From contig JAENYP010000009.1 in the NCBI GenBank assembly GCA_016841725.1, forward strand, positions 1-64,000: a stretch of DNA of 64,000 bases, given 5' to 3'. Positions 1-64,000 of this stretch are shown piece by piece. Every line of letters starts with the position of its first letter. The stretch's first letter is position 1. Below the pieces are notes generated by a model. That model was given only the letters and a program-made list of their open reading frames with translations, was not told where the DNA came from and made no database searches. Both the position numbers and the translations under genes were made by a program. This DNA is from Thermincola carboxydiphila. GTDB taxonomy: Bacteria; Bacillota; Thermincolia; Thermincolales; UBA2595.

Positions 1-59
1 GACGGTAAATATTACCATTCAGGTTAGGACTCTAAAATTATTATACGAGGAGGGTTATC

Positions 60-323
60 ATGAAAAAGTGGTCTGATGTGAGAAACAATATCCAAGCGCT
101 TAGTGACCTTGAAAAAGAAGAAATTCGTTTAACCGCAGAATTAGTCGCTAAAATTATTGAGCGCCGTGCGGAAATTGGATGGACTCAGCGGCAATTAGCT
201 GAAGAATCAGGTGTTAAGCAATCTGCTATAGCTAGATTCGAGAGTCTTGCAGTTGTACCTCGCATCGACACGCTGTATAGGTTATTAAAGCCGCTTGGAT
301 TAAAAATCAAACTGATAACATAA
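60..323 (+). CDS. XRE-family HTH regulator (antitoxin-like), copy 1
   Basis: An 87-residue protein with a helix-turn-helix of the XRE/Cro type in its second half (motif TQRQLAEESGVKQSAIARFE, roughly residues 42-61). It is preceded by an N-terminal helix that is typical of HigA-like antitoxins. A strong GAGGAGGG ribosome site lies just before the ATG. The protein is a close paralogue of the next gene. Such proteins usually repress their own operon and neutralise a RelE/HigB toxin encoded just upstream. Any such toxin would lie beyond the left edge; the 59 bases present do not identify one. DNA binding is well supported; the antitoxin role is inference. Confidence 0.75.
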   Translation: MKKWSDVRNNIQALSDLEKEEIRLTAELVAKIIERRAEIGWTQRQLAEESGVKQSAIARFESLAVVPRIDTLYRLLKPLGLKIKLIT

Positions 324-403
324 GAAATGTGCCAAAATAAAAATTGTTACCGACGATGATTGTCCAGTAAAAACCTTTTTTGGACAAACAGATATTTTTT
401 GAG

Positions 404-433
404 GAGGCAGGATTTTCCCTGCTTCTTTTTTTA
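404..433 (+). terminator. Rho-independent terminator after the first XRE gene
   Basis: An 8-bp stem (404-411 with 418-425, one G-T pair, 6-nt loop) is followed by a run of T residues. It separates the two paralogous XRE genes, so they are probably transcribed separately. A TGTCCA/TGGACA inverted repeat at 361-386 lies just before it and could be an operator. Confidence 0.7.
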
Positions 434-542
434 TTTTAGCAATAACACAAATGTTATCAAAGTGTTTTCTTGGACATAATATGTATAAATTATATACATT
501 TTAAATTAAAAAATTCACATGGTTCAAGAAAGAGGTTTTAGC

Positions 543-818
543 ATGAAAAAATGGAGAGATTTGAAAAATAATATTAGTTCACTAAATGTTGAAGAAAAAA
601 AACAAATAAGCGAAACAGCTAACCTAGTAGGAGAAATCATCCAAAGGCGTCAAAATCTTGGATTAACTCAACGTCAATTAGCAGAGTTGTCTGGGGTCAA
701 GCAATCAGCCATAGCAAGGCTTGAAAGTAACGGGGTCATACCACGAGTTGATACATTATTCAAGTTGTTAAGACCATTAGGATTAAGAGTTATACTCGTT
801 AATGATGAAGAATCCTAA
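543..818 (+). CDS. XRE-family HTH regulator (antitoxin-like), copy 2
   Basis: A 91-residue paralogue of the first gene, with the same order of features: MKKW start, charged N-terminal helix, XRE helix-turn-helix (TQRQLAELSGVKQSAIARLE), and a C-terminal LRPLGLRV strand. The ATG at 543 is chosen over an upstream ATG at 519 because the MKKW start then aligns with copy 1 and a GAAAGAGG ribosome site sits before it. No toxin gene lies in the 195-nt gap upstream or in the gap downstream, so this copy looks like an orphan regulator or the remnant of a toxin-antitoxin pair. The HTH assignment is firm; the target is unknown. Confidence 0.75.
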   Translation: MKKWRDLKNNISSLNVEEKKQISETANLVGEIIQRRQNLGLTQRQLAELSGVKQSAIARLESNGVIPRVDTLFKLLRPLGLRVILVNDEES

Positions 819-1137
819 ATTTATCCTTGACCCCAAAGAAAGTTTAAAAATTTTGCCTAACCATCACCATGCCGCGTCATCACGAAATCCTGCAACAGTA
901 ACCGTAATAGCAAACTGAAAGCCTGTAAACAACTGTTTAAGTTGAGTACATCCAGGACAAAAAGCACCGATATTTTTTAGTTTTCTTAAATCCCAAAAGC
1001 AAAGGGTGATTTCACCTGACTAATTCATAGCCGAAAATTGAAATCGGTTAGCGCATTTTTCGGCAGTACATTTTAACGACTTTTTGGGTTAATATATAAT
1101 AGAAGAATTTAAATCTGGATTTGGAGGGGTAAAACAG
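819..1137. other. Intergenic stretch with a degenerate minus-strand reading frame
   Basis: No intact gene is seen. On the minus strand, positions 864-1019 stay open for 51 codons without a start codon, and the reading contains a CPGC motif. It may be a fragment of a decayed gene, or chance. An imperfect inverted repeat (CCGAAAAT near 1031 with ATTTTTCGG near 1057) lies before the rhomboid promoter. Confidence 0.3.
1072..1100 (+). promoter_or_regulatory. Probable promoter of the rhomboid gene
   Basis: A perfect TATAAT -10 box lies at 1095-1100, with a weak TTAACG-like -35 region near 1073-1078 (16-nt spacer). The transcript would start about 30 nt before the ATG at 1138. Confidence 0.5.
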
Positions 1138-1827
1138 ATGATCCCACTCCGGGACAATATCCGGTCACGCAGCTTTCCGGTGGCCAGTGTGGCTTTGATA
1201 ATACTTAATGTAGTCATATTTGTTTATGAGTTGTCCCTTGACCGGGCTCAGCTGTCGGGGCTGTTTTATGATTTCGGGGTTGTTCCGAGGCGGGTTTTCG
1301 GGTTCGTGGCGGGTGAGGGAGGCATGATACCTGCCACCGTTCCACTGTTTTCCTCAATGTTTCTGCATGGAGGGGTTGTCCACCTGCTGGGGAATATGCT
1401 GTACCTCTGGATTTTTGGTGATAATGTCGAGGATCGGCTGGGCAGGGGGAAATATATTTTTCTTTACCTTCTGGCAGGTTTGGCCGGTGCCCTGGCACAG
1501 GTTTGGGCCAATCCGGTTGCCGCCGAGCCGGTTATAGGGGCCAGCGGTGCGGTTGCCGGTGTTCTGGGAGCGTATTTTGTCAGTTACCCCAGGGCAAAGG
1601 TGCTGACCCTGCTGCCGATCCTTTTCTTTTTTACATTTGTTGAGATACCGGCCTTTGTCTTTCTACTAATCTGGTTCCTGACTCAGTGGCTGAGTGGGTT
1701 CCTGACACTGGGAGCGGCCGGAAACATGGTCGCCTGGTGGGCACACATCGGTGGCTTTGCAGTGGGCGCTGCAGGAATGCTTCTGATAACATCCGGAGAG
1801 AAAAACAGGCAGTCTAACGAGGCATGA
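1138..1827 (+). CDS. Rhomboid-family intramembrane serine protease
   Basis: A 229-residue polytopic membrane protein. Rhomboids cleave transmembrane segments inside the bilayer using a Ser-His dyad. The catalytic serine is visible in GASG (Ser136), the catalytic histidine in AHIGG (His203), and the oxyanion-side Asn in HLLGN (Asn86). About six hydrophobic segments are present, the basic six-helix rhomboid fold, and the length is normal. A GGAGGGG ribosome site precedes the ATG. The gene ends immediately next to the convergent cysteine synthase gene with no space for a terminator, so the two messages may overlap at their 3' ends. The substrate cannot be deduced. Confidence 0.92.
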   Translation: MIPLRDNIRSRSFPVASVALIILNVVIFVYELSLDRAQLSGLFYDFGVVPRRVFGFVAGEGGMIPATVPLFSSMFLHGGVVHLLGNMLYLWIFGDNVEDRLGRGKYIFLYLLAGLAGALAQVWANPVAAEPVIGASGAVAGVLGAYFVSYPRAKVLTLLPILFFFTFVEIPAFVFLLIWFLTQWLSGFLTLGAAGNMVAWWAHIGGFAVGAAGMLLITSGEKNRQSNEA

Positions 1828-2769
1828 CTACTCTCCTTTTATCGTACACAGGGTATTGCCGCAGGGGTTAAAGCAGAAGAGGTCGGTTGACAGGTATTTG
1901 TCACCCCTGTCAGGAATTATAACCACAATAACGCCCTTGTCTATTTCTTTGGCTGTTTCTACAGCCACATGCATTGCCGCACCGGCGCTGATTCCTGTAA
2001 AAATACCTTCCTTGCGGGCAAGCAGGCGGGCCATGTCAAAGGCATCTTCGTCACTGATGCGAACCTTGCGGTCCAGGCGGCTGATATCATAGATTTCCGG
2101 GACTCTGGCTTCTTCCATATTTTTCAGGCCCTGAACCTTATGGCTCATGTTAGGTTCAACACCGATTATTTGAATATCAGGGTTTAATTCTTTGAGACGC
2201 CGGGATACGCCCATCAAGGTTCCGGTGGTACCCATTCCGGCCACAAAATGAGTAATTGTACCATCGGTCTGTTCCCATATCTCCTTAGTGGTTCCCTCAC
2301 GATGAGAGAGGTAATTGTTTTCGTTGGCAAACTGGTTGGGCATATAATAGAGGTTGGGATTGGATTCATACAGCTCATGGGCTTTTTCAATGGCTCCGTC
2401 GGTACCTTTTTCCCCCGGTGTCAGTATTATTTCAGCGCCAAATGCCGAAAGGGTTTTGCGGCGCTCCATGCTCATCCATTCAGACATGGTGACAACCAAT
2501 TTATATCCCTTTACGGCGGCGACCATTGCCAGGCCAATGCCGGTATTGCCGCTGGTTGGTTCAATTATAATTTTATCTTTGGTCAGTTCTCCCGATTGTT
2601 CGGCCATTTCTATCATGTAAAGTGCAGGGCGGTCTTTGATGCTGCCCCCGGGGTTATTTCCTTCAAGTTTAGCTGCAATTAGTACATTTGGGTTGGGGCA
2701 AAGGTGGTTAATTTTCACCAGTGGAGTGCTGCCGATGGCTTCCAGAATGTTGTTTTTAATAAGTTTCAT
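1828..2769 (-). CDS. cysM: Cysteine synthase (O-acetylserine sulfhydrylase, CysM-like)
   Basis: A 313-residue PLP enzyme making cysteine from an activated serine and sulfide (or thiosulfate) in the cytoplasm. The PLP lysine is in GGSIKDRP (Lys45) and the phosphate/substrate loop is PTSGNTG (residues 71-77). The segment ERRKTLSAFGAEIILTPGEKG and the C-terminal DRGDKYLSTDLF resemble CysM more than CysK. The start at 2769 is chosen because a GGAGGT site lies about 10 nt upstream; a longer reading to 2811 lacks one. A TATAAT-like -10 is seen at 2840-2845 on this strand, beside an ACAAATTTTGT palindrome that could be an operator. The C-terminal end carries two cysteines (NPCGNTLC), which is unusual. 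The family is certain; the CysM/CysK choice is less so. Confidence 0.88.
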   Translation of the reverse strand: MKLIKNNILEAIGSTPLVKINHLCPNPNVLIAAKLEGNNPGGSIKDRPALYMIEMAEQSGELTKDKIIIEPTSGNTGIGLAMVAAVKGYKLVVTMSEWMSMERRKTLSAFGAEIILTPGEKGTDGAIEKAHELYESNPNLYYMPNQFANENNYLSHREGTTKEIWEQTDGTITHFVAGMGTTGTLMGVSRRLKELNPDIQIIGVEPNMSHKVQGLKNMEEARVPEIYDISRLDRKVRISDEDAFDMARLLARKEGIFTGISAGAAMHVAVETAKEIDKGVIVVIIPDRGDKYLSTDLFCFNPCGNTLCTIKGE

Positions 2770-2928
2770 GACTGAAAATACCTCCAATGAAAAAATTTCC
2801 GTAAGATGCACCTTATTAAATAATATAAATCTAAACTAAATTATACTACAAATTTTGTAAAAAGGATAATTAATTCACTAACCCAATTTAAAAAAAATCG
2901 CTGGGGAATGTCTGTAGCTGAAACGAAA

Positions 2929-2961
2929 GAGGCTGTCCCGAATTCTCTTCCGGACAGCCTC
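2929..2961 (-). terminator. Terminator of the GntR-slipin operon
   Basis: A perfect 10-bp inverted repeat (2929-2938 with 2952-2961) lies just past the stop of the slipin gene. It is followed on the minus strand by a T-rich tail. Confidence 0.7.
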
Positions 2962-2997
2962 CCTGGAAATATTTATTTTTAGGATATGTAACCATGT

Positions 2998-3909
2998 TTA
3001 TTCACCTAAGAAATCTTGTCCCCACTCTGTATTTTTTACTGTTGAGGTTAAACCGGTAATTGTGCCAAGTCCCATTGTCTGTACTGCACTACTGGGGACG
3101 ACCACCAAAGCTCCTTTTTCCTTCAGGCCTTCATACAGGATGTTCATTGCCCTAAGCTGCATAGCCACCGGATTATTCTGGTATGCTTTTGAGGCTTGAA
3201 CGAAACTGTCGGCCACCAGGTTTTCAGCATTACCTAGAATCATCCTGGCCTTGCTTTCTCTCTCGGCCTGGGCTTCCCTGGACATGGCTTCCTGAAGGGA
3301 GGCGGGGATAACAACATCCCTGATTTCTACTGACTGGACTGATATTCCCCAGGGTTCTGTCTTCAGGTCAATTATCTGGCGCAGTTCCTGGTCAATATGT
3401 TCCCTGTCAGACAGCATATCTGACAGCATTGTCCTGCCGATAACGTCCCTCAGAGTAGTCTGTGCTGCCCAGCTTACAATTGCTTCATAGTCCTTGACTT
3501 CGAGTGCGGCTTTTTCAGCATCCCAGACTACCCAGAACATAATGGCATCAACGTTGACCGGGACTGTATCCTTGGTCAGGGTCTCTTCAGCGTGAAATGG
3601 AATTGCCTGCACCCTCTGGTCAATCCATGTAGTGATTGTTTCAACTATTGGTATCACGAAGAAGATGCCAGGTCCGGCTAAACGATGGAACTTACCGAAG
3701 CGGAGCACTACAGCTTTTTCCCACTGCGCCCCGATTTGAATTGAAGTGGTTGCCAGCAGCGCCGTAATCAGGGTTACCCCGATTAAAGTGAAAAACTTGA
3801 GGTAAACTGCCCAAAAGATACCGAAAACCATAACCATCAGGAAAAGCGCAATTGCGATAGGGTGTGAATTTCTGTGATTGTCTTTATCCAACACATAAGT
3901 ATTACCCAT
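2998..3909 (-). CDS. Slipin / SPFH (Band 7) membrane protein
   Basis: A 303-residue stomatin-like protein. The N-terminus has two hydrophobic segments (about residues 16-38 and 40-60), followed by the Band 7 domain (about 60-230, including WIDQRVQAIPF and the DMLSDREHIDQELRQIID helix region) and an Ala/Glu-rich C-terminal coiled region. Slipins form membrane microdomain scaffolds and often regulate partner proteases or channels. The start at 3909 is supported by GGAGGT 9 nt upstream; an upstream in-frame ATG at 3960 lacks one. The start overlaps the stop of the preceding 55-codon gene by 8 nt, which implies translational coupling in a GntR / small protein / slipin operon. No NfeD-type protease partner is adjacent. 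Confidence 0.85.
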   Translation of the reverse strand: MGNTYVLDKDNHRNSHPIAIALFLMVMVFGIFWAVYLKFFTLIGVTLITALLATTSIQIGAQWEKAVVLRFGKFHRLAGPGIFFVIPIVETITTWIDQRVQAIPFHAEETLTKDTVPVNVDAIMFWVVWDAEKAALEVKDYEAIVSWAAQTTLRDVIGRTMLSDMLSDREHIDQELRQIIDLKTEPWGISVQSVEIRDVVIPASLQEAMSREAQAERESKARMILGNAENLVADSFVQASKAYQNNPVAMQLRAMNILYEGLKEKGALVVVPSSAVQTMGLGTITGLTSTVKNTEWGQDFLGE

Positions 3910-4069
3910 AAACTGATAACCTCCCATTCTTTTTGATGACCCTAACATAATAGTAATCATCAGTTATTCGGTTTACCCATTTTTGCATGAGTCGGTTAAG
4001 TTCTTCCGGAGAATACTTAAGCTCTAAGGCTTTTAAGATAAGTTCATTTAAGACTTCCTCTTCACTCAT
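3902..4069 (-). CDS. 55-aa protein resembling the C-terminal tail of the neighbouring GntR regulator
   Basis: A short gene between gntR and the slipin gene. It has a strong AGGGGGG ribosome site just before its ATG, starts 18 nt after the gntR stop, and its stop overlaps the slipin start. Residues 8-36 (with KALELKYSPEELNRLMQKW) align without gaps to the last 29 residues of the GntR protein (with KARELGFTPDEISSLFSEW): L, K-A, E-L, P, E, L, W, R and D coincide. It therefore appears to be a free-standing copy of the YtrA-type effector/dimerisation tail without the DNA-binding domain. The function is unknown; titration of or heterodimerisation with the GntR protein is one possibility (inference). 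Confidence 0.7.
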   Translation of the reverse strand: MSEEEVLNELILKALELKYSPEELNRLMQKWVNRITDDYYYVRVIKKNGRLSVYG

Positions 4070-4087
4070 GATTGTCCCCCCTTTAGC

Positions 4088-4468
4088 TTAACGGTCTGAT
4101 ACTCGTTTGGCCCATTCTGAAAACAAACTGCTTATTTCATCAGGGGTAAATCCAAGCTCTCTGGCTTTGTTTACCAGATTCTCCATCTCGGTTTTCAGGA
4201 CTTCAATATCATGTCTTTGGTGTGAGATATTGTGGTCCAGCACAAATGTGCCCTTTCCCTTCCGTGTGGCGAGGAGTCCTTCATGCTCCAGTTCTGAGTA
4301 AACCCTGCTGACTGTGTTGGCATTAATCCTTAAGTCAATGGCAAGTTTTCGAACTGTCGGCAGTTGTGTTCCGGGTTTCAAATGTCCCCGGGCCATACCG
4401 TATTTGATCTGCTCCTTAAGTTGAATATAGATGGGGATACCACTCTGGAAGTTTAAATCGAATTTCAA
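4088..4468 (-). CDS. GntR-family transcriptional regulator, YtrA subfamily
   Basis: A 126-residue regulator: winged helix-turn-helix (residues about 10-75, motif LPTVRKLAIDLRINANTVSR) followed by a short helical tail of about 45 residues, the YtrA arrangement. Family members usually repress their own operon, typically membrane transport or envelope-stress genes. The start is a TTG with GGAGGTGG upstream; the nearby ATG at 4473 leads to an immediate stop. It heads the operon with the 55-aa tail-like protein and the slipin. Its promoter contains a TACT...AGTA inverted element (4497-4500 and 4514-4517) that is a candidate operator. The family is firm; the ligand is unknown. Confidence 0.88.
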   Translation of the reverse strand: MKFDLNFQSGIPIYIQLKEQIKYGMARGHLKPGTQLPTVRKLAIDLRINANTVSRVYSELEHEGLLATRKGKGTFVLDHNISHQRHDIEVLKTEMENLVNKARELGFTPDEISSLFSEWAKRVSDR

Positions 4469-4503
4469 AGCATCTATCCACCTCCTTGTATGAATTTACT
4501 AGT

Positions 4504-4532
4504 ACAATAATAAAGTAACATTATTTGGTCAA
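4504..4532 (-). promoter_or_regulatory. Promoter of the GntR-slipin operon
   Basis: On the minus strand, TTGACC (4527-4532) and TATTGT (4504-4509) are separated by exactly 17 nt. The TACT/AGTA half-sites at 4497-4517 overlap the -10 box, consistent with autorepression. Confidence 0.6.
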
Positions 4533-4562
4533 GTTGTCAATAGTTATTTGAAATAAATATTG

Positions 4563-4625
4563 AAAAAACAAAAAAAATCAATAGGGGTAGCTGTATTCTG
4601 GTAAGCGGAATACAGCTACCCCTAT
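4563..4625 (-). terminator. Strong terminator after the zinc-ribbon gene
   Basis: An 18-bp perfect stem (4581-4598 with 4608-4625) is followed on the minus strand by a T-rich run (positions about 4580 down to 4563). It ends the transcript of the small zinc-ribbon gene and insulates the gntR promoter. Confidence 0.85.
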
Positions 4626-4664
4626 CTAATAACTGCCGGAAATACTCGAAAACCATTGTCAAAG

Positions 4665-4832
4665 CTACAATTGCTGCATCGGCTGCCCGCAGCATTCACC
4701 GGAAATGCTTGATGATGAGCCACAGGTCTTGCACGTGAAACTTCCTTTAAGAGCCATCGACTTGCCACAGCAGAAATCCGGGAGGCCGGAAATCTTGCCA
4801 CACTGGCTGCAGGTGTATTTGGGTCTTGCCAT
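4665..4832 (-). CDS. Small double zinc-ribbon (rubredoxin-like) protein
   Basis: A 55-residue protein made of two similar halves. Each half has a CxxC pair followed by a CCG(K/Q)xM pair: CSQC then CCGKSM, and CKTC then CCGQPM. Eight cysteines in two sets of four suggest two Zn or Fe sites. The CCGxPM signature is common in small zinc ribbons and desulforedoxin-like proteins of anaerobes. The start at 4832 has CAGGAGGTGAGG just upstream; a longer reading to 4880 has no such site. It is a single-gene transcript with its own terminator. Metal binding is well supported; the biochemical role is unknown. Confidence 0.75.
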   Translation of the reverse strand: MARPKYTCSQCGKISGLPDFCCGKSMALKGSFTCKTCGSSSSISGECCGQPMQQL

Positions 4833-5101
4833 TGCCCTCACCTCCTGACTGAGGTAGTATTTTTTTAGAGTGTTTCCCAAAACATGGCAGTTTATCCACT
4901 TGTATCTGGTTTTCGCAGAAAAAATACCTTTCCTGAAGGATTTACGGCAAGCTGTAAATAATTACTGACATAAAATGAAGGAATATAGGAAAACGAGTAG
5001 AATAATTTATTAATATTAAGAAAATTAAGAATACCCGATTAATTATGTTTGTGAGGATGATTATGGAATGTTTGCCTATTAACGGTAGGGAGAGGGGATT
5101 T

Positions 5102-6430
5102 ATGCATCTATTGCGGGTGGCGGCTATCGCCTTTGGATTGACAGTTGTCCAATTCGGGACTGTCTTTATGGCTGCTGATGTGACCACACACCCATGGGCT
5201 ATAGTAGTGGTATTTTTTTTGATTAATGCCCTGGGTTGTTATCTTCTTCTCGATTACATGAAACCGCACAAATATGTTACCGTCCGGATGGACGAGGGAG
5301 ACGAACACCTGGATTCCACACTGCTGATAGCAAATGAGACACTTCCGTTTTTGAGACAGGGATTAAATGAGGAAACGGCACAGAAAGCCGCTGAGATTAT
5401 TCTTAAAATAAGTGATGTTGCTGCTGTAGCCATAACGGACAGGGAAAGGGTGCTGGCTTACGTTGGGGCAGGCTGTGAACGTCACCAGCCCGGTCGTTTA
5501 ATCCTGACGGAAGCCACCAAACAGGTTATTCAAAACGGGGAGTTGAAAATAGTTGACAACAAAGAAAAACTCAAATGTCCGGTTAAGGACTGTGACTGCC
5601 CTCTGGAGGCAGCAGTTATTGCACCCCTGAAATGCAGGGGACAAATAGAGGGTTGTGTTAAGCTTTACCAGACAAAGGAAGGCCAGATGCCGCCACATGT
5701 AGTCAAGCTGGCAGTTGGAATTGCCCAGCTGCTTGGTGTTCAGATGGAACTGGCAGAACTCGACAGGCAGACCCAACTGGTGACAAAAGCAGAATTGCAG
5801 GCTCTGCATGCCCAAATTAACCCGCATTTTTTGTTTAATACCCTGAATACAATTATCATGTTCAGCCGTACCAATCCTGAGACAGCCCGCAGGCTTCTGA
5901 TACGCCTGGCAGCCTTTTTCCGCCAGACGCTGAAAAAACACGGGCATTTTAATACCCTGAGGGAAGAGCTGGAGTATATTAACACATATCTGGTGCTGGA
6001 AAAGGCCAGGTTCAGGGAAAAACTAAGGATATTAAGGGATATTGACCCGGAATTGATGAAGTATCAAATACCTGTACTGACCCTGCAGCCTCTGGTGGAA
6101 AATGCCGTTAAGCATGGCATTACACCAAAGGTGGGACCGGGTGCGGTACAGATTACCATAAAGAAGGAATTAGGGGAACTTTACGTTCTGGTTAAGGACG
6201 ACGGGGTTGGCATTCCCCATGACAGAATAGGTCTGGTGCTCCAACAAGGGGTAGGTTCAGGAAATGGCGTAGGTCTTAGTAATGTTAATGAAAGGCTGAA
6301 GAGTTTATTTGGGGAGGAGTATGCGTTAAGAATTACGAGCGATGTTGGAGAGGGGACAACTATCCAGGTCAGGGTTCCATTGATCCTGGACGCTCAAGAA
6401 GATGAGAGGGGGCAGGTTAATGAAGCTTAA
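5102..6430 (+). CDS. LytS-family sensor histidine kinase with GAF-like domain
   Basis: A 442-residue membrane kinase. Two hydrophobic segments occur in the first 60 residues, followed by a GAF-like domain (about 70-200), the His_kinase domain with the phospho-accepting histidine in AQINPHFLFNTL, and a HATPase with ENAVKHG, DDGVGIP and GVGLSNV boxes. The sensor domain holds a cysteine cluster (CPVKDCDCP, plus a later Cys), which could bind metal or respond to redox. The start at 5102 is supported by GGGAGAGGGG; upstream ATGs lack this. The stop overlaps the start of the LytTR regulator by 11 nt, so the pair is translationally coupled. The signal is unknown. Confidence 0.9.
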   Translation: MHLLRVAAIAFGLTVVQFGTVFMAADVTTHPWAIVVVFFLINALGCYLLLDYMKPHKYVTVRMDEGDEHLDSTLLIANETLPFLRQGLNEETAQKAAEIILKISDVAAVAITDRERVLAYVGAGCERHQPGRLILTEATKQVIQNGELKIVDNKEKLKCPVKDCDCPLEAAVIAPLKCRGQIEGCVKLYQTKEGQMPPHVVKLAVGIAQLLGVQMELAELDRQTQLVTKAELQALHAQINPHFLFNTLNTIIMFSRTNPETARRLLIRLAAFFRQTLKKHGHFNTLREELEYINTYLVLEKARFREKLRILRDIDPELMKYQIPVLTLQPLVENAVKHGITPKVGPGAVQITIKKELGELYVLVKDDGVGIPHDRIGLVLQQGVGSGNGVGLSNVNERLKSLFGEEYALRITSDVGEGTTIQVRVPLILDAQEDERGQVNEA

Positions 6431-7217
6431 GGCATTGATTGTTGATGATGAGTATCCGGCCAGGAAGGAGCTGAGATTTCTCCTCAACAAATTTGATAAC
6501 ATTGAAGTCGTGGGTGAAGCTACAAATGCTCAAGAGGCCCTTACCCTGATAAAGGCCCTGGACTATTCAATTCTTTTTCTTGATATCGAAATGCCCGGAA
6601 TGAACGGCCTTGAAGTTGGGGCAAAGGTTCAGGAAATGCCCAGCCCGCCACACGTTGTTTTTGTAACTGCATATGATGAATATGCTGTCAGAGCATTTGA
6701 AGTCAATGCCGTTGATTATATACTCAAGCCATTTGATGAAAAAAGACTGACCCAGACAATCAACAAGATAGTCAAGATTAACCAGCAGCAGGCAGTCCAC
6801 ACCACAGACGATTCCGCAGAGGAGCAGCCGGTTTTCTCCCAGGAAGGAGCGGCCAAGGCCGGACAGAAGCCGCAGCATATCAAGATTGACCGTATTCCTG
6901 CGGAAAAACAGGGTAAGACCATTCTTGTCAACGAGTCAGATATTATATATGCGTTTACGGAGCAGGACTATGTTTATATAAAGACATTCAGTGATAAACT
7001 GTTCACCAGATTTACCTTGAAAGAGCTTGAAAGCCGGCTTAATCCTTCGATTTTCTTTAGGACACACCGCTGCTATCTGGCCAACCTTCATAAAGTAAAG
7101 GAAATTATTCCGTTTTTTAATGGAACCTATACACTAATAGTAGAAGACAATGAAAAGAGTGAAGTACCTGTCAGCCGTGCTCAGGCGAAAAAACTGAGGA
7201 AAATTCTGGGCATGTAA
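6420..7217 (+). CDS. LytTR-family response regulator
   Basis: A 265-residue cognate regulator of the overlapping LytS-type kinase. It has an N-terminal receiver domain (residues 1-120, phospho-acceptor Asp55 in LFLDIEMPG, conserved Lys in YILKP), then a linker rich in Gln/Pro/Glu, then a C-terminal LytTR DNA-binding domain (about 155-262, containing FFRTHRCYLANL). LytTR proteins bind paired direct repeats upstream of target promoters. The start at 6420 has GAGGGGGCAGG upstream. It is followed after 62 nt by a CheW gene, which hints that this pair may connect to chemotaxis signalling, but that is only proximity. Confidence 0.92.
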   Translation: MKLKALIVDDEYPARKELRFLLNKFDNIEVVGEATNAQEALTLIKALDYSILFLDIEMPGMNGLEVGAKVQEMPSPPHVVFVTAYDEYAVRAFEVNAVDYILKPFDEKRLTQTINKIVKINQQQAVHTTDDSAEEQPVFSQEGAAKAGQKPQHIKIDRIPAEKQGKTILVNESDIIYAFTEQDYVYIKTFSDKLFTRFTLKELESRLNPSIFFRTHRCYLANLHKVKEIIPFFNGTYTLIVEDNEKSEVPVSRAQAKKLRKILGM

Positions 7218-7235
7218 GAGGAAATTCGCAAAACA

Positions 7236-7270
7236 TGTCGAATTTATGCCAAAAGACGGCTTTTGGGAGG
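7236..7270 (+). promoter_or_regulatory. Spo0A-box-like site and hairpin abutting the cheW ribosome site
   Basis: TGTCGAA (7236-7242) matches the Spo0A box. It is followed by a 7-bp hairpin (CCAAAAG 7249-7255 with CTTTTGG 7260-7266, 4-nt loop). The right arm runs into the GGGAGG ribosome site at 7265-7270, so the fold could affect translation of the TTG-started cheW gene. Confidence 0.35.
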
Positions 7271-7279
7271 TGTGAAGAT

Positions 7280-7771
7280 TTGTCAGAGCACTTTGCAACC
7301 GGAATGGAACTGCAATTTGTTGTGTTTAGACTGGGAAATGAGGAATTCGGTGTTCCCATAACCCAGGTGAAGGAGATCAACAGGTTAACAACTACCACTA
7401 AGGTGCCCAGGTCACCGGTATTTATTGAAGGGATTATTAATCTCAGGGGACAGATCATACCAATTATAGATATGAAAAAAAGGTTTGACCTGCCTTTAAC
7501 GGAGTATACCGGAGATGCACGCATTATCGTAATCCAGGTAGCAAACCATACTTTTGGTGTTGAGGTTGATTCAGTATCTGAGGTTCTCAGGATAAATTCC
7601 TCTGATATAGAACCCGCGCCTCATATAGTCTGCAGCATTGATTCACTGTACATCACCGGTGTTGCTAAGGTTGGCGAAAGACTTCTGATACTTCTTGATT
7701 TAGACAAACTTTTAAGTGATGAAGAGAAGAAAATGCTTCAAGAGTTTAGGAACGAGCCTCCTGAAAAGTGA
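7280..7771 (+). CDS. cheW: CheW-like chemotaxis adaptor
   Basis: A 163-residue SH3-like adaptor that couples chemoreceptors to CheA. The conserved GIINLRGQIIPIIDM segment is present, together with the usual start pattern LQFVVFRLGNEEFGVPI. The start is a TTG at 7280, set by GGGAGG 9 nt upstream; an in-frame ATG 24 nt further on lacks a site. It stands apart from the main chemotaxis cluster at 46-58 kb, directly behind the LytS/LytTR genes. A terminator follows. It is clearly a CheW; whether it serves the distant CheA is unknown. Confidence 0.9.
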   Translation: MSEHFATGMELQFVVFRLGNEEFGVPITQVKEINRLTTTTKVPRSPVFIEGIINLRGQIIPIIDMKKRFDLPLTEYTGDARIIVIQVANHTFGVEVDSVSEVLRINSSDIEPAPHIVCSIDSLYITGVAKVGERLLILLDLDKLLSDEEKKMLQEFRNEPPEK

Positions 7772-7780
7772 TTACTGAAG

Positions 7781-7813
7781 CCCTGCTTATACTTGCAGGG
7801 TTTTATGTTTTTA
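7781..7813 (+). terminator. Terminator after cheW
   Basis: A 6-bp stem (CCCTGC 7781-7786 with GCAGGG 7795-7800) is followed by a T-rich run. Confidence 0.7.
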
Positions 7814-7933
7814 TGGAGAATGAATATATCCAGAACAAATATGGTAAATATTAATATAGGCCGGCAGGCCCGGATGCAATTCTGCTCCAGGATGTATATT
7901 ATATGTTTTCTTTGAAAGGAAGGGAAATTTGAG

Positions 7934-8350
7934 GTGATTAGGGGAACCGGTGTCGATATTATTGAGATTTCCCGAATTCAGAAGGCCTTCAGGAATTCTG
8001 ACAAGTTTGGTCCCAGGGTTTTTACAGCAATTGAACAGGACTATTGTATGGGTAAAAAATACCCGTGGCCATCACTGGCTGCCCGCTTTGCTGCCAAAGA
8101 AGCTGTCGCCAAGGCTATGGGCACCGGGATAGGCCGGGTTAGCTGGACTGATATAGAGATTGTTAAAAACGAGGGAGGCTGTCCTCAAGCCAAATTGAGC
8201 GGCGCTGCCCTGGAGACTGCCAGGGGCTTGGGTATCAGTGGTTTCCAAATATCCCTGAGTCATTGTAAAGAATATGCTGTGGCCTTTGTGGTCGCTCATG
8301 GAGAGCCCTCTAACACCGGCGTCCGGGTCATTGCAGCAGATTATCATTGA
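7934..8350 (+). CDS. acpS: Holo-[acyl-carrier-protein] synthase
   Basis: A 138-residue enzyme that transfers 4'-phosphopantetheine from CoA to the serine of acyl carrier protein. The two signature regions are present: GTGVDIIEISRI at the N-terminus (metal-binding Asp) and FAAKEAVAKAMGTG (Glu and Lys of the active site). The start is GTG at 7934. It is the first gene of a compact run acpS-nnr-CBS-alr with gaps of 4-16 nt. This order (acpS, nnr, alr) is common in Firmicutes. Length and motifs are normal. Confidence 0.95.
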   Translation: MIRGTGVDIIEISRIQKAFRNSDKFGPRVFTAIEQDYCMGKKYPWPSLAARFAAKEAVAKAMGTGIGRVSWTDIEIVKNEGGCPQAKLSGAALETARGLGISGFQISLSHCKEYAVAFVVAHGEPSNTGVRVIAADYH

Positions 8351-8361
8351 GGTGACGCGAG

Positions 8362-9921
8362 ATGTATCTGTTAACAGCACAGGAGATGCAAAATCTGGAC
8401 CGGACTGCCATTATTGAGCTGGGTATTCCGGGAGTAGTTCTGATGGAAAATGCGGGACTTCAGGTAATAAAAGAGATAAAGGAAATGATAGGAGACCCCC
8501 GGGGTAAGGTCATCACTATTTTTGCCGGGAAGGGCAATAACGGCGGGGACGGTTTTGTTGTGGCCAGGCACCTGCTGAATGCCGGGGCCGAAGTGAAGGT
8601 TCTGATGTTTGCTGATATTAAGGATATCACAGGTGATGCCAAAGTCAATCTGAACATTCTTCAGTCAATGGAATGCAACCCCTATCCCGTTATTAATCCC
8701 AACAGCCTGAATATTGTCAAGCTTTCAATGGTGTATACCGATTTGGTGGTAGATGCCATCTTTGGTACCGGTTTCAGGGGAGCGGTGCCCGAACATGTGG
8801 GAAAAATCATCGAAATAATAAATTCTGCGGGTAAACCGGTAATAGCAGTTGATATTCCGTCAGGGCTGGAGGCTAATACAGGTCAGACGCACGGCCCTTG
8901 TATCAAGGCTTACCGGACAGTTACCTTTGCCCAGGCGAAAGTGGGCCTGGTTATTCAGCAGGGGCCTGATTATACCGGGAAACTGACGGTTGCTGATATT
9001 TCGATTCCGTCTTATCTCTTGAAAACCCAGGATGTCAGGAGGTTTATGACTACCCCCAAAATAGTCAGGGATCTAATGCCCCAAAGAGCTGCCGGAGGGC
9101 ATAAGGGAAGTTATGGGAAAATACTCCTGGTGGGTGGTTCCCAGGGTTTGTCCGGGGCTGCTGCTATGGCGAGCATGGCTGCCCTCAGGGCCGGAGCAGG
9201 GCTGGTAACCCTGGCGGTTCCAGCAGGGATTCACAGCCTAATGGAAGTTAAGTTAACTGAGGTGATGACCAAACCACTTCCGGAAACAGTGGAAATGACT
9301 GTAAGCAGGGAGGCAGCCGGAGCTGTGCTTGAAATGATGGAGGCGGCAGATGTTCTGGCACTCGGACCAGGTATGTCGACTAATGAAAGTACGATTGAAT
9401 TTGTTCGGGAAATTGTCCCCCAGCTGGAGAAACCGGTTGTTATCGATGCTGACGGGCTTAATGCACTTGCCGGCAGTTTAGGTATCCTGGAGACATGTCA
9501 CGCAGTACCGGTGCTTACTCCACACCCTGGGGAGATGGCCAGGCTCATGGGGATAAAAATAGATGAAGTACAGAACAATAGGGTTGAGGCTGCCCAGGAG
9601 GCTGCAGCCAGATGGAAGGCTGTGATAGTACTGAAGGGTTTCCGGACAATCGTTGCCGGCCCGGATGGCACAGTTTATGTTAACCCCACAGGAAATCCGG
9701 GAATGGCTTCCGGCGGAACAGGAGATGTCCTTACCGGAGTTATTGCCGCACTTATCGGACAGGGATTGACTCCCCTTGAAGCAGCAGTTGCCGGAGTCTA
9801 TTTCCACGGGCTTGCCGGAGACCTGGCAGCCGGGGAAAAAGGTATGGTTTCCCTGGTGGCGGGAGATGTGATAGATTACCTGCCCCGGGCAATCAGGGTC
9901 ACTATTTATGAGGAGGTTTAA
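8362..9921 (+). CDS. nnr: Bifunctional NAD(P)H-hydrate repair enzyme (epimerase + ADP-dependent dehydratase)
   Basis: A 519-residue metabolite-repair enzyme. The N-terminal YjeF_N epimerase domain (about 1-215, with GKGNNGGDGFVVAR) interconverts R and S NAD(P)HX. The C-terminal ribokinase-like YjeF_C dehydratase (about 230-510, with TPHPGEMARL and GNPGMASGGTGDVLTG) restores NAD(P)H at the expense of ADP. Both domains look complete. The ATG has GAGGTGACGCGAG upstream and lies 11 nt after acpS. Confidence 0.95.
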   Translation: MYLLTAQEMQNLDRTAIIELGIPGVVLMENAGLQVIKEIKEMIGDPRGKVITIFAGKGNNGGDGFVVARHLLNAGAEVKVLMFADIKDITGDAKVNLNILQSMECNPYPVINPNSLNIVKLSMVYTDLVVDAIFGTGFRGAVPEHVGKIIEIINSAGKPVIAVDIPSGLEANTGQTHGPCIKAYRTVTFAQAKVGLVIQQGPDYTGKLTVADISIPSYLLKTQDVRRFMTTPKIVRDLMPQRAAGGHKGSYGKILLVGGSQGLSGAAAMASMAALRAGAGLVTLAVPAGIHSLMEVKLTEVMTKPLPETVEMTVSREAAGAVLEMMEAADVLALGPGMSTNESTIEFVREIVPQLEKPVVIDADGLNALAGSLGILETCHAVPVLTPHPGEMARLMGIKIDEVQNNRVEAAQEAAARWKAVIVLKGFRTIVAGPDGTVYVNPTGNPGMASGGTGDVLTGVIAALIGQGLTPLEAAVAGVYFHGLAGDLAAGEKGMVSLVAGDVIDYLPRAIRVTIYEEV

Positions 9922-9925
9922 TAGA

Positions 9926-10384
9926 ATGATAGCAAAAGAAATTATGACTGTTGATGTCATCACGGTTTCTCCTGATGATACTGTAGAGGATGTTGTCAAG
10001 CTGCTTGTGGACCATAAAATAAGCGGAGTTCCGGTCGTCAATACAGAGAAAGAGGTAATTGGAGTCGTCACTGAGGGTGACCTGCTGGCGCGGAAACAGG
10101 AACTTCGTGTACCTTCCTATATCCAGATACTTGGAGGGGTCATCTACCTGGACGACCCGGAAGAATTCAAGGATACCCTGAGGAAGGTAATTGCAGTAAA
10201 GGTTGAGGGAATGATGACAGAAGACCCGATTACAGTGGAAGAGGATACAGCAGTGGAGGAAATTGCTACAATCATGGCCGATAACGGAATCAACAGGGTC
10301 CCGGTGACCAGGGATGGCAAACTGGTCGGTATCATTAGCAGGGCAGACATCATCAGGTCACTGTCCATTAAAGACCTCTCATAA
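9926..10384 (+). CDS. Tandem CBS-domain protein
   Basis: A 152-residue protein consisting of two CBS domains (about 1-62 and 78-145), each starting with a short MTxDVITV or MTEDPITV strand and ending in a GVVTEGDLL or GIISRADII segment. Paired CBS domains bind adenine nucleotides and act as energy or redox sensors. The start at 9926 is preferred because AGGAGGTTT sits 7 nt before it; an earlier in-frame ATG at 9908 lies upstream of that site. The gene follows nnr by 4 nt and precedes alr by 16 nt. Its partner is unknown. Confidence 0.88.
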   Translation: MIAKEIMTVDVITVSPDDTVEDVVKLLVDHKISGVPVVNTEKEVIGVVTEGDLLARKQELRVPSYIQILGGVIYLDDPEEFKDTLRKVIAVKVEGMMTEDPITVEEDTAVEEIATIMADNGINRVPVTRDGKLVGIISRADIIRSLSIKDLS

Positions 10385-10400
10385 GGAGTTGACCGGTAAA

Positions 10401-11525
10401 TTGAGCCTGAGACCGGCTTGGGCGGAAGTAGACCTTTCCGCCATAGCAAGTAATATGAAACAATTGCGCAGGGCCGCTGCGCCCGGCGCCAGGATAATGG
10501 GAGTAGTAAAGGCTAATGCCTATGGCCATGGGGCTGTTCCGGTCAGTAATGCCGTTCTGAGAAACGGCGCTGATTACCTGGGTGTGGCTATTCTTGATGA
10601 AGCGCGCGAACTGCGGCAGGCCGGCATTACCGCTCCTATCCTGATACTTGGGTATACCCCCTGTGAACAGGCAGAAGAAGCTGTCAATCTTGACATAACC
10701 CAGACGGTGTACAGCGGGGAAGGTGCGCATGCCATTTCCCAGGCTGCAGTTAAATTGAAGAAACAGGCCAAAATTCACATTAAAGTAGATACCGGAATGG
10801 GCAGGCTGGGTTTCCCGGCTGATGAAAGTTCTATTGCAGAGATTATCAAAGCAGCCGCACTTCCGGGCATAGCAGTAGAAGGGATTATGACTCATTTTTC
10901 AGTGGCTGATACAGCGGACAAAGAATATACATACCACCAGTATGCGCTGTTTTCAGAGGTTATTTCCCAGTTGAGAAACAGAGGCTTTCCTGATGTTATC
11001 AAACATGCGGCTAATAGTGCAGCTTTAATTGACCTGCCTGGTGTCCACCTGGATATGGTCCGGGCAGGAATCAGTGTTTACGGACTCTATCCTTCGCAAG
11101 AGGTGCAAAAAGGGAACCTTGACCTTAAACCGGCGCTGAGCTTGAAGGCAAGGGTGGCATATGTGAAAACTGTCCCGGCAGATACCAGTATCAGTTATGG
11201 CCGGACCTTCGTTACCAAGGGTGAGACCAGGATAGCTACTATACCGGTGGGTTATGCCGACGGTTACAGCAGGCTTCTCTCCAATAAAGCCCATGCTCTG
11301 GCTTATGGTGTCAGGGTGCCTGTAATCGGTATAGTCTGTATGGACCAGCTTATTATTGATATAAGTGAAGTACCGGAAGTCAGGGTCGGAGATACAGTTA
11401 CCCTTATTGGCCGGGAGGGAGAGCAGAGCGTAACTGCAGATGAATTGGCAGATTTAATTGGCACCATTAATTATGAAATTGTCTGCATGATCAGCAGCCG
11501 GATACCACGGCTATATGTCGGATAA
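10401..11525 (+). CDS. alr: Alanine racemase
   Basis: A 374-residue PLP enzyme making D-alanine for peptidoglycan. The PLP lysine is in VVKANAYGHG (Lys37) and the C-terminal domain contains the catalytic tyrosine region (SISYGRTF) and GYADGYSR. The start is TTG at 10401, with AAGGAG upstream. Reading further upstream would run back into the CBS gene. A length of 374 is normal. It is the last gene of the acpS-nnr-CBS-alr run and is followed by a terminator. Confidence 0.95.
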   Translation: MSLRPAWAEVDLSAIASNMKQLRRAAAPGARIMGVVKANAYGHGAVPVSNAVLRNGADYLGVAILDEARELRQAGITAPILILGYTPCEQAEEAVNLDITQTVYSGEGAHAISQAAVKLKKQAKIHIKVDTGMGRLGFPADESSIAEIIKAAALPGIAVEGIMTHFSVADTADKEYTYHQYALFSEVISQLRNRGFPDVIKHAANSAALIDLPGVHLDMVRAGISVYGLYPSQEVQKGNLDLKPALSLKARVAYVKTVPADTSISYGRTFVTKGETRIATIPVGYADGYSRLLSNKAHALAYGVRVPVIGIVCMDQLIIDISEVPEVRVGDTVTLIGREGEQSVTADELADLIGTINYEIVCMISSRIPRLYVG

Positions 11526-11544
11526 ACAGCAAAACGACAGAGAA

Positions 11545-11583
11545 AAACCCAGAGTTGGGGGAAGACAGCTCTGGGTTTTTGTA
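11545..11583. terminator. Bidirectional terminator between alr and the convergent membrane-protein gene
   Basis: The arms AAACCCAGAG (11546-11555) and CTCTGGGTTT (11570-11579) are flanked by A-run on the left and T-run on the right. The element can therefore end transcripts from both strands. Confidence 0.8.
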
Positions 11584-11626
11584 TTAAGAGCATTAAAGGA
11601 GAGTAATAGGAGTTAATTTACCCAGG

Positions 11627-12469
11627 TTATAATACCTTGGGCCAAAAGTACAGCATAAAAGAAGTTACTGCTATGGTGCCTGCCCAGGGATCGATAAGGG
11701 TATCACCATCTTTGACAAAAAGATTTGTGACAATTTCACCGATAATTGCGGCGACGGCACCGGCAGCCGCCCCGATGAAAATATTGCCGGTGGTAAGCGT
11801 AGCCAGGGCTGCGGTGAAAGAGATGTGATGAGTAACAGGAACTTCAAAACCCATCTGCAGGTAAAAAAGGACCACGGCACTAATTCCAAAGCCAATCAGA
11901 ACATTACCGGTTGCATTGGTGATGTATGCAGTTGCCATCCCTACTGACAGGCCCAGGATAATATTTGATGCCATGGTGTCCTGAAGCGGCCAGATCTGTT
12001 TTTTGCCTTCCGGTTTGCCCAACAGTCCGGTTTGACCAAAGGCTAGCCGGGCTACTACCAGGTTGATAAATACTGCAGCTGCTATTGGGTTAAAGGGTGA
12101 ATTCACTACTGTCAGAATGGAACTGATCAAATATGCCAGTACCCCGAAAACGCCTCCGACAACAAGAACAGAGGGCCGATTCAACTTGCCGAGCGGGACT
12201 TTTATTTCCATACCGGACTCAATCAGCCCTTTTTTACCTGCATAGGCTGTTGCGGCTACTGCAGAAGCCCAGGCAATATGGGGGCCGAAAAACGGTCCTA
12301 TTCCCAGGAAATTCATCACATCCGGAGAGCCTCCACCCAGAATTATTGCGGCACCCATTAGCATGAAAACTCCACTCAGGATAAATGCGGGAAGCGCTCC
12401 GATGAATGCTGCAAAAACTCCTCCGGCGAAAGAAGAGAGCAGCAGCCCCAGATTTAAAATATCTGCCAA
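11627..12469 (-). CDS. Polytopic membrane protein of unknown function
   Basis: A 280-residue, Gly/Ala-rich integral membrane protein with about eight hydrophobic segments spread over its whole length. The only substantial loop (about residues 75-105 and 150-170) is hydrophilic. I do not recognise the family. The segments GNVLIGFGISAV and GNIFIGAAAGAVAAIIGE have the small-residue packing of transporters or channels. The start is TTG at 12469 behind GGAGGTG. It is transcribed divergently from the ANTAR-glnA operon, which makes a role in ammonium or nitrogen transport conceivable, but it does not look like an Amt protein. Being a gene is certain; the function is open. Confidence 0.75.
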   Translation of the reverse strand: MADILNLGLLLSSFAGGVFAAFIGALPAFILSGVFMLMGAAIILGGGSPDVMNFLGIGPFFGPHIAWASAVAATAYAGKKGLIESGMEIKVPLGKLNRPSVLVVGGVFGVLAYLISSILTVVNSPFNPIAAAVFINLVVARLAFGQTGLLGKPEGKKQIWPLQDTMASNIILGLSVGMATAYITNATGNVLIGFGISAVVLFYLQMGFEVPVTHHISFTAALATLTTGNIFIGAAAGAVAAIIGEIVTNLFVKDGDTLIDPWAGTIAVTSFMLYFWPKVL

Positions 12470-12540
12470 AGTTTTTCACCTCCTTTCTGAAAAATATAAG
12501 GAGCAAAAATTGTGCCAATTTTCTCCGGACTATAGTTATT

Positions 12541-12733
12541 TATTTAAATAATCCCCGGGGCCACCATAAAACTGGCCGCAGCTTCCGGCCAATCGTCCAA
12601 GGCGCCGGATTAATCCCAAAAACTGTTTCATTATTTATGTAGAAAAATGGAACACTGTTTTATCATAGAACATACGCAGGATTTGTCTGATTTACAGCGA
12701 ACTATCAATAATAAACTAATTCGAGGTGCGGAA
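12541..12733 (+). promoter_or_regulatory. Structured leader of the ANTAR-glnA operon
   Basis: Between the divergent genes lie overlapping complementary segments: GGCCA/TGGCC, then TGGCCG/CGGCCA, then CCGGC/GCCGG (all within about 12554-12612). Only some can pair at once, as in attenuators. No T-run follows, and I could not find the paired hexaloops (A at position 1, G at position 4) expected of an ANTAR target. Confidence 0.35.
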
Positions 12734-13339
12734 ATGTATGGGTTAAGGATAATAATCGCAGATACAGATCCTGTATTCCGCAAATACTTAAAAGAAAAAC
12801 TTCTTAATGCCGGGCACATGGTTATCGGGGAGGCATCTGACGGTCGGAAGGCCCTCCAGATGACCTTTAACACCCAGCCGGACCTGGTTATCCTTAATGC
12901 CCAACTTCCGGAGCGGGACGGGCTGGAGATTGCCAAAATTATTGAGGAACACAGGGTCGCCCCGGTTCTCCTGGTAACCGAGATTGACCGTCAGGATGAA
13001 GTGGTACAGGCACTGGAACACTGGAGCTTTTCCTATATCCTGCGGCCTGTAGATGATACCAATCTTTTTCCTGCCATTGAAGTTTGTGTGTCCACTTTTA
13101 AGAGAATATGCCAGTTTGAGGAAAAGACCCGGAAATTGAAACAGTCGGTAGAGACCCGGAAGTTCCTTGAAAGGGCAAAGGGCCTGCTAATAGAGTACAA
13201 AGGCATGACTGAACAGCAGGCTTTTAAATATATTCAGAAGTTAAGTATGGATAAATGTATACCAATGCATAATGTGGCAAAACATTTAATCAAAGTACTG
13301 GAGAACAGAAAGGTAACAGATGGGAGTGACTTATCTTGA
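12734..13339 (+). CDS. ANTAR-domain antiterminator with degenerate receiver (glnA-linked)
   Basis: A 201-residue protein with an N-terminal receiver-like domain (1-125) and a C-terminal ANTAR domain (about 140-195, with ARGLLIEY-type start and KYIQKLSMDK). ANTAR domains bind paired hairpins in mRNA leaders and prevent termination. The phospho-acceptor position carries Asn55 (LVILNAQLPE) instead of Asp, and the conserved Lys is Arg104 (YILRP), so canonical phosphorylation is unlikely. The start at 12734 has GAGGTG upstream. Its stop overlaps the glnA start (TTGA), so the two are translationally coupled. In clostridia ANTAR proteins next to glnA control nitrogen genes. A ligand or protein partner may replace phosphorylation here (inference). 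Confidence 0.88.
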   Translation: MYGLRIIIADTDPVFRKYLKEKLLNAGHMVIGEASDGRKALQMTFNTQPDLVILNAQLPERDGLEIAKIIEEHRVAPVLLVTEIDRQDEVVQALEHWSFSYILRPVDDTNLFPAIEVCVSTFKRICQFEEKTRKLKQSVETRKFLERAKGLLIEYKGMTEQQAFKYIQKLSMDKCIPMHNVAKHLIKVLENRKVTDGSDLS

Positions 13340-14667
13340 GAAACTTTACCAAGGACGATGTACTTGAGCAGGCACAGGAATATAATGTGAAGTTTATCAG
13401 GCTGCAGTTTACCGATATTTTCGGTATCTTTAAAAACATTGCCATTACAGTTGAAGAACTTCCTAAAGCCATGGAAGGCAGAATCAGGTTTGACAGCTCG
13501 GTAATTGACGGCATGGTAGGCAACAGGGAGCGGGAAATCTGCCTGCTGCCTGACCCGGCGAGTTTTGTTATATTTCCCTGGCGGCCCAGAGAGGGAGCTG
13601 TAGCCCGGCTTATTTGCGATATAGTTAATCCTGACGGGACTCCCTATGAATGCTGCTGTCGAAGTGTCCTCAAAAAGGTTATCTCAGAAGCCGAAGTAAT
13701 GGATTTAAGGATGATGACGGGGGCTGAAACAGAATTTTTTCTGTTCCAGACAGATGAAAGGAATAAACCTACGGTGATGACACATGATATTGCGGGTTAT
13801 TGTGACCTTTCCCCGGTGGATCTGGGGGAAAACGCCCGCCGAGACATGGTTCTGACTCTTGAGGAAATGGGTTTTGAGATTGGTTCATCACACCACGAAT
13901 TCGCTCCCGGACAGCACGAGATATCGTTAAAGGGTGATGATGCCCTGTCAACGGCAGACAAGCTGGTTACTTTCAGGTTTGTTGTGCGGACTATTGCTAA
14001 GAGACACGGGCTGCATGCCTCCTTTATGCCCAAGCCTGCCAATGATTTAAGCGGTTCAGCATTACACATCTACCAGACCCTTTTCCGGGACCTTGAAAAT
14101 ACTTTTTATGACCCCGGGGCAGCCGGGCAGTTAAGTGATGTGGCGCGTCATTATGTAGGGGGCCTGATAAGTCATGCCCGTTCCTTTGCTGCACTTACCA
14201 ACCCCATTGTAAATTCATATAAGAGGCTGGTGCCCGGTGACCTCAGCCCTTGCTATGTCGCCTGGTCGACTGAAAGCCGAAATACTATTATCAGGGTGCC
14301 TGCCAACAGGGCCGAGGAAACACGTGTAGAACTGCGGAATCCTGACCCGGCGTGCAATCCTTACCTGGTGATAGCGGTCTTGCTTAAGGCTGGGCTGGAT
14401 GGGGTAAAATCCAAGATTCACCCTTCCCCGCCGGTAAATGACAATCTTTTTGCATTATCCCCGCCGGAGTATCGAACCAGGAATATTCTGACTATGCCGC
14501 AGAACCTCGAAAAGGCTATTGACCTTTTTAAACAGGATGCACTTGTTATTCAAACAATTGGACAGGAATTGGCCGATAAGTATATTACTGCAAAACAGCT
14601 GGAATGGCAGAGGTTCCAAAGTCATGTCCATTCATGGGAATTGGAGGAATATTTACCATTGTTCTAA
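13336..14667 (+). CDS. glnA: Glutamine synthetase type I
   Basis: A 443-residue enzyme condensing ammonia and glutamate with ATP to form glutamine, active as a dodecamer. Signature segments are present: RLQFTDIFG near the N-terminus, GAETEFFLF (metal ligands), HHEFAPGQHEI, NDLSGSALHIYQ, NSYKRL and the Arg-bearing ETRVELRNPDP. The adenylylation-site tyrosine motif of enterobacterial enzymes is absent, matching the shorter GSI-alpha class of Firmicutes that is controlled by feedback or protein binding. The start is TTG, overlapping the ANTAR stop, with GGGAGTGA upstream. Confidence 0.95.
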   Translation: MRNFTKDDVLEQAQEYNVKFIRLQFTDIFGIFKNIAITVEELPKAMEGRIRFDSSVIDGMVGNREREICLLPDPASFVIFPWRPREGAVARLICDIVNPDGTPYECCCRSVLKKVISEAEVMDLRMMTGAETEFFLFQTDERNKPTVMTHDIAGYCDLSPVDLGENARRDMVLTLEEMGFEIGSSHHEFAPGQHEISLKGDDALSTADKLVTFRFVVRTIAKRHGLHASFMPKPANDLSGSALHIYQTLFRDLENTFYDPGAAGQLSDVARHYVGGLISHARSFAALTNPIVNSYKRLVPGDLSPCYVAWSTESRNTIIRVPANRAEETRVELRNPDPACNPYLVIAVLLKAGLDGVKSKIHPSPPVNDNLFALSPPEYRTRNILTMPQNLEKAIDLFKQDALVIQTIGQELADKYITAKQLEWQRFQSHVHSWELEEYLPLF

Positions 14668-14755
14668 AAACCTAAAATAATAAAAGAATATCTCTGTTTG
14701 TAGGAATAAGCCCTTAAGATATTGCTCGAAGTATTGATATGATGCAAAAAAAGTA

Positions 14756-14783
14756 TTGAAAATATTTGCTGTTTTGATATAAT
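14756..14783 (+). promoter_or_regulatory. Probable gdhA promoter
   Basis: TTGAAA (14756-14761) and TATAAT (14778-14783) are separated by 16 nt. The predicted start near 14790 would give a leader of about 155 nt before the gdhA start codon. Confidence 0.65.
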
Positions 14784-14805
14784 TGTGTATGTGAGTTAAA
14801 TAAAT

Positions 14806-16276
<1,471 letters not shown>

Positions 16277-16303
16277 AGGAAACTTACTCCAGGTGAAGTT
16301 TGA

Positions 16304-16338
16304 GCAGCCCTCCTTATCAAAAGGGGGGCTGCTTTAGC
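16304..16338 (+). terminator. Terminator after gdhA
   Basis: A 12-bp stem (16304-16315 with 16321-16332, one G-T pair) with a short loop is followed by TTTAGCTT. Confidence 0.7.
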
Positions 16339-16443
16339 TTATGATTAGCAGGGATTCAGTATATGATGTAGAATTTTGTTAATTATAAAGTAATTCTACT
16401 TCAGGATTAAGTCATGTTACCGGGAAATCAGGTGAAAAACACG

Positions 16444-17505
16444 ATGAGACTGGTGCCAATAGAAATTGTCAGGCCTCCGGCTTACCTGGGCAGGTCAATA
16501 TTTGACCGGGAAGGGAAAATAATACTGAATAAGGGGACACCACTGCACGGGCATTACCTGGACCGCCTGAAAGAACTTGGAATAACAGCGGTATATGTTG
16601 AAGGCGGCAGTGCTTTTATGGACCTGGATGAAGTGGCCATTGAAGGGACACGTATAGAAGCGGTTAAGCACATGAAAAAGGCGCTGCTTAAATTCAAATC
16701 AGGGGGAATCCCGGCACAAAAGGTAAGGTCGGAAGCCGGTGAACTGTTTGATGAAATAATATTAAACAGATGTGTTATGGGACACCTTATTCATATCATG
16801 TCATTAAGGGACCATACATTTGAACACTCCATAAATGTTTGTATCCTATCTGCACTGACGGGGATATCTCTTGGTTATATACGGCCAAAGCTGCTGGAAC
16901 TGGGAACGGCAGCGCTGCTTCATGATGTCGGGAAGGTCCTGGTAGTAGACCGTATTGTTCGTAAGCAGGAGGTACTGCCTGAAGAAGAGTACAAAATAAT
17001 TCAAAAACATGTCACGTACGGATATGAAGTACTCAGCGGCACTGAAGACATAAGTCAGGCGGTTGCCGAGACTGCTCTTTATCACCATGAGCGCTGCAAC
17101 GGAAGCGGTTATCCGAAGGGACTGACGGGAAAAGCAATCCCCGAATTTGCCAGGATTGTGGGGATTGCCGATATCTATGATGCTCTCTGTGAGGACAGGC
17201 CGTACCGGCCCCGGTTAGCGCCTGGTGAAGTGATAAATATTATCAGGAACCTGCAAAAAGATGATTTTGACCGTGATATAGCCAGGGTATTTGTAACCAG
17301 TATCACTCCCTATGCCCTAGGAAGTACCGTTATCCTGAATACAGGCTGCAGAGGAGTAGTTACATATATAGCCGGGGATTATCCGGCCCACCCCCGTGTC
17401 CAATTATTATATGACAGCAAAGGGATGCCCCTTAAGGGGATATGTGTCGTGGACCTCAGGAAAGAACCTGGTACGTTTATCACCGGTGTGGCGGTTGAAT
17501 ACTGA
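16444..17505 (+). CDS. HD-GYP domain protein (probable c-di-GMP phosphodiesterase)
   Basis: A 353-residue protein. An N-terminal region of about 110 residues has the beta-rich look of domains that precede HD-GYP in Firmicutes (MRLVPIEIVRPPAYLGRSIF). Then follows an HD-GYP domain with the metal-binding HD pair (160-161, LLHDVGK), the HHE motif (about 214) and GYP (222-224, SGYPKGLTG), all expected for degradation of cyclic di-GMP. A C-terminal PilZ-like or small beta domain of about 70 residues follows. The start at 16444 has AGGTG 10 nt upstream; an alternative ATG at 16414 is possible. The gene is followed by the second ANTAR gene and may share its transcript. Confidence 0.88.
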   Translation: MRLVPIEIVRPPAYLGRSIFDREGKIILNKGTPLHGHYLDRLKELGITAVYVEGGSAFMDLDEVAIEGTRIEAVKHMKKALLKFKSGGIPAQKVRSEAGELFDEIILNRCVMGHLIHIMSLRDHTFEHSINVCILSALTGISLGYIRPKLLELGTAALLHDVGKVLVVDRIVRKQEVLPEEEYKIIQKHVTYGYEVLSGTEDISQAVAETALYHHERCNGSGYPKGLTGKAIPEFARIVGIADIYDALCEDRPYRPRLAPGEVINIIRNLQKDDFDRDIARVFVTSITPYALGSTVILNTGCRGVVTYIAGDYPAHPRVQLLYDSKGMPLKGICVVDLRKEPGTFITGVAVEY

Positions 17506-17558
17506 TTGTGATAAAATAATGAGAATAGAATTGCGGTCTCAACGAGGAGCAGGGATGT

Positions 17559-18146
17559 ATGGAGAGATTCCGGGTAATCATAGCTGAAAGGGACAGCCAG
17601 GCAAGGAAAAAACTGGCTGAAATTCTGAATCAGGCCGGTTATTTCGTGGTAGGTGAAGCTGAGGATGGAATATCCGCTCTGAAGATGATTCGAAGTACCC
17701 AACCAGAACTGGTTTTGGCGGCGGCCAGCCTTCCGGGAATGAATGGTTTTGAACTTGCCAGGATTCTGGACGAGGGAAGGGTCTGTGCAGTTGTTCTGAT
17801 GCTGGATTATGCTGTAAAGGAATATGCCGGCAGGACAGGTGATAATAGTCTGTTTCCGGTGGTAGTTAAACCTGTGGACGGGTTCCAGCTATTATCGGTA
17901 ATGGAATATGCCTATGCGGCATACCTTAGGGTCGCAGATTTGGAGCGCGAGGTAAATCGACTGAAGCAAGACCTGGAGACGAGAAAGGTAGTTGCCAGGG
18001 CAAAGGGTATTCTGATGAAAACCCAGGGACTCTCTGAACAGGATGCCTTCAGGAAAATACAGCAGCAGAGTATGAAAAAAAGAACTACTATGAGAAAGAT
18101 TGCTGAGGCAGTCGTTATGGCATATGAGGTATCAGCAGGTGACTGA
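17559..18146 (+). CDS. ANTAR-domain antiterminator with degenerate receiver, second copy
   Basis: A 195-residue paralogue of the glnA-linked regulator: receiver-like domain (1-125), a helical linker (LEREVNRLKQDLETRK) and a C-terminal ANTAR domain (AKGILMKTQGLSEQDAFRKI). The phospho-acceptor site holds Ala55 (LVLAAASLPG), while the conserved Lys (VVVKP) remains. Phosphorylation at the usual site is therefore impossible. GAGGAG lies 9 nt before the ATG. It lies 53 nt behind the HD-GYP gene and ends at a terminator. Its RNA target may be the gdhA leader or the glnA leader (inference from proximity). Confidence 0.88.
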   Translation: MERFRVIIAERDSQARKKLAEILNQAGYFVVGEAEDGISALKMIRSTQPELVLAAASLPGMNGFELARILDEGRVCAVVLMLDYAVKEYAGRTGDNSLFPVVVKPVDGFQLLSVMEYAYAAYLRVADLEREVNRLKQDLETRKVVARAKGILMKTQGLSEQDAFRKIQQQSMKKRTTMRKIAEAVVMAYEVSAGD

Positions 18147-18180
18147 CGGCAGGCAAAAGTTATAAACGGGTCATACAGAA

Positions 18181-18212
18181 GACTAATACCCTTCCGGTAT
18201 TGGTCTTTTTTT
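18181..18212 (+). terminator. Terminator after the second ANTAR gene
   Basis: A 10-bp stem (18181-18190 with 18196-18205, one G-T pair), 5-nt loop and a 7-nt T-run. Confidence 0.85.
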
Positions 18213-18620
18213 AATTTCCAGAACTTGATAAGCAAAAAGCAACAAATATTTAACTGAACATAAGAATGTGTCGAATAGTACTACTTTGCTTAGAATCATA
18301 AAATCGTAAGTGTGGTCAGTGCAAATGACGGTAGTTCTCTTAGCGTATTAAAATAATAATCGACATTCCGGGCTGCTTCTGTTAGTGTAATTTGTCACAT
18401 TTAAGGGCGGGTTATTACTTTCGTGTCTAAAGAGAAATATCTGCAGAAGATTCTGAACGCAAATGGGTTACAGTTTTTTAACGACTTCGACATTATAGGG
18501 ATGTTATACTTTGGGTTGAATATTTATTTGAAAGTACTACGATATTAAGTATTAATATTTAAAGATAAAGTACGATTCACCAAAGCATTCCTAACGAGAC
18601 AAAAAGGCTGTGTTGCCACT
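18213..18620 (+). promoter_or_regulatory. Long intergenic region upstream of the cytochrome island
   Basis: There is no gene on either strand. It carries two exact Spo0A-box-like sites, TGTCGAA at 18269-18275 and its complement TTCGACA at 18486-18492, plus a near match around 18370. A TATACT -10 box lies at 18505-18510. The remainder shows no clear structure. Confidence 0.45.
18486..18510 (+). promoter_or_regulatory. Putative Spo0A-box-overlapped promoter of the cytochrome island
   Basis: A TATACT box at 18505-18510 has, at the -35 distance, a TTCGACA element (18486-18492) instead of a good TTGACA. Placement of a Spo0A box over a poor -35 is the geometry of Spo0A-activated promoters. The leader to the ATG at 18621 would be about 105 nt. 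Confidence 0.4.
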
Positions 18621-19865
18621 ATGTTTTACGGAAACCTGAAAAAGTTTCTTAATGAATACCTAAATGCCCACTTCAGAAAAAACCTCAGAGAACACCTCAG
18701 GGATTACTTCAGAAAACACCTGAAAAGTAAAAGGGTCAGGTTAGCCGTAAGTGCTGCGGGTTTTTTTATAATCACTTTCTTTGGTGGACTTGAACTGACG
18801 GCTCAACCGGCAGTTTGTTCAATGTGCCACACGATGAATCCAGAATACTATACCTGGCAGCGGTCCTCACACTCCGGGACCGGGTGCGCCGGATGTCATG
18901 TCTCACCCGGCCCTGCGGGTTTGCTGAAAAGTTGTCAGAGCCGCGTCCGGAACCTGTACCTGACGTTTACAGGCGCATATGTCTCACCAATTGTGAAGCT
19001 GAGCCCAATTCCTGACAGGGCATGTGAACGATGCCACAAATCAGCCTCAGAAGACAGGGAGGGCCGCATCCTGGCGGCCCATGATGTGCATAAAACCATG
19101 GGGGTCAGCTGCATAAAATGCCATTCCGGAATTGCCCATGGCAGAATAGCCGAACGGGGTATTACCTTTCCTAGTGATTACCAAAAGTGGGACAGTGTAC
19201 TGGCTGATTCCCTGATGAGTGATAAACAGTATACCACCCCGGACATGGAGGCCTGTTTTCGCTGCCACCGGCTGCGCAAGGGACCTTTGGAGTGCCAGGC
19301 CTGCCATCGCTCTGTTAAGCCGGAAACCCATCTTAAGGGTGAATTTAATAATGGGGGTCATGGGAAAACAGCTGCTGCTGACCTGGCGTATTGTGACAGG
19401 TGCCACAGGTATATGAGTTCAGAGAAGACCATGGAAACCGAACAGGAGAAAAAATACCTTGAGTACCTGAAACAGGGTGAAACCAGCCGGCAAAGCAATA
19501 TGGTGATACCTTACTCCAGGACAAACACCTTCTGCAGGGACTGCCATGCCAAAAGGCCGCCAAGTCACAGCAAAAAAGAAAACATCAGGACTCATGGAAC
19601 AAGGGCAGAGGCAAACCAAAACAGGTGTATGGCATGCCATGACAACCAGTATCTCCCCGGAGCACCGGGGGAGCAGGGCGGACAGGGGACTGCTGTGACG
19701 GATGTGTTCTGTGCCCGGTGTCACCCGAGCTCCCACCGCTATTCCCTGCAGTGGCAGAATGGCTATCACCCGACAGACCTGCCGGCAAAACCCAGAATAA
19801 CCACATCCTGCTACACCTGCCATTCAGAAAAAATATGCGGCAGGTGCCATGGCAGTTTAACATAA
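18621..19865 (+). CDS. Dodecaheme c-type cytochrome with NapC/NirT-like N-terminus
   Basis: A 414-residue membrane-anchored cytochrome. A positively charged amphipathic stretch (1-40) is followed by one transmembrane segment (about 41-58) and then CSMCHTM and CAGCH, the layout of NapC/NirT quinol-oxidising cytochromes. Counting CxxCH motifs gives twelve (first at Cys66, last CGRCH just before the C-terminus). It probably takes electrons from menaquinol and passes them to the external cytochromes encoded downstream. The ribosome site (AAAGGCTG) is weak. It is the first gene of the electron-transfer island and is followed closely by the TPR and NHL genes. Confidence 0.9.
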   Translation: MFYGNLKKFLNEYLNAHFRKNLREHLRDYFRKHLKSKRVRLAVSAAGFFIITFFGGLELTAQPAVCSMCHTMNPEYYTWQRSSHSGTGCAGCHVSPGPAGLLKSCQSRVRNLYLTFTGAYVSPIVKLSPIPDRACERCHKSASEDREGRILAAHDVHKTMGVSCIKCHSGIAHGRIAERGITFPSDYQKWDSVLADSLMSDKQYTTPDMEACFRCHRLRKGPLECQACHRSVKPETHLKGEFNNGGHGKTAAADLAYCDRCHRYMSSEKTMETEQEKKYLEYLKQGETSRQSNMVIPYSRTNTFCRDCHAKRPPSHSKKENIRTHGTRAEANQNRCMACHDNQYLPGAPGEQGGQGTAVTDVFCARCHPSSHRYSLQWQNGYHPTDLPAKPRITTSCYTCHSEKICGRCHGSLT

Positions 19866-19893
19866 ACATCATTTTTATCAAGGAGGGGATAAA

Positions 19894-20568
19894 ATGTCGG
19901 TTACAAATCCCAGGTTAGAATTGAAGAGTGTTGTGGAAAAAAGTAAAAATGACAGCTTTACCCTGCTCCAGGCAGTGGCCCTTATTCTGCTTACAGTTAT
20001 CATAAGCTTTTCAGGGTGGTATGCAGCAGGCAGGTATTTTTTCTGGAAGGACCTGGATGTGAAAAGGGTTGAGGCCCAGCTAGAGTTTCTCAAAAAAAGG
20101 GTTGAAGCAGAGCCCGGGAACCTGGAGAACAGGGTTTCCCTGGCATATACGTATTTCCTGATGGGTGACAACGACCAGGCTGTAAACGAACTGAATCAGG
20201 TACTGGCTATCGACCAGAAGTATTCGGCTGCTTATTACAACCTCGGACTGGTCTATTTTGACGAGGGCAGGAAGGATGATGCCCTGGAAATGTTTCAGAA
20301 GACGGTGGAATTGTCTCCCCGGGATCACAAGGGGCATCTCCAGAAGGGCATTGTTTACCGGGATATGAAGATGTATAAAGAAGCAGTGGAGTCCATGGAG
20401 ACAGCCAATAAAATTCTGCCGGGCAATGCAAATGTCATTTATGAGATTGGCAGGGTGGCAGAGGAACAGGGCAATTTTGAAACAGCTGCTGAAATATACA
20501 AAGAGGCCTTAAGCTATGACCCGTTATATAAGGATGCAGTTGGGGCACTGAAGCGTGTTGAGAAATAA
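19894..20568 (+). CDS. Membrane-anchored TPR protein
   Basis: A 224-residue protein with one N-terminal transmembrane segment (about 25-47) followed by a coiled stretch and four to five tetratricopeptide repeats outside the membrane (from about residue 65, e.g. AAYYNLGLVYFDEGRKDDAL). It resembles TPR proteins that assist cytochrome c maturation (CcmH/NrfG-like), though no CcmH motif is present. AAGGAGGGG precedes the ATG. It lies between the dodecaheme cytochrome and the NHL protein in one operon. It may be an assembly factor for the multiheme proteins (inference). Confidence 0.85.
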   Translation: MSVTNPRLELKSVVEKSKNDSFTLLQAVALILLTVIISFSGWYAAGRYFFWKDLDVKRVEAQLEFLKKRVEAEPGNLENRVSLAYTYFLMGDNDQAVNELNQVLAIDQKYSAAYYNLGLVYFDEGRKDDALEMFQKTVELSPRDHKGHLQKGIVYRDMKMYKEAVESMETANKILPGNANVIYEIGRVAEEQGNFETAAEIYKEALSYDPLYKDAVGALKRVEK

Positions 20569-20593
20569 CGATAGCAGCGAGGGGGCGGTTAAA

Positions 20594-21592
20594 GTGGGAG
20601 ATGAAATAAAAGATGGGAAGACAGTAAAGAAAAGGCATGTCTACAATACCATGCTGATCATTTTTATCGGAATTTCGGTTGCTTTTGGTTACATGTTCTA
20701 TTCCCAGACCGAGATTATGGCTATTCCGGCTATGGTTGACCCTAACGGGCCTCCCAAGTTCAACCGGATGATTTATGGCGGTTTTGACAAGGAGGCTCTG
20801 GATAAGCCCATGGATGTATCGGTAATCGGCCAGTTTATTTATGTTACTGATACCAATAATCAAAGAGTCCAGGTATTTGACCTGGGAGGTTCGCCTGTAT
20901 TCAAGTTTGGCGAACAGGGGGAAAATCCGGGTCAGTTTGAATTTCCTTATGGAATTGACGGGGACAGCCAGGGGAATGTCTATGTGGCTGATCTTTATAA
21001 TGGCTGTGTTTCGGTCCATGATGCCAAAGGTAAATTTATCAGGTATTTTGCCGAAAAGGACCCCGGAGAAAAAATCATTGACACTCCGGGAGGGCTGCGG
21101 ATAATTGACAACAAGGTTTATGTCACTGATATCAACCAGAGCAAAGTACTCATTTTTGACCTGGAGGGCAAAAAACTTCAGGAAATCGGAAAAATGGGCC
21201 AGAATCCCGGGGAGTTACGCGCCCCTAATGCTGTTACTGCTGACGGGGACGGCAATATATATGTTGTGGATTCCGGGAACCAGAGGGTCCAGGTGTTTGA
21301 CAGTGCCGGGAAGTTCCTGAGAATTATTAACGGCTCAACTGATGGGAGAGGCCCTTCTGTTTTTGTAAACCCCCGCGGGATAGGCGTAGATTCCAAGGGA
21401 ACGGTTTATGTGCTTAGCAACCTTACTCATTACCTTTACGGTTTCGATAAGGAAGGGAACCAGGAGTTCGTCACTGCCGGTTATGGCAGCGCTCCCGACC
21501 GGTTTGTCCTGCCCAATGGACTTTATATAACTGAAAATGACGAGGTTTATGTAACTGATACGGGTAACCAGAGGGTAGCGGTTTATCAGTGA
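20594..21592 (+). CDS. Membrane-anchored NHL-repeat beta-propeller protein
   Basis: A 332-residue protein with an N-terminal transmembrane segment (about residues 22-42) and then a six-bladed NHL propeller. Each blade shows the pattern G.I.VD..GN.YV.D..N.RVQVFD (for example DTNNQRVQVFDLGG and DSGNQRVQVFDSAG). The start is GTG at 20594 with GAGGGGGCGG upstream; a more upstream TTG would overlap the TPR gene. NHL proteins are recurrent partners of extracellular multiheme cytochromes in metal-reducing bacteria, where they are thought to aid secretion or filament assembly. That role here is inference from neighbourhood. Confidence 0.88.
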   Translation: MGDEIKDGKTVKKRHVYNTMLIIFIGISVAFGYMFYSQTEIMAIPAMVDPNGPPKFNRMIYGGFDKEALDKPMDVSVIGQFIYVTDTNNQRVQVFDLGGSPVFKFGEQGENPGQFEFPYGIDGDSQGNVYVADLYNGCVSVHDAKGKFIRYFAEKDPGEKIIDTPGGLRIIDNKVYVTDINQSKVLIFDLEGKKLQEIGKMGQNPGELRAPNAVTADGDGNIYVVDSGNQRVQVFDSAGKFLRIINGSTDGRGPSVFVNPRGIGVDSKGTVYVLSNLTHYLYGFDKEGNQEFVTAGYGSAPDRFVLPNGLYITENDEVYVTDTGNQRVAVYQ

Positions 21593-21704
21593 ATGAGATA
21601 CCGATAGTAGCCTCCGGACAGGAAAACCCACAGGGGAGGAGGTGCTGTACGGCCTTGTGGCTCTTGCCTGGAGGATAACTAATAAAAGAGAGGAGAAGGT
21701 AATA

Positions 21705-23366
21705 ATGCGAAGGATTTCTATATTATTTGTGACAGTGCTATTTATCCTGGCACTGCCGGCTATGGCTTTGGCGGCTTACACTGATGCCAATACCACAGCA
21801 CCAACGACACCATATGCCCAGTCCTTTACGGCCCCGCTGACTGATGGGGATACTTCGGACAACTATCAGGGCAATGCCAACCGTACCGGTGGCGATACCA
21901 ACAACGTGGATATTCAGGATACGACTTCTGACATTGCAAATCCAGATGTAAAAAACATAATTAAATCCAAGGACATGATGATGAATGACTTTACCGGACC
22001 CCGGACCCAGAGGACACACGGTGAGTACCAGAACAATACCAACTCGTGTGCCAGCTGCCACCAGACCCACACCGGCGCTGCCAAGGACCTGTTATTCAAA
22101 GGCAGCAGTTCTGCCAATGGTGTGTACAACACATGTACCGCCTGTCATGACGGCACCCTGGGCTTCTACAATGTATTTTCGCCCTCTACCGCCGGTACCT
22201 TTGGAGGAACTGAAGGAGGTAATGCCTCTGTCCACCTGGCAACCGGAATGGCCAATATCTACATGGCACCAGGTGCAGACGTTCAGGGCGGTAACCAGAT
22301 ATGGAATGATGAGTTTGACTGTGCTGCCTGCCACGCTCCCCACGGTTCCTACAGTGACAGGCTGCTCCACTACAGCCCTGCCGGAATGGCCAATGTTTCC
22401 ACTGCAGACGGCGGGAATAAACTGATTGGCCTTACTGTAACTGATACCCTGCTGGCAGCAGATGCCGCTTCCCCTGAGCATGTTCTTTACAAGACCACTG
22501 CAGGCGTTGCCGGTATTGACCCTGCCAAAGAGGATGCTGCTACTGAAGTAGTTGTCGTGATGAAAAAGGTTGCAGACACATCTGGCACTCCAGTCACTTA
22601 CAGCTATGAAATGGATACCACCCCGTGGGTTGCCGGTTATGAGCATGCCATGGGAGACAACTATAATGTGCTGCAAATGCTGTATTACACCAGGTTCTAT
22701 GATGCTACAACAGCAGCTGATATTACCACTGATGTTGATGTCATTTATGGTCTTGCCTATGCCAAGGGTGATATCGCCGGTATCGGCTCAGCTGACATTG
22801 CCCGGGCCTATGTTGTTGACCTCGGTGACACAGAGGTTATCGATGGTCAAACTGTTGACATGGAACAGATTCAAATCGGAGACTTTGGCGGTGTGAAAAT
22901 TACCCAGATTAATACAGACATTTATGATGAAAAGGATCATGGCAAGGCTATCAGCAAGTACTGCGGCGCCTGCCACAGTCTGTACATGACCCATTCCAAG
23001 GACGCTGACGGTGACGGTGTATTCCGCCACAGCACTGATACAGACAGGTTTAACTGCCTCAAGTGCCACTTTGCCCACGGTACTGATGTAACAGTAATGA
23101 AGGATGCCAACGATGAGACAGTTGAGTCTCTGGTGGCCGGCGGTGCAGTTGAAGCAAATGCCACTGACTACATGGTTGACAAGAACGCGTCATCTGCCCT
23201 GAAGCGGTATACCAATATGTCGGTATGCTGGAAGTGCCACAGCGGAGTAGAAGGCAAGTCCAGTAAGCTGATGAATAACACCTATTACTGGGAGAACATT
23301 AACACCAATCCCAGGGGCGGGGCTGCCACCACTGAACATAACTGGACCAATAACGATTGGGAATAA
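21705..23366 (+). CDS. Secreted hexaheme c-type cytochrome
   Basis: A 553-residue exported protein. The signal peptide is clear (MRRISILFVTVLFILALPAM, cleavage after ALAA). Six CxxCH motifs are seen: CASCH (Cys115), CTACH (Cys144), CAACH, CGACH, CLKCH and CWKCH, several in doubled pairs with a following HG or PHG. The low number of hemes per length leaves long Gly/Thr-rich segments between them. The start at 21705 is chosen for the signal peptide and the AGGAGAAGG site; an earlier GTG would put extra residues before it. Six hemes in a secreted protein next to an NHL gene recalls filament-forming cytochromes such as OmcS, but sequence similarity cannot be judged here. Confidence 0.9.
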   Translation: MRRISILFVTVLFILALPAMALAAYTDANTTAPTTPYAQSFTAPLTDGDTSDNYQGNANRTGGDTNNVDIQDTTSDIANPDVKNIIKSKDMMMNDFTGPRTQRTHGEYQNNTNSCASCHQTHTGAAKDLLFKGSSSANGVYNTCTACHDGTLGFYNVFSPSTAGTFGGTEGGNASVHLATGMANIYMAPGADVQGGNQIWNDEFDCAACHAPHGSYSDRLLHYSPAGMANVSTADGGNKLIGLTVTDTLLAADAASPEHVLYKTTAGVAGIDPAKEDAATEVVVVMKKVADTSGTPVTYSYEMDTTPWVAGYEHAMGDNYNVLQMLYYTRFYDATTAADITTDVDVIYGLAYAKGDIAGIGSADIARAYVVDLGDTEVIDGQTVDMEQIQIGDFGGVKITQINTDIYDEKDHGKAISKYCGACHSLYMTHSKDADGDGVFRHSTDTDRFNCLKCHFAHGTDVTVMKDANDETVESLVAGGAVEANATDYMVDKNASSALKRYTNMSVCWKCHSGVEGKSSKLMNNTYYWENINTNPRGGAATTEHNWTNNDWE

Positions 23367-23419
23367 AAAAATAAGCTGACAAAAAATATGTCAGCTGTGA
23401 AGTGTGAATAACTTTTCCG

Positions 23420-23454
23420 GGCTGAGGTATTATGCCCCACATAATACCTCAGCC
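23420..23454 (+). terminator. Strong hairpin after the hexaheme cytochrome gene
   Basis: A perfect 15-bp stem (23420-23434 with 23440-23454) with a 5-nt loop. The following tail is only moderately T-rich, so it may act as a processing or stability element as well as a terminator. A second hairpin (AGCTGACA / TGTCAGCT) lies just upstream near 23374-23396. Confidence 0.65.
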
Positions 23455-23548
23455 ACCCTCTTATTAAAATATATCTCTAACTTTTAATTTTATTTTAAAT
23501 GGCGGTTCTTGTCAATGGATGACAAAGGGCAGGAAAAGGAGGATTGCC

Positions 23549-25501
23549 GTGAAGCAGTGGAGGCATTTCAATCAAAAAATGACCATATGGGGAATTGTTT
23601 TTGCCTTCTGCCTGCTGGTAATTGCCCATCCTGCACCGGTATTTAAGAAGCTGCTGTATCTGGTTTCCCCTGATATCGTTTTGGCAGCTTTACCTCCGGT
23701 AATAACCATTACCTCTCCGGCTGACGGAACGGCGACCAATAATTCGGTTGTGGAGGTAACGGGTATTACCGGGCCCAGTGTTTCGGTGGCGGTTTATCTC
23801 AATGATTCCCTGCAGGGCAGTATCCTGTCAGATAATGCCGGAGACTGGAATATGTCCCTGGGCCTGCTGCCTGAGGGTATTCATACTGTTTTTGCAGTGG
23901 CTGCCAGCAGCGCAGGGAACAGCAGCACCTCAAACCCGGTGACCTTTGAGGTGGATACTACACCTCCTGAACTAAAAATCACCGGTCCGGCAGACGGAGG
24001 CTATACCAACCGCCCGGTTGTCGAGGGGCAGACCGATCCTGACATAACGGTTGCGGTCCACATGTATGGGGGGGGCAGCGGTACAGTGATGTCAGATGAG
24101 GGGGGGCAGTGGTTTTTCCTTGACGGAAGCCTTGAGGAGGGTAGCTATAGCGCCTATGCTGTGGCTACCGACAGGGCAGGCAACAGCACCACATCAGAGA
24201 CGGTCTCATTTATCCTGGACATGAGCCGTCCCGTGGTCATTCCCGATATATATCCGGCTGAGGATATGACCAGGGTTTCCCCGGATGTGGTGACAAGGGT
24301 CTATATTATAGATAACTCACCGCTGGACCCGGTGAACCTGAAATCAGCCCTGGTGCTATCCGAAAACAACGGGGCTGTCTGGTCAGGTACTGCTGATACT
24401 GTTTATGAAAATATATATGGCAGTATAACTGGCAGTGTGGCTGGGACCGCATACAGCGCCGTATACACTACCGTATACGGAGACCCCTATTATGAGTTCA
24501 GCTTTAAGCCGGATGCTCCCCTAAAACCCGGAGTAAAGTATTCGGCGTCAGTTAACACTCTCTTGTCAGATGCAGCAGGCAACTATATATACCCAAGGAC
24601 ATGGTCCTTCACAACTGAGGGAGCAGGGACGGGGGAAAACCCGCACGGCAATTACCTGAGCAATGTCGATGTCTGTGCTAACTGCCATACTCCCCACAGG
24701 GCCGGGGCGGCGCGGCTTGTTGAACCACGAGATACCCAATATACAGATATTGATGACTATTGTAATGCATGTCATGACGGTACAGCAGCGCCGATTCCCT
24801 ACAACTGGCAGAGCATGTACAGGCATGATTTCCAGGTAAGTATCACAGGGGTTGCGGGAATCAGTTCCTGTACTTCATGTCATACCCCGCATGTGAACTG
24901 GACTGAGGAAAACCCTAATTTGCTGCAGGACTACTATTACTTTGACCATAATGACCCGACAAACCCATTCTTCCCAGACAGCAGTGAACAGGAGATGTGT
25001 GAATTGTGCCATCCGGGTACTATTGTGGAAGACCCAAGGGTTCAGTATATAAGATATACCTACGAGAAGTGGCACACCTCCACAGGCGCTCCTTCAGATT
25101 ACAGCCTGTGCCTGCGCTGTCATGACGGGAGTAATGCCTCCAATATAGCCTCATATTACAGCGGGCCGTCCCGGCATTCCCTTCAGGCTGCAGACGGCAG
25201 TTACCTGGATGGAGGACTGCCCTGTTCCGACTGCCATAATACACATGGGTCTGAAAACCTTAAACTGCTTAAGGAACAGCTAGGACATAACCAGGCGCAG
25301 CCGTTCCGGTCAGAAAACCTCATTTGGGATGCTGCCACTGAGCGCAGGTTCTGCACCACGTGCCATAATAATACAACCGAATTGTATGGGATAACTGCCG
25401 GCTTTGTCTATGCAATTCCCGGTCATGAAGACACCAGCACAGAACCGTGCAGCAGCTGTCACGGCGGTACGCCTGCAGCTGCCGCCCATGCGCCGCGATA
25501 G
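23549..25501 (+). CDS. Octaheme cytochrome with N-terminal Ig-like domains
   Basis: A 650-residue surface protein. It has an N-terminal hydrophobic anchor or uncleaved signal (about 15-50), then two bacterial Ig-like repeats beginning ITSPADG and ITGPADG (about 50-145 and 145-235), then a Big_5/SbsA-like domain (about 240-365) ending SFTTEG, then a heme region with eight CxxCH motifs: CANCH, CNACH, CTSCH, CELCH, CLRCH, CSDCH, CTTCH, CSSCH. The start is GTG at 23549 with AAAGGAGG upstream. The Ig region probably spans the cell wall and presents the heme domain outside. The downstream M23 peptidase gene is 24 nt away. Confidence 0.88.
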   Translation: MKQWRHFNQKMTIWGIVFAFCLLVIAHPAPVFKKLLYLVSPDIVLAALPPVITITSPADGTATNNSVVEVTGITGPSVSVAVYLNDSLQGSILSDNAGDWNMSLGLLPEGIHTVFAVAASSAGNSSTSNPVTFEVDTTPPELKITGPADGGYTNRPVVEGQTDPDITVAVHMYGGGSGTVMSDEGGQWFFLDGSLEEGSYSAYAVATDRAGNSTTSETVSFILDMSRPVVIPDIYPAEDMTRVSPDVVTRVYIIDNSPLDPVNLKSALVLSENNGAVWSGTADTVYENIYGSITGSVAGTAYSAVYTTVYGDPYYEFSFKPDAPLKPGVKYSASVNTLLSDAAGNYIYPRTWSFTTEGAGTGENPHGNYLSNVDVCANCHTPHRAGAARLVEPRDTQYTDIDDYCNACHDGTAAPIPYNWQSMYRHDFQVSITGVAGISSCTSCHTPHVNWTEENPNLLQDYYYFDHNDPTNPFFPDSSEQEMCELCHPGTIVEDPRVQYIRYTYEKWHTSTGAPSDYSLCLRCHDGSNASNIASYYSGPSRHSLQAADGSYLDGGLPCSDCHNTHGSENLKLLKEQLGHNQAQPFRSENLIWDAATERRFCTTCHNNTTELYGITAGFVYAIPGHEDTSTEPCSSCHGGTPAAAAHAPR

Positions 25502-25525
25502 TTTAAGAGTGGGGGGTGTGAGAAG

Positions 25526-26272
25526 ATGGGGATAGGGTGGAGGATGGTGACAGCATTGACTGCCGCCATCGTAGTCACCGCAGTCTGCCTGTTTCCGGCA
25601 GTACAGCCGGAATTTACAGGGCAAACCATTGGTAATAGGAGAGAACAAACGGCGGTTAGATTCGAGCAGCCGGACCGCAATGCGGTTTTACCTGATTTAG
25701 GCCAAAGGGAGGAACAAGAGCTGACAGTTCCTGAAAATCCCCCCCTGAAGACAATGGCAGAGTCCGGGGAAAGGCAGTTTACCATTGAAGAACAGTTAGC
25801 CAGGGTCCGCTCCGCGAGGCAGGAAATATCGCGGGACCAGGGGCCGGGCAGCAGGGTAATGAAGTCCTGGCCTGTTCCCGCAGGTGATTACAGGATGACC
25901 GGGTACTTTAATGAGAAAAGGAAGGACGGGGTCCATAAAGGAATTGATATTGCAGTTCCTTTAGGCACTCCTGTACTGGCTGTTTTTCCGGGCAAGGCGC
26001 TGCGAGGTTTTGCCGGTGATAAGACAAGCTTGGGAAGGTATGTCTATATAGAACATTCCAATGAAATAACAACCTATTATGGGCACCTCAGTGACTGGGC
26101 GTTACCGGCAGAAGGGATGCAGGTTTCCGCGGGGACCGTTATTGGCTGGTCCGGAAACACAGGCAACAGTACCGGACCGCACCTTCACTTTGAAATCCGG
26201 AAGGAAGCGGACAGGTATGTCAATCCTCTGGAAACATTATCTTATTCGGATGTGCTCTCACAAGGGGACTGA
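25526..26272 (+). CDS. M23-family metallopeptidase (LytM-like), membrane anchored
   Basis: A 248-residue protein with an N-terminal transmembrane segment (about 6-25), a hydrophilic linker, and a C-terminal peptidase M23 domain (about 135-240). The zinc ligands are visible as HKGID and HLHFEI, with GHLS and GNTGNSTGPH around them. M23 enzymes cut peptide cross-links in peptidoglycan. It lies between two giant cytochrome genes, so it may open the wall locally for their export or assembly (inference). The GGGGGGTG ribosome site supports the start. Confidence 0.9.
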   Translation: MGIGWRMVTALTAAIVVTAVCLFPAVQPEFTGQTIGNRREQTAVRFEQPDRNAVLPDLGQREEQELTVPENPPLKTMAESGERQFTIEEQLARVRSARQEISRDQGPGSRVMKSWPVPAGDYRMTGYFNEKRKDGVHKGIDIAVPLGTPVLAVFPGKALRGFAGDKTSLGRYVYIEHSNEITTYYGHLSDWALPAEGMQVSAGTVIGWSGNTGNSTGPHLHFEIRKEADRYVNPLETLSYSDVLSQGD

Positions 26273-26303
26273 TGCCTCCATAACCAAATTCAGGCATTTT
26301 TTT
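26272..26303 (+). terminator. Terminator after the M23 peptidase gene
   Basis: A 6-bp stem ATGCCT/AGGCAT (26272-26277 with 26292-26297) with a 14-nt loop and a T-run to 26303. The remaining 207 nt up to the next gene are partly GC-rich (around 26395-26435) with no feature I can name. Confidence 0.6.
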
Positions 26304-26510
26304 CTATGACAATCAATAATATTATGAGTAGTAACATTAATATTAAGAGTTATAACATTTCAGCTGCTATCCTTGAGTTCAGCCCTGCTTAATTCCCGTG
26401 TAGGAGGGGGAAGTCCGGGCGGCGGCTGGCTGGGATAAAAAACTTTTGGAAGGGAGGGTGTTTTTTGACTTCTGAGTTGCGCAGGCGAACCAGAATGAGG
26501 AGGGTAGAAT

Positions 26511-29500
26511 ATGAATGATGTCAAGGAAAAGGGGGAGGTGTCCAAGACACACAGGGCAGGCTATCTGAAGTCTGCGGCCATTATTTTGCTGGTACTGGCT
26601 GCCCTGACCGGGGGATTTTACGGTATCAAACAGGTAAATGCTGTGGAAAATCAGGTCACGGCGCTGTCAGTAAATCCAAATCCCATTAAACTGGGTTCTC
26701 CTGCATATGTCCAGTATACCCTGGGCCAGAATGCCGCAGTATACCTGAATGTATATAACGAGAGTGGAGAGCTTGTCAGGGAACTGCTGAAAGGGGTAAC
26801 CAAGTCTGCCGGGACTTATGTTCAGGCATGGGATGGCAAAGACCAGAATGGGGCGCCAGCCCCGGACGGAAACTACAGGTTTACGGCAGAAGCCAGGGAT
26901 AACACAGAAGCAGTAATCGGATTCATGGAATTAACTGCTTTAGCTGCCAGCCAGCCTTTAATAAGCGCTGTAAGTGTTACCCCTGATCCCTTTGACCCGA
27001 CTGCAGGGCAGCAGGCTGATATTACCTACACTATATCAGCAGACGCCAAGGTGACGGTAATAATCCTTAATGGGTATGTCCCGGTAAAAACCCTTACTGC
27101 CGGAGAAACTAAAACAGCCGGGACTTATACCATTAGCTGGGACGGCACAAATGATGCCGGGCAGACAGGGGGAGACGCTGTTTACACTTACCAGATTGAT
27201 GCTGTCAATCCTTTGGTATCGGACTTTAAGAGTACTTCTAAGGGGTACACGACACTGGAAGCGGCTGTACCGGGAATTACTGACTTCTCCGCCTATCCTG
27301 ACCCCCTGAAGATTGCCTCAACCAGTATGACCATCAGGTATTCTCTCAGTGAGAAAGCTAAAGTGACCCTGAAGATTGTTAACAGTACCGGAACGGCTGT
27401 GAGGACACTTCTGAACAATACAGCTAAAAACGCCGGATACAACAGTGTTATCTGGGATGGAAAAACGGATACCGGCGCATACGTCCCTGAGGGTAATTAT
27501 TCTGTGGTCATAAGTGCTGTTGACAATTATAACAAACCCTCGGATGTGCAGTCGATACCCTTCAAAGCCGGATATCAGCCGGCCATAAGCGGTGTACAAA
27601 TTACTCCCGATCCCTACAATCCCGGGGATGCCGAGAACCCCAATGCCACTATTAGCTACAACATATCCTGCGAATCCCTGGTCACCGTAAAAATCCTAAA
27701 TGGCTATACTGTTGTCCGGACGGTTTACGATTCTGAACTGCAGGCAGCCGGAACCAGCACGGTCCTGTGGAACGGCAGGGATGATGCCGGGAATACCGTG
27801 GGGGACGGTTCATACAGTTGCCAGATATCTGCTGTCAGTCCTACTGTAAGCACTTTTTCTACTACCTTAAAGGAAAACTTTACCGTGGAAAAAGGGGCAC
27901 CTGAGGTCACTGACCTAATCCTTACCCCTAACCCCTTTAAGCTGGGCAGTGGCAGTCTGTATATCAGGTATAACCTGTCTGAGCCTGCTGCGGTAAGTAT
28001 TGACGTGATGAAGGACGGTGAACCTGTCAGAAACCTGGCCTCGGGAGTAAGTAAGAATGCCGGGTACAACACAGGTGCCTGGGACGGTAAAGACGGTGAC
28101 GGTAATCTTGTCGGTGAAGGGGTTTACTCCATTAAGGTTACTGCCGTTGATACTGCGGGCAGGTCCGGTGAGGCTGCTGCTGATGTTACTGCAGGTTACC
28201 AGGCGGCTATAAGCAATGTCAGTGATACTCCTGACCCCTTTGTTCCGGCGTCAGACGGCAGTGCCAGTGCCACCATTGGTTTTGACCTGTCAGCCGGGGC
28301 CAGTGTAAAGGTAATTATCGCAAGAGGTTCTCTGCCGGTGAAGACCATTTCCATAGGAGTGGTCACCGCAGGTTCCCGGAGTGTTACCTGGAACGGTCTT
28401 GATGACAGCGGTAAAGTTGTATCTGACGGAAGTTATACATATACCATTGAGGCTTCCAGTCCGACAGTACCCACATTTATCAGCCGTTCCCAGGGGACCA
28501 TTACCGTGGAATCAGGGCCGCCCACACTGACCGGCCTCACTGTGAGTCCTTATGTGGTGAAGATAGGTTCACCCGCTTATTTCCGGTACACCCTGAGTGA
28601 GCCGGCAGATGTTACAGCACAGATACTTAACATAGACGGGGATACGGTCCGCGATTTTGCGGCTGAGAGTAAAACAGCCGGAGGCTATTATTCAATCAGC
28701 TGGGATACCAAGAATAATGATGGTGCTCCGGTGCCTTCAGGAGACTATATCTTTGAAATCTCTGCAGTTGATGATTCGGAACTGAGCGGCTCGGGACAGA
28801 TGGCTTTCCAGGCAGGGGCAGTTCCGGTGTTTACGACTGTTTATGCAGAGCCGCAGGTGTTCAATGCAGCTGACGGAGAACAGACAACCCTTTACTATTC
28901 CGTATCTGAACCCTCATATGTGACGGTTAAGGTGGCCAATTCCACCGGGACTGTTATCAAGACTCTATCCACTTATCAAGAAGCAGGCCCAGGGCTGAAC
29001 TCAATAGCCTGGGACGGAGCCAATAACACGGGACAGGTAACAGACGGAAATTACACCTACACTATTGATGCAAGTTCCGTTATCGGCAATTTCAAGGCTG
29101 TCCAGGCATCAGGGACGGTGCAGGTGAGTACAGGTTCGGGTACACTGCCGCCGCCGGCAAGCTGTACTGACTGCCACACCGGTTATCCCACAAGCCACCC
29201 TGTAAACAATTGTGCCGGGTGCCATGGCAATAATGAACCTATTCAGGATTGTGCTTCCTGTCATACTAACTGGGGTGCCCACAGCAATGGTTCATTCCTC
29301 TCTACCTATAAGTGTGAATACTGTCATAATAACACCTACAGCTATAAGATACCTTCCCACCCGGTGGATATAGACGGGATTCATGATACGGACCTAGCCG
29401 CTGACTGCCAGAAATGTCACCAGACATCCCTCAGTGTAGAGCATCCGCTGCACACGGATGAGGCAGGCACTGAGTATGACTGCAGGACGTGCCATGCCAG

Positions 29501-30182
29501 CACCGTGTCTGAAGTAGTCTATGCCATTGATAACAGCCTGAAAAACTGTGATGCCTGCCATACCCAGTCAGGTCATCAGGCACAGCATACCACAACTGCT
29601 CTTGACAGTAACTGTACCACGTGCCACATAAACAGCCTTACAGATGAACACCTGAATAACCCCTCGACTCAGACAGACCCCACTACCGGGCAGATTAAAC
29701 CATGGAACTGCAATACATGTCATGCCAGCACCCAGGCCACGGTTGTGGGAGCCATAGATACAGCCAACAGGCAGTGTGCCGCCTGCCACCAGGCAGGGCA
29801 CAATATGAACTTTGCAGAACCCGTCCCTGAAAATATACCCAGATATGCCGGGTATACCTGGACAGCTCCACAGAATGCTTTCCTATGGAATGGTGAGTCA
29901 TGGATGCCTGATGAGTTTCTGGTGGGAGGCAAGGTTATTATCTCCAGCCGCCGCATTGATGTTACCGGAGACCAGGTATGGGCATTCTACCGGGATGAAA
30001 TGGCAGCACTGGGATGGACTCTTACATCTGATGCGCCGCCTGCAGGTGCCAATTTCTTTAATGTAACCTTCACCGGTACTAATAATCACAAAGCAGTGAT
30101 CTGGTTCTATGGCGGCTTGACTCATAATGCTTCTGATGCGGTCCTGCCTGCCGGTTACCGGATTGAGATAATCTACAAATAA
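26511..30182 (+). CDS. Giant decaheme cytochrome with eight FlgD-like Ig domains
   Basis: A 1223-residue protein. It has an N-terminal anchor (about 20-40), then eight FlgD-like Ig domains of about 95 residues (about 49-870), each with a WDG or WNG turn and a following DG.Y strand. Then a decaheme region (about 880-1105) with CTDCH, CAGCH, CASCH, CEYCH, CQKCH, CRTCH, CDACH, CTTCH, CNTCH and CAACH, and finally a C-terminal domain of about 120 residues that is shared with the next cytochrome (motifs VIISSRRIDVT, VWAFYRDEM, LGW). The Ig stack could reach 25 nm or more and place the hemes outside the wall (inference). GAGGAGGG precedes the ATG. Confidence 0.9.
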   Translation: MNDVKEKGEVSKTHRAGYLKSAAIILLVLAALTGGFYGIKQVNAVENQVTALSVNPNPIKLGSPAYVQYTLGQNAAVYLNVYNESGELVRELLKGVTKSAGTYVQAWDGKDQNGAPAPDGNYRFTAEARDNTEAVIGFMELTALAASQPLISAVSVTPDPFDPTAGQQADITYTISADAKVTVIILNGYVPVKTLTAGETKTAGTYTISWDGTNDAGQTGGDAVYTYQIDAVNPLVSDFKSTSKGYTTLEAAVPGITDFSAYPDPLKIASTSMTIRYSLSEKAKVTLKIVNSTGTAVRTLLNNTAKNAGYNSVIWDGKTDTGAYVPEGNYSVVISAVDNYNKPSDVQSIPFKAGYQPAISGVQITPDPYNPGDAENPNATISYNISCESLVTVKILNGYTVVRTVYDSELQAAGTSTVLWNGRDDAGNTVGDGSYSCQISAVSPTVSTFSTTLKENFTVEKGAPEVTDLILTPNPFKLGSGSLYIRYNLSEPAAVSIDVMKDGEPVRNLASGVSKNAGYNTGAWDGKDGDGNLVGEGVYSIKVTAVDTAGRSGEAAADVTAGYQAAISNVSDTPDPFVPASDGSASATIGFDLSAGASVKVIIARGSLPVKTISIGVVTAGSRSVTWNGLDDSGKVVSDGSYTYTIEASSPTVPTFISRSQGTITVESGPPTLTGLTVSPYVVKIGSPAYFRYTLSEPADVTAQILNIDGDTVRDFAAESKTAGGYYSISWDTKNNDGAPVPSGDYIFEISAVDDSELSGSGQMAFQAGAVPVFTTVYAEPQVFNAADGEQTTLYYSVSEPSYVTVKVANSTGTVIKTLSTYQEAGPGLNSIAWDGANNTGQVTDGNYTYTIDASSVIGNFKAVQASGTVQVSTGSGTLPPPASCTDCHTGYPTSHPVNNCAGCHGNNEPIQDCASCHTNWGAHSNGSFLSTYKCEYCHNNTYSYKIPSHPVDIDGIHDTDLAADCQKCHQTSLSVEHPLHTDEAGTEYDCRTCHASTVSEVVYAIDNSLKNCDACHTQSGHQAQHTTTALDSNCTTCHINSLTDEHLNNPSTQTDPTTGQIKPWNCNTCHASTQATVVGAIDTANRQCAACHQAGHNMNFAEPVPENIPRYAGYTWTAPQNAFLWNGESWMPDEFLVGGKVIISSRRIDVTGDQVWAFYRDEMAALGWTLTSDAPPAGANFFNVTFTGTNNHKAVIWFYGGLTHNASDAVLPAGYRIEIIYK
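26655..29130 (+). repeat. Eight tandem FlgD-like Ig repeats of two alternating types
   Basis: In protein, odd repeats (1,3,5,7) start like SVNPNPIKLGS and end in VDN/VDT/VDD, and even repeats (2,4,6,8) start like VTPDPFDP, contain a V.IL.G..PVKT-type strand and mostly end in SP or SS. The unit is thus a two-domain super-repeat of about 190-200 residues repeated four times. DNA identity between copies is moderate, so the duplication is not recent. Confidence 0.75.
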
Positions 30183-30222
30183 GCTGCCTAATAAGTCATA
30201 ATAGGTAAGCCGTAATGGGGGG

Positions 30223-30245
30223 GAGCAGTTGCTGCTGCTCTTTCC
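30223..30245 (+). terminator. Hairpin after the decaheme gene
   Basis: GAGCAG (30223-30228) pairs with CTGCTC (30235-30240), 6-nt loop, followed by TTTCC. It is a weak terminator at best. Confidence 0.4.
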
Positions 30246-30312
30246 TCATTTAAAAAAACGATTTGGACTGGCCATTTTTAAAACAATTTTTAACTTGCGG
30301 AAGGGATTGTAG

Positions 30313-30435
30313 ATGGGGGCCTGTGGTATAGTCAGGGGTGATGCCGACGGCTGTTTTGTCCCCGATAAATTTGTTACCAGGGCTGAAGCGGCCGTAATGG
30401 TCAGGAGAATGCTGTCAAAGGCCGGATTTATGTAA
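30313..30435 (+). pseudogene. Relic of an S-layer homology (SLH) domain
   Basis: A 40-codon reading frame whose translation fits the C-terminal half of an SLH domain: GIVRGDADG, then FVPDKFVTRAEAAVMVRRML. The usual preceding helix is interrupted by a stop codon directly before the ATG (in-frame LRKGL then stop). SLH domains anchor proteins to the wall polymer. It is probably the 3' end of a decayed surface protein gene, perhaps once attached to the preceding or following cytochrome. No ribosome site of quality precedes it. Confidence 0.55.
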
Positions 30436-30466
30436 ACAGCCGGCCACAGAAGGGGAGGATACTATT

Positions 30467-32065
30467 ATGTATGTCAGTCATTGGAAAAAGGGTGGGGCGA
30501 AGCCGGGCATATTATTCCTTATCCTCTGTATCAGTATTTTGGGATTATTTGTTTTAACCAATTGCGCAAGTGCTGAAATGAGTAATTCACTGCAAAATGA
30601 AGGCTGTGTAACCTGCCACATTAATTATCCGGGTGTTCCGCTATACAGCACCAACTGGGATGTTAAACACAAATTTGATGTCTGTGATAACTGTCACACC
30701 AGTTATGTGGCCAATTGGATGTGGAACTGCCGCTATTGTCACCTGACGGCTTATAACGGGAATTCAGGCTTCAGGAGCTATTCGGGCCCACTGAGCGGAG
30801 GGCCTCCGGGGAGCGGGGAATTCATGAATGACCATAGCTGGACAGGTGTTGATGCGGATTTTGCCTATCACAATAACACTATGGGTGGTAAACATACATC
30901 GGCTTTCCCGGCTGCGGACTGCATAGACTGCCACCAAAGCAGCCTGACACTGGAACATGATGGCCGGGTCATTGGATTATCCGGTGTGGCAGAGGATTTT
31001 GAAGACGACTCTTTTGCAGTAGAGCTTGGAGGAGACTGGGCCAGGACAAATACTGTATATCATACCGGGACATATGGATATAAGAGTAAGACTATTACCC
31101 ATAACCAGTCATCAGTATTACAAATGACGGTAAATCTTACCGAAGAGGGCAGCAACTCTTTCTGGTACAAGGTCAGCAGTGAAGGTGGGTATGACTTCTT
31201 AAAGTTTTACATAGATGGTACTGAGAAGTTGAAGGAGTCAGGAATGGTCGACTGGAAACAGGCATCATATCCCCTTACTGCAGGTGCTCATACCCTGAAA
31301 TGGATTTACTCAAAGGATGGCAGTGTATCTTCATACCAGGACAGTGCGTATATTGATGATGTCATCATTGGCGGAGTTACCGGGTCAGCAGTCTCAAGCT
31401 ATCCGGTTGATTGCAACAGCTGCCATTTAAGTTCGGATGCAGCAGTGAAAAGTGCCATAACAAATCATAATACAGACTGTTCAGCCTGCCATTTACAGGC
31501 TGACCATGACTCCATTCATATTTCGGGTTTGAATGAAAGTTGTCTTTCCACATCATGCCATACTGGCTATCTCAATACAGACCACAGGGCCAGAAGCGTT
31601 GGCTGTGGGGTATGTCATAACAGCAGTGACCCTCAGGTTATTACTACCATTGAAAATAAAGACAAATACTGTGGCAGCTGTCATTTCGCTGCACACAATC
31701 TTTCTCTTGTTCCGGTAGTTGAAGAAATACCCCTTTATCCCGGTTTTGATTGGGGCAGTCCCATGTTTCTCAGCATTTGGCAGGGTGAGCCATGGACACC
31801 CGCCGACTTGGCCAGTGGAGGATATATCATCCTGTCAGACCATCGTAATATAACAGCAGATATGGTGTGGAATTTCTACAAGACCGAGATGGCTTCCCAG
31901 GGTTGGGTTCTTGGCTCTGCAGAACCGCTTCCCGGTGCGGCTGATTTTGAAGTAACTTTTTCCGGGATGGGGCGTAGCTGTGTTATTAAATTTAGCACCT
32001 CTGGAGAACATATCACAGGCATCTCATCCGATACTGAGTCCAGCATGGAAATAATTTATAACTAA
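30467..32065 (+). CDS. Nonaheme-type cytochrome with internal beta-sandwich domain
   Basis: A 532-residue exported protein with an N-terminal signal or anchor (about 12-40). Four CxxCH motifs (CVTCH, CDNCH, CRYCH, CIDCH) are followed by a beta-rich domain of about 125 residues (about 180-305, starting FEDDSFAVELGGDW and ending IDDVIIGG, like MAM/concanavalin-type domains). Then CNSCH, CSACH, an unusual CLSTSCH (CX4CH), CGVCH and CGSCH follow, and finally the C-terminal domain shared with the 1223-aa cytochrome (IILSDHRNITADMVWNFY). That makes eight CxxCH motifs and one CX4CH. AGGGGAGG precedes the ATG. Confidence 0.88.
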   Translation: MYVSHWKKGGAKPGILFLILCISILGLFVLTNCASAEMSNSLQNEGCVTCHINYPGVPLYSTNWDVKHKFDVCDNCHTSYVANWMWNCRYCHLTAYNGNSGFRSYSGPLSGGPPGSGEFMNDHSWTGVDADFAYHNNTMGGKHTSAFPAADCIDCHQSSLTLEHDGRVIGLSGVAEDFEDDSFAVELGGDWARTNTVYHTGTYGYKSKTITHNQSSVLQMTVNLTEEGSNSFWYKVSSEGGYDFLKFYIDGTEKLKESGMVDWKQASYPLTAGAHTLKWIYSKDGSVSSYQDSAYIDDVIIGGVTGSAVSSYPVDCNSCHLSSDAAVKSAITNHNTDCSACHLQADHDSIHISGLNESCLSTSCHTGYLNTDHRARSVGCGVCHNSSDPQVITTIENKDKYCGSCHFAAHNLSLVPVVEEIPLYPGFDWGSPMFLSIWQGEPWTPADLASGGYIILSDHRNITADMVWNFYKTEMASQGWVLGSAEPLPGAADFEVTFSGMGRSCVIKFSTSGEHITGISSDTESSMEIIYN

Positions 32066-32079
32066 AACGGAGGATAAAG

Positions 32080-32187
32080 ATGGAACTGGTCATAGTATTC
32101 GGAATGGCAGGGCTGCTTCTGGTTACCCTGGGTTTGTATCAATTGGCTTGTGTTTTTCGCTGGATATCGAAATACGGAGAAGATTGA
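32080..32187 (+). CDS. 35-aa single-span membrane protein
   Basis: A tiny gene 14 nt after the nonaheme gene, with a strong CGGAGG ribosome site. The product is one hydrophobic helix (about residues 3-26) followed by a charged tail (RWISKYGED). It is followed by a terminator, so it is the last gene of the cytochrome island. It may be a small subunit or assembly peptide of a membrane electron-transfer complex, but no family is recognised. Confidence 0.6.
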   Translation: MELVIVFGMAGLLLVTLGLYQLACVFRWISKYGED

Positions 32188-32204
32188 CAGGATGTTGTAA
32201 AATC

Positions 32205-32226
32205 GGGCCTTTGCGGGCCCTTTTTT
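32205..32226 (+). terminator. Terminator closing the cytochrome island
   Basis: GGGCC (32205-32209) pairs with GGCCC (32216-32220), followed by a 6-nt T-run. Confidence 0.75.
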
Positions 32227-32317
32227 CATTGGGGGCTTTTTTTTGGAGGATTTACTGCCGCTCTGGTGAAGGTAGAGTAAAAAAGATTAACAAGAGTATA
32301 AAAATCTTTGCAAATTT

Positions 32318-32347
32318 TGCAACCTGAATGCTATTTATGGTGTCTAA
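32318..32347 (+). promoter_or_regulatory. Putative ECF-type promoter before the sigma gene
   Basis: TGCAACC at 32318-32324 and GTCTAA at 32342-32347, spaced 18 nt after the TGCAAC hexamer, resemble the AAC-containing -35 and GTC-containing -10 of ECF sigma promoters. This suggests autoregulation of the following sigma gene. Confidence 0.4.
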
Positions 32348-32375
32348 TGGGTGATTGACAGGAGGGCCCACTGAT

Positions 32376-32930
32376 ATGCTGAATGAGACAGAGCTGATAC
32401 TGAGGCTGCTGGATGGAGAGGAATCCGCATCCCGGGAACTGGTTTTATATTTTGGTGACAGGCTGCTCCGGGCGGCTTATGGGATAACCGGTGACCTGCA
32501 GGCAGCCGAGGAAGTTGTTCAGGATACCTTTCTGAAAACATGCCGCAGGCTGAGTTCCTTCAAAGGAGATTCGTCACTGGAAACCTGGATGTTCCGAATA
32601 ATGATAAATACTGCAAGAAACAGGATGCGCAGCAGTTGGATAAGACGTGTTACAACTATTGACCAGGGGCAGGCCTCCTGGGTGCCTGCTCCTGAAGGGT
32701 ATAATCCGGAGCATGAATTACTGCAGCGTGAAAGGAGACAGGAGGTAATCCGGTGTCTCCGGGAACTGCCCCTAAAATACCGTGAGGTTATGGTGCTTTA
32801 CTACCTCGAGGACCTGAGTGTTGAGAAAATAAGCCAGGTCCTGGGACATCCTTCCGGGACGGTGAAGAGCCAATTGTCACGGGGCAGGGACAGGATGAAA
32901 CAGCTTTTGGAAATTCGGGAGGTTTACTGA
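32376..32930 (+). CDS. ECF-family RNA polymerase sigma factor
   Basis: A 184-residue sigma factor with sigma region 2 (about 10-80, with AEEVVQDTFLKTCRR) and region 4 (about 120-175, with LPLKYREVMVLYYLEDLS and GTVKSQLSRGR). The start at 32376 follows AGGAGGG; a TTG 21 nt upstream would place the site inside the gene. It overlaps no other gene and is followed by 1 nt and then the predicted membrane anti-sigma. The regulon probably includes this operon and possibly cytochrome genes (inference). Confidence 0.93.
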   Translation: MLNETELILRLLDGEESASRELVLYFGDRLLRAAYGITGDLQAAEEVVQDTFLKTCRRLSSFKGDSSLETWMFRIMINTARNRMRSSWIRRVTTIDQGQASWVPAPEGYNPEHELLQRERRQEVIRCLRELPLKYREVMVLYYLEDLSVEKISQVLGHPSGTVKSQLSRGRDRMKQLLEIREVY

Positions 32931-32931
32931 G

Positions 32932-33369
32932 ATGGTTGAAAAAATCGAAAGAAATAGACCGGGCAATAGTACCGGTAAATACTTGGATACTGATATGTGC
33001 ATAGATCCGGATAATGAGATCAGAAGGTATGTAAAGGAAGGCATGCAGGATGTAAACCTGCCGGAAGCCCGGAAGCGCATTCTCCAACAGGAAGTATTCA
33101 CAGAAACGGCCGGATGCCGGGATGGTATTGCTAGGCGTGTTTTGAGAAGGGTGCATGATTTTATGGAAACAACCTTTGAAATATCCCTGGCTCCTGTAGT
33201 GACAGCACTGGGAGTACTGGTGGTGGGAGCTGCCACTCTGAGTTACGGATACCTCGTTGTACCTTCCGAAACAAATATCAGGAACCCGGTTGGATATATT
33301 CAGCAGACATCAGTCAATCCCAATGGAAGTACCCACATTATATTTTTGCCTGTAGACAGGAGGGGTTGA
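32932..33369 (+). CDS. Single-span membrane protein, putative anti-sigma factor
   Basis: A 145-residue protein: about 85 cytoplasmic residues, one transmembrane segment (about 84-107), then a short external tail. Position directly after an ECF sigma gene and topology fit an anti-sigma factor. The HxxxCxxC zinc motif of ZAS-type anti-sigmas is missing, so the assignment rests on context only. GGGAGG from the end of the sigma gene serves as ribosome site. Confidence 0.6.
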   Translation: MVEKIERNRPGNSTGKYLDTDMCIDPDNEIRRYVKEGMQDVNLPEARKRILQQEVFTETAGCRDGIARRVLRRVHDFMETTFEISLAPVVTALGVLVVGAATLSYGYLVVPSETNIRNPVGYIQQTSVNPNGSTHIIFLPVDRRG

Positions 33370-33372
33370 GAT

Positions 33373-35664
33373 TTGTTTAAAATAAGAATCAAAGGTAAGC
33401 ACCTGGCTCTTTTTACCGGTTTTACCGTACTGGCTGCAGTCCTCTTTTATGCCGCCCTTCCGGGATTTCTTTACCGGGCGGCAGACGCTGCGGCTGATGA
33501 GGTAAAAACTGAAAAAATATTCAGCTTGCTGATAGACTGGTTCCCTTCCAGTGATGAAGCAGCAAAAGCGCTCTATTTTTCTGCGGAAAAAGCCGTTCAC
33601 AACCTAAGTGCCGGCGGCGGACCGGGTATGGTCTACTTTTTCAATGGTTCCACCGGCATGGGAGGCCTCCAGGGGACGGAAATTGATATTGAGGAAGCTG
33701 TAGAGAGGTTGGAGACAATCAGGAAGCGTTTCCCCGAATCTCCGTGGAGCAGGCACGCCCTGGGAAAACTGGGTACCGCCTATTACATGCTTGGCAAATA
33801 TGACAGGGCTGTTGATTATCTCAGGGCTTCCATAGAAGAATCCGGGGTGGATGCAGTGGACAGTACCAGACTCCTCATAAAAATATACCTTGATCAGGGA
33901 GATTACACAAAGGCACTGCAGCTTGCTGGTCGCAGCCTGGCTGAAAAACCGGGCTTTAATCCTCTGGAAATCATGCTGCTCAAGGGCCAGGCCCTGATAG
34001 GCCTGCAGCAGTGGGAAGAAGCGCGGCAGGTTTTCAGGGAACTGCCGGGAGAAGCAGCAAAAATATATGGTAATGCGCTTAATGGGGAGAAAGAAGAATC
34101 GGTTTCACTGAATGTTGGCGATTATGAAAAAAAGGCCCGGGGATACCTGGCCAAAATTGACCGGCTGGAGACAAGCGGCGGCCGGACAGGAACTGTGGCA
34201 GGCACGGTGCTTATGGGTGGGAAACCGGTTTCCGGGGTACATATATTCCTTATTGACAGGGATGTGGATGAGGATTACTATACCGGCTTTACCGGGGACC
34301 TGCGGAAAAGCATTACCGGGGAAACGGGTGAATACCGGTTTGATGCCCTTGCCCCGGGACGTTATGCCCTTGGGGTTGGTGTTCAAATCAAGGATGTTGA
34401 GGGTTATACATTACAGTCATCAGCAGATACCGGATTAACCATTGAAGCGGCAGAGACAGAGGCGCGGAACATTGATTTTGTACCTGCTGTTAAGCTTATC
34501 CTGCCCGAGTCCGGAACTGCAGTTGACGAAAAGGTAACCTTTAGCTGGACTCCTGCCCAGGGAGCGGTGTCCTATGAACTGTTTATGGGGCCTGTAAAGA
34601 GAGATGAAAAAGGAAATATCAGTGCAGCCTATACCACTGTTTTAAAATCAAGAATCACCCAAAACAGGATAACTGTCAACATCAAAGAAGAACGTCAAAA
34701 ACTGCGGTTTGGCGGGGGAATTGCCTACAGTGATCAAATTGAACCGGAATCTGTTTTTGGGCTGTTACGTCCGGGAGCAGAATACACCTGGGGAGTTTAT
34801 GCATATGACGCTAAAGGCAGGCGGATTTCTGACAGCTCAGGAGTGGCATTTTATCATAGTAAAAAGGAAATTCCTTTGTTCCGGGTTAGTGGCAGCATCA
34901 GTGAAGGTGACAGGCTGCTTCTGGAACGCAGGCATCAAGAGGCTGTCAAAGCCTACGAAAAGCAGATTGAGCAAAATTCCGGGGATGTCCATGCCCTGAC
35001 TATGCTTGCCCGTCTGTACCAGTATGGGATTACATGGGGACAGAGTGACCCTGAAAAAGCAGCGGGGTATTATGAACGGCTGCTGCAGGTGGAGAATACC
35101 CCGGAGGCAAGAAACGCCCTGGCGCAGGTTTACTTTGATGCCGGGCAGTTGGCAAAGGCAGAAGCATTGTTTAAGTCTCTGGAAGGCACCTCTGAGGAAT
35201 CCTGGCTCACACGCTATAATCTGGGGCGGATTAGCTTCCTGAAGGGGCATCCTGCTGAAGCCCTGGAAGCAATGGAACAGGCTGTGGAAATGGAACACGG
35301 TATCTATGTCAGGGCATATCCCGTAAGCCTGGCCCTGGTCCTGAATAGGACGGAACAGGCATTGTCTTTTGCCGGGAGAGTAGATGAAGGGGTTAATTAC
35401 CTGGACCTGTTACAGCGTTACGCTGAAAAGGGTTATCAGGTAAGGCCAGAAGCGGCGGCAGCCATCAGTGCGGGCGATTACCGGCTGGCCCAGTCACTGT
35501 TGTCCACTGATAATCAGCATGACCTCTTTGTGAAGGAGCTTTTAGGTTACCTGGCCAGACATGCCAGGCTGAAGGAACCGCACAGCGCCGGCGGGATTAA
35601 TGATCCTCTGCTGGCCGGACTGTTGGAAAAGATGCTGGGGGTCAGGGTAATTTATCCTGAGTAA
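33373..35664 (+). CDS. Large membrane-anchored TPR protein with carboxypeptidase-regulatory-like domain
   Basis: A 763-residue protein. It has an N-terminal transmembrane segment (about 10-33), several TPRs (about 60-230), a transthyretin-like carboxypeptidase regulatory domain (about 270-365, with GTVLMGGKPVSGVHIFLIDR and GETGEYRFDALAPGRYALGV), a fibronectin-like region (about 375-490, SWTPAQGAVSYELFMGP), and further TPRs (about 510-690). The start is TTG at 33373 with AGGAGGGG upstream. It is the third gene of the ECF operon and probably the structural effector or sensor of an envelope response. The exact function is unknown. Confidence 0.8.
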   Translation: MFKIRIKGKHLALFTGFTVLAAVLFYAALPGFLYRAADAAADEVKTEKIFSLLIDWFPSSDEAAKALYFSAEKAVHNLSAGGGPGMVYFFNGSTGMGGLQGTEIDIEEAVERLETIRKRFPESPWSRHALGKLGTAYYMLGKYDRAVDYLRASIEESGVDAVDSTRLLIKIYLDQGDYTKALQLAGRSLAEKPGFNPLEIMLLKGQALIGLQQWEEARQVFRELPGEAAKIYGNALNGEKEESVSLNVGDYEKKARGYLAKIDRLETSGGRTGTVAGTVLMGGKPVSGVHIFLIDRDVDEDYYTGFTGDLRKSITGETGEYRFDALAPGRYALGVGVQIKDVEGYTLQSSADTGLTIEAAETEARNIDFVPAVKLILPESGTAVDEKVTFSWTPAQGAVSYELFMGPVKRDEKGNISAAYTTVLKSRITQNRITVNIKEERQKLRFGGGIAYSDQIEPESVFGLLRPGAEYTWGVYAYDAKGRRISDSSGVAFYHSKKEIPLFRVSGSISEGDRLLLERRHQEAVKAYEKQIEQNSGDVHALTMLARLYQYGITWGQSDPEKAAGYYERLLQVENTPEARNALAQVYFDAGQLAKAEALFKSLEGTSEESWLTRYNLGRISFLKGHPAEALEAMEQAVEMEHGIYVRAYPVSLALVLNRTEQALSFAGRVDEGVNYLDLLQRYAEKGYQVRPEAAAAISAGDYRLAQSLLSTDNQHDLFVKELLGYLARHARLKEPHSAGGINDPLLAGLLEKMLGVRVIYPE

Positions 35665-35693
35665 GGAGTGAAACCCGGGGGATAATAAAGTAA

Positions 35694-35720
35694 TGCTGCT
35701 GCCACAGTGTGGCAGCAGCA
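35694..35720. repeat. 27-bp perfect palindrome between the ECF operon and the next gene
   Basis: Thirteen bases on each side of a single central base (35707) are exactly complementary. It could form a hairpin with a 10-bp stem and 7-nt loop, but no T-run follows on either strand. It may therefore be an operator or an mRNA 3' end stabiliser rather than a terminator. Confidence 0.6.
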
Positions 35721-35794
35721 AATTCCGGGGTCCCAAATCCATATTAAAGCTGTATTAATCTGCATTAAAACAGGAATAGAGAGGAATCATTATC

Positions 35795-36058
35795 ATGAAG
35801 GCACAGGCAAAACGAGTTTTAATACTGGTTTTTGGATGGCTTTTTATAATAGTTGGGGTTGCCGGGCTTTTTCTGCCGTTTTTACAGGGGATACTGTTTT
35901 TGCTGGTTGGATTTTACCTGCTTTCACATGAATCCCGGTGGGCAAAAAAACAGTTTGACAAGTTAAAACGGCGTTACCCTGGGTTGTACGGCAGGTTTAT
36001 GAATCTTAAAACATGGTTCCAGAACAAATTCCGGGAATTGTTCGGGAGAAGAATATGA
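35795..36058 (+). CDS. Small two-span membrane protein (PGPGW-like)
   Basis: An 87-residue protein with two adjoining hydrophobic segments (about 8-27 and 29-46; FGWLFIIVGVAGLFLPFLQG) and a basic amphipathic C-terminal half. The arrangement and the G-W/L-G pattern match the PGPGW family of putative transmembrane proteins of unknown function. GAGAGGAATC precedes the ATG. It is a single gene, convergent with the ATPase gene downstream. Confidence 0.7.
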   Translation: MKAQAKRVLILVFGWLFIIVGVAGLFLPFLQGILFLLVGFYLLSHESRWAKKQFDKLKRRYPGLYGRFMNLKTWFQNKFRELFGRRI

Positions 36059-36084
36059 CTTCATTTGTATTAATAAGGGTGCAG

Positions 36085-37212
36085 CTATTCTGCAGTTCTT
36101 TCTTCAGCATACCTGATGATTCGCGCCAGGAGCTGTTCTTTTTTAGCATTAATGTCATCGAAGTTCATAGCAGGGACATAATATGACTCCATCAGGTCGT
36201 GTTCTGTTTTTGCCTGGTTAAGTCTTTTTACGGCCCTGTTAAAGGCAGCCTCAAACCTCGTTCGGCATCCTGTAATTTCCGCAGCATAGTTCTTTAAGGC
36301 CTCTGTATTCAGAAAAGCAGAAAGGTTAATCTCTTTGGAAGCCTCAAGGTTGGGCAGGCAGTTGGGGTCAAAATATACCGGCGCCGATAAATTGGCTGCA
36401 GCTACAGATAGTTGAGGTATCACCAGAACATCAATGTTTTGAGGGACCAGGGAACAATGATACTGTTCGGTATCAAGTCCGAGAGAGGCCGCTTGAGCGG
36501 CCAGTTTAGCAAGTAGTGCAGCCTTGCCGCTGCCCGGTTCACCTGTGATTACATATAGCTTTTGTATGTCCTGAAGCAGGGTGTCATGGTAATTTACCGG
36601 CCCATCTGGGGTAATGGCGCTGGCAAAGAGATGCCGGATTGTGGCGGGACGCGTAAAATCAGGTTTTACAGCAGTGAAGATTTCTTCTGAAATCCGAAGA
36701 GTTGCTTCACTAACCCGGGTAAAATCAACTGCTTCCGTTATATAGCTTTCCCACTCGTCACGGATTACTTTTGCCTCTTTAAGGGCAAAGTAGGCCATCT
36801 GGAAGAAACGCCCGACCCGGCGGTTCGTTTTGAGTATAGCAGGCTTGTTTTTTCTGAGCAGGGTTTCGTCCCAAAACTCACCAAGGTTGAGTATCTCGTC
36901 TACTGCCCCGGGATTTTTGGGATCAACCACATGGGGTGCAGTCCCGTCCAGCATGGCCACACCGATTTCCGGAATACATACCCCGTCAAGGGAGCCATTA
37001 TCAGAGGAACAGCAGTGGAATTCAACATCATACCCCAAATTTAGCATTGTTTCTCCAATTGATCGCATCAGTGTTGATTTCCCCACACCGGGACCGCCTT
37101 TGATAACAAAAATCCGGTTGGCATCAGGTCTGATAATATTATCATAGTATGAATAGAACCCCTGTGAAGTGTTCCCGCCCGGGAACATTTTTTTCAGTTT
37201 GCCTTTGGCCAA
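36085..37212 (-). CDS. Duplicated P-loop ATPase, PRK06851-like
   Basis: A 375-residue protein of two similar halves. The first has a canonical Walker A motif (GGPGVGKST, about residues 39-47). The second has GEPGSGKAALL, where the Ser/Thr after Lys is replaced by Ala, so the second site may be weak or dead. The family is widespread in spore formers and has no firmly assigned role. The start is TTG at 37212 with AAAGGAGG upstream. No operon partner is visible. Confidence 0.75.
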   Translation of the reverse strand: MAKGKLKKMFPGGNTSQGFYSYYDNIIRPDANRIFVIKGGPGVGKSTLMRSIGETMLNLGYDVEFHCCSSDNGSLDGVCIPEIGVAMLDGTAPHVVDPKNPGAVDEILNLGEFWDETLLRKNKPAILKTNRRVGRFFQMAYFALKEAKVIRDEWESYITEAVDFTRVSEATLRISEEIFTAVKPDFTRPATIRHLFASAITPDGPVNYHDTLLQDIQKLYVITGEPGSGKAALLAKLAAQAASLGLDTEQYHCSLVPQNIDVLVIPQLSVAAANLSAPVYFDPNCLPNLEASKEINLSAFLNTEALKNYAAEITGCRTRFEAAFNRAVKRLNQAKTEHDLMESYYVPAMNFDDINAKKEQLLARIIRYAEERTAE

Positions 37213-37470
37213 GTTTGTCGACCTCCTTTAATTTGCAGGGTGATATATCATATGGCATGCCGGTCAATATTGACACACCACAAGGTAAAGTTGTGGGTTT
37301 AATGCTTCTGGCAGCCCAAGTTTGGTAAAATGGTCATATTTATGCAGATTACGCGATATTTTCCTTAATTAAGCAGGAATAGGAGAAAATACGTAGAATT
37401 GTAGTGTTATGCTATGTAGTAACAATATCAGGAAATTGCTTTAAGCCACAGAAAAGAAAGGGACATAATT

Positions 37471-37821
37471 TTGCCAAACTATACTGAATGCCAAATTACT
37501 ACACTCTCCCGTGAAATAGCTAAAATTCACAAGAAAATATTTGGTAAAGGTCCTGGTGCAGTAAATGTGGCTTTACGGCCTTCCCTGGTTATTGTCAAAG
37601 CAGAAGGCGTGTTAACAGAACTGGAAAAGAATCTTTTAGAAACCCAAAACGGTAATAAAACGGTTGCTGAGATCAGAGCTATATTAATTGAGAAGTTTAA
37701 GCCAGGGATAATTAAGGACATTAGCAAGGCTTTAGCAGTAGATTTCTCTGACATAATGGCAGAGTTGTTTGTATCTTCTGACGAACTAATTGTAGTTTTA
37801 TATTTTGGCAGTCTTGACTAA
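37471..37821 (+). CDS. DUF2294-type protein, copy 1
   Basis: A 116-residue protein of the DUF2294 pattern (IAKIHKKIFGKGPGAVNVAL, VLTELEKNLL, ending in IVVLYFGS). The start is TTG with GAAAGGG upstream. The next gene is a second member, 22 nt downstream and in tandem. Family members are often found beside signalling proteins in Firmicutes but have no established function. The 258-nt region upstream carries no obvious feature beyond AT-rich sequence. Confidence 0.75.
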   Translation: MPNYTECQITTLSREIAKIHKKIFGKGPGAVNVALRPSLVIVKAEGVLTELEKNLLETQNGNKTVAEIRAILIEKFKPGIIKDISKALAVDFSDIMAELFVSSDELIVVLYFGSLD

Positions 37822-37843
37822 TGACCAAAGGAGACCGTTTATA

Positions 37844-38197
37844 GTGTTGTCTTTTGAAGAAGCAATAAATGATTGTACCCTGGAGCAGGACCTTGCCCGA
37901 TGGTTCGCCGGGGCCCACAAAGAATTGTTTGGTAATGGACCGCAGGTGGTTAATGCGGTTGTTATTGATTCTTACTGTGTAATTGCAGCTAACAAGGTGC
38001 TCAACAAGTTTGAGAAATCTCTGACAAGTATCCCTGAGGGGCCTTACAGAATCCAATATACAAGAAATCTGCTTTTTGAGGAGGTTAAGGAAGAATTTAA
38101 GGTCAGTTTTTATCAGGTATTCAAATTAAAAGTGAAGGACATCAGATACTCCCTTAATGTGGAAAAGGATAAATCCCTTTTTATAGTTGTAACGTGA
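37844..38197 (+). CDS. DUF2294-type protein, copy 2
   Basis: A 117-residue second member of the family (LARWFAGAHKELFGNGPQVV, NKVLNKFEKSLT). The start is taken at GTG 37844, with AAAGGAG 10 nt upstream; a TTG at 37805 would overlap copy 1. The two copies are diverged, so the duplication is old. They precede the response-regulator gene and seem to belong to the signalling island. Confidence 0.7.
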   Translation: MLSFEEAINDCTLEQDLARWFAGAHKELFGNGPQVVNAVVIDSYCVIAANKVLNKFEKSLTSIPEGPYRIQYTRNLLFEEVKEEFKVSFYQVFKLKVKDIRYSLNVEKDKSLFIVVT

Positions 38198-38278
38198 ATT
38201 GTCCGTAATTGTAGAATAAGCTGAGTCTGAATTTAATTTATAACCCCTCATTAAGAGGCAGGAACAGGGGGTATTTCA

Positions 38279-38689
38279 ATATATACTTTAATTGTTGAAG
38301 ATGATTTTGTGAGCAGGGAATTTATGCTTACGCTTTTGGCCCCATATGGAGCCGTTAATGTGGCGGTAAATGGGTTGGAGGCAATGGCAGCAATAGAAAA
38401 AGCCTGGCAGGTTAATGAGCCTTATGACCTTATTTGCCTCGATATCATGCTTCCGGAAATGGATGGTTTTCAGGTGCTAAAAAACGTCCGCCGTATGGAA
38501 AAGCAAAGGGCAGGGGATCAGTTAAACCATGTTAAAATAATTATGACCAGTGCTTTAAATGATCCCCGGATTATAGAACGGGCTTATGGGGAGAGATGTG
38601 AAGCATATCTGGTTAAACCTATTAATAAAGCACAACTGATTGATACTATAAGGAGAATGGGGCTGTTAGACAAGTTATCGACAGTTTAG
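38279..38689 (+). CDS. Single-domain response regulator with a non-standard start codon
   Basis: About 136 residues, a stand-alone receiver: LIVEDDFVSREFM at the N-terminus (acidic pair), LICLDIMLPEMDG (phospho-Asp), TSALNDPRI and YLVKPI (Lys). It is a close paralogue of the regulator at 45456. The first in-frame ATG/GTG/TTG comes only at 38309, after the essential acidic pair. Upstream, ATA (38279) or ATT (38273) follows an AGGGGG site at 38266-38271, ATA having the better spacing. Either a rare initiation codon is used, or the original start was lost and the gene is impaired. Protein family firm; start uncertain. Confidence 0.65.
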   Translation: MYTLIVEDDFVSREFMLTLLAPYGAVNVAVNGLEAMAAIEKAWQVNEPYDLICLDIMLPEMDGFQVLKNVRRMEKQRAGDQLNHVKIIMTSALNDPRIIERAYGERCEAYLVKPINKAQLIDTIRRMGLLDKLSTV

Positions 38690-38730
38690 GTTATAGATAT
38701 TTTTTATAAAGGCAGGATGTTAGCGAAATT

Positions 38731-38766
38731 TGTCGAATGAAGTTTTCAAGCAAAATTCATATGGTT
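38731..38766 (+). promoter_or_regulatory. Spo0A-box-like site and candidate promoter before the PAS/EAL pseudogene
   Basis: TGTCGAA (38731-38737) is followed 21 nt later by CATATGGTT (38758-38766), a possible -10 region. The same two elements with similar spacing occur before the gene at 46083. Confidence 0.4.
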
Positions 38767-38789
38767 GAACAAGCATTAGAATGTCTTGT

Positions 38790-38853
38790 AAACCAAACCT
38801 GAGTTGGTGAAGCTGAAAGGCTGGACGGACTTTTGGTTTGGTTTTGCTTTTTT
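38790..38853 (+). promoter_or_regulatory. Candidate regulatory RNA leader, copy A
   Basis: A 10-bp perfect stem (38790-38799 with 38835-38844) closed by a T6 run (38848-38853) encloses a core at 38806-38830 that is very similar to the core of copy B at 45974-46000. The stem plus T-run is a terminator located after the candidate promoter and 31 nt before the start codon, so it would act in the leader. Ligand or binding protein unknown. Confidence 0.5.
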
Positions 38854-38884
38854 ATCGACTTGGTTCCGCATAGGGGGGATGGTT

Positions 38885-39525
38885 ATGGGTGGGAGAAAAA
38901 TAATGAATGCCCTTAGAGTATTCAAGGCTCATCGGTTAGCTGCCTGGACATTTTTTAAGCATGAAATGGAAGGGGTAATCACTATTGATCCTCAGGGGAC
39001 AATTCTGGGAGTAAATGAAAAGATGTTATAGGAATAGAGGCGCTGCTGCGCTGGCAGCACCCGGATCTGGGCCTGCTATATCCTGATGGTTTCATCTTAA
39101 TTGCTGAAGAAACCGGTTTAATCATTCCGATAGGTGAATGGGTTCTCCGAGCTGCGGCTTCACAGAACAAAGCCTGGCAGGATTGCGGTTTTCCCCGGGT
39201 TCAAATGGCTGTCAACATATCTGCCCGCCAATTTCAGGATACTGACTATACCATGGAAACTTTAAGCTGGCTTAAAGAAATGCGAATTCCAATTTCCATT
39301 GATGATTTTGGTACAGGCTACTGTTCTCATTTGGAACATGAAAATGCTATTGTGAAGGCCATAATTGGTTTGGGTCATAGTTTGAATTTAAAAGTTATTG
39401 CCGAAGGTGTTGAAACTTCCGAACAGATGGAGTTGTTACACAGGTACGGGTGTAATGGTGTGCAGGGTTACCTGTTTGGCAAGCCGATGCCTGCAGAAGA
39501 ATTTGCCAGGATTCTTAAGAAATAG
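38885..39525 (+). pseudogene. Collapsed PAS/EAL phosphodiesterase gene
   Basis: The reading begins at an ATG with GGGGGGA upstream and runs through a short PAS-like start (HEMEGVITIDPQGTILGVNE) to a stop near 39030. From 39028, in another frame, a truncated EAL domain follows to 39525 (LLRWQHPDLGLL, EETGLIIPIGEWVL, VNISARQFQ, SIDDFGTGY, IAEGVETSEQME, QGYLFGKPMP). The rest of PAS, any GGDEF domain, the ELE catalytic stretch and the region between DFGTGYCS and HENAIVKAI are deleted. So at least three deletions have occurred and phosphodiesterase activity is not expected. Confidence 0.8.
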
Positions 39526-39548
39526 TGTTCTAACAGGAGGTTTATTGC

Positions 39549-42500
39549 TTGATGAGTTGGTGGACCAGATATGGGAGTAGTAATATTTTTTCAGGTGTTC
39601 GCCGGAAGGCTTTTTCGCCTGCCGGGATAGTGTTTGTTCTTCTAGCTGCTATTTTTGTAACCGAATTAGGGGTAATGGCAATTCTTGATAAGACAGATAT
39701 CCAGGAGGGAACTAAATATCTTTTGGATGCTGCTATTGTAGTAAGTGTGCTATCTCCGATAACTATCATTTTAGTTGTGCGCCCCATGAAACGCGAGCTT
39801 AGTAAAAAAATACAGGTTCATGCCGCAATTGAAGAAGCTTACAAGGAACTTGACCAGATATTCCAGAACGCTGTTGACCCTGTCAGTATAGTAGACTTAG
39901 ACTATAATGTCATTCGTGTTAACAAAAGGTTTCTTGAACTTACCGGATTAACCGCTGATTACATAAAGAGCCGGAAGTGCCACGAAGTTTTCCACGGGTA
40001 TGCTTGTCATACTTCTGAATGCTCCCTGGCGAAAATCGTCGGCGGGGAGCATGCAGTCGAATATGATGTGGGGAAAGAACGTACTGATGGGTCTATCGTA
40101 CCTTGTATCGTAACCGCCACACCCTTTCGGTCACCTGATGGTCAGTTAGTGGGGATAGTTGAAAAATTCAAGGATATTACGGACCGCAAACAGGCGGAAG
40201 AACTCTTGCGAAGGTATCAGGACATTTTCAGGAATGCCAGGGATATCATATTGTTTGTCCGGTTGGATGGAAGTATTGCTGACGCCAATGAAGCTGCCGT
40301 TAAGACCTACGGATACCCATATAAAGAGTTATTATTACTTAATATTATGGACCTGAGGGCACCGGAAGACAGGGCTATGACCAATGGACAAATGCAATTG
40401 GCACACATGGATGGACTTTTATTTGAAACAGTTCATATACGTAAAGATGGTACCAGAATCCCGGTGGAAGTTAATTCACAAGCTACCATTTTGGGTAATG
40501 AACAGGTGCTTTTAAGCATCATCAGAGACATCAGTGAAAGGAAACAAAGTGAACTGGCCCTTCAGCAGCAAAAGGAATTTACCGAAAACCTTATAATGAA
40601 TTCCAGTGTGCCCACTTATGTTGTTGACGTGGACCATAAGGTGATTTTTTGGAACAAAGCTATGGAAACATTAAGCGGTCTGGAAGCGTCCCAGGTGCTG
40701 GGGACCAGTAATCATTGGAAGGGATTTTACCAACATCAACGCCCATGCCTGGCAGACATAGCTATTGACGGTAATACTGATACACTGAACGATTACTATG
40801 TTAATTCTGCAGCCTGTAATCTGATTAATGACGGATTGTCTGCAGAGGGGTGGTTTGATATTATTGCCAGCGGAAGGAGGAGATATTTAGTCCTTCATAC
40901 GGCGCCTATATATAACACCGATGGTGAGATTGTGGCTGCTATTGAAACTTTGCTGGATATCACTGACCGCAAACTGGCAGAAGAACGGGAGAAGCAAAAC
41001 AGGGAAACACTGGATGCCATGTTCGAAGCTGCCCCCATTGGGATGTTACTGTTTAATGACAGCTATAGAGTTACCAGGGCGAACCACAAAGCTTCCAAAC
41101 TGATTTCCCGGCCGATAGAAGAAATGGTCAACAGGGTTGGGGGTGAGGCCCTGGGGTGTTATAATGCCTGCAGCCTGCCAGATGGCTGTGGAACAGGACC
41201 TTTATGTCAGCAATGTCCCCTGCGAACTGCAGTTACCAATACCATGTTGAGCGGTGCAGCCACATCAAACCTTGAGTTTAAGCATACCCTTTTGTCGGAA
41301 GGAAGATGTACCGAACTGTGGCTGCAGGTCAATTGTGTACACACAAAGCTGGAGATGCAGGATTACGTTATCCTTACCATTGATGACATTACAAATCGGA
41401 AACTGGCTGAACAGGAACTGGAAAAAGCAAAAAATACTGCTGAAGTGGCTAATCTGGCCAAGAGTGAATTTCTGGCCAACATGAGCCACGAAATAAGAAC
41501 TCCCATGAACGGCATTATTGGCCTGACCGAGCTTTTGCTTGAAGCGGACCTGCCAGGAGAGCAGAAAGAGTATCTTGAAATGGTAAAGGCTTCCGGAGAT
41601 TCACTGCTCAGGATTATCAATGATATTCTCGACTTTTCAAAGATTGAAGCCGGCAAACTGGAATTAAATGAAATAGAGTTTGACTTAACGGCCACAGTGG
41701 AAGACACTGTTACAGGTTTCGCTATGCGTGCCCATGAAAAACTGCTGGAGCTTAATTGCTATGTACAACCGGGGATTGGCACTGTGTTCGGTGACCCGGG
41801 GCGCTTACGGCAGATACTAATCAATCTTATCGGAAATGCCGTTAAATTTACTGACAAGGGTGAAGTTGGTGTCTATGTTGAAGAAAAAGAGGAGGGCGCC
41901 GGTAGCTTTGGGATAAGTTTTGTGGTCAAAGATACAGGAATCGGGATTCCTGAAGACAAAATGGACAAGCTTTTTAAGAGTTTTTCTCAGGTAGATGGCT
42001 CCCAAACAAGGCATTATGGAGGTACTGGACTTGGATTGGCCATTTCAAAACGACTGGTGGAGATAATGGGAGGAAGAATCGAAGTTGAAAGCAAAGAAGG
42101 CAGGGGGAGCACTTTTAGGGTTTTCATTCCTTTTTGCAAGGTGAAGTCCGCCGAACCCGCCCCGGGTGAATTCCACTTAGCACAAACTGGTAAAGGTTTA
42201 AAGGTATTGGTTGTTGATGATAACGGAACCAACAGGGTCATCATGAGCAAGGTGCTTGCCAGTTGGGGTATGACAGTGCAAACTGCCGACAATGGTAAAC
42301 AGTGCCTGACTGCTTTAAAGCAGGCGTTAGAGGACAACGTGCCTTTTGATTTGGTCCTGCTTGATTCTAAAATGCCCGTAATTGATGGGTTCTCCGCTGC
42401 CGGCAGAATCCGTCGCGACCCCCTGCTGCACGGTACAGCAGTAATGATGATTACATCCGGTGACATTAAAGGGGATACAGAGCGCTGCCGTCGTTTGGGG

Positions 42501-43397
42501 ATATCCCGTTATCTGGTTAAACCGGTTAAACAGAAGGAATTATATGAAGCGATTTTATTTACCCTCGGGGGAAATGAGGTATTAACCGGAAATAAAGAGT
42601 TTTTGACTCCTCAATTAGAGTTAGCCGACAGTGCGGATGATAGAAACAGATATACTCCTGCTTTAAGAATTCTGCTGGCAGAAGATAACGTAATTAATCA
42701 AAGGCTGGCAGAAGCGCTTCTAAAGAAGAAGGGTTGCAAGGTCACTATTGTCAGCAATGGTAAACGTGCGATAGAGGTATGTGAGAGCGAAGATTTTGAT
42801 GTAATTTTGATGGATGTACAGATGCCTGAAATGGATGGCTTGGAGGCCACAAAAGTTATTAGGGGGATGGACAAAAGAACGGCTGCAGTGCCAATAATAG
42901 CCATGACCGCTTATGCACTTAAAGGAGACCGGGAAAAGTGCCTTGCAGCCGGAATGAATGATTATATATCAAAACCTGTTAGCGCTAATAAGTTGTATCG
43001 TGTGGTAGAGCAATGGGCGGGAAACCAAAGTTGTCCGGATGTTGTGAGGCAAGCCCATACTGATATTTCCTCTCTCCTTAATTCAATAGAGGGAGACAGG
43101 GGATTATTGGCTGAGCTGGTGAGTCACTTTCTTGAGGACTGCCCCCTGAAAATGGAGGAAATGAAAAAAGCTTTTCAAGATAACGAATCGTCTGAGGTTG
43201 AACGCGCGGCACATAGTTTAAAAGGAGCTGCAGCCAACTTCGGGGCAGCGGAAGCTTATCACCTGGCACATGAAATTGAAAAAAGGAGCAGAGAAAAGGA
43301 TCTCAAGGGAGCTTGTGAAGTATTTATCAGGTTAGAACGGGAGATGCTTGGTGTCAGGGAGGATCTTGCAGGTGTAGCAAGGCAGAGGAGTGGATAA
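39549..43397 (+). CDS. Hybrid sensor histidine kinase (4 PAS, HK, 2 REC, HPt)
   Basis: A 1282-residue membrane kinase. It has two transmembrane segments (about 22-42, 56-77), four PAS domains (about 100-215, 225-340, 350-480, 490-630), HisKA (H647 in [11 protein letters not shown]), HATPase (about 755-875), two receiver domains ([25 protein letters not shown]) and a C-terminal HPt (H1222 in AAHSLKGAA). The whole phosphorelay is in one chain. PAS1 has a [15 protein letters not shown] pattern and PAS4 a cluster of seven cysteines (CYNAC...[10 protein letters not shown]), suggesting metal or redox sensing. The start is TTG 39549 (or ATG 39552) behind AGGAGGT. The gene overlaps no other gene. Confidence 0.92.
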
Positions 43398-43398
43398 A

Positions 43399-45459
43399 AT
43401 GGACGCTGGAAACAGGATTTACAATTGTAACCTTCCCTTGCCATCTTTAGCTGAAGTAAGGAATACATTCCGGCAGATTTCCGGGAAGGCCAAGTCACCA
43501 AAACACTATCTGGATCTTGTTGCAGAGGTACTGCAAAAGTGGACTGGGTGTCACTGTGTGGGAATCAGGGTATTGAATGAAGAAGGGCACTTACCCTATG
43601 AATCCTATACCGGTTATAGCTATGAATTTTGGGAGTCAGAGAATTTCTTGTCTGTGCAGAAGGATCAGTGTGCCTGTATTCGGGCTGTAACCGGAAGGTG
43701 GGAGCCTCAGGACGAGCCCGTAGTTACCAGGTACGGTTCCTTTTGTTGTAGTCATACGACAGATTATGTTAATTCTCTTACTCCGGAAGAAAAGGAAAGG
43801 TTTAGGGGAACCTGCGTGCAATACGGTTTTGAATCAGTTGGTGTCATACCCTTATACCTTCAGGAAAGGATTGTTGGATTAGTTCACCTGGCTGATGAAC
43901 GGGCTGGACACTTATCAATAGAAGTAGTAGAGTTCATCGAATGGATATCTCATTTCATCAGTGAAGCTATTCAGGAGGAAAAACTGAAAGTCAGCCATGA
44001 TCGGTTTTTTGATATTTTGGAAAATGCCAGTGACCTCATCCAGAGCGTAACACCTGATGGGCGATATATCTATGTCAATCGGGCCTGGAGGGAAACACTG
44101 GGTTACACTGAGGAAGAAGTGAAGGCCCTTTCAGTCTTTGATGTTGTTCATCCGGAAAAGTGGTCCTTTTGCAAAGAAGGCCTGAAAATTATTGGCAGGA
44201 AAGGAGTATTAAAGAATATTCAGACTACCTTTGTAACTAAGGACGGACAGTTTATTGAGGTTGAAGGAAGTGCGACTTGCAGGTATGAGGATGGGGAACC
44301 GGCTGCCACCAGGGGGGTTTTTCGGGATGTTACAGAACGCAAAAAGGTAGAAGGGAAACTACTGCGCAGTGAGAACTTCCTAAACAATATTATTGACGCT
44401 ATTCAGGATGGGATCACTGTAGTGGACAAGGACTTAACTATCAAAAGATTCAATGCCCAAACTAAGGTTTGGTTCAAGGCTCAACATCCTCAAGTTGGAA
44501 AAAAATGTTTCGCAGTATTTCATGGGCGTTCCGTGCCCTGCGAAGACTGCCTGACTCTGAAGACTTTTGAAACGGGACAATCCCAATTTACTGAAAAAAG
44601 AACCACATCAAAAAATGGACAGGATATGTGGCTGGAATTAAAAACCTATCCAATTATAGAAGAGGGAAAAATCTCCGGGGTTATCGAATATATCCGTGAT
44701 ATCACAAAACGCAAAAGGGCTGAAATGGGAATAAGAATAGCCAAGGAAGCAGCTGAAGCAGCGAACAGGACCAAAAGCCAGTTTCTGGCCAATATGAGCC
44801 ATGAAATAAGAACACCAATGAATGGGATTATTGGAATGACAGAGCTTGTTTTAGAGACTAATCTCACTGATGAGCAGAGAAATTATCTCGTTTTGGCCCA
44901 AAAATCAGCTTGCTCTCTGATGAACGTTATCAATGACATCCTGGATTTTTCAAAAATTGAGGCAAAAAAACTGGAACTTTTCGAAACGGAGTTTAACCTT
45001 GGAGACTTAGTGAAGCAAGCAATCGCTTATTTAGCTATCTTGGCTAAGGAAAAACATATAACTTTGGACTGCATCATCTACCCCGGGCTTCCAGAACTGA
45101 TTCTTGGGGATGCGGACAGAATACGGCAGGTACTTATAAACCTGATAGGGAATGCAGTAAAATTCACTGAAAAGGGTAAGGTAGAAGTCAGGGTTCAGGC
45201 AGCAGCTTCGGAAGTCCTTTTTACAATCACTGACACGGGACCGGGAATACCGGCCGGTAAATTAGATGATTTGTTTAACAGCTTTACTCAGCTGGACGGG
45301 TCACTGACAAGGAAATATGGAGGCACAGGGCTGGGTCTGGCCATATCGAAGCGGTTGGTGGAAATGATGAATGGTTCCATATGGGTGGAAAGTGAGGAAG
45401 GGAAGGGCAGTACTTTTTTCTTCACAGTTCCACATAAAAAAAGGAGGAGTTGTTTATGA
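43399..45459 (+). CDS. Soluble GAF-PAS-PAS sensor histidine kinase
   Basis: A 686-residue kinase without transmembrane segments: GAF-like N-terminal domain (about 20-190, Cys-rich with CHCVG and CACIRAV), PAS1 (about 200-320), PAS2 (about 325-445, with KCFAVFHGRSVPCEDCLTLK), HisKA (H468 in [11 protein letters not shown]) and HATPase ([32 protein letters not shown]). It has no receiver of its own; the partner is the response regulator whose start overlaps its stop (ATGA). GAGGAGTGG precedes the ATG. It starts one nucleotide after the previous kinase stop, so both kinases are in one operon. Confidence 0.92.
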   Translation: MDAGNRIYNCNLPLPSLAEVRNTFRQISGKAKSPKHYLDLVAEVLQKWTGCHCVGIRVLNEEGHLPYESYTGYSYEFWESENFLSVQKDQCACIRAVTGRWEPQDEPVVTRYGSFCCSHTTDYVNSLTPEEKERFRGTCVQYGFESVGVIPLYLQERIVGLVHLADERAGHLSIEVVEFIEWISHFISEAIQEEKLKVSHDRFFDILENASDLIQSVTPDGRYIYVNRAWRETLGYTEEEVKALSVFDVVHPEKWSFCKEGLKIIGRKGVLKNIQTTFVTKDGQFIEVEGSATCRYEDGEPAATRGVFRDVTERKKVEGKLLRSENFLNNIIDAIQDGITVVDKDLTIKRFNAQTKVWFKAQHPQVGKKCFAVFHGRSVPCEDCLTLKTFETGQSQFTEKRTTSKNGQDMWLELKTYPIIEEGKISGVIEYIRDITKRKRAEMGIRIAKEAAEAANRTKSQFLANMSHEIRTPMNGIIGMTELVLETNLTDEQRNYLVLAQKSACSLMNVINDILDFSKIEAKKLELFETEFNLGDLVKQAIAYLAILAKEKHITLDCIIYPGLPELILGDADRIRQVLINLIGNAVKFTEKGKVEVRVQAAASEVLFTITDTGPGIPAGKLDDLFNSFTQLDGSLTRKYGGTGLGLAISKRLVEMMNGSIWVESEEGKGSTFFFTVPHKKRRSCL

Positions 45460-45848
45460 GAATATTAGTGGTTGAAGATGATTTTGTCAGCCGGCGTTTA
45501 CTGCAGGCTATTCTTTCTCCTTACGGCACCTGTGAGATTGCCGTTAACGGCCGGGAAGCCATCGATGCCTTTAACTTAGCCGGGGATGAAAAGGCCCCTT
45601 ATGACTTAATTTGTCTAGACATTATGATGCCTGGGATTGATGGACATGAAGTCCTGCAAAAAATAAGAACCATTGAGGAAAAAAGGGGAATTTGCGGTAA
45701 GGCGGGGGCGAAAATTATTATGACAACCGCACTAAGTGACCCCCGCATTATTATGAAGGCTTTTAAAGAGCAGTGTGAAGCCTACCTTGTCAAGCCGATA
45801 GAGAAGCAAAAACTGTTAGATACACTAGGGGAATTGGGCTTAACATAA
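45456..45848 (+). CDS. Single-domain response regulator
   Basis: A 130-residue receiver protein: VVEDDFVSR (acidic pair), LICLDIMMPGIDG (phospho-Asp), MTTALSDPRI (Thr) and YLVKPI (Lys). It lacks an output domain, so it probably acts in a phosphorelay or by protein contact. It is translationally coupled to the preceding kinase (ATGA overlap, AAGGAGGAG upstream). It is closely similar to the receiver at 38279, which suggests duplication within the island. Confidence 0.9.
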   Translation: MRILVVEDDFVSRRLLQAILSPYGTCEIAVNGREAIDAFNLAGDEKAPYDLICLDIMMPGIDGHEVLQKIRTIEEKRGICGKAGAKIIMTTALSDPRIIMKAFKEQCEAYLVKPIEKQKLLDTLGELGLT

Positions 45849-45884
45849 AAATTCTCAACAAAAATAGAGGAAATTGTAAAATAG

Positions 45885-45924
45885 TGTCGAAAAACAAGGG
45901 AATATAGGAAGTGTTAATATGGTT
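45885..45924 (+). promoter_or_regulatory. Spo0A-box-like site and candidate promoter before the chemoreceptor-like gene
   Basis: TGTCGAA (45885-45891), then TAATATGGTT (45915-45924) as a possible -10. The order and spacing match the element at 38731-38766. Confidence 0.4.
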
Positions 45925-45952
45925 AGATAAACACCACTTATACTGGTGACTT

Positions 45953-46025
45953 ATAAACCAACCTTTTACTGTCGGTCGAGCCGGAAGGCCTGAAATGGAC
46001 AGATAGGGTTGGTTTATCTTTTTTT
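45953..46025 (+). promoter_or_regulatory. Candidate regulatory RNA leader, copy B
   Basis: An 11-bp perfect stem (45953-45963 with 46007-46017) with a T7 run (46019-46025) encloses a core at 45974-46000 that resembles copy A. An inner CTGTC/GACAG pairing and a GGTC/GGCC mini-hairpin can form inside. It lies between the candidate promoter and the start codon at 46083, consistent with regulated termination; it could alternatively end the upstream kinase operon. Confidence 0.5.
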
Positions 46026-46082
46026 CGGAAAAAGGCAAACCCGATGCCCGGCGTGGGTTGATAAGAAGGGTGGGAAGAATTG

Positions 46083-47933
46083 ATGAAGCCTGGTCAGGGA
46101 ACAAACACCATGTTTTTGGAAACGGAGTCTTGTATTGAACCAATAATAAATTCACTTAATGGCCTGATCGCTCTCACTGAGAACAAGTATGCTTATATTT
46201 ATGAGACCCTTCCTGCCACCGAAGAGGAAATAAAAATAAGTATGAGGGAAGTTGAAATACTGTTAAGCCATCTCCTGTATAGGGAGGGGGCGGGGCTGGA
46301 AAACAGCAGGCCATCAGTGACCATAGACACCCTGAACCGGATTCAAATGGAATTTGCTGAAGTAACCGAGTCCTTTTTGAGCCAGGATTTAGTTGGCATC
46401 CTTATGCAGACCTTTTTAAACCAATCAGGGAGTGATGAGCAAAATTTCTCAGAGATGGGCAGATTGGTAAAAGAAGTTAAGGATACCTTGGCTGACCTCA
46501 GGGACCTGGCATTAAATTCGATGATTTTTTCCATTCGTGTGGGGCAGGAAGGCGCCGGTTTTCAGATACTGGCAGACCGAATTAATCAAATATCCACAAG
46601 CCTGGGAGAACAATTTTCACGTATGGATCAGGGCATGGAAGGGCTGGATCAATGGAATCAGAAGTTCCAGAAGCAATTAATCGATTTTGTTGACCATGAA
46701 AACAACCTTAAAACAAATTATCAGGATAAATTTAAGGAAGAATTCCAAAACATCCGGGAAGTACTCCAAACAACCTGCAGTCTTTTAAAAAACCACCTGT
46801 CTAATGCTGAGACTGTGGTACAGCGGGTTCCCGAGACCATGGTACTGATCCAGAATCAGGATATAATCAGGCAAAACATCGAGAATTTGATTAAATGTCT
46901 GCAAATGGTACAGGAAAAAAAGAACCTTTTAAAAGATGCCGACAGGGATGAAGTACTCAATTATATCGTATTTGTAAAAAAGGTTGTTGAGCTTTCGGGG
47001 CTGTTATTGAACAATATCGAGAGTGGCTTGAATGAATCTATTATGGCCCTGGAGCTGGTGCTTCAAGAAATTAGTGAACAGGCTGCAGAACTGGAAATTG
47101 AGACCCGATATCTGGGCGTTTTTTTCGCCGGAACGAAGGAAAAGAAAAAAATAGATTTTAATTTAATGCAAAGTCTGTTTACAACAGTGATGAACCAGGT
47201 GGCGGACCTCCTTAACATCAGGGGGCAGCTTGAAGGTAAAAGCGATTTTCTATTGGAGGGAAGGGAAAAATTTTTCCACCTAATGGAAGATATGGAGCAT
47301 GATTTTGATGTTATTAACAGGGAAGTAAGGACCCTGAAGAAGATGAGAGTACTAATTAAAATTGAACTGTCCAGGATTAATGAGGGAAACAACAATTCAA
47401 TGCAAAACATAGTAGGAGCTGTAGAACAGGTATTGGAAACGGTGACTACCAATCAGGTGATTTTTCACAGACTTAAGGATTACTTTGTGAAGAACATTGA
47501 CGAGTTTAACAGCGCCGTTGCCAGGACCAAGGCTAAAATTGATGAGTCGTCAGGGGTTCTTGAACTTTCGAAAGAAAAGTTACTTAAAATTCAGTGGCTG
47601 GCAGGTGGAACTATTGAGGCAATGTCCAGCGAAATGTCTGCAATATATTCCCGGTTGAAGCAGCCCTATGTCAACATTCAGGTGAGGGAACAGTTAAGGG
47701 AAATAATTCAGACTATGCGCAATAACCTGGATTTATGCAGCAGCTGCGTTACTAAGGAGCAAAACAGACTTTTCGATTACTATGGCGTTGCCCAGTGGGA
47801 AGAGAAAGAAGAAGACCTCAAGGCATTACTTGACCAATTTACCTGTTATGTGGAAAGAAAATCGGCTACCACTGTATTTGAAGATTTTGGTGCCGGCACA
47901 GATGACCACTCTTCAGATATTGTTCTTTTTTAG
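46083..47933 (+). CDS. Soluble, coiled-coil chemoreceptor-like protein of unknown type
   Basis: A 616-residue, largely helical cytoplasmic protein. Around residues 139-175 the sequence LALNSMIFSIRVGQEGAGF follows the pattern of the MCP hairpin tip (LALNAAVEAARAGEQGRGF), but with most signature residues changed. Around residues 255-275 there is QNQDIIRQNIENLIK, like the QDI.RQ motif of CheZ-like and atypical receptor proteins. No transmembrane segment or HAMP is present. It is the first gene of the chemotaxis cluster and shares a ribosome-site start at 46083 (GGGTGGGAAG). It may be an atypical receptor or array scaffold. The family is not recognised with certainty. Confidence 0.65.
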   Translation: MKPGQGTNTMFLETESCIEPIINSLNGLIALTENKYAYIYETLPATEEEIKISMREVEILLSHLLYREGAGLENSRPSVTIDTLNRIQMEFAEVTESFLSQDLVGILMQTFLNQSGSDEQNFSEMGRLVKEVKDTLADLRDLALNSMIFSIRVGQEGAGFQILADRINQISTSLGEQFSRMDQGMEGLDQWNQKFQKQLIDFVDHENNLKTNYQDKFKEEFQNIREVLQTTCSLLKNHLSNAETVVQRVPETMVLIQNQDIIRQNIENLIKCLQMVQEKKNLLKDADRDEVLNYIVFVKKVVELSGLLLNNIESGLNESIMALELVLQEISEQAAELEIETRYLGVFFAGTKEKKKIDFNLMQSLFTTVMNQVADLLNIRGQLEGKSDFLLEGREKFFHLMEDMEHDFDVINREVRTLKKMRVLIKIELSRINEGNNNSMQNIVGAVEQVLETVTTNQVIFHRLKDYFVKNIDEFNSAVARTKAKIDESSGVLELSKEKLLKIQWLAGGTIEAMSSEMSAIYSRLKQPYVNIQVREQLREIIQTMRNNLDLCSSCVTKEQNRLFDYYGVAQWEEKEEDLKALLDQFTCYVERKSATTVFEDFGAGTDDHSSDIVLF

Positions 47934-47970
47934 ATACTGCTAAGCCTTTTTTATAAAAGGGGTGAAAATC

Positions 47971-48273
47971 ATGCAAGTTAATAAACTGGCCAACAATGAG
48001 GCCGAAGTTAAGCTGGAAGTGAAGCTGGATCTGTCCAATTCCAATGAGGTGAAAAAAGCCCTGCTGGAATTAAAAGATCAGGGTATCAACAAGGTTATTC
48101 TGAATTTTGAGGATACGGAAGAAATAGACAGTTCCGGGTTGGGGAAAATACTGTTTTTCGCCGAAACCCTGCGGGAGAGCGGGGGTGGTTTGAAAGTTGT
48201 TAAGGTTCAAAGCCCTGAACTCCGGAAGCTGTTTGAACTGATCCAATTGGATAAGATCATAGAGATCAAATAA
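47971..48273 (+). CDS. STAS-domain protein (anti-sigma antagonist type), copy 1
   Basis: A 100-residue single STAS domain: a beta strand, then ILNFEDTEEIDSSGLGKILF, where the DSSG motif carries the phosphorylatable serine of SpoIIAA-like antagonists. AAAGGGG precedes the ATG at 47971. No anti-sigma kinase is seen nearby; the protein lies between the chemoreceptor-like gene and a second STAS gene, so it may instead serve the chemotaxis system. Confidence 0.88.
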   Translation: MQVNKLANNEAEVKLEVKLDLSNSNEVKKALLELKDQGINKVILNFEDTEEIDSSGLGKILFFAETLRESGGGLKVVKVQSPELRKLFELIQLDKIIEIK

Positions 48274-48297
48274 GTAGAAGCAAAGTGAGGTGAGTGA

Positions 48298-48624
48298 ATG
48301 AGTATGGGATTCACAACCAATGAGGCGTTTAAACTGCCTGCGGAATTAACAATTTATCACATTGAAGAATTTTTGAGCAGCCTGGGTGCAGAACTGGCTG
48401 CAAAGACTGAAATTATACTCGATGCATCGGATTTGGAACATATTGATGCCAGTGGTTTGCAGCTGTTAATTGCAGGAGCAAAAGAAGCAGAAATAAAGAA
48501 AAAATCTTTTCTGCTCCTTAATCCGCGGGAAAATCTCCGGCATATTTTGTCGGTAACAGGTGCCAGTAAGGTTGTTTCTGTAAGGGAGGAGGTTGGTGAT
48601 GAGCCTGATTCTAATCGTGGATGA
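48298..48624 (+). CDS. STAS-domain protein, copy 2
   Basis: A 108-residue second STAS protein, with EIILDASDLEHIDASGLQLL. The site reads DASG, keeping the second Ser of the DSSG motif. Its sequence resembles the CheX-associated or MlaB-like STAS proteins found in chemotaxis operons. Its end overlaps the next gene (response regulator at 48599) by 26 nt. GTGAGGTG lies upstream. Confidence 0.85.
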   Translation: MSMGFTTNEAFKLPAELTIYHIEEFLSSLGAELAAKTEIILDASDLEHIDASGLQLLIAGAKEAEIKKKSFLLLNPRENLRHILSVTGASKVVSVREEVGDEPDSNRG

Positions 48625-48973
48625 TTCCAGAACTGTCCGCATGTCCATCGAATACCTGTTAAAGTCCAAAGGGTATGAGGTCTGCTGTGCTGAGCATGGA
48701 GTGGATGGCCTGGACAAACTGAAAAACCTCCAAGGCCAGGGGAAAAAGCCTGGTTTAATCCTTACGGATATTAACATGCCAAAAATGGGAGGGCTGGAAT
48801 TTATTACAGAGGTTAAAAAAAACGCCTTGTTCCGGTTCATTCCAATATTGGTTCTCACTACTGAATCACAGGACTCTATGAAGATGGAAGGCAAAAAAGC
48901 AGGGGCTGCAGGTTGGATTGTAAAGCCTTATCAGCCCGAACAACTGGTTGCGGTTGTGAAAAAGTTTGTTTAA
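48599..48973 (+). CDS. cheY: CheY-like response regulator
   Basis: A 124-residue receiver with LIVDDSRTVRM, Asp57 (ILTDINMPKMGG), TTES and WIVKPY. Lacking any output domain and located directly before cheA, it is the probable phospho-output of CheA. The start at 48599 follows GGGAGGAGG. It overlaps the STAS gene before it. Confidence 0.88.
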   Translation: MSLILIVDDSRTVRMSIEYLLKSKGYEVCCAEHGVDGLDKLKNLQGQGKKPGLILTDINMPKMGGLEFITEVKKNALFRFIPILVLTTESQDSMKMEGKKAGAAGWIVKPYQPEQLVAVVKKFV

Positions 48974-48986
48974 AAGGGGGTGATAT

Positions 48987-51056
48987 GTGTTGGAAGATTT
49001 AGTACAGGTCTTTCTGGAAGAGAGCCAGGAAATCCTGGAACAACTGGAAGAGGACCTGCTGAAACTGGAACATGACCAGGCCGACAAGGAGCTTATGGCC
49101 GGCATATTTCGGGCCGCCCATACCATCAAAGGCAGTGCGGGGCTTACAGGCCTGGATGACATCAGTCACCTGGCACACCGGCTGGAAGATGTCCTGGACC
49201 AGGTACGGTCAGACCACAAGGTGATGAGCCGGGAGTGCTTTGAAACAGTGTTTCAGACGGTAGATATGCTGAATAAGATGGTAGCCGGCGCTGCCGGTGG
49301 TGAGCAGGTTAACCCTAATGAAGTTGCAGCAATGACTGAACGGTTAACATTCTTTTTATCAGAGGATACAACCCCCCTAAAGACAGTGCCTGATCAGGTA
49401 CAGCAGACAAAAACAGGAGACCGTATATACCGGGCAAAACTAAAATTCAGAGACGACTTCTTTGAATCCGGAACGGACCCGCTGAAGCTTATCCTGGAGT
49501 TGGCAGAAAAGGGTGAGGTCCTGGAAGCTAATACCAGGATATCAACCCTGCCGGCGTTCTCCGAATTAGACCCCTATAAATTATATTTATCCTGGACCCT
49601 GGTGGTTCGGAGTAGTTTACCCATCAGTGAATTGGAAGAAATATTTATATTTGTCTTCGATGATAATGAAATCCTAGTCGAAGATATTACCAATACCTAT
49701 GACATAACTAATTTATCTGATAAAAAGACAGGCGAAATTATGGTTGATGATGGTATCATTGAACACTCCGACCTGGAAGAAAACCTAAAGAAGCAGAAGA
49801 AAATCGGAGAACTTCTTATTGAAGATCATAAGGTGACCCGAAGGCAGGTAGAACACGTTGTGGAAAAGCAGCAGGCCGGTCGTAAGTGTGAACAGGTTAA
49901 TACAATCAGAGTGGATACCAAAAGGCTGGAAAATGTGCTGAATTTTATCGCTGAACTGGTTATCAGCCATTCCAGGGTCAAGGAACTGGCATGTAAGCAA
50001 AACGATGTCGAGGAAGAAGTCACTACTGCCTTCCAGGAAGTCGACAAGATAATCCGCCGTTTGCAGGAAGAGGTTATGAAGACCAGTATGGTCCCTATTG
50101 GCGGTACCTTTACCAGATTTCAGCGGATGGTCCGGGATTTGGCTGCAGAGCAGGGGAAGGAAGTTGAACTGAGTATATCAGGACAGGAGACAGAGCTGGA
50201 TAAGCGTGTTATTGAGCAGATTACAGACCCTCTGAAGCATATGATTCGGAATTCCCTGGACCACGGTATCGAGATGCCTGATGTCAGAGAGGCTAACGGA
50301 AAGCCCCGGGGGGGCAAAATTCACTTAAATGCCTTTCACCAGGAAGGCAGCATAGCAATAGAAATTACTGATGACGGCAAGGGTTTGGATGTGGATGCTA
50401 TCTACCGGAAGGCCCTGAACAAGGGTTTGGTGGAGGAAAACATCAAACTGTCCAAGGAAGAAATTTTAAAACTTATTATGCAGCCAGGTTTCTCTACTGC
50501 ACAACAGATAACAGACATCTCCGGGCGGGGTGTTGGTCTTGATGTAGTAGCCACCAATATCCAGCAGCTCAGGGGAACACTGGACCTGGAGACTACACCG
50601 GGCGAGGGAACCAGGTTTGCTGTTAAGCTGCCCCTGACCCTGGCTATAATTGATGGCATGATGGTTACGGTGGGCGAGGAACGTTTTATTATCCCGCTTA
50701 CTTCCATTGTTGAGTTTATCAAAGCCCGGCCGGAAGATATCAAGAGCGTGGAAGGAACGGGCCGGGTAATTAATATGAGGAATGAGTACCTCCCCCTGGC
50801 AGCGCTCCATCGTTTGTTGGGTCTGCCTGCGGAAAAGACGGACCCCACAGAGGGTATTATGGTAATAATTCGCGACAACAGGAAAAAAATAGCTCTCCTG
50901 GTTGATGATATTCTGGGCCAAGAACAGGTAGTCACCAAGAGTATGAAAGAGAATTATGAGCAGGTTGAAGGTGTAGCTGGGGCTACTATTATGGGTGATG
51001 GCAGGGTTGCCATAATCCTGGATGTGCCGACTTTGATCAAGATGGCAGGGAGATAA
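48987..51056 (+). CDS. cheA: Chemotaxis histidine kinase CheA
   Basis: A 689-residue CheA. It has a P1 HPt domain (His45 in AAHTIKGSAG), a variable linker/P2 region (about 110-300) containing a helical insert GIIEHSDLEENLKKQKKIGE, a P3 dimerisation domain (about 310-370), a P4 kinase (IRNSLDHGIEMPD, DDGKGLD, GRGVGLDVV) and a P5 CheW-like domain at the C-terminus (PLAALHRLLGL, ALLVDDILGQEQVV). The start is GTG at 48987 behind AAGGGGG. It lies between cheY and the two MCPs in one transcription unit. Confidence 0.95.
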   Translation: MLEDLVQVFLEESQEILEQLEEDLLKLEHDQADKELMAGIFRAAHTIKGSAGLTGLDDISHLAHRLEDVLDQVRSDHKVMSRECFETVFQTVDMLNKMVAGAAGGEQVNPNEVAAMTERLTFFLSEDTTPLKTVPDQVQQTKTGDRIYRAKLKFRDDFFESGTDPLKLILELAEKGEVLEANTRISTLPAFSELDPYKLYLSWTLVVRSSLPISELEEIFIFVFDDNEILVEDITNTYDITNLSDKKTGEIMVDDGIIEHSDLEENLKKQKKIGELLIEDHKVTRRQVEHVVEKQQAGRKCEQVNTIRVDTKRLENVLNFIAELVISHSRVKELACKQNDVEEEVTTAFQEVDKIIRRLQEEVMKTSMVPIGGTFTRFQRMVRDLAAEQGKEVELSISGQETELDKRVIEQITDPLKHMIRNSLDHGIEMPDVREANGKPRGGKIHLNAFHQEGSIAIEITDDGKGLDVDAIYRKALNKGLVEENIKLSKEEILKLIMQPGFSTAQQITDISGRGVGLDVVATNIQQLRGTLDLETTPGEGTRFAVKLPLTLAIIDGMMVTVGEERFIIPLTSIVEFIKARPEDIKSVEGTGRVINMRNEYLPLAALHRLLGLPAEKTDPTEGIMVIIRDNRKKIALLVDDILGQEQVVTKSMKENYEQVEGVAGATIMGDGRVAIILDVPTLIKMAGR

Positions 51057-51130
51057 ATAAATATTAATCGCATCAGAGATTAAATGAGCTGCTTAAATAA
51101 AAAGGGCAAAATTCAAGGAGGTTAGGGAAA

Positions 51131-52834
51131 TTGAAACTGAAATTAAAAGCTAAACTGCTGGGAAGCTTCGGAATTGTACTCATCATGATGTTGGTAGTGG
51201 CCTACCTGGGGATAAGCCTGGGCAGTCATATGAATGAGGATATTATAGATCTGGGGAACAAGCAGGTAGTAAAAGTTGAGCTGGTAGGAGATCTTAACAC
51301 CAATTTGCAAAACATCCGCCGTTATCAATTGCAGGTTATTGTTAAGGGACAGATGGGTGATTTAAAGAATTCCACGGGATACGCTCAGAAGATTGAAGAG
51401 ATGATTGTGGAGTCTGAACAGTGGAATGCCGAATTAGGCTCTCTGATGCAGACAGATGCAGGGAAAAAAGCACATCAAGAGTTTACTGATTCGTGGACAG
51501 TATTTATGGAAGTTAACAAAAACATTGTTGCAATGGCCGATCAAGGCAAATACCCGGAGGCGATGCTTTATTATTTTGATGACAAAAAGGACTTTGATGA
51601 GGCAGTTGCTCATTTGGATGGGTTAACCAAAATTATCGATGAATATGTACATGGTAAAGTCACAGAAGCTCAGGCCGAGTATCAGAAATCCAATTATCAG
51701 ATGATTGCTGTAACCGTAGCAGCGGTTGTTGTCAGCATAATTTTGGGGCTGGTGCTTTCTTTAAGTATTATCAAGGTAGTCAGGACCATGGTAGATATGC
51801 TCAAGGACATGGCTGAAAGCGGAGGTGATCTCACTAAGCGGGTTAATGTTGCCGTGAAAGACGAGATTGGTGAACTGGCAGGCTGGTTCAATGCCTTTCT
51901 GGATAACCTCCACAATATCATGGCCCAGGTTAAGCACTCCTCAGAAACAGTAAGCGCAGCAGCAAATGAGACTTCTATGGGTAATCAGGACTTGTCCCAG
52001 CGTACCGAGGAACAGGCATCTTCCCTGGAGGAAGTTTCTTCAACAATTGAGGAAATCAGCGCCTCACTTCAAAAATCCAGTGACAATTCCAGTGAAGCTG
52101 ATAAGATTTCCAGGACTACATTAAATTCAGTAAGAAGCAGTGAAAAAGTAGTTGGTGAGATGCGGGATGCTATGGGTGACATTACCAAAGGCAGCCATGA
52201 AATAGCAGAGATTATTGCCAAAGTAAATGATATTGCCTTCCAGACCAATCTGCTGGCTTTAAATGCTGCCGTGGAAGCTGCCCGCGCCGGTGAACAGGGC
52301 CGTGGCTTTGCAGTGGTAGCAGCAGAGGTCCGTAACCTGGCAGGACGTACTGCGGAATCAGCCAAGGAAATTGAGGGTCTGATAAAAGACAGTATTGTGC
52401 GGGTAGATAAAGGCAATGAGCTGATGGATGGCGTATCTGATGTCTTAACTGAAATAGTTAAAAATACCGAACAGACCAGTGAAGTGATCATAGAGATTGC
52501 CTCATCCACCAAGGAACAGGCAGCAGCAGCTGAAGATATCCGTACTGCAATCGAGCAACTCAATCAGGTAACCCAGCAGAACGCCTCCCTGGTAGAAGAA
52601 ATAGCTGGGTCCAGTGAAGCCGTAAGCAATGAAGCGGAAGAACTAGCCACTCTGGTAGGGAAATTCCAATTGAATGACACTACAGCCAATACCAATCAAA
52701 AGACTGTTAATTTTGCGACATCTAATGGGAAAAAGAATCAAGCCAGGCCGCAGGTCCGGCAGATTTCAGCGGAGACAATGGTTGCGGCTGCCAGTGAACA
52801 ACCATTTAATGAAGACGATTTTGAGAAGTTCTAA
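51131..52834 (+). CDS. Methyl-accepting chemotaxis protein with 4HB-type sensor
   Basis: A 567-residue receptor: TM1 (about 10-32), extracellular four-helix-bundle sensor (about 33-190), TM2 (about 192-214), HAMP (about 215-268), and the methylation/signalling helices with the hairpin tip LLALNAAVEAARAGEQGRGF. The C-terminus is a flexible tail ending NEDDFEKF, matching the aromatic-x-x-aromatic pattern of CheR/CheB-tethering pentapeptides. The start is TTG at 51131 with AAGGAGG upstream. The signalling half is nearly identical to that of the MCP at 53466. Confidence 0.93.
   Translation: MKLKLKAKLLGSFGIVLIMMLVVAYLGISLGSHMNEDIIDLGNKQVVKVELVGDLNTNLQNIRRYQLQVIVKGQMGDLKNSTGYAQKIEEMIVESEQWNAELGSLMQTDAGKKAHQEFTDSWTVFMEVNKNIVAMADQGKYPEAMLYYFDDKKDFDEAVAHLDGLTKIIDEYVHGKVTEAQAEYQKSNYQMIAVTVAAVVVSIILGLVLSLSIIKVVRTMVDMLKDMAESGGDLTKRVNVAVKDEIGELAGWFNAFLDNLHNIMAQVKHSSETVSAAANETSMGNQDLSQRTEEQASSLEEVSSTIEEISASLQKSSDNSSEADKISRTTLNSVRSSEKVVGEMRDAMGDITKGSHEIAEIIAKVNDIAFQTNLLALNAAVEAARAGEQGRGFAVVAAEVRNLAGRTAESAKEIEGLIKDSIVRVDKGNELMDGVSDVLTEIVKNTEQTSEVIIEIASSTKEQAAAAEDIRTAIEQLNQVTQQNASLVEEIAGSSEAVSNEAEELATLVGKFQLNDTTANTNQKTVNFATSNGKKNQARPQVRQISAETMVAAASEQPFNEDDFEKF
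52208..52623 (+). repeat. 416-bp exact repeat, copy 1 (MCP signalling domain)
   Basis: These 416 bases appear identical, by reading, to 54546-54961 at an offset of 2338. Flanking bases differ in a scattered way. It encodes the receptor hairpin and adjacent methylation helices. Identity at third codon positions indicates recent gene conversion or duplication. Confidence 0.85.
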
Positions 52835-52855
52835 AAAACAAGAGGAGGTGGTCAA

Positions 52856-53389
52856 ATGGAAACCAATAGTTTGGGAGCAGCCAATAAAGATGATAACACC
52901 ATGAATATTTTAAATCAGCAGTTGACCAACTATACTGCAGAAAACCAATATGTTTCCTTTAACCTGGATGAAGAAGAATATGGCATAGATGTACTGCTGG
53001 TCCAGGAAATAATCAGATATCAAAAGCCTACTAAGGTTCCAAATGCCAACCTGATAATTCAGGGTGTCATAAATTTCAGAGGGAAGGTTATTCCCCTGGT
53101 AGATATGAGGGCCAAGTTCGGCCTGCCTGTAAAAGAATATGATAATTTTACCGTGATCATAGTTCTGGAAATAAAGGGGAAAACAGTAGGTATAATTGTG
53201 GACATGGTTTCTGATATAGTAAGTTTTACTGCAGGCAACATTCAGGATGCTGACGATGATTTCATCCGGGATTTAAAAGCCGAGTACCTGAAGGGCATGG
53301 GTAAGTTGGAGAACCGCCTGATTATGCTGCTGGAACCGGACAAAATATTGTCTTTTGAAGAATTCAAGGGAATTCAGGAGATAGCTTGA
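52856..53389 (+). CDS. cheW: CheW chemotaxis adaptor, second copy
   Basis: A 177-residue CheW: VSFNLDEEEYGIDVLLVQEI, VINFRGKVIPLVDMR and the conserved MVSDIVSF turn. The N-terminal 30 residues are an extra low-complexity extension. GAGGAGGTGG lies before the ATG. It sits between the two MCP genes, and with CheA forms the core of the array. It differs from the cheW at 7280. Confidence 0.93.
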   Translation: METNSLGAANKDDNTMNILNQQLTNYTAENQYVSFNLDEEEYGIDVLLVQEIIRYQKPTKVPNANLIIQGVINFRGKVIPLVDMRAKFGLPVKEYDNFTVIIVLEIKGKTVGIIVDMVSDIVSFTAGNIQDADDDFIRDLKAEYLKGMGKLENRLIMLLEPDKILSFEEFKGIQEIA

Positions 53390-53465
53390 GCCGGCACCTA
53401 AGGATAACAGCCGAAATTCATCATGAATCTCCTAAAACAATAAATAGTATGAAAGGTGGAGCCAG

Positions 53466-55181
53466 ATGAGAATAAATCTCAAAATGAAGCTCTTCGGCGG
53501 ATTCGGAATAGTTCTGGTATTAATTATTTTAGTTAGTCTGCTGACATTTAATCAGCTAAATCAAAGCCAGCTGACAAATAATCAGGCTGCTGAAAAAATG
53601 AATCAGGTCAGCTTTCTGCTGGAGAAAGAAATAGACCACTGGTCCTGGACATCACAACTGGTTGACTGGATATTAATAGATAAAGAATTTCAAGGCCAGT
53701 TAGACCCCCATAAATGTGGATTTGGCACATGGTATTATGAACTAAAGGAATCAGCAGACATTGGAGTGATGAGTCAAACATTTCAAACCGGTTTTGCGGC
53801 TCTTGAAGAGCCCCATAACCAATTGCATGCCACAGCAGAAAAGATTATTAAGGTCTTCGAAGCAGAGCACGATCACCTAATTGCCGAAAATAAAGCAACT
53901 GAAATTTACCAAAAAGAGACAGTGGTTTACTTAAACCAAATCAGAGATAACCTGTCAGTTTTAAGAAAGCAATTGAATACCGAAAACCAGGCCTTAACTA
54001 CTGAAATTGCAGATAAAGAAAAAATGATGAAAACTATGCTGGCGGTTGCCACTATTGTTGCAGTGATAGTTGGGATGCTGATAGCTTTCTTGGTAAACAG
54101 GGGGATTACTGTGCCGGTCAAGGCCATGGTGGATATGCTTAAGGATATGGCCCAAAGCGGCGGGGACCTGACCAAGAGGGTTAATGTTTCAGTGAAAGAT
54201 GAGATTGGTGAACTGGCAGGCTGGTTTAATGCCTTTATGGATAACCTCCACGATATCATGGCACAGGTAAAACACTCCTCAGAAACAGTAAGTGCAGCAG
54301 CCAATGAGACCTCCATGGGGAATCAGGATTTGTCCCAGCGTACCGAGGAGCAGGCATCTTCCCTGGAGGAAGTTTCTTCAACAATTGAGGAGATCAGCGC
54401 ATCCCTCCAAAAATCAAGTGATAATTCCGGTGAAGCAGATAAGATTTCCAGGACTACCTTAGATTCAGTGAGAAGCAGTGAAAAAGTAGTTGGGGAGATG
54501 CGGGATGCCATGGGTGATATTACCAAGGGCAGCCATGAAATAGCGGAGATTATTGCCAAAGTAAATGATATTGCCTTCCAGACCAATCTGCTGGCTTTAA
54601 ATGCTGCCGTGGAAGCTGCCCGCGCCGGTGAACAGGGCCGTGGCTTTGCAGTGGTAGCAGCAGAGGTCCGTAACCTGGCAGGACGTACTGCGGAATCAGC
54701 CAAGGAAATTGAGGGTCTGATAAAAGACAGTATTGTGCGGGTAGATAAAGGCAATGAGCTGATGGATGGCGTATCTGATGTCTTAACTGAAATAGTTAAA
54801 AATACCGAACAGACCAGTGAAGTGATCATAGAGATTGCCTCATCCACCAAGGAACAGGCAGCAGCAGCTGAAGATATCCGTACTGCAATCGAGCAACTCA
54901 ATCAGGTAACCCAGCAGAACGCCTCCCTGGTAGAAGAAATAGCTGGGTCCAGTGAAGCCGTGAGCAATGAAGCCGAAGAATTAGCCACTCTGGTAGGGAA
55001 ATTCAAATTGAATGACAATACTATCAATACTAATCAAAAGGCAGTAAACTTGGCATCATTAAATGGATCAAATGGAAAAAGAAATAAAGCCAAGCCGCAG
55101 GTCCGGCAGATTTCAGCCGAAAAAATGGTTGCGGCTGCTAGTGAACCCCCATTTAACGAAGACGATTTTGAGAAGTTCTAA
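53466..55181 (+). CDS. Methyl-accepting chemotaxis protein with extracellular CZB-like sensor
   Basis: A 571-residue receptor. TM1 (about 9-29) is followed by a sensor with His58 (IDHWSW), Cys84 (DPHKCGFGTWY), His117 and His121 (EEPHNQLH), the 3-His/1-Cys ligand pattern of the chemoreceptor zinc-binding (CZB) domain. Then TM2 (about 193-215), HAMP, and the signalling domain follow. CZB domains are usually cytoplasmic at the C-terminus; here it lies between TM segments. The C-terminus ends NEDDFEKF as in the other MCP. The signalling region carries the 416-bp exact repeat. GAAAGGTGG precedes the ATG. Confidence 0.9.
   Translation: MRINLKMKLFGGFGIVLVLIILVSLLTFNQLNQSQLTNNQAAEKMNQVSFLLEKEIDHWSWTSQLVDWILIDKEFQGQLDPHKCGFGTWYYELKESADIGVMSQTFQTGFAALEEPHNQLHATAEKIIKVFEAEHDHLIAENKATEIYQKETVVYLNQIRDNLSVLRKQLNTENQALTTEIADKEKMMKTMLAVATIVAVIVGMLIAFLVNRGITVPVKAMVDMLKDMAQSGGDLTKRVNVSVKDEIGELAGWFNAFMDNLHDIMAQVKHSSETVSAAANETSMGNQDLSQRTEEQASSLEEVSSTIEEISASLQKSSDNSGEADKISRTTLDSVRSSEKVVGEMRDAMGDITKGSHEIAEIIAKVNDIAFQTNLLALNAAVEAARAGEQGRGFAVVAAEVRNLAGRTAESAKEIEGLIKDSIVRVDKGNELMDGVSDVLTEIVKNTEQTSEVIIEIASSTKEQAAAAEDIRTAIEQLNQVTQQNASLVEEIAGSSEAVSNEAEELATLVGKFKLNDNTINTNQKAVNLASLNGSNGKRNKAKPQVRQISAEKMVAAASEPPFNEDDFEKF
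54546..54961 (+). repeat. 416-bp exact repeat, copy 2 (MCP signalling domain)
   Basis: This is the copy matching 52208-52623. The two MCP genes differ fully in their sensor parts and only slightly in the region just outside this block, so recombination probably homogenised the signalling domain. Confidence 0.85.
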
Positions 55182-55200
55182 AGGGTGTGGAAGGTGTGCT

Positions 55201-56055
55201 ATGGCGTTAACAGGCGTTGTTAGCTATTTAAGTGAAAGGGCCTTTGAATCGATTCGCCGCATGGTTTACCAGGAAACAGGGATAAAGCTTAGTGGGCAGA
55301 AAAAGGCTATGATCCAGTCGCGTCTGATGAAAAGGCTGAAACAGGTAGGGTGCCCTACCTTTGAACAGTACGTCAAAACTGTTAAGCTTAATCCTAATGA
55401 GCGGGCGACTATGTTCAACCTCTTAACTACAAATGTAACCAAGTTTTTTCGGGAAAGCCATCATTTTGATTTCCTGAAGGAAGGGTTTCTACCCGTTTTT
55501 CTGAAGAACTCGGGGCAGACCAGACCGTTAAAAGTCTGGTCTGCCGGTTGTTCCACCGGACAGGAACCATATACCCTGGCCCTTGTGCTTAATGAATTTT
55601 TTGCAGCTATGCCCGGAAGAGATTTCCGGATTACGGCCAGTGACATCAATACAGATGTCCTGAAAAAGGCTGCAGAGGGGCTTTATCAGTGGGAAGAAGT
55701 CAATGAAATACCATACGGATGGTTAAAAAAATATTTCAAGCTGGGGACAGGAACCAATTCCGGGTTGTTTAAGATAAAGGACATTTTGCGGAAAAAGGTT
55801 AATTTTAAATATTTTAATCTGGCAGTCCCTGGGGGAAATCAAAAAGATGAAACAATCTATGATATTATTTTTTGCCGTAATGTATTTATATATTTTGACC
55901 AGGAAACTAAAGCAAATGTAATCAAGATGTTTTATAACCGGCTGACCCCCGGTGGGTGTCTGTTTCTGGGGCATTCCGAATCCCTCAATATCAATGACAG
56001 GAGTATCGGTCAATGGTCAATTCAACAGCATACAGTTTACAGGAAGGAAGTATAA
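55201..56055 (+). CDS. cheR: Chemoreceptor glutamate methyltransferase CheR
   Basis: A 284-residue SAM-dependent methyltransferase that methylates receptor glutamates. The helical N-terminal domain (about 10-85) is followed by the catalytic domain with SAGCSTGQEPYTLA (SAM binding) and DIIFCRNVFIYFD. The start at 55201 follows GGAAGGTG; a longer in-frame reading would run back into the MCP gene. The tail of both MCPs (DDFEKF) is the likely tether for this enzyme. Confidence 0.94.
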   Translation: MALTGVVSYLSERAFESIRRMVYQETGIKLSGQKKAMIQSRLMKRLKQVGCPTFEQYVKTVKLNPNERATMFNLLTTNVTKFFRESHHFDFLKEGFLPVFLKNSGQTRPLKVWSAGCSTGQEPYTLALVLNEFFAAMPGRDFRITASDINTDVLKKAAEGLYQWEEVNEIPYGWLKKYFKLGTGTNSGLFKIKDILRKKVNFKYFNLAVPGGNQKDETIYDIIFCRNVFIYFDQETKANVIKMFYNRLTPGGCLFLGHSESLNINDRSIGQWSIQQHTVYRKEV

Positions 56056-56101
56056 AAAAGGTTGACTAGAGAACAGTTGAGTATTGAAAGTAGGGTTGAT
56101 T

Positions 56102-56689
56102 ATGAAACAATTCTTTGATTCCAAAATAAACCGTATGGTGTCCGAGATTTTGGCCGGAGAACTGGTATGTACTGATAATCCCAGCCTGGTTTTAACCACA
56201 TTATTGGGTTCCTGTGTTTCCGTGTGTCTGGCAGACAGAGTGAATGGTGTATTTGGGATGAACCATTTTATGCTGCCGGGTAAACTGGGACAGACTCAGC
56301 CTACAAATTCTAAATACGGGACCTTTGCAACAGATTCTCTGATATCAGATATGATAAAAAAAGGAGCAGAGAAAAAGTACATGGAGGCAAAAGTATTTGG
56401 CGCCGGCAGGGTTATGGGTAATTTAATTTTTGATGTTGCCAGAAGCAATGCCGAGTTTACCCAAAGATACCTGGCGGCACTAAGGATACCGGTAGCAGCC
56501 AGCGACCTGGGTAATGATTATGGGAGAAAAATTCTCTTTTACTGTAATACAGGTGATGTATATGTGAAAAAAATAAGGGAGTATAGCTCCAATCCTGAGG
56601 CGTTAGCAAGGGAGCGGCGGTTTTTTGCATGGCTAAAGTCCCATATAGGTGGTGTCGGACATGAAGAAAGTCAAGGCGCTTATAGTTGA
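56102..56689 (+). CDS. cheD: Chemoreceptor glutamine deamidase CheD
   Basis: A 195-residue protein that deamidates receptor glutamines and in Firmicutes also cooperates with CheC-type phosphatases. The catalytic Cys and His are in LLGSCVSVCLAD and MNHFMLPG. A TTG at 56084 is a less likely start than the ATG at 56102 behind AGTAGGG. It overlaps cheB by 29 nt. The presence of CheD without a separate cheC suggests that a CheC/CheX-type function may be provided by the fusion protein at 57989. Confidence 0.9.
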   Translation: MKQFFDSKINRMVSEILAGELVCTDNPSLVLTTLLGSCVSVCLADRVNGVFGMNHFMLPGKLGQTQPTNSKYGTFATDSLISDMIKKGAEKKYMEAKVFGAGRVMGNLIFDVARSNAEFTQRYLAALRIPVAASDLGNDYGRKILFYCNTGDVYVKKIREYSSNPEALARERRFFAWLKSHIGGVGHEESQGAYS

Positions 56690-57773
56690 TGATTCCGCTT
56701 TGGTGCGCCGGTTCTTATCGGAAACCTTATCGGGCGACCCTGCAATAGAGGTAATTGGTACAGCCATTGATCCGATTTTTGCCTTCAGTAAAATCATGAA
56801 GGAGCAGCCAGACGTCATCACACTGGATGTGGAAATGCCGCGCATGGATGGATTGACCTTTTTGGAGAAGCTGATGAAATCACATCCTATTCCAGTTGTC
56901 ATGATAAGTTCCCGGACGCAAAAGGGTTGTGAGACCACGATCAGGGCTCTGGAACTGGGAGCAGTTGATTTTATAACCAAACCCAGCAGAAACCTCTCTG
57001 AACAGCTTCAGGGCCTAAAGAAAGAGATAATCTATAAGGTGAAGAATGCTGCCAGGGCTAATCTCCGCCCGGCAGTTCAGGGCGGTGAGGCACCGGACTT
57101 TGGAGCAGATGAGGTCTTGGCAGCGCCGGACTTACATAGTGGTAAAAAGGACCCGCTGACCAATCTATCTTTATTGTACAGACCGCCCTTGGTGGTCATC
57201 GGCGCTTCCACAGGCGGGGTTATTGCTGTTAATAAAGTCCTTCAGGGCATTGACCCACGGAAAGCGGCGATACTGGTAGTGCTGCATATGCCGGAAGGTT
57301 TTACCACTTCCTTTGCTAAAAATCTGGATGCAGTACTGCCATATCCCGTAAAAGAAGCTGCCACGGGAGATGTGTTAAAGGCAGGTACTTTCCATGTAGC
57401 GCCGGGAAACAGAAATATGTTGGTAGAGAAGGTGGGCGGGCAGTTTAAAATAGTTATCAAGAGCTGTGACAAAAATGATATATATAAACCTTCAGTAAAT
57501 AAAACCTATCAATCTGTGGCCAAAGCAGCGGGAAGCCATGCTGTTGCCGTAATCCTTACAGGTATGGGTGATGATGGGGCCAGGGGCATGTTCATGCTGC
57601 GGCAGGCAGGGGCATATACCATTGCCCAGAGCAAGGAAACCTGCATTATTTTCGGGATGCCTAAAAGAGCTATTGAAATGGGAGGAGTCACTGAAGTACT
57701 GCATCTGAACCAGATAGCCGCGCGGGTAAACAGGATTATCTGTAAACAAGGGGAAAAGTCAGCTTCAAATTAG
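56661..57773 (+). CDS. cheB: Chemotaxis methylesterase/deamidase CheB
   Basis: A 370-residue enzyme removing receptor methyl groups. The receiver domain has Asp56 (ITLDVEMPRMDG), followed by a linker (about 130-175) and the catalytic domain with the serine in IGASTGG, the histidine in LHMPEGFT and the aspartate in GMGDDGARG. The start at 56661 is chosen by the ATAGGTGG site and the MKKVKALIVDD start; it overlaps cheD. A terminator follows. Confidence 0.95.
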   Translation: MKKVKALIVDDSALVRRFLSETLSGDPAIEVIGTAIDPIFAFSKIMKEQPDVITLDVEMPRMDGLTFLEKLMKSHPIPVVMISSRTQKGCETTIRALELGAVDFITKPSRNLSEQLQGLKKEIIYKVKNAARANLRPAVQGGEAPDFGADEVLAAPDLHSGKKDPLTNLSLLYRPPLVVIGASTGGVIAVNKVLQGIDPRKAAILVVLHMPEGFTTSFAKNLDAVLPYPVKEAATGDVLKAGTFHVAPGNRNMLVEKVGGQFKIVIKSCDKNDIYKPSVNKTYQSVAKAAGSHAVAVILTGMGDDGARGMFMLRQAGAYTIAQSKETCIIFGMPKRAIEMGGVTEVLHLNQIAARVNRIICKQGEKSASN

Positions 57774-57797
57774 GCTGGCAAATTATATCAGAACCCA

Positions 57798-57828
57798 AAG
57801 CACTGGTAACCGATACCGGTGCTTTTTT
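57798..57828 (+). terminator. Terminator closing the chemotaxis operon
   Basis: A 10-bp stem (57798-57807 with 57815-57824, one G-T pair) with a 7-nt loop is followed by a T-run. Confidence 0.85.
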
Positions 57829-57939
57829 CCGTCCTGTATTGCCTGGCTTAGCAAGCTTAATATTATTTTTGATAAGATTTCTGCTGCTTTTTGGAAGGAA
57901 ATGCTGTTTTCGGCGGCGAATAAGAATTTACAAGCAATT

Positions 57940-57946
57940 TGACGAA
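57940..57946 (+). promoter_or_regulatory. Spo0A-box variant before the hydrogenase-like sensor gene
   Basis: TGACGAA fits the relaxed TGNCGAA Spo0A box and lies 43 nt before the ATG at 57989. There is no terminator hairpin between it and the gene. Confidence 0.25.
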
Positions 57947-57988
57947 ATTTGTAGATAAATAAAAAATTTTGACAGCAAGGAGAATTAT

Positions 57989-60900
57989 ATGGGGTTACCA
58001 GAAATAATTAATTTAGACAAAGACAAATGCCAGCACTGTTTAGCCTGTTTACTTGTGTGTCCGGTAAAGCTCTGTAATGTTGTGGAACCGGATGGAATTT
58101 TAGTTAATCCCGACCTTTGTATTGGCTGTGGCGAATGCATCCGGGCCTGCAGAGAAAAGGGGCATAAAGCCCGGTCGGGGATTGATGACTTCCCGGAATT
58201 TTTACAGGATGTTCAGTCGGGAGTCCCGCTGGGAGTACTTCTTGCCCCTGCTGCGGCAGTAAATTATGACGGACTGCTGCCAAGGTTGATTACCTCTTTA
58301 CGAAAACTGGGAGTTAAATATGTGTTTGATGTGAGTTTTGGAGCGGAAATTGCTGCTTACCAATATCTGAAACTGGTTCAATCAGGAACTAAAAACCCCT
58401 TAATTGCCCAACCCTGTCCCGCTGTTGTCAGTTGTATTGAAATTTACCATACAGATTTAGTCCCTTACCTTGCTCCCACTGATTCACCGGCTTTAGCTGC
58501 TGCCAAATGGGTCAAGAGTCAATCAATGTACAAGAACCTTAAGCTTGCTTTTTTGGGTCCCTGCTTTGCAAAGCGGAGGGAGGTACATGACCCTAATACC
58601 GGAGGAGTTGTATCCTACAATATTACTTACCAGTCGTTGGATAAATATTTTTATGAGCAGGGCATTTCTTTAGAGAATTTGGAACCATCAGGATTTGACT
58701 CACCTGAAGCGGAACGGGCGGTGGTTTTTTCGCAGCCCGGAGGACTTACCGAGACCTTTCGCCGTTTTGGTGTCCCTTTTAAAAAGGCTGATGTTCCGCG
58801 GATTGAGGGACCCCAAGAGGTTTATTTAAACTACCTGCCTGAACTCGAAAATGATATAAAAGATGGAAAAGCGCCACTTTTGGTTGATATTCTTAATTGT
58901 CAACACGGGTGTAATATCGGTCCGGCTGTAACACACAGTCATACTCATTTTCAAGTTGACCTGATTATGGACAGACGCAGGGAAGAGCAGATTAGAAAGC
59001 ATAATGCTTCTGATGAACCAAACCCAGGTTTGTTCGAGGAACAGTATAAATTGATAGATGATGAAAACATTGATTTTGCCAGAGCTTATTCCGACAGGTC
59101 CTCCCACAGGTACTTGCGTGAGCCTTCCAAAGAAGAAGAAGAATTAATGTGGGAACGTCTGCACAAGCTTACCGAGGAGGAGCGCAGTATCAATTGTGCT
59201 TCATGTGGCTATGGTAATTGCCGGAGTATGATGACAGCAATTGTAAACGGCCTCAACCACGTCGAAAGTTGTAAATACTATCTGTTAAAGGAAAATGAAA
59301 TTAACCTGAATAAGGTAGAAATCCAGGCAAAAGAGATCCAGAAGTCCAGAGATGAAATAGCTGCCTGGAACCAGGTGTTGGAAAAAACAGTTGCTGAGAA
59401 GACTGTGGCTGTGAGAAGTCTGTTAAATAATGCCGGACAGGGTTTCCTGACCATTGGGCAAAACCTGCAGGTAAATCATGAATACAGTTCTGAGTGCAGA
59501 AGAATCTTTAACCGGGAAATTGGCGGCATCAAGTTCTCGGAGTTGATTTATCCACAGAATGAAGAAAGTAAAGCATTTGTTGATTCCCTTCTGATTGAAA
59601 TTTTTAATCAGGAAAGTGACGACATGGTGGTAGATCTTTACCTGCCGCTGCTGCCTGAAAAAATAGAAATTGACAATAAGCATATTGAAGTAAAATATAA
59701 AATTATAAGTGATACCACTGCAGAATCTAAAACATGTATGGCGATTTTAACAGATGTTACAGATAAGCGGCTGTTAGAGAACCAAATGGAGAATGAGAGA
59801 AATACCCTGAAGATGGTCGTGAAGGTGGTAGTAAGTTATAACGATTTTATTCAAACCGTAAAAGACTACCGGTATTTTTGTGACACCTTGTTATATGAAA
59901 TTATTAACAGTGAAAAAACTTTGGAAAATAAAATTGCCGAGATTTTCAGGTATGTGCATACATATAAAGGTAACTTCAGTCAGTTTTATATGACAGGTAT
60001 TACACAGTTACTGCATGACTTTGAGAGTAAGATTGCAGCGTTTAGTAAGCTGCTTGTTTCGGATATGGGCAATGATGACCTGAACCGTTTTGTTCAGGAA
60101 TTCGATATACATTCCTGGCTGAAGGAAGACATCAAACGTATAGAAGAGGTCCTCGGTCCCGAATTTTTATCCAGTGAGGACATGTTAACAATCAGTAAGT
60201 CAAAACTTATAGAACTGGAGAAAAAAGTAGAATCTATTCTGCCTCCAACTGAATGCAGAATACTTGTTGTGGAACTCAGGAGATTAAGATACAGACCTTT
60301 TGATTCACTCCTGGAATCCTATCAGGATTATGTAATGAAATTAGCCGAGCGATATCAAAAAGAAGTCTTTCCGGTTGAATTGGAGAGTGAACCGGTTTTT
60401 GTCGATCCTGAGCGATATAACGATTTTATCAGAAGCCTGGTACACGTTTTCCGCAATGCCATCGACCATGGTATTGAAACAATGGATGAGCGGATAGAAA
60501 GTGGAAAAGCAGAGTACGGTAGAATTAGATGCCATATTTGCCAACAAGACAACAAAATAGTTTTAACTGTTACAGATGACGGGAGAGGGATTGATTCCAA
60601 TAAACTAAGGAGCAAACTGGTAGAAAAGGGCTTTTTAAATCCGGGAGAGGCTTCCGGTATTTCTGAAGCAGAAATTGTAAATTTCATATTTAGAGACTCC
60701 TTTTCTACAAAGGACGTAGTAACAGATGTATCTGGACGGGGTGTTGGTCTTGGTGCGGTTAGAGGTGAATTGGAGAAACTTGGCGGATTGGTTGAAGTTA
60801 AAACCTGTCTCGGTCAGGGTACCGAATTCAAATTTACTATTCCTATGGAAAACGAACAATTCTGGGGACTGGCTGCTTCAGAAATTATAAAACCACTTAT

Positions 60901-61366
60901 CGAGACCACCAATGATTATCTAAGGAACCATATTAGTATGGAAATAAAAGCTACCGAATGTTTTGATGTGAGTAGACCGGAAAGGGTATTGCTTTACAAG
61001 TTCACGGCGTTTATTACAATAAAAGGCGCCATAGAGGGACTATTTCTTATCAGCATGGAAGAGGAAGTATTAAGAATGGTGGTAAGAAAATTCGTCCTGG
61101 AAGACCTTACCAGGGACGAGGAAGCAGAATACATGGAAGATGTCCTGGCGGAATGTACCAATACAATATTGGGGAACTCCCTGAAGTCCTTCCCCGGTCT
61201 CCAGGAAATGATTGTTATTGACACTCCTGTATCTATTTTTTCAAGAGATGCCCTGGTGAAATATCAGGAATCCACGATTTCAACCTGCAATATTGAAACC
61301 CAGGCAGGGAGGCTCTGCCTTAATCTTGTCGTTCCCCGGGAGTTAGAAAAACATACCGGAAATTAG
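57989..61366 (+). CDS. [FeFe]-hydrogenase-like sensor fused to CheA-type kinase and CheX-type phosphatase
   Basis: 1125 residues. Two 4Fe-4S ferredoxin motifs (Cys14-24, Cys44-54) are followed by an H-cluster domain with all four expected cysteines (QPCPAVV, Cys143; GPCFAKR, Cys192; NCQHGC, Cys304/308). Then an FeS domain (CASCGYGNC and Cys428), a PAS-like region (about 475-590), an HPt (His657, VHTYKGN), a CheA P3/P4-like kinase (FRNAIDHGIE, DDGRGID, SGRGVGLGAV), and a CheX-like C-terminus with D1051-x3-E1055-x2-N1058...P1080 (phosphatase signature) and LGNS. AAGGAGAA precedes the ATG. Probably an H2- or redox-sensing kinase with a built-in receiver phosphatase, signalling to the next gene. 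Hydrogenase activity is not implied. Confidence 0.88.
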   Translation: MGLPEIINLDKDKCQHCLACLLVCPVKLCNVVEPDGILVNPDLCIGCGECIRACREKGHKARSGIDDFPEFLQDVQSGVPLGVLLAPAAAVNYDGLLPRLITSLRKLGVKYVFDVSFGAEIAAYQYLKLVQSGTKNPLIAQPCPAVVSCIEIYHTDLVPYLAPTDSPALAAAKWVKSQSMYKNLKLAFLGPCFAKRREVHDPNTGGVVSYNITYQSLDKYFYEQGISLENLEPSGFDSPEAERAVVFSQPGGLTETFRRFGVPFKKADVPRIEGPQEVYLNYLPELENDIKDGKAPLLVDILNCQHGCNIGPAVTHSHTHFQVDLIMDRRREEQIRKHNASDEPNPGLFEEQYKLIDDENIDFARAYSDRSSHRYLREPSKEEEELMWERLHKLTEEERSINCASCGYGNCRSMMTAIVNGLNHVESCKYYLLKENEINLNKVEIQAKEIQKSRDEIAAWNQVLEKTVAEKTVAVRSLLNNAGQGFLTIGQNLQVNHEYSSECRRIFNREIGGIKFSELIYPQNEESKAFVDSLLIEIFNQESDDMVVDLYLPLLPEKIEIDNKHIEVKYKIISDTTAESKTCMAILTDVTDKRLLENQMENERNTLKMVVKVVVSYNDFIQTVKDYRYFCDTLLYEIINSEKTLENKIAEIFRYVHTYKGNFSQFYMTGITQLLHDFESKIAAFSKLLVSDMGNDDLNRFVQEFDIHSWLKEDIKRIEEVLGPEFLSSEDMLTISKSKLIELEKKVESILPPTECRILVVELRRLRYRPFDSLLESYQDYVMKLAERYQKEVFPVELESEPVFVDPERYNDFIRSLVHVFRNAIDHGIETMDERIESGKAEYGRIRCHICQQDNKIVLTVTDDGRGIDSNKLRSKLVEKGFLNPGEASGISEAEIVNFIFRDSFSTKDVVTDVSGRGVGLGAVRGELEKLGGLVEVKTCLGQGTEFKFTIPMENEQFWGLAASEIIKPLIETTNDYLRNHISMEIKATECFDVSRPERVLLYKFTAFITIKGAIEGLFLISMEEEVLRMVVRKFVLEDLTRDEEAEYMEDVLAECTNTILGNSLKSFPGLQEMIVIDTPVSIFSRDALVKYQESTISTCNIETQAGRLCLNLVVPRELEKHTGN

Positions 61367-61391
61367 CTTTTTATTTCTTGGAGGTGCAAAA

Positions 61392-62144
61392 ATGGCCCGA
61401 ATTTTAGTAGTTGATGATTCTGCCGTAATGCGAAGAAACATTGTTCACACTGTAACTCATGCAGGTCACGAAATTGTTGCCCAGGCTTCCGACGGGGGAC
61501 AAGCCTATAACCTATATAAAATCCATTCCCCTGATCTGGTAACAATGGATATAAACATGCCGGAAGTCAATGGAATTGAAGCTGTTAAACGAATTATAAC
61601 AGATTTTCCCAAGGCTAAAATAATTATGGTCAGTGCACTGGATCAAAAACATATGGTGCTGGAAGCTCTCAAGTGTGGAGCTAAGCATTATATCATTAAA
61701 CCCATTAACCCGGAAAATCTTGTTGCTGTAATTAACAAGATTCTGGGAGTGGCATTACAGCCAAAGGTTTTGACAAATGCTCAATTACCCCAAAAACCAG
61801 CAGCTGCAGAAGCGCCGGTTGAGGAAGAACCTGAAAGTCCCTTCATAGTTAAAAACCTCAATTCAACGTTCTGTATTCGAATTACAAAACTTTTATCGCT
61901 GGACAATGTGGGATCACTTCTTCAAGCCGTTCAGGGGCTTCTTTATGTGCAGCCCTTAAAAGTGTCCATTGATTTTGGAAGAGTTGAGACACTTCCCGAA
62001 GAGTTATTAAATAAAATTGCTGAAATTACTAACCTTATAATTAAGGCAAACGGTAAATTAACTGTAGCTTCGCAAAATGAAGAATTTGTCCATTGGGTTA
62101 AGGAAAAGCATATCAGTGGATTATCTGAGCTGTTTATAGGCTAA
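61392..62144 (+). CDS. Response regulator with C-terminal STAS-like domain
   Basis: A 250-residue protein: receiver domain (1-120; ILVVDDSAVMR, Asp53 in TMDINMPEVNG, IIKPI), a Pro/Ala/Glu-rich linker (about 130-155), and a C-terminal domain of about 95 residues with the beta-alpha pattern of STAS domains (FGRVETLPEELLNKIAEITN). It lies 25 nt after the hydrogenase-like sensor kinase and is its likely partner. REC-STAS proteins can act on anti-sigma or receptor complexes; here it might join the two STAS proteins at 48 kb (inference). GGAGGTG lies upstream. Confidence 0.8.
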   Translation: MARILVVDDSAVMRRNIVHTVTHAGHEIVAQASDGGQAYNLYKIHSPDLVTMDINMPEVNGIEAVKRIITDFPKAKIIMVSALDQKHMVLEALKCGAKHYIIKPINPENLVAVINKILGVALQPKVLTNAQLPQKPAAAEAPVEEEPESPFIVKNLNSTFCIRITKLLSLDNVGSLLQAVQGLLYVQPLKVSIDFGRVETLPEELLNKIAEITNLIIKANGKLTVASQNEEFVHWVKEKHISGLSELFIG

Positions 62145-62190
62145 ATTATTATCAGGATTTCTCACAGATTTCCGTTAATTAAACTATAAC

Positions 62191-62226
62191 AACAGCCGGT
62201 CTGAAAAAGGACCGGCTGTTATTGTT
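62191..62226 (+). terminator. Terminator after the REC-STAS gene
   Basis: An 11-bp stem (62191-62201 with 62210-62220) with an 8-nt loop is followed by a T-rich tail. Confidence 0.8.
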
Positions 62227-62331
62227 TATAATTCTTAACAGGATATGTGTACTAATGGATGTAGTAAGCTTACACTTGGCAGCAGGTCTTAATATGTTAT
62301 ACTAATTATATATGTTTTAGGGGGATAGTTT

Positions 62332-63426
62332 TTGACATTATTGATGACTAAGAAAATCTTGTCGATATTGTTTCAAGGGATGATGATAATGGTGTTGAAG
62401 TGTAAACAAATAAACCTGGGGTTAAAAGTAACAATTAGAGCAACGGGAGTTATCCTGTTACTGGGGGCAGTCTCCGGTTTACAACAGAAGTGGATTTTAT
62501 CAGGTGTTATAATATGGTTTTTTGGCTGGCTTACTGTATACTGGCTAACCAAGCATGTTACCGGGCCTCTGACGGAATTGGCAGCAGCCATGAAAACTTT
62601 AGCCCATGGTGATTCCCACAATACCAAGGCATTAACTTCCAATGTATTTGAGGTGCGGGAATTAATTGCAGCTTTCAATTCCCTGAGATTAGATATACAG
62701 AAATTCAGGTCTGAAGCTGAATTTATTAATATGAAAAGAAAAAAGATACTGGGTAAAATTATGAATGTTCAGGAGGAAGAGAGGAAGAAGATATCCAGGG
62801 AACTCCATGATCAGGTAGGCCAATACCTGACGGCAATGAATCTGGAACTGCGGGTTATTGATGATTTAACAGGGTCAAAAAAGGTCAGGGAACGTACTCA
62901 AAATATTAGGGTCATGATTGACCGCACTCAGAAATATATTAAAAATCTAATTTGGGAACTTCGCCCCAGCTCATTGGATGATATTGGGCTGGAAGCCGCC
63001 ATTACCAGGCATCTGCTTTCACCACTTAACAGAGCCGGAATAAATGCCGATATACAGGCCTACGCCATGGAAGGCATGGCTTTGCCTCCGGAGGTTAGTA
63101 CCTGTGCCTTCAGGGTTGCTCAGGAATCTGTAAATAATGCCGTTAAGCATGGAATAGCTAATAATATCAGTATAGTCCTGTTAAAACATGCCGGATATTT
63201 TTCGATAGTAATTGAAGATGACGGAAAAGGTTTTGAGGTTGATGAAGTTCTGAATAATGCTATATATAGTAGAAAATTTGGACTTTTGGGGATGGAAGAG
63301 AGGGCTTTATTGGTCAATGGGCAGTTGATAATTGAGTCTGGGCCGGGGAATGGGACCACCATCTATTTAAAAATACCGCTAAATGGGGAGGAAGTAAACG
63401 GTGACGATCAAGGTGTTACTGGCTGA
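62332..63426 (+). CDS. NarL-type membrane sensor histidine kinase
   Basis: A 364-residue kinase. The N-terminal region has two hydrophobic segments (about 35-55 and 58-74) with very little outside, then a HAMP-like stretch ([19 protein letters not shown]), then a HisKA_3 domain ([11 protein letters not shown]), and a HATPase ([28 protein letters not shown]). Lacking a large sensor domain, it may sense within the membrane or through a partner. The start is TTG at 62332 behind AGGGGG. Its end overlaps the start of the following response regulator by 26 nt. Confidence 0.92.
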
Positions 63427-64000
63427 TGATCATAATGTGTTGCGAACAGGTTTACGCCTCCTGATTAACTCCCGGGAAGATATGGCAGTCATCGGTGAGG
63501 TCGGTGACGGTAAGGAAGTGGTCCATGCCGTGGTTTCTTTAAAGCCGGATGTACTTCTGTTGGACCTGTCATTTCCGGGCTATGACGGAATTAAAGTAAT
63601 CAAAGAATTAAGGGCACAGGGGCAGCAAACCTGTATCCTTATTCTCACTATGCATGAAGAAGAGGCGTATTTGAAAAAGGCCATTGAGGCCGGGGCGCAT
63701 GGGTATATTGTAAAAAAGGCAACAGACACGGCACTTATCAGTTCTATTAAAGAAGTAGCCAGGGGAGGGCGTGTAATTGACCCTGTAATGGCAGGAGCCC
63801 TTTTATCCAGGGTTTGGTCCCCGGAACCTGCTTTTCGCCAAAACTCCTCATTGAAGCTCAGTGAACGTGAAACAGAGGTATTAAGATTAATCGCTCTGGG
63901 GTATTCCAACTTAGAAATAGCCGAAGAACTGGTTATTAGCAGTAAAACTGTAGAATCCCATAAGGCCAGTATCAGGTCCAAGCTTGGAGTTCAGAAGCGG
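63401..64000 (+). CDS. NarL/FixJ-family response regulator (3' end beyond window)
   Basis: The first 200 codons of a LuxR-type two-component regulator, cut by the window edge. The receiver has [12 protein letters not shown], Asp55 (LLLDLSFPG) and IVKKA. The HTH (about 150-200) has [20 protein letters not shown] and [12 protein letters not shown]. The start is GTG at 63401 with GGGGAGGAAG upstream. It overlaps the upstream kinase and is clearly its partner. The last few residues lie outside. Confidence 0.93.

Follow-up and report, generated by a model that had tools for sequence, protein, structure and literature searches.

A multiheme cytochrome cluster of a Thermincola-like monoderm as a candidate OmcS-family electron conduit through the cell wall

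How electrons may cross the 20–80 nm Gram-positive cell wall is the question raised by a locus of a Thermincola-like Gram-positive, monoderm bacterium. In the 64,000-nt stretch of DNA analysed (the window), a 13.6-kb run (18621–32187), with all genes on one strand (plus), encodes cytochromes with 12, 6, 8, 10 and 9 heme motifs. The occurrence of so many heme motifs in one same-strand run of ORFs excludes chance. The cluster is probably an extracellular electron-transfer operon, and its reading as a wire-forming conduit operon of the OmcS family was given a probability of about 0.55.

Gene content of the cluster and the dodecaheme cytochrome

The gene content claimed in the preliminary description, namely the five cytochromes, a TPR protein, an NHL protein, an M23 peptidase and a 35-aa peptide, agrees with the motif counts and with Pfam, which confirmed the TPR, NHL and M23 assignments. 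Terminator-like hairpins, recognised by consensus matches only, flank the cluster at 18177–18209 and 32205–32220; an Rfam scan of the window gave zero matches. The last gene before the second hairpin (32080–32187) encodes the 35-aa single-helix membrane peptide, and its frame is conserved at the matching place in the congeneric genome G001 (MELVIVLGAAGLLVLALGLCQLAFALHWTSKYGED). An ECF sigma factor (32355–32930) and a probable anti-sigma protein (32932–33369), encoded on the same strand, adjoin the cluster in both congeners and possibly regulate it. Most genes of the island were found again, with their order kept, in other genomes. No outer-membrane beta-barrel porin was found among the ORFs of 18621–33369, and a porin–cytochrome conduit of the Mtr/Pcc type was rejected for this reason.

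The first gene (18621–19865) encodes a membrane-anchored NapC/NirT-type cytochrome c of 414 aa with 12 CXXCH motifs. According to the Pfam analysis, its N-terminal multiheme domain matches the NapC/NirT family PF03264 with 49.1 bits (cut-off 24.1), and the closest solved structure is NrfH (2j7a, E = 1.4e-5); the earlier description of the protein as NapC-like is borne out by both results. The dodecaheme, which keeps its place in the order in full-length clusters, is proposed to be a menaquinol dehydrogenase. Its resemblance to NrfH, the donor to a soluble-nitrite reductase, is also consistent with an explanation in which the cluster serves respiration of a soluble acceptor by a reductase at the cell surface; the large cytochromes would be catalytic and the hexaheme a mere donor to them. 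The cluster content downstream of the hexaheme does vary between genomes, as interchangeable terminal proteins would, but the large cytochromes of the window contain generic C7, c3 and MtrC/F-like domains and Ig domains only, none belongs to a known catalytic reductase family, and the nonaheme protein has no match in NCBIfam. Such a reductase is considered improbable.

The hexaheme cytochrome and its relation to OmcS and CwcA

The ORF of the secreted OmcS-family hexaheme cytochrome (21642–23366, plus strand, six CXXCH motifs) opens at a GTG (21642); the ATG at 21705 is the likelier start, since a clean signal peptide begins there. The mature protein starts at about 21762 and has no anchor. In the family alignment, the six CXXCH motifs and exactly six other His residues are invariant (68/68 sequences), which gives the twelve His expected for six bis-His hemes; the six corresponding His residues are likewise invariant in the CwcA-type set (20 proteins). 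The positional CXXCH/His pattern is complete in 98 of 98 hexahemes, compared with 20 of 228 other multihemes at the same loci.

A phmmer search of the PDB with the single hexaheme sequence did not match OmcS, which was found by the family profile alone. According to hmmsearch, OmcS of Geobacter sulfurreducens (6EF8, 6NEF) is the best match of this profile (6ef8; E = 1.9e-10 with 68 sequences, 8e-7 with 57) and the only convincing one among solved structures. The profile of the sister CwcA-type proteins matches OmcS with E = 4.2e-16, heme motifs 1–5 being in register, and OmcE with E = 2.5e-4; the window-hexaheme and CwcA-type profiles match each other with a probability of 100 (E = 3.4e-47). 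The initial comparison with OmcS, made from heme number, is thus upheld by profile homology, and the six distal His residues are correspondingly placed in both proteins. Homology is insufficient proof of polymerisation, because the CwcA-type profile also matches MtrA (listed under 6r2q; 3e-6), a non-polymeric cytochrome held in a porin. The window system differs from that of OmcS in having neither an outer membrane nor a porin, in a beta-rich insertion between hemes 3 and 4 and perhaps in its NHL/TPR context, and its filament is putative.

One of the invariant residues, His103 (mature numbering; SCASCHQTH; codon 22068–22070, plus strand), occurs in 68 of 68 hexahemes and is kept in the CwcA-type set too. 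In the residue alignment it pairs with mature His16 of OmcS, which we take to be the inter-subunit (trans) heme ligand. Of the 12 axial His residues of OmcS, each subunit provides 11 itself, and the remaining one, that of heme 5, comes from the adjacent subunit (PMC6584659). By this alignment, His103 is proposed as a putative inter-subunit ligand of heme 5.

3D modeling of the hexaheme using AlphaFold gave a mean pLDDT of 44 with a 12-sequence alignment and, with 68 sequences, a partial model (mean pLDDT 67.7, pTM 0.70, heme-1 region <50). Foldseek comparison of the latter model, poor in the heme-1 region, with the PDB found no match at E < 0.4. OmcS and OmcE are reported to have little secondary structure (PMC9473688). 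The inserted beta-rich domain (22359–22931, plus strand; mature residues about 200–390) shows pLDDT >85 in most blocks, and a Pfam scan of it found no family. The spacing of heme motifs 3 and 4 is 167–319 in close relatives and about 50–170 in compact and distant ones, and the domain is largely missing from proteins of OmcS and CwcA size. This large domain, which has no counterpart in OmcS, might obstruct stacking.

Polymerisation of the hexaheme is best weighed against a filament-free relay, in which the protein, as a monomer or short oligomer in the wall or diffusing through it, would pass electrons from the dodecaheme to wall-spanning Ig cytochromes. The modelling and Foldseek results gave no structural sign of a polymer, non-polymeric MtrA-type proteins show weak profile similarity, and the octaheme and decaheme proteins are membrane-anchored, with stalks of Ig domains (eight FlgD_ig domains) that in principle could reach wall length. 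However, the closest solved relative, OmcS, does polymerise, and Bacillaceae clusters with one large cytochrome or with tandem hexahemes fit a bulk structural component. In addition, expressed CwcA was insoluble, which its authors took as a sign of polymerisation (PMC7911101). The relay appears a rather unlikely alternative. The chances that the hexaheme polymerises seem evenly balanced. A filament of the OmcZ type (eight hemes, adjoining OzpA-type protease) was rejected, as the hexaheme has six hemes and no such protease gene beside it. Even in Geobacter, what OmcS filaments do for the cell is a matter of dispute (PMC11077965).

In 2021, the hexaheme CwcA of Thermincola ferriacetica, modelled on OmcS at 18% identity, was proposed to polymerise across the wall in the manner of OmcS; this is the one published wall-crossing model found (PMC7911101), and the preliminary description does not mention it. 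In T. ferriacetica and T. potens, the cluster runs from ImdcA (Tfer_0070) to CwcA (Tfer_0075) (PMC7911101). The apparent copy of this cluster in the host lies on another contig (L175). Its gene order, 10h-12h-17h-TPR-NHL-6h, agrees with the numbering Tfer_0070–0075, and it has N-terminal residues (GIRD) identical to those of purified ImdcA; its gene in the CwcA position is L175:5092–6192. Since the published cluster sits elsewhere in the host, the module in the window counts as one of this genome's six paralogous TPR-NHL-cytochrome modules. The possibility that the window hexaheme is CwcA itself was rejected on the same grounds; it is a divergent paralogue, with about 28–36% identity to the host CwcA copy over local segments, and is the larger protein (553 vs 366 aa). 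As in the ImdcA–CwcA cluster, a NapC-type multiheme membrane cytochrome, a TPR protein, an NHL protein and a secreted hexaheme are encoded in this order. Unlike the CwcA copy, the window hexaheme carries the beta-domain insertion, and, unlike in the CwcA cluster, it is followed by genes for the octaheme-Ig, M23, decaheme-FlgD-Ig and nonaheme proteins.

TPR and NHL genes beside the hexaheme in Bacillota

The TPR gene (19894–20568, plus strand) encodes a protein of 224 aa with one N-terminal membrane helix that matches TPR families, with a weak match to CcmH/CycH-type TPR. The overlapping NHL gene (20555–21592, plus strand, GTG start) encodes a beta-propeller of 345 aa, also with one N-terminal membrane helix. 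The search for NHL/hexaheme pairs in other genomes suggested by the preliminary description was positive: an NHL gene lies no more than two genes upstream in 71 of 77 hexahemes, and a TPR gene no more than three genes upstream in 65 of the 77. The core order 12-heme/TPR/NHL/hexaheme was found in Thermincola, Desulfosporosinus, Dethiobacter and Bacillaceae, and synteny including the octaheme gene extends over dozens of named genomes. The distances of the four module proteins correlate (Mantel r 0.75–0.94; 0/2000 permutations as high), and this comparison indicates co-evolution of the NHL protein with the TPR protein and the hexaheme. The host has 10 stand-alone NHL ORFs; eight are neighbours of multiheme genes, and a ninth lies next to ResB/CcsA-type genes within a cytochrome cluster.

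The hexaheme is present in 53 of 61 Neobacillus genomes; some Bacillaceae clusters contain two or three hexahemes in tandem, and many have one large cytochrome only besides the hexahemes. To our knowledge, Neobacillus, a soil genus, is not known for extracellular electron transfer. The open-access papers searched contained nothing linking Neobacillus to multiheme cytochromes and nothing joining TPR, NHL and extracellular electron transfer. The TPR protein is proposed to act as an apocytochrome chaperone or assembly factor, and the NHL protein as an assembly or docking platform. More tentatively, the pair could be a dedicated assembly machine for OmcS-family wires in monoderms, such wires occurring, cassette by cassette, across Bacillota, including nearly all Neobacillus.

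Partly similar gene sets have been described. In the iron-reduction clusters of Dethiobacter alkaliphilus, multihemes occur with NHL- and TPR-repeat proteins, suggested to aid the assembly of multiprotein complexes, but that paper, in which neither the word hexaheme nor OmcS appears, contains no hexaheme/OmcS relation or fixed TPR-NHL-hexaheme order (PMC10376724). A Geoalkalibacter ferrihydriticus locus, compared by its published description, encodes an OmcE homologue, two NHL proteins and a putative quinol-oxidising cytochrome; an NHL gene thus lies beside a filament-type cytochrome there too, but in a diderm, with the tetraheme OmcE type and with MtoA homologues present (PMC12016550). A Carboxydothermus-like genome (G056) has a NapC-like 14-heme protein with TPR and NHL proteins (L065), and in Carboxydothermus islandicus a NapC-like/TPR/NHL trio is followed by an 11-heme protein (L120); Carboxydothermus differs in that the six-heme unit belongs to an 11–12-heme protein. 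The pili-like filaments of Carboxydothermus ferrireducens are non-conductive (PMC7829351).

Downstream genes and the proposed route of electrons

The gene for a membrane-anchored octaheme cytochrome with Ig-like domains (23519–25501, 660 aa, 8 CXXCH) follows the hexaheme gene, and its homologue follows the hexaheme in most clusters. The M23 peptidase (25526–26272, 248 aa, N-terminal membrane helix; PF01551, 97.7 bits) has intact metal-site motifs HKGID and HLHFE and occurs at the equal position in loci L050, L051 and L052; no M23 gene was found beside the hexaheme in the Bacillaceae clusters examined. It probably opens peptidoglycan for the conduit. The decaheme cytochrome (26511–30182, 1223 aa, N-terminal membrane helix) contains eight FlgD-type Ig domains (FlgD_ig, 8 stretches, 275 bits) and may form a stalk that spans the wall and bears a heme head. 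The secreted nonaheme cytochrome (30467–32065, 532 aa) is counted as such because it has 8 CXXCH motifs and one CX4CH (CLSTSCH). Its C-terminal ~200 aa are duplicated in the decaheme protein (37% identity). All these genes are on the plus strand.

A conduit function from menaquinol to the surface is probable, and the likely extracellular role seen at the outset is in this respect supported. The NapC-type dodecaheme would draw electrons from membrane menaquinol and pass them to the secreted OmcS-family hexaheme, which the membrane-anchored TPR and NHL proteins may help to mature and place. Hexaheme subunits would stack head to tail, His103 of each reaching heme 5 of its neighbour, and form a heme wire through the peptidoglycan, where the M23 peptidase may clear space. 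As partners that span the wall or sit at the surface, the octa-, deca- and nonaheme proteins with their Ig domains would deliver the electrons to a mineral or another acceptor.

Inward flow, with solids, Fe(II) or a partner cell supplying the quinone pool, would be compatible with two facts. Electrons can pass either way through multiheme wires and NapC-type proteins, and Bacillaceae, as a rule cultured aerobically, make up many of the carriers. This direction is, however, very unlikely, as menaquinol thermodynamics favour outward transfer to Fe(III) or electrodes, cultured Thermincola species use metals and electrodes as electron acceptors, and an outward course was proposed for the homologous ImdcA/CwcA chain (PMC7911101).

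The hexaheme family is deep, its ligands do not vary and its genes keep a set order, which makes the CwcA polymer model testable in many species and names the TPR and NHL proteins as two likely assembly factors. Candidates are now available in cultivable aerobic spore-formers, which are less demanding in the laboratory than thermophilic anaerobes. The distribution suggests that OmcS-type cytochromes are far commoner in monoderms than the few described metal reducers would indicate. Since many Bacillota share the gene set, the putative cytochrome wires through thick cell walls may be common.

Gene content of the cytochrome island

Direct inspection and domain matches bore out the reading frames, heme counts and accessory genes listed in the preliminary description for positions 18621-32187; ORF calling was mechanical, while start sites and membrane topology were assigned by inspection. 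All genes of the island are located on the forward strand and overlap or are separated by short gaps. Terminator-like hairpins, found by consensus match only, flank the region at 18177-18209 and 32205-32220, so positions 18621-32187 may well represent a single transcription unit. The nonaheme protein contains eight CXXCH motifs and one CX4CH motif. Its C-terminal 200 aa are duplicated in the decaheme protein (37% identity; window 31409-31966 in the nonaheme gene and 29478-30077 in the decaheme gene), and the part of these domains checked, after the last hemes, gave no convincing match to a Pfam family. The 35-aa peptide is kept in a congeneric genome.

An eight-pair inverted repeat was found directly after the hexaheme stop codon (23374-23396); it is possibly a site of processing or attenuation, by which the hexaheme would be made in larger amounts than the products of the downstream genes. 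The decaheme and nonaheme genes are separated by a gap with a 40-codon ORF (30313-30435) that matches the second half of the S-layer homology domain (PF00395, E=5.7e-6) and is probably a remnant of an S-layer anchor; this gap is absent from the corresponding locus of the congener (L050). The island is followed (32355-35664) by genes for an ECF sigma factor, a probable anti-sigma protein and a TPR protein of 763 aa; they are also kept in the congener and may control the regulon.

The hexaheme family and OmcS

A signal peptide begins at ATG 21705, the most likely start codon of the hexaheme; by inspection, the mature protein has no membrane anchor. A single-sequence search did not find OmcS. The hexaheme profiles matched OmcS with E=4.8e-7, 8.1e-7 and 1.9e-10 (12, 57 and 68 sequences, respectively). 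The alignment of the sister group, the CwcA-type proteins, matched OmcS with E=4.2e-16 and OmcE with E=2.5e-4, and the mutual match of the two groups had E=3.4e-47.

In 68 hexahemes, the sole invariant histidines besides the six of the motifs are His86, His103, His158, His194, His423 and His439 (mature numbering), and this six-plus-six arrangement is likewise invariant in 20 CwcA-type proteins. The positional pattern derived from it was complete in 98 of 98 hexahemes, compared with 20 of 228 other multihemes from the same loci. In OmcS, too, the six hemes are matched by exactly six distal histidines that are conserved. According to the profile alignment, its residue 16, which we take to be the trans ligand, corresponds to the invariant CxxCHxxH histidine of the hexahemes. 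Eleven ligands of OmcS are contributed by the subunit itself, and the twelfth, on heme 5, by its neighbor (PMC6584659).

In the AlphaFold model built with the 68-sequence alignment (pTM 0.70), a beta-rich domain separating hemes 3 and 4 is predicted with confidence and the surroundings of heme 1 poorly. The domain matches no Pfam family and, according to motif 3-4 spacing, is largely absent from compact relatives. A Foldseek search of the model against the PDB gave nothing meaningful.

The TPR-NHL-hexaheme module in the host and other genomes

Judged by its relatives, which are Thermincola-labelled MAGs and HGW-Firmicutes-14, the host is a Thermincola-like Bacillota. Its genome (3.88 Mb, 40 contigs; the window is contig C29) contains six copies of a TPR-NHL-(6/7-heme) module: in the window, at C25:~451-456k (L049), on C9 (L173), at C25:~264-280k (L174), at C25:~288-296k (L175, CwcA type) and on C3 (L181). 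ResB-type genes lie beside two of them. Multiheme genes adjoin eight of the ten stand-alone NHL ORFs; a ninth is part of a cytochrome cluster and neighbors ResB/CcsA-type genes there. The gene immediately downstream of the C9 module (L173:9749-18931; G000 C9:29749-38931) encodes a protein of 3060 aa in which 42 CXXCH motifs were counted; genes resembling ResB and CcsA and a further NHL gene come after it. Contig C19 carries a CRISPR-like array of twelve repeat copies with 66-nt spacing (L204:13071-13964).

The gene order in L175 is decaheme, 12-heme, 17-heme, TPR, NHL and 366-aa hexaheme, which fits the numbering from Tfer_0070 (ImdcA) to Tfer_0075 (CwcA). The decaheme continues M-GIRD, and the N-terminus reported for purified ImdcA is GIRD (PMC7911101). 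Judging by these features, L175 appears to be the published Thermincola ImdcA-CwcA cluster in the host. Proteins with 14 and with at least 28 heme motifs are encoded downstream of its hexaheme (L175:1-4842; G000 C25:284001-288842).

Loci in other genomes were located with the hexaheme alone as query, so their neighboring genes are an independent observation. Among 77 hexahemes from named genomes, related ones not being independent of one another, an NHL gene lies at most two genes upstream in 71 and a TPR gene at most three genes upstream in 65; a cytochrome with at least 10 motifs occurs within four genes in 56, and another multiheme gene follows in 61. Among the carriers are Thermincola, Desulfosporosinus, Dethiobacter, Carboxydothermus and Carboxydocella, along with a few Chloroflexi MAGs and numerous Bacillus, Neobacillus and Mesobacillus. 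The GTDB genus to which Neobacillus drentensis belongs has the hexaheme in 53 of 61 genomes (E<=1e-20). Seven of eight inspected genomes of this genus have the order 10h-12h-TPR-NHL-(one to three hexahemes)-6/7/8-heme (nh, cytochrome with n heme motifs), the eighth being interrupted by a contig end. Compact hexahemes stand in tandem, two or three, in Neobacillus loci L196, L197 and L198, an arrangement comparable to the Geobacter omcS/omcT pair.

The 12-heme, TPR, NHL and hexaheme proteins have correlated distance matrices (r=0.75-0.94; 0 of 2000 permutations reach the value). Shared phylogeny accounts for part of this, but the paralogous modules within one genome also separate alike at all four genes. 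In the 12-heme proteins of L156, L157, L160 and L163 (L157 and L163 Carboxydothermus-like), the spacings of the first six motifs resemble those of the hexaheme family; the six-heme unit appears to be fused to a second half.

Relation to published systems and putative roles

An OmcS-like hexaheme polymer through the Gram-positive wall is a known idea: it was proposed for CwcA (PMC7911101) and taken up again in PMC12203936. Earlier work on Dethiobacter noted NHL and TPR genes in EET clusters (PMC10376724), and in Geoalkalibacter an OmcE homologue was described with NHL genes next to it (PMC12016550). In the open-access literature searched, no description was found of the fixed TPR-NHL-hexaheme module, its multiple copies within a single genome, its wide occurrence in Neobacillus, the family-wide invariant ligand set or the beta-domain variant of the window.

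All roles beyond homology are putative. For maturing, exporting or assembling the hexaheme, the TPR and NHL proteins would be the leading candidates, since no terminal cytochrome is found with it as consistently; by inspection, both have a single N-terminal membrane helix. The M23 peptidase was observed next to the hexaheme in Thermincola-type clusters alone and would fit a local opening of the wall. Most likely, electrons would pass from menaquinol to the NapC-type dodecaheme, from there into a polymerized, OmcS-like hexaheme stack across the peptidoglycan, and then through the Ig-carrying and surface cytochromes outward to an insoluble acceptor.
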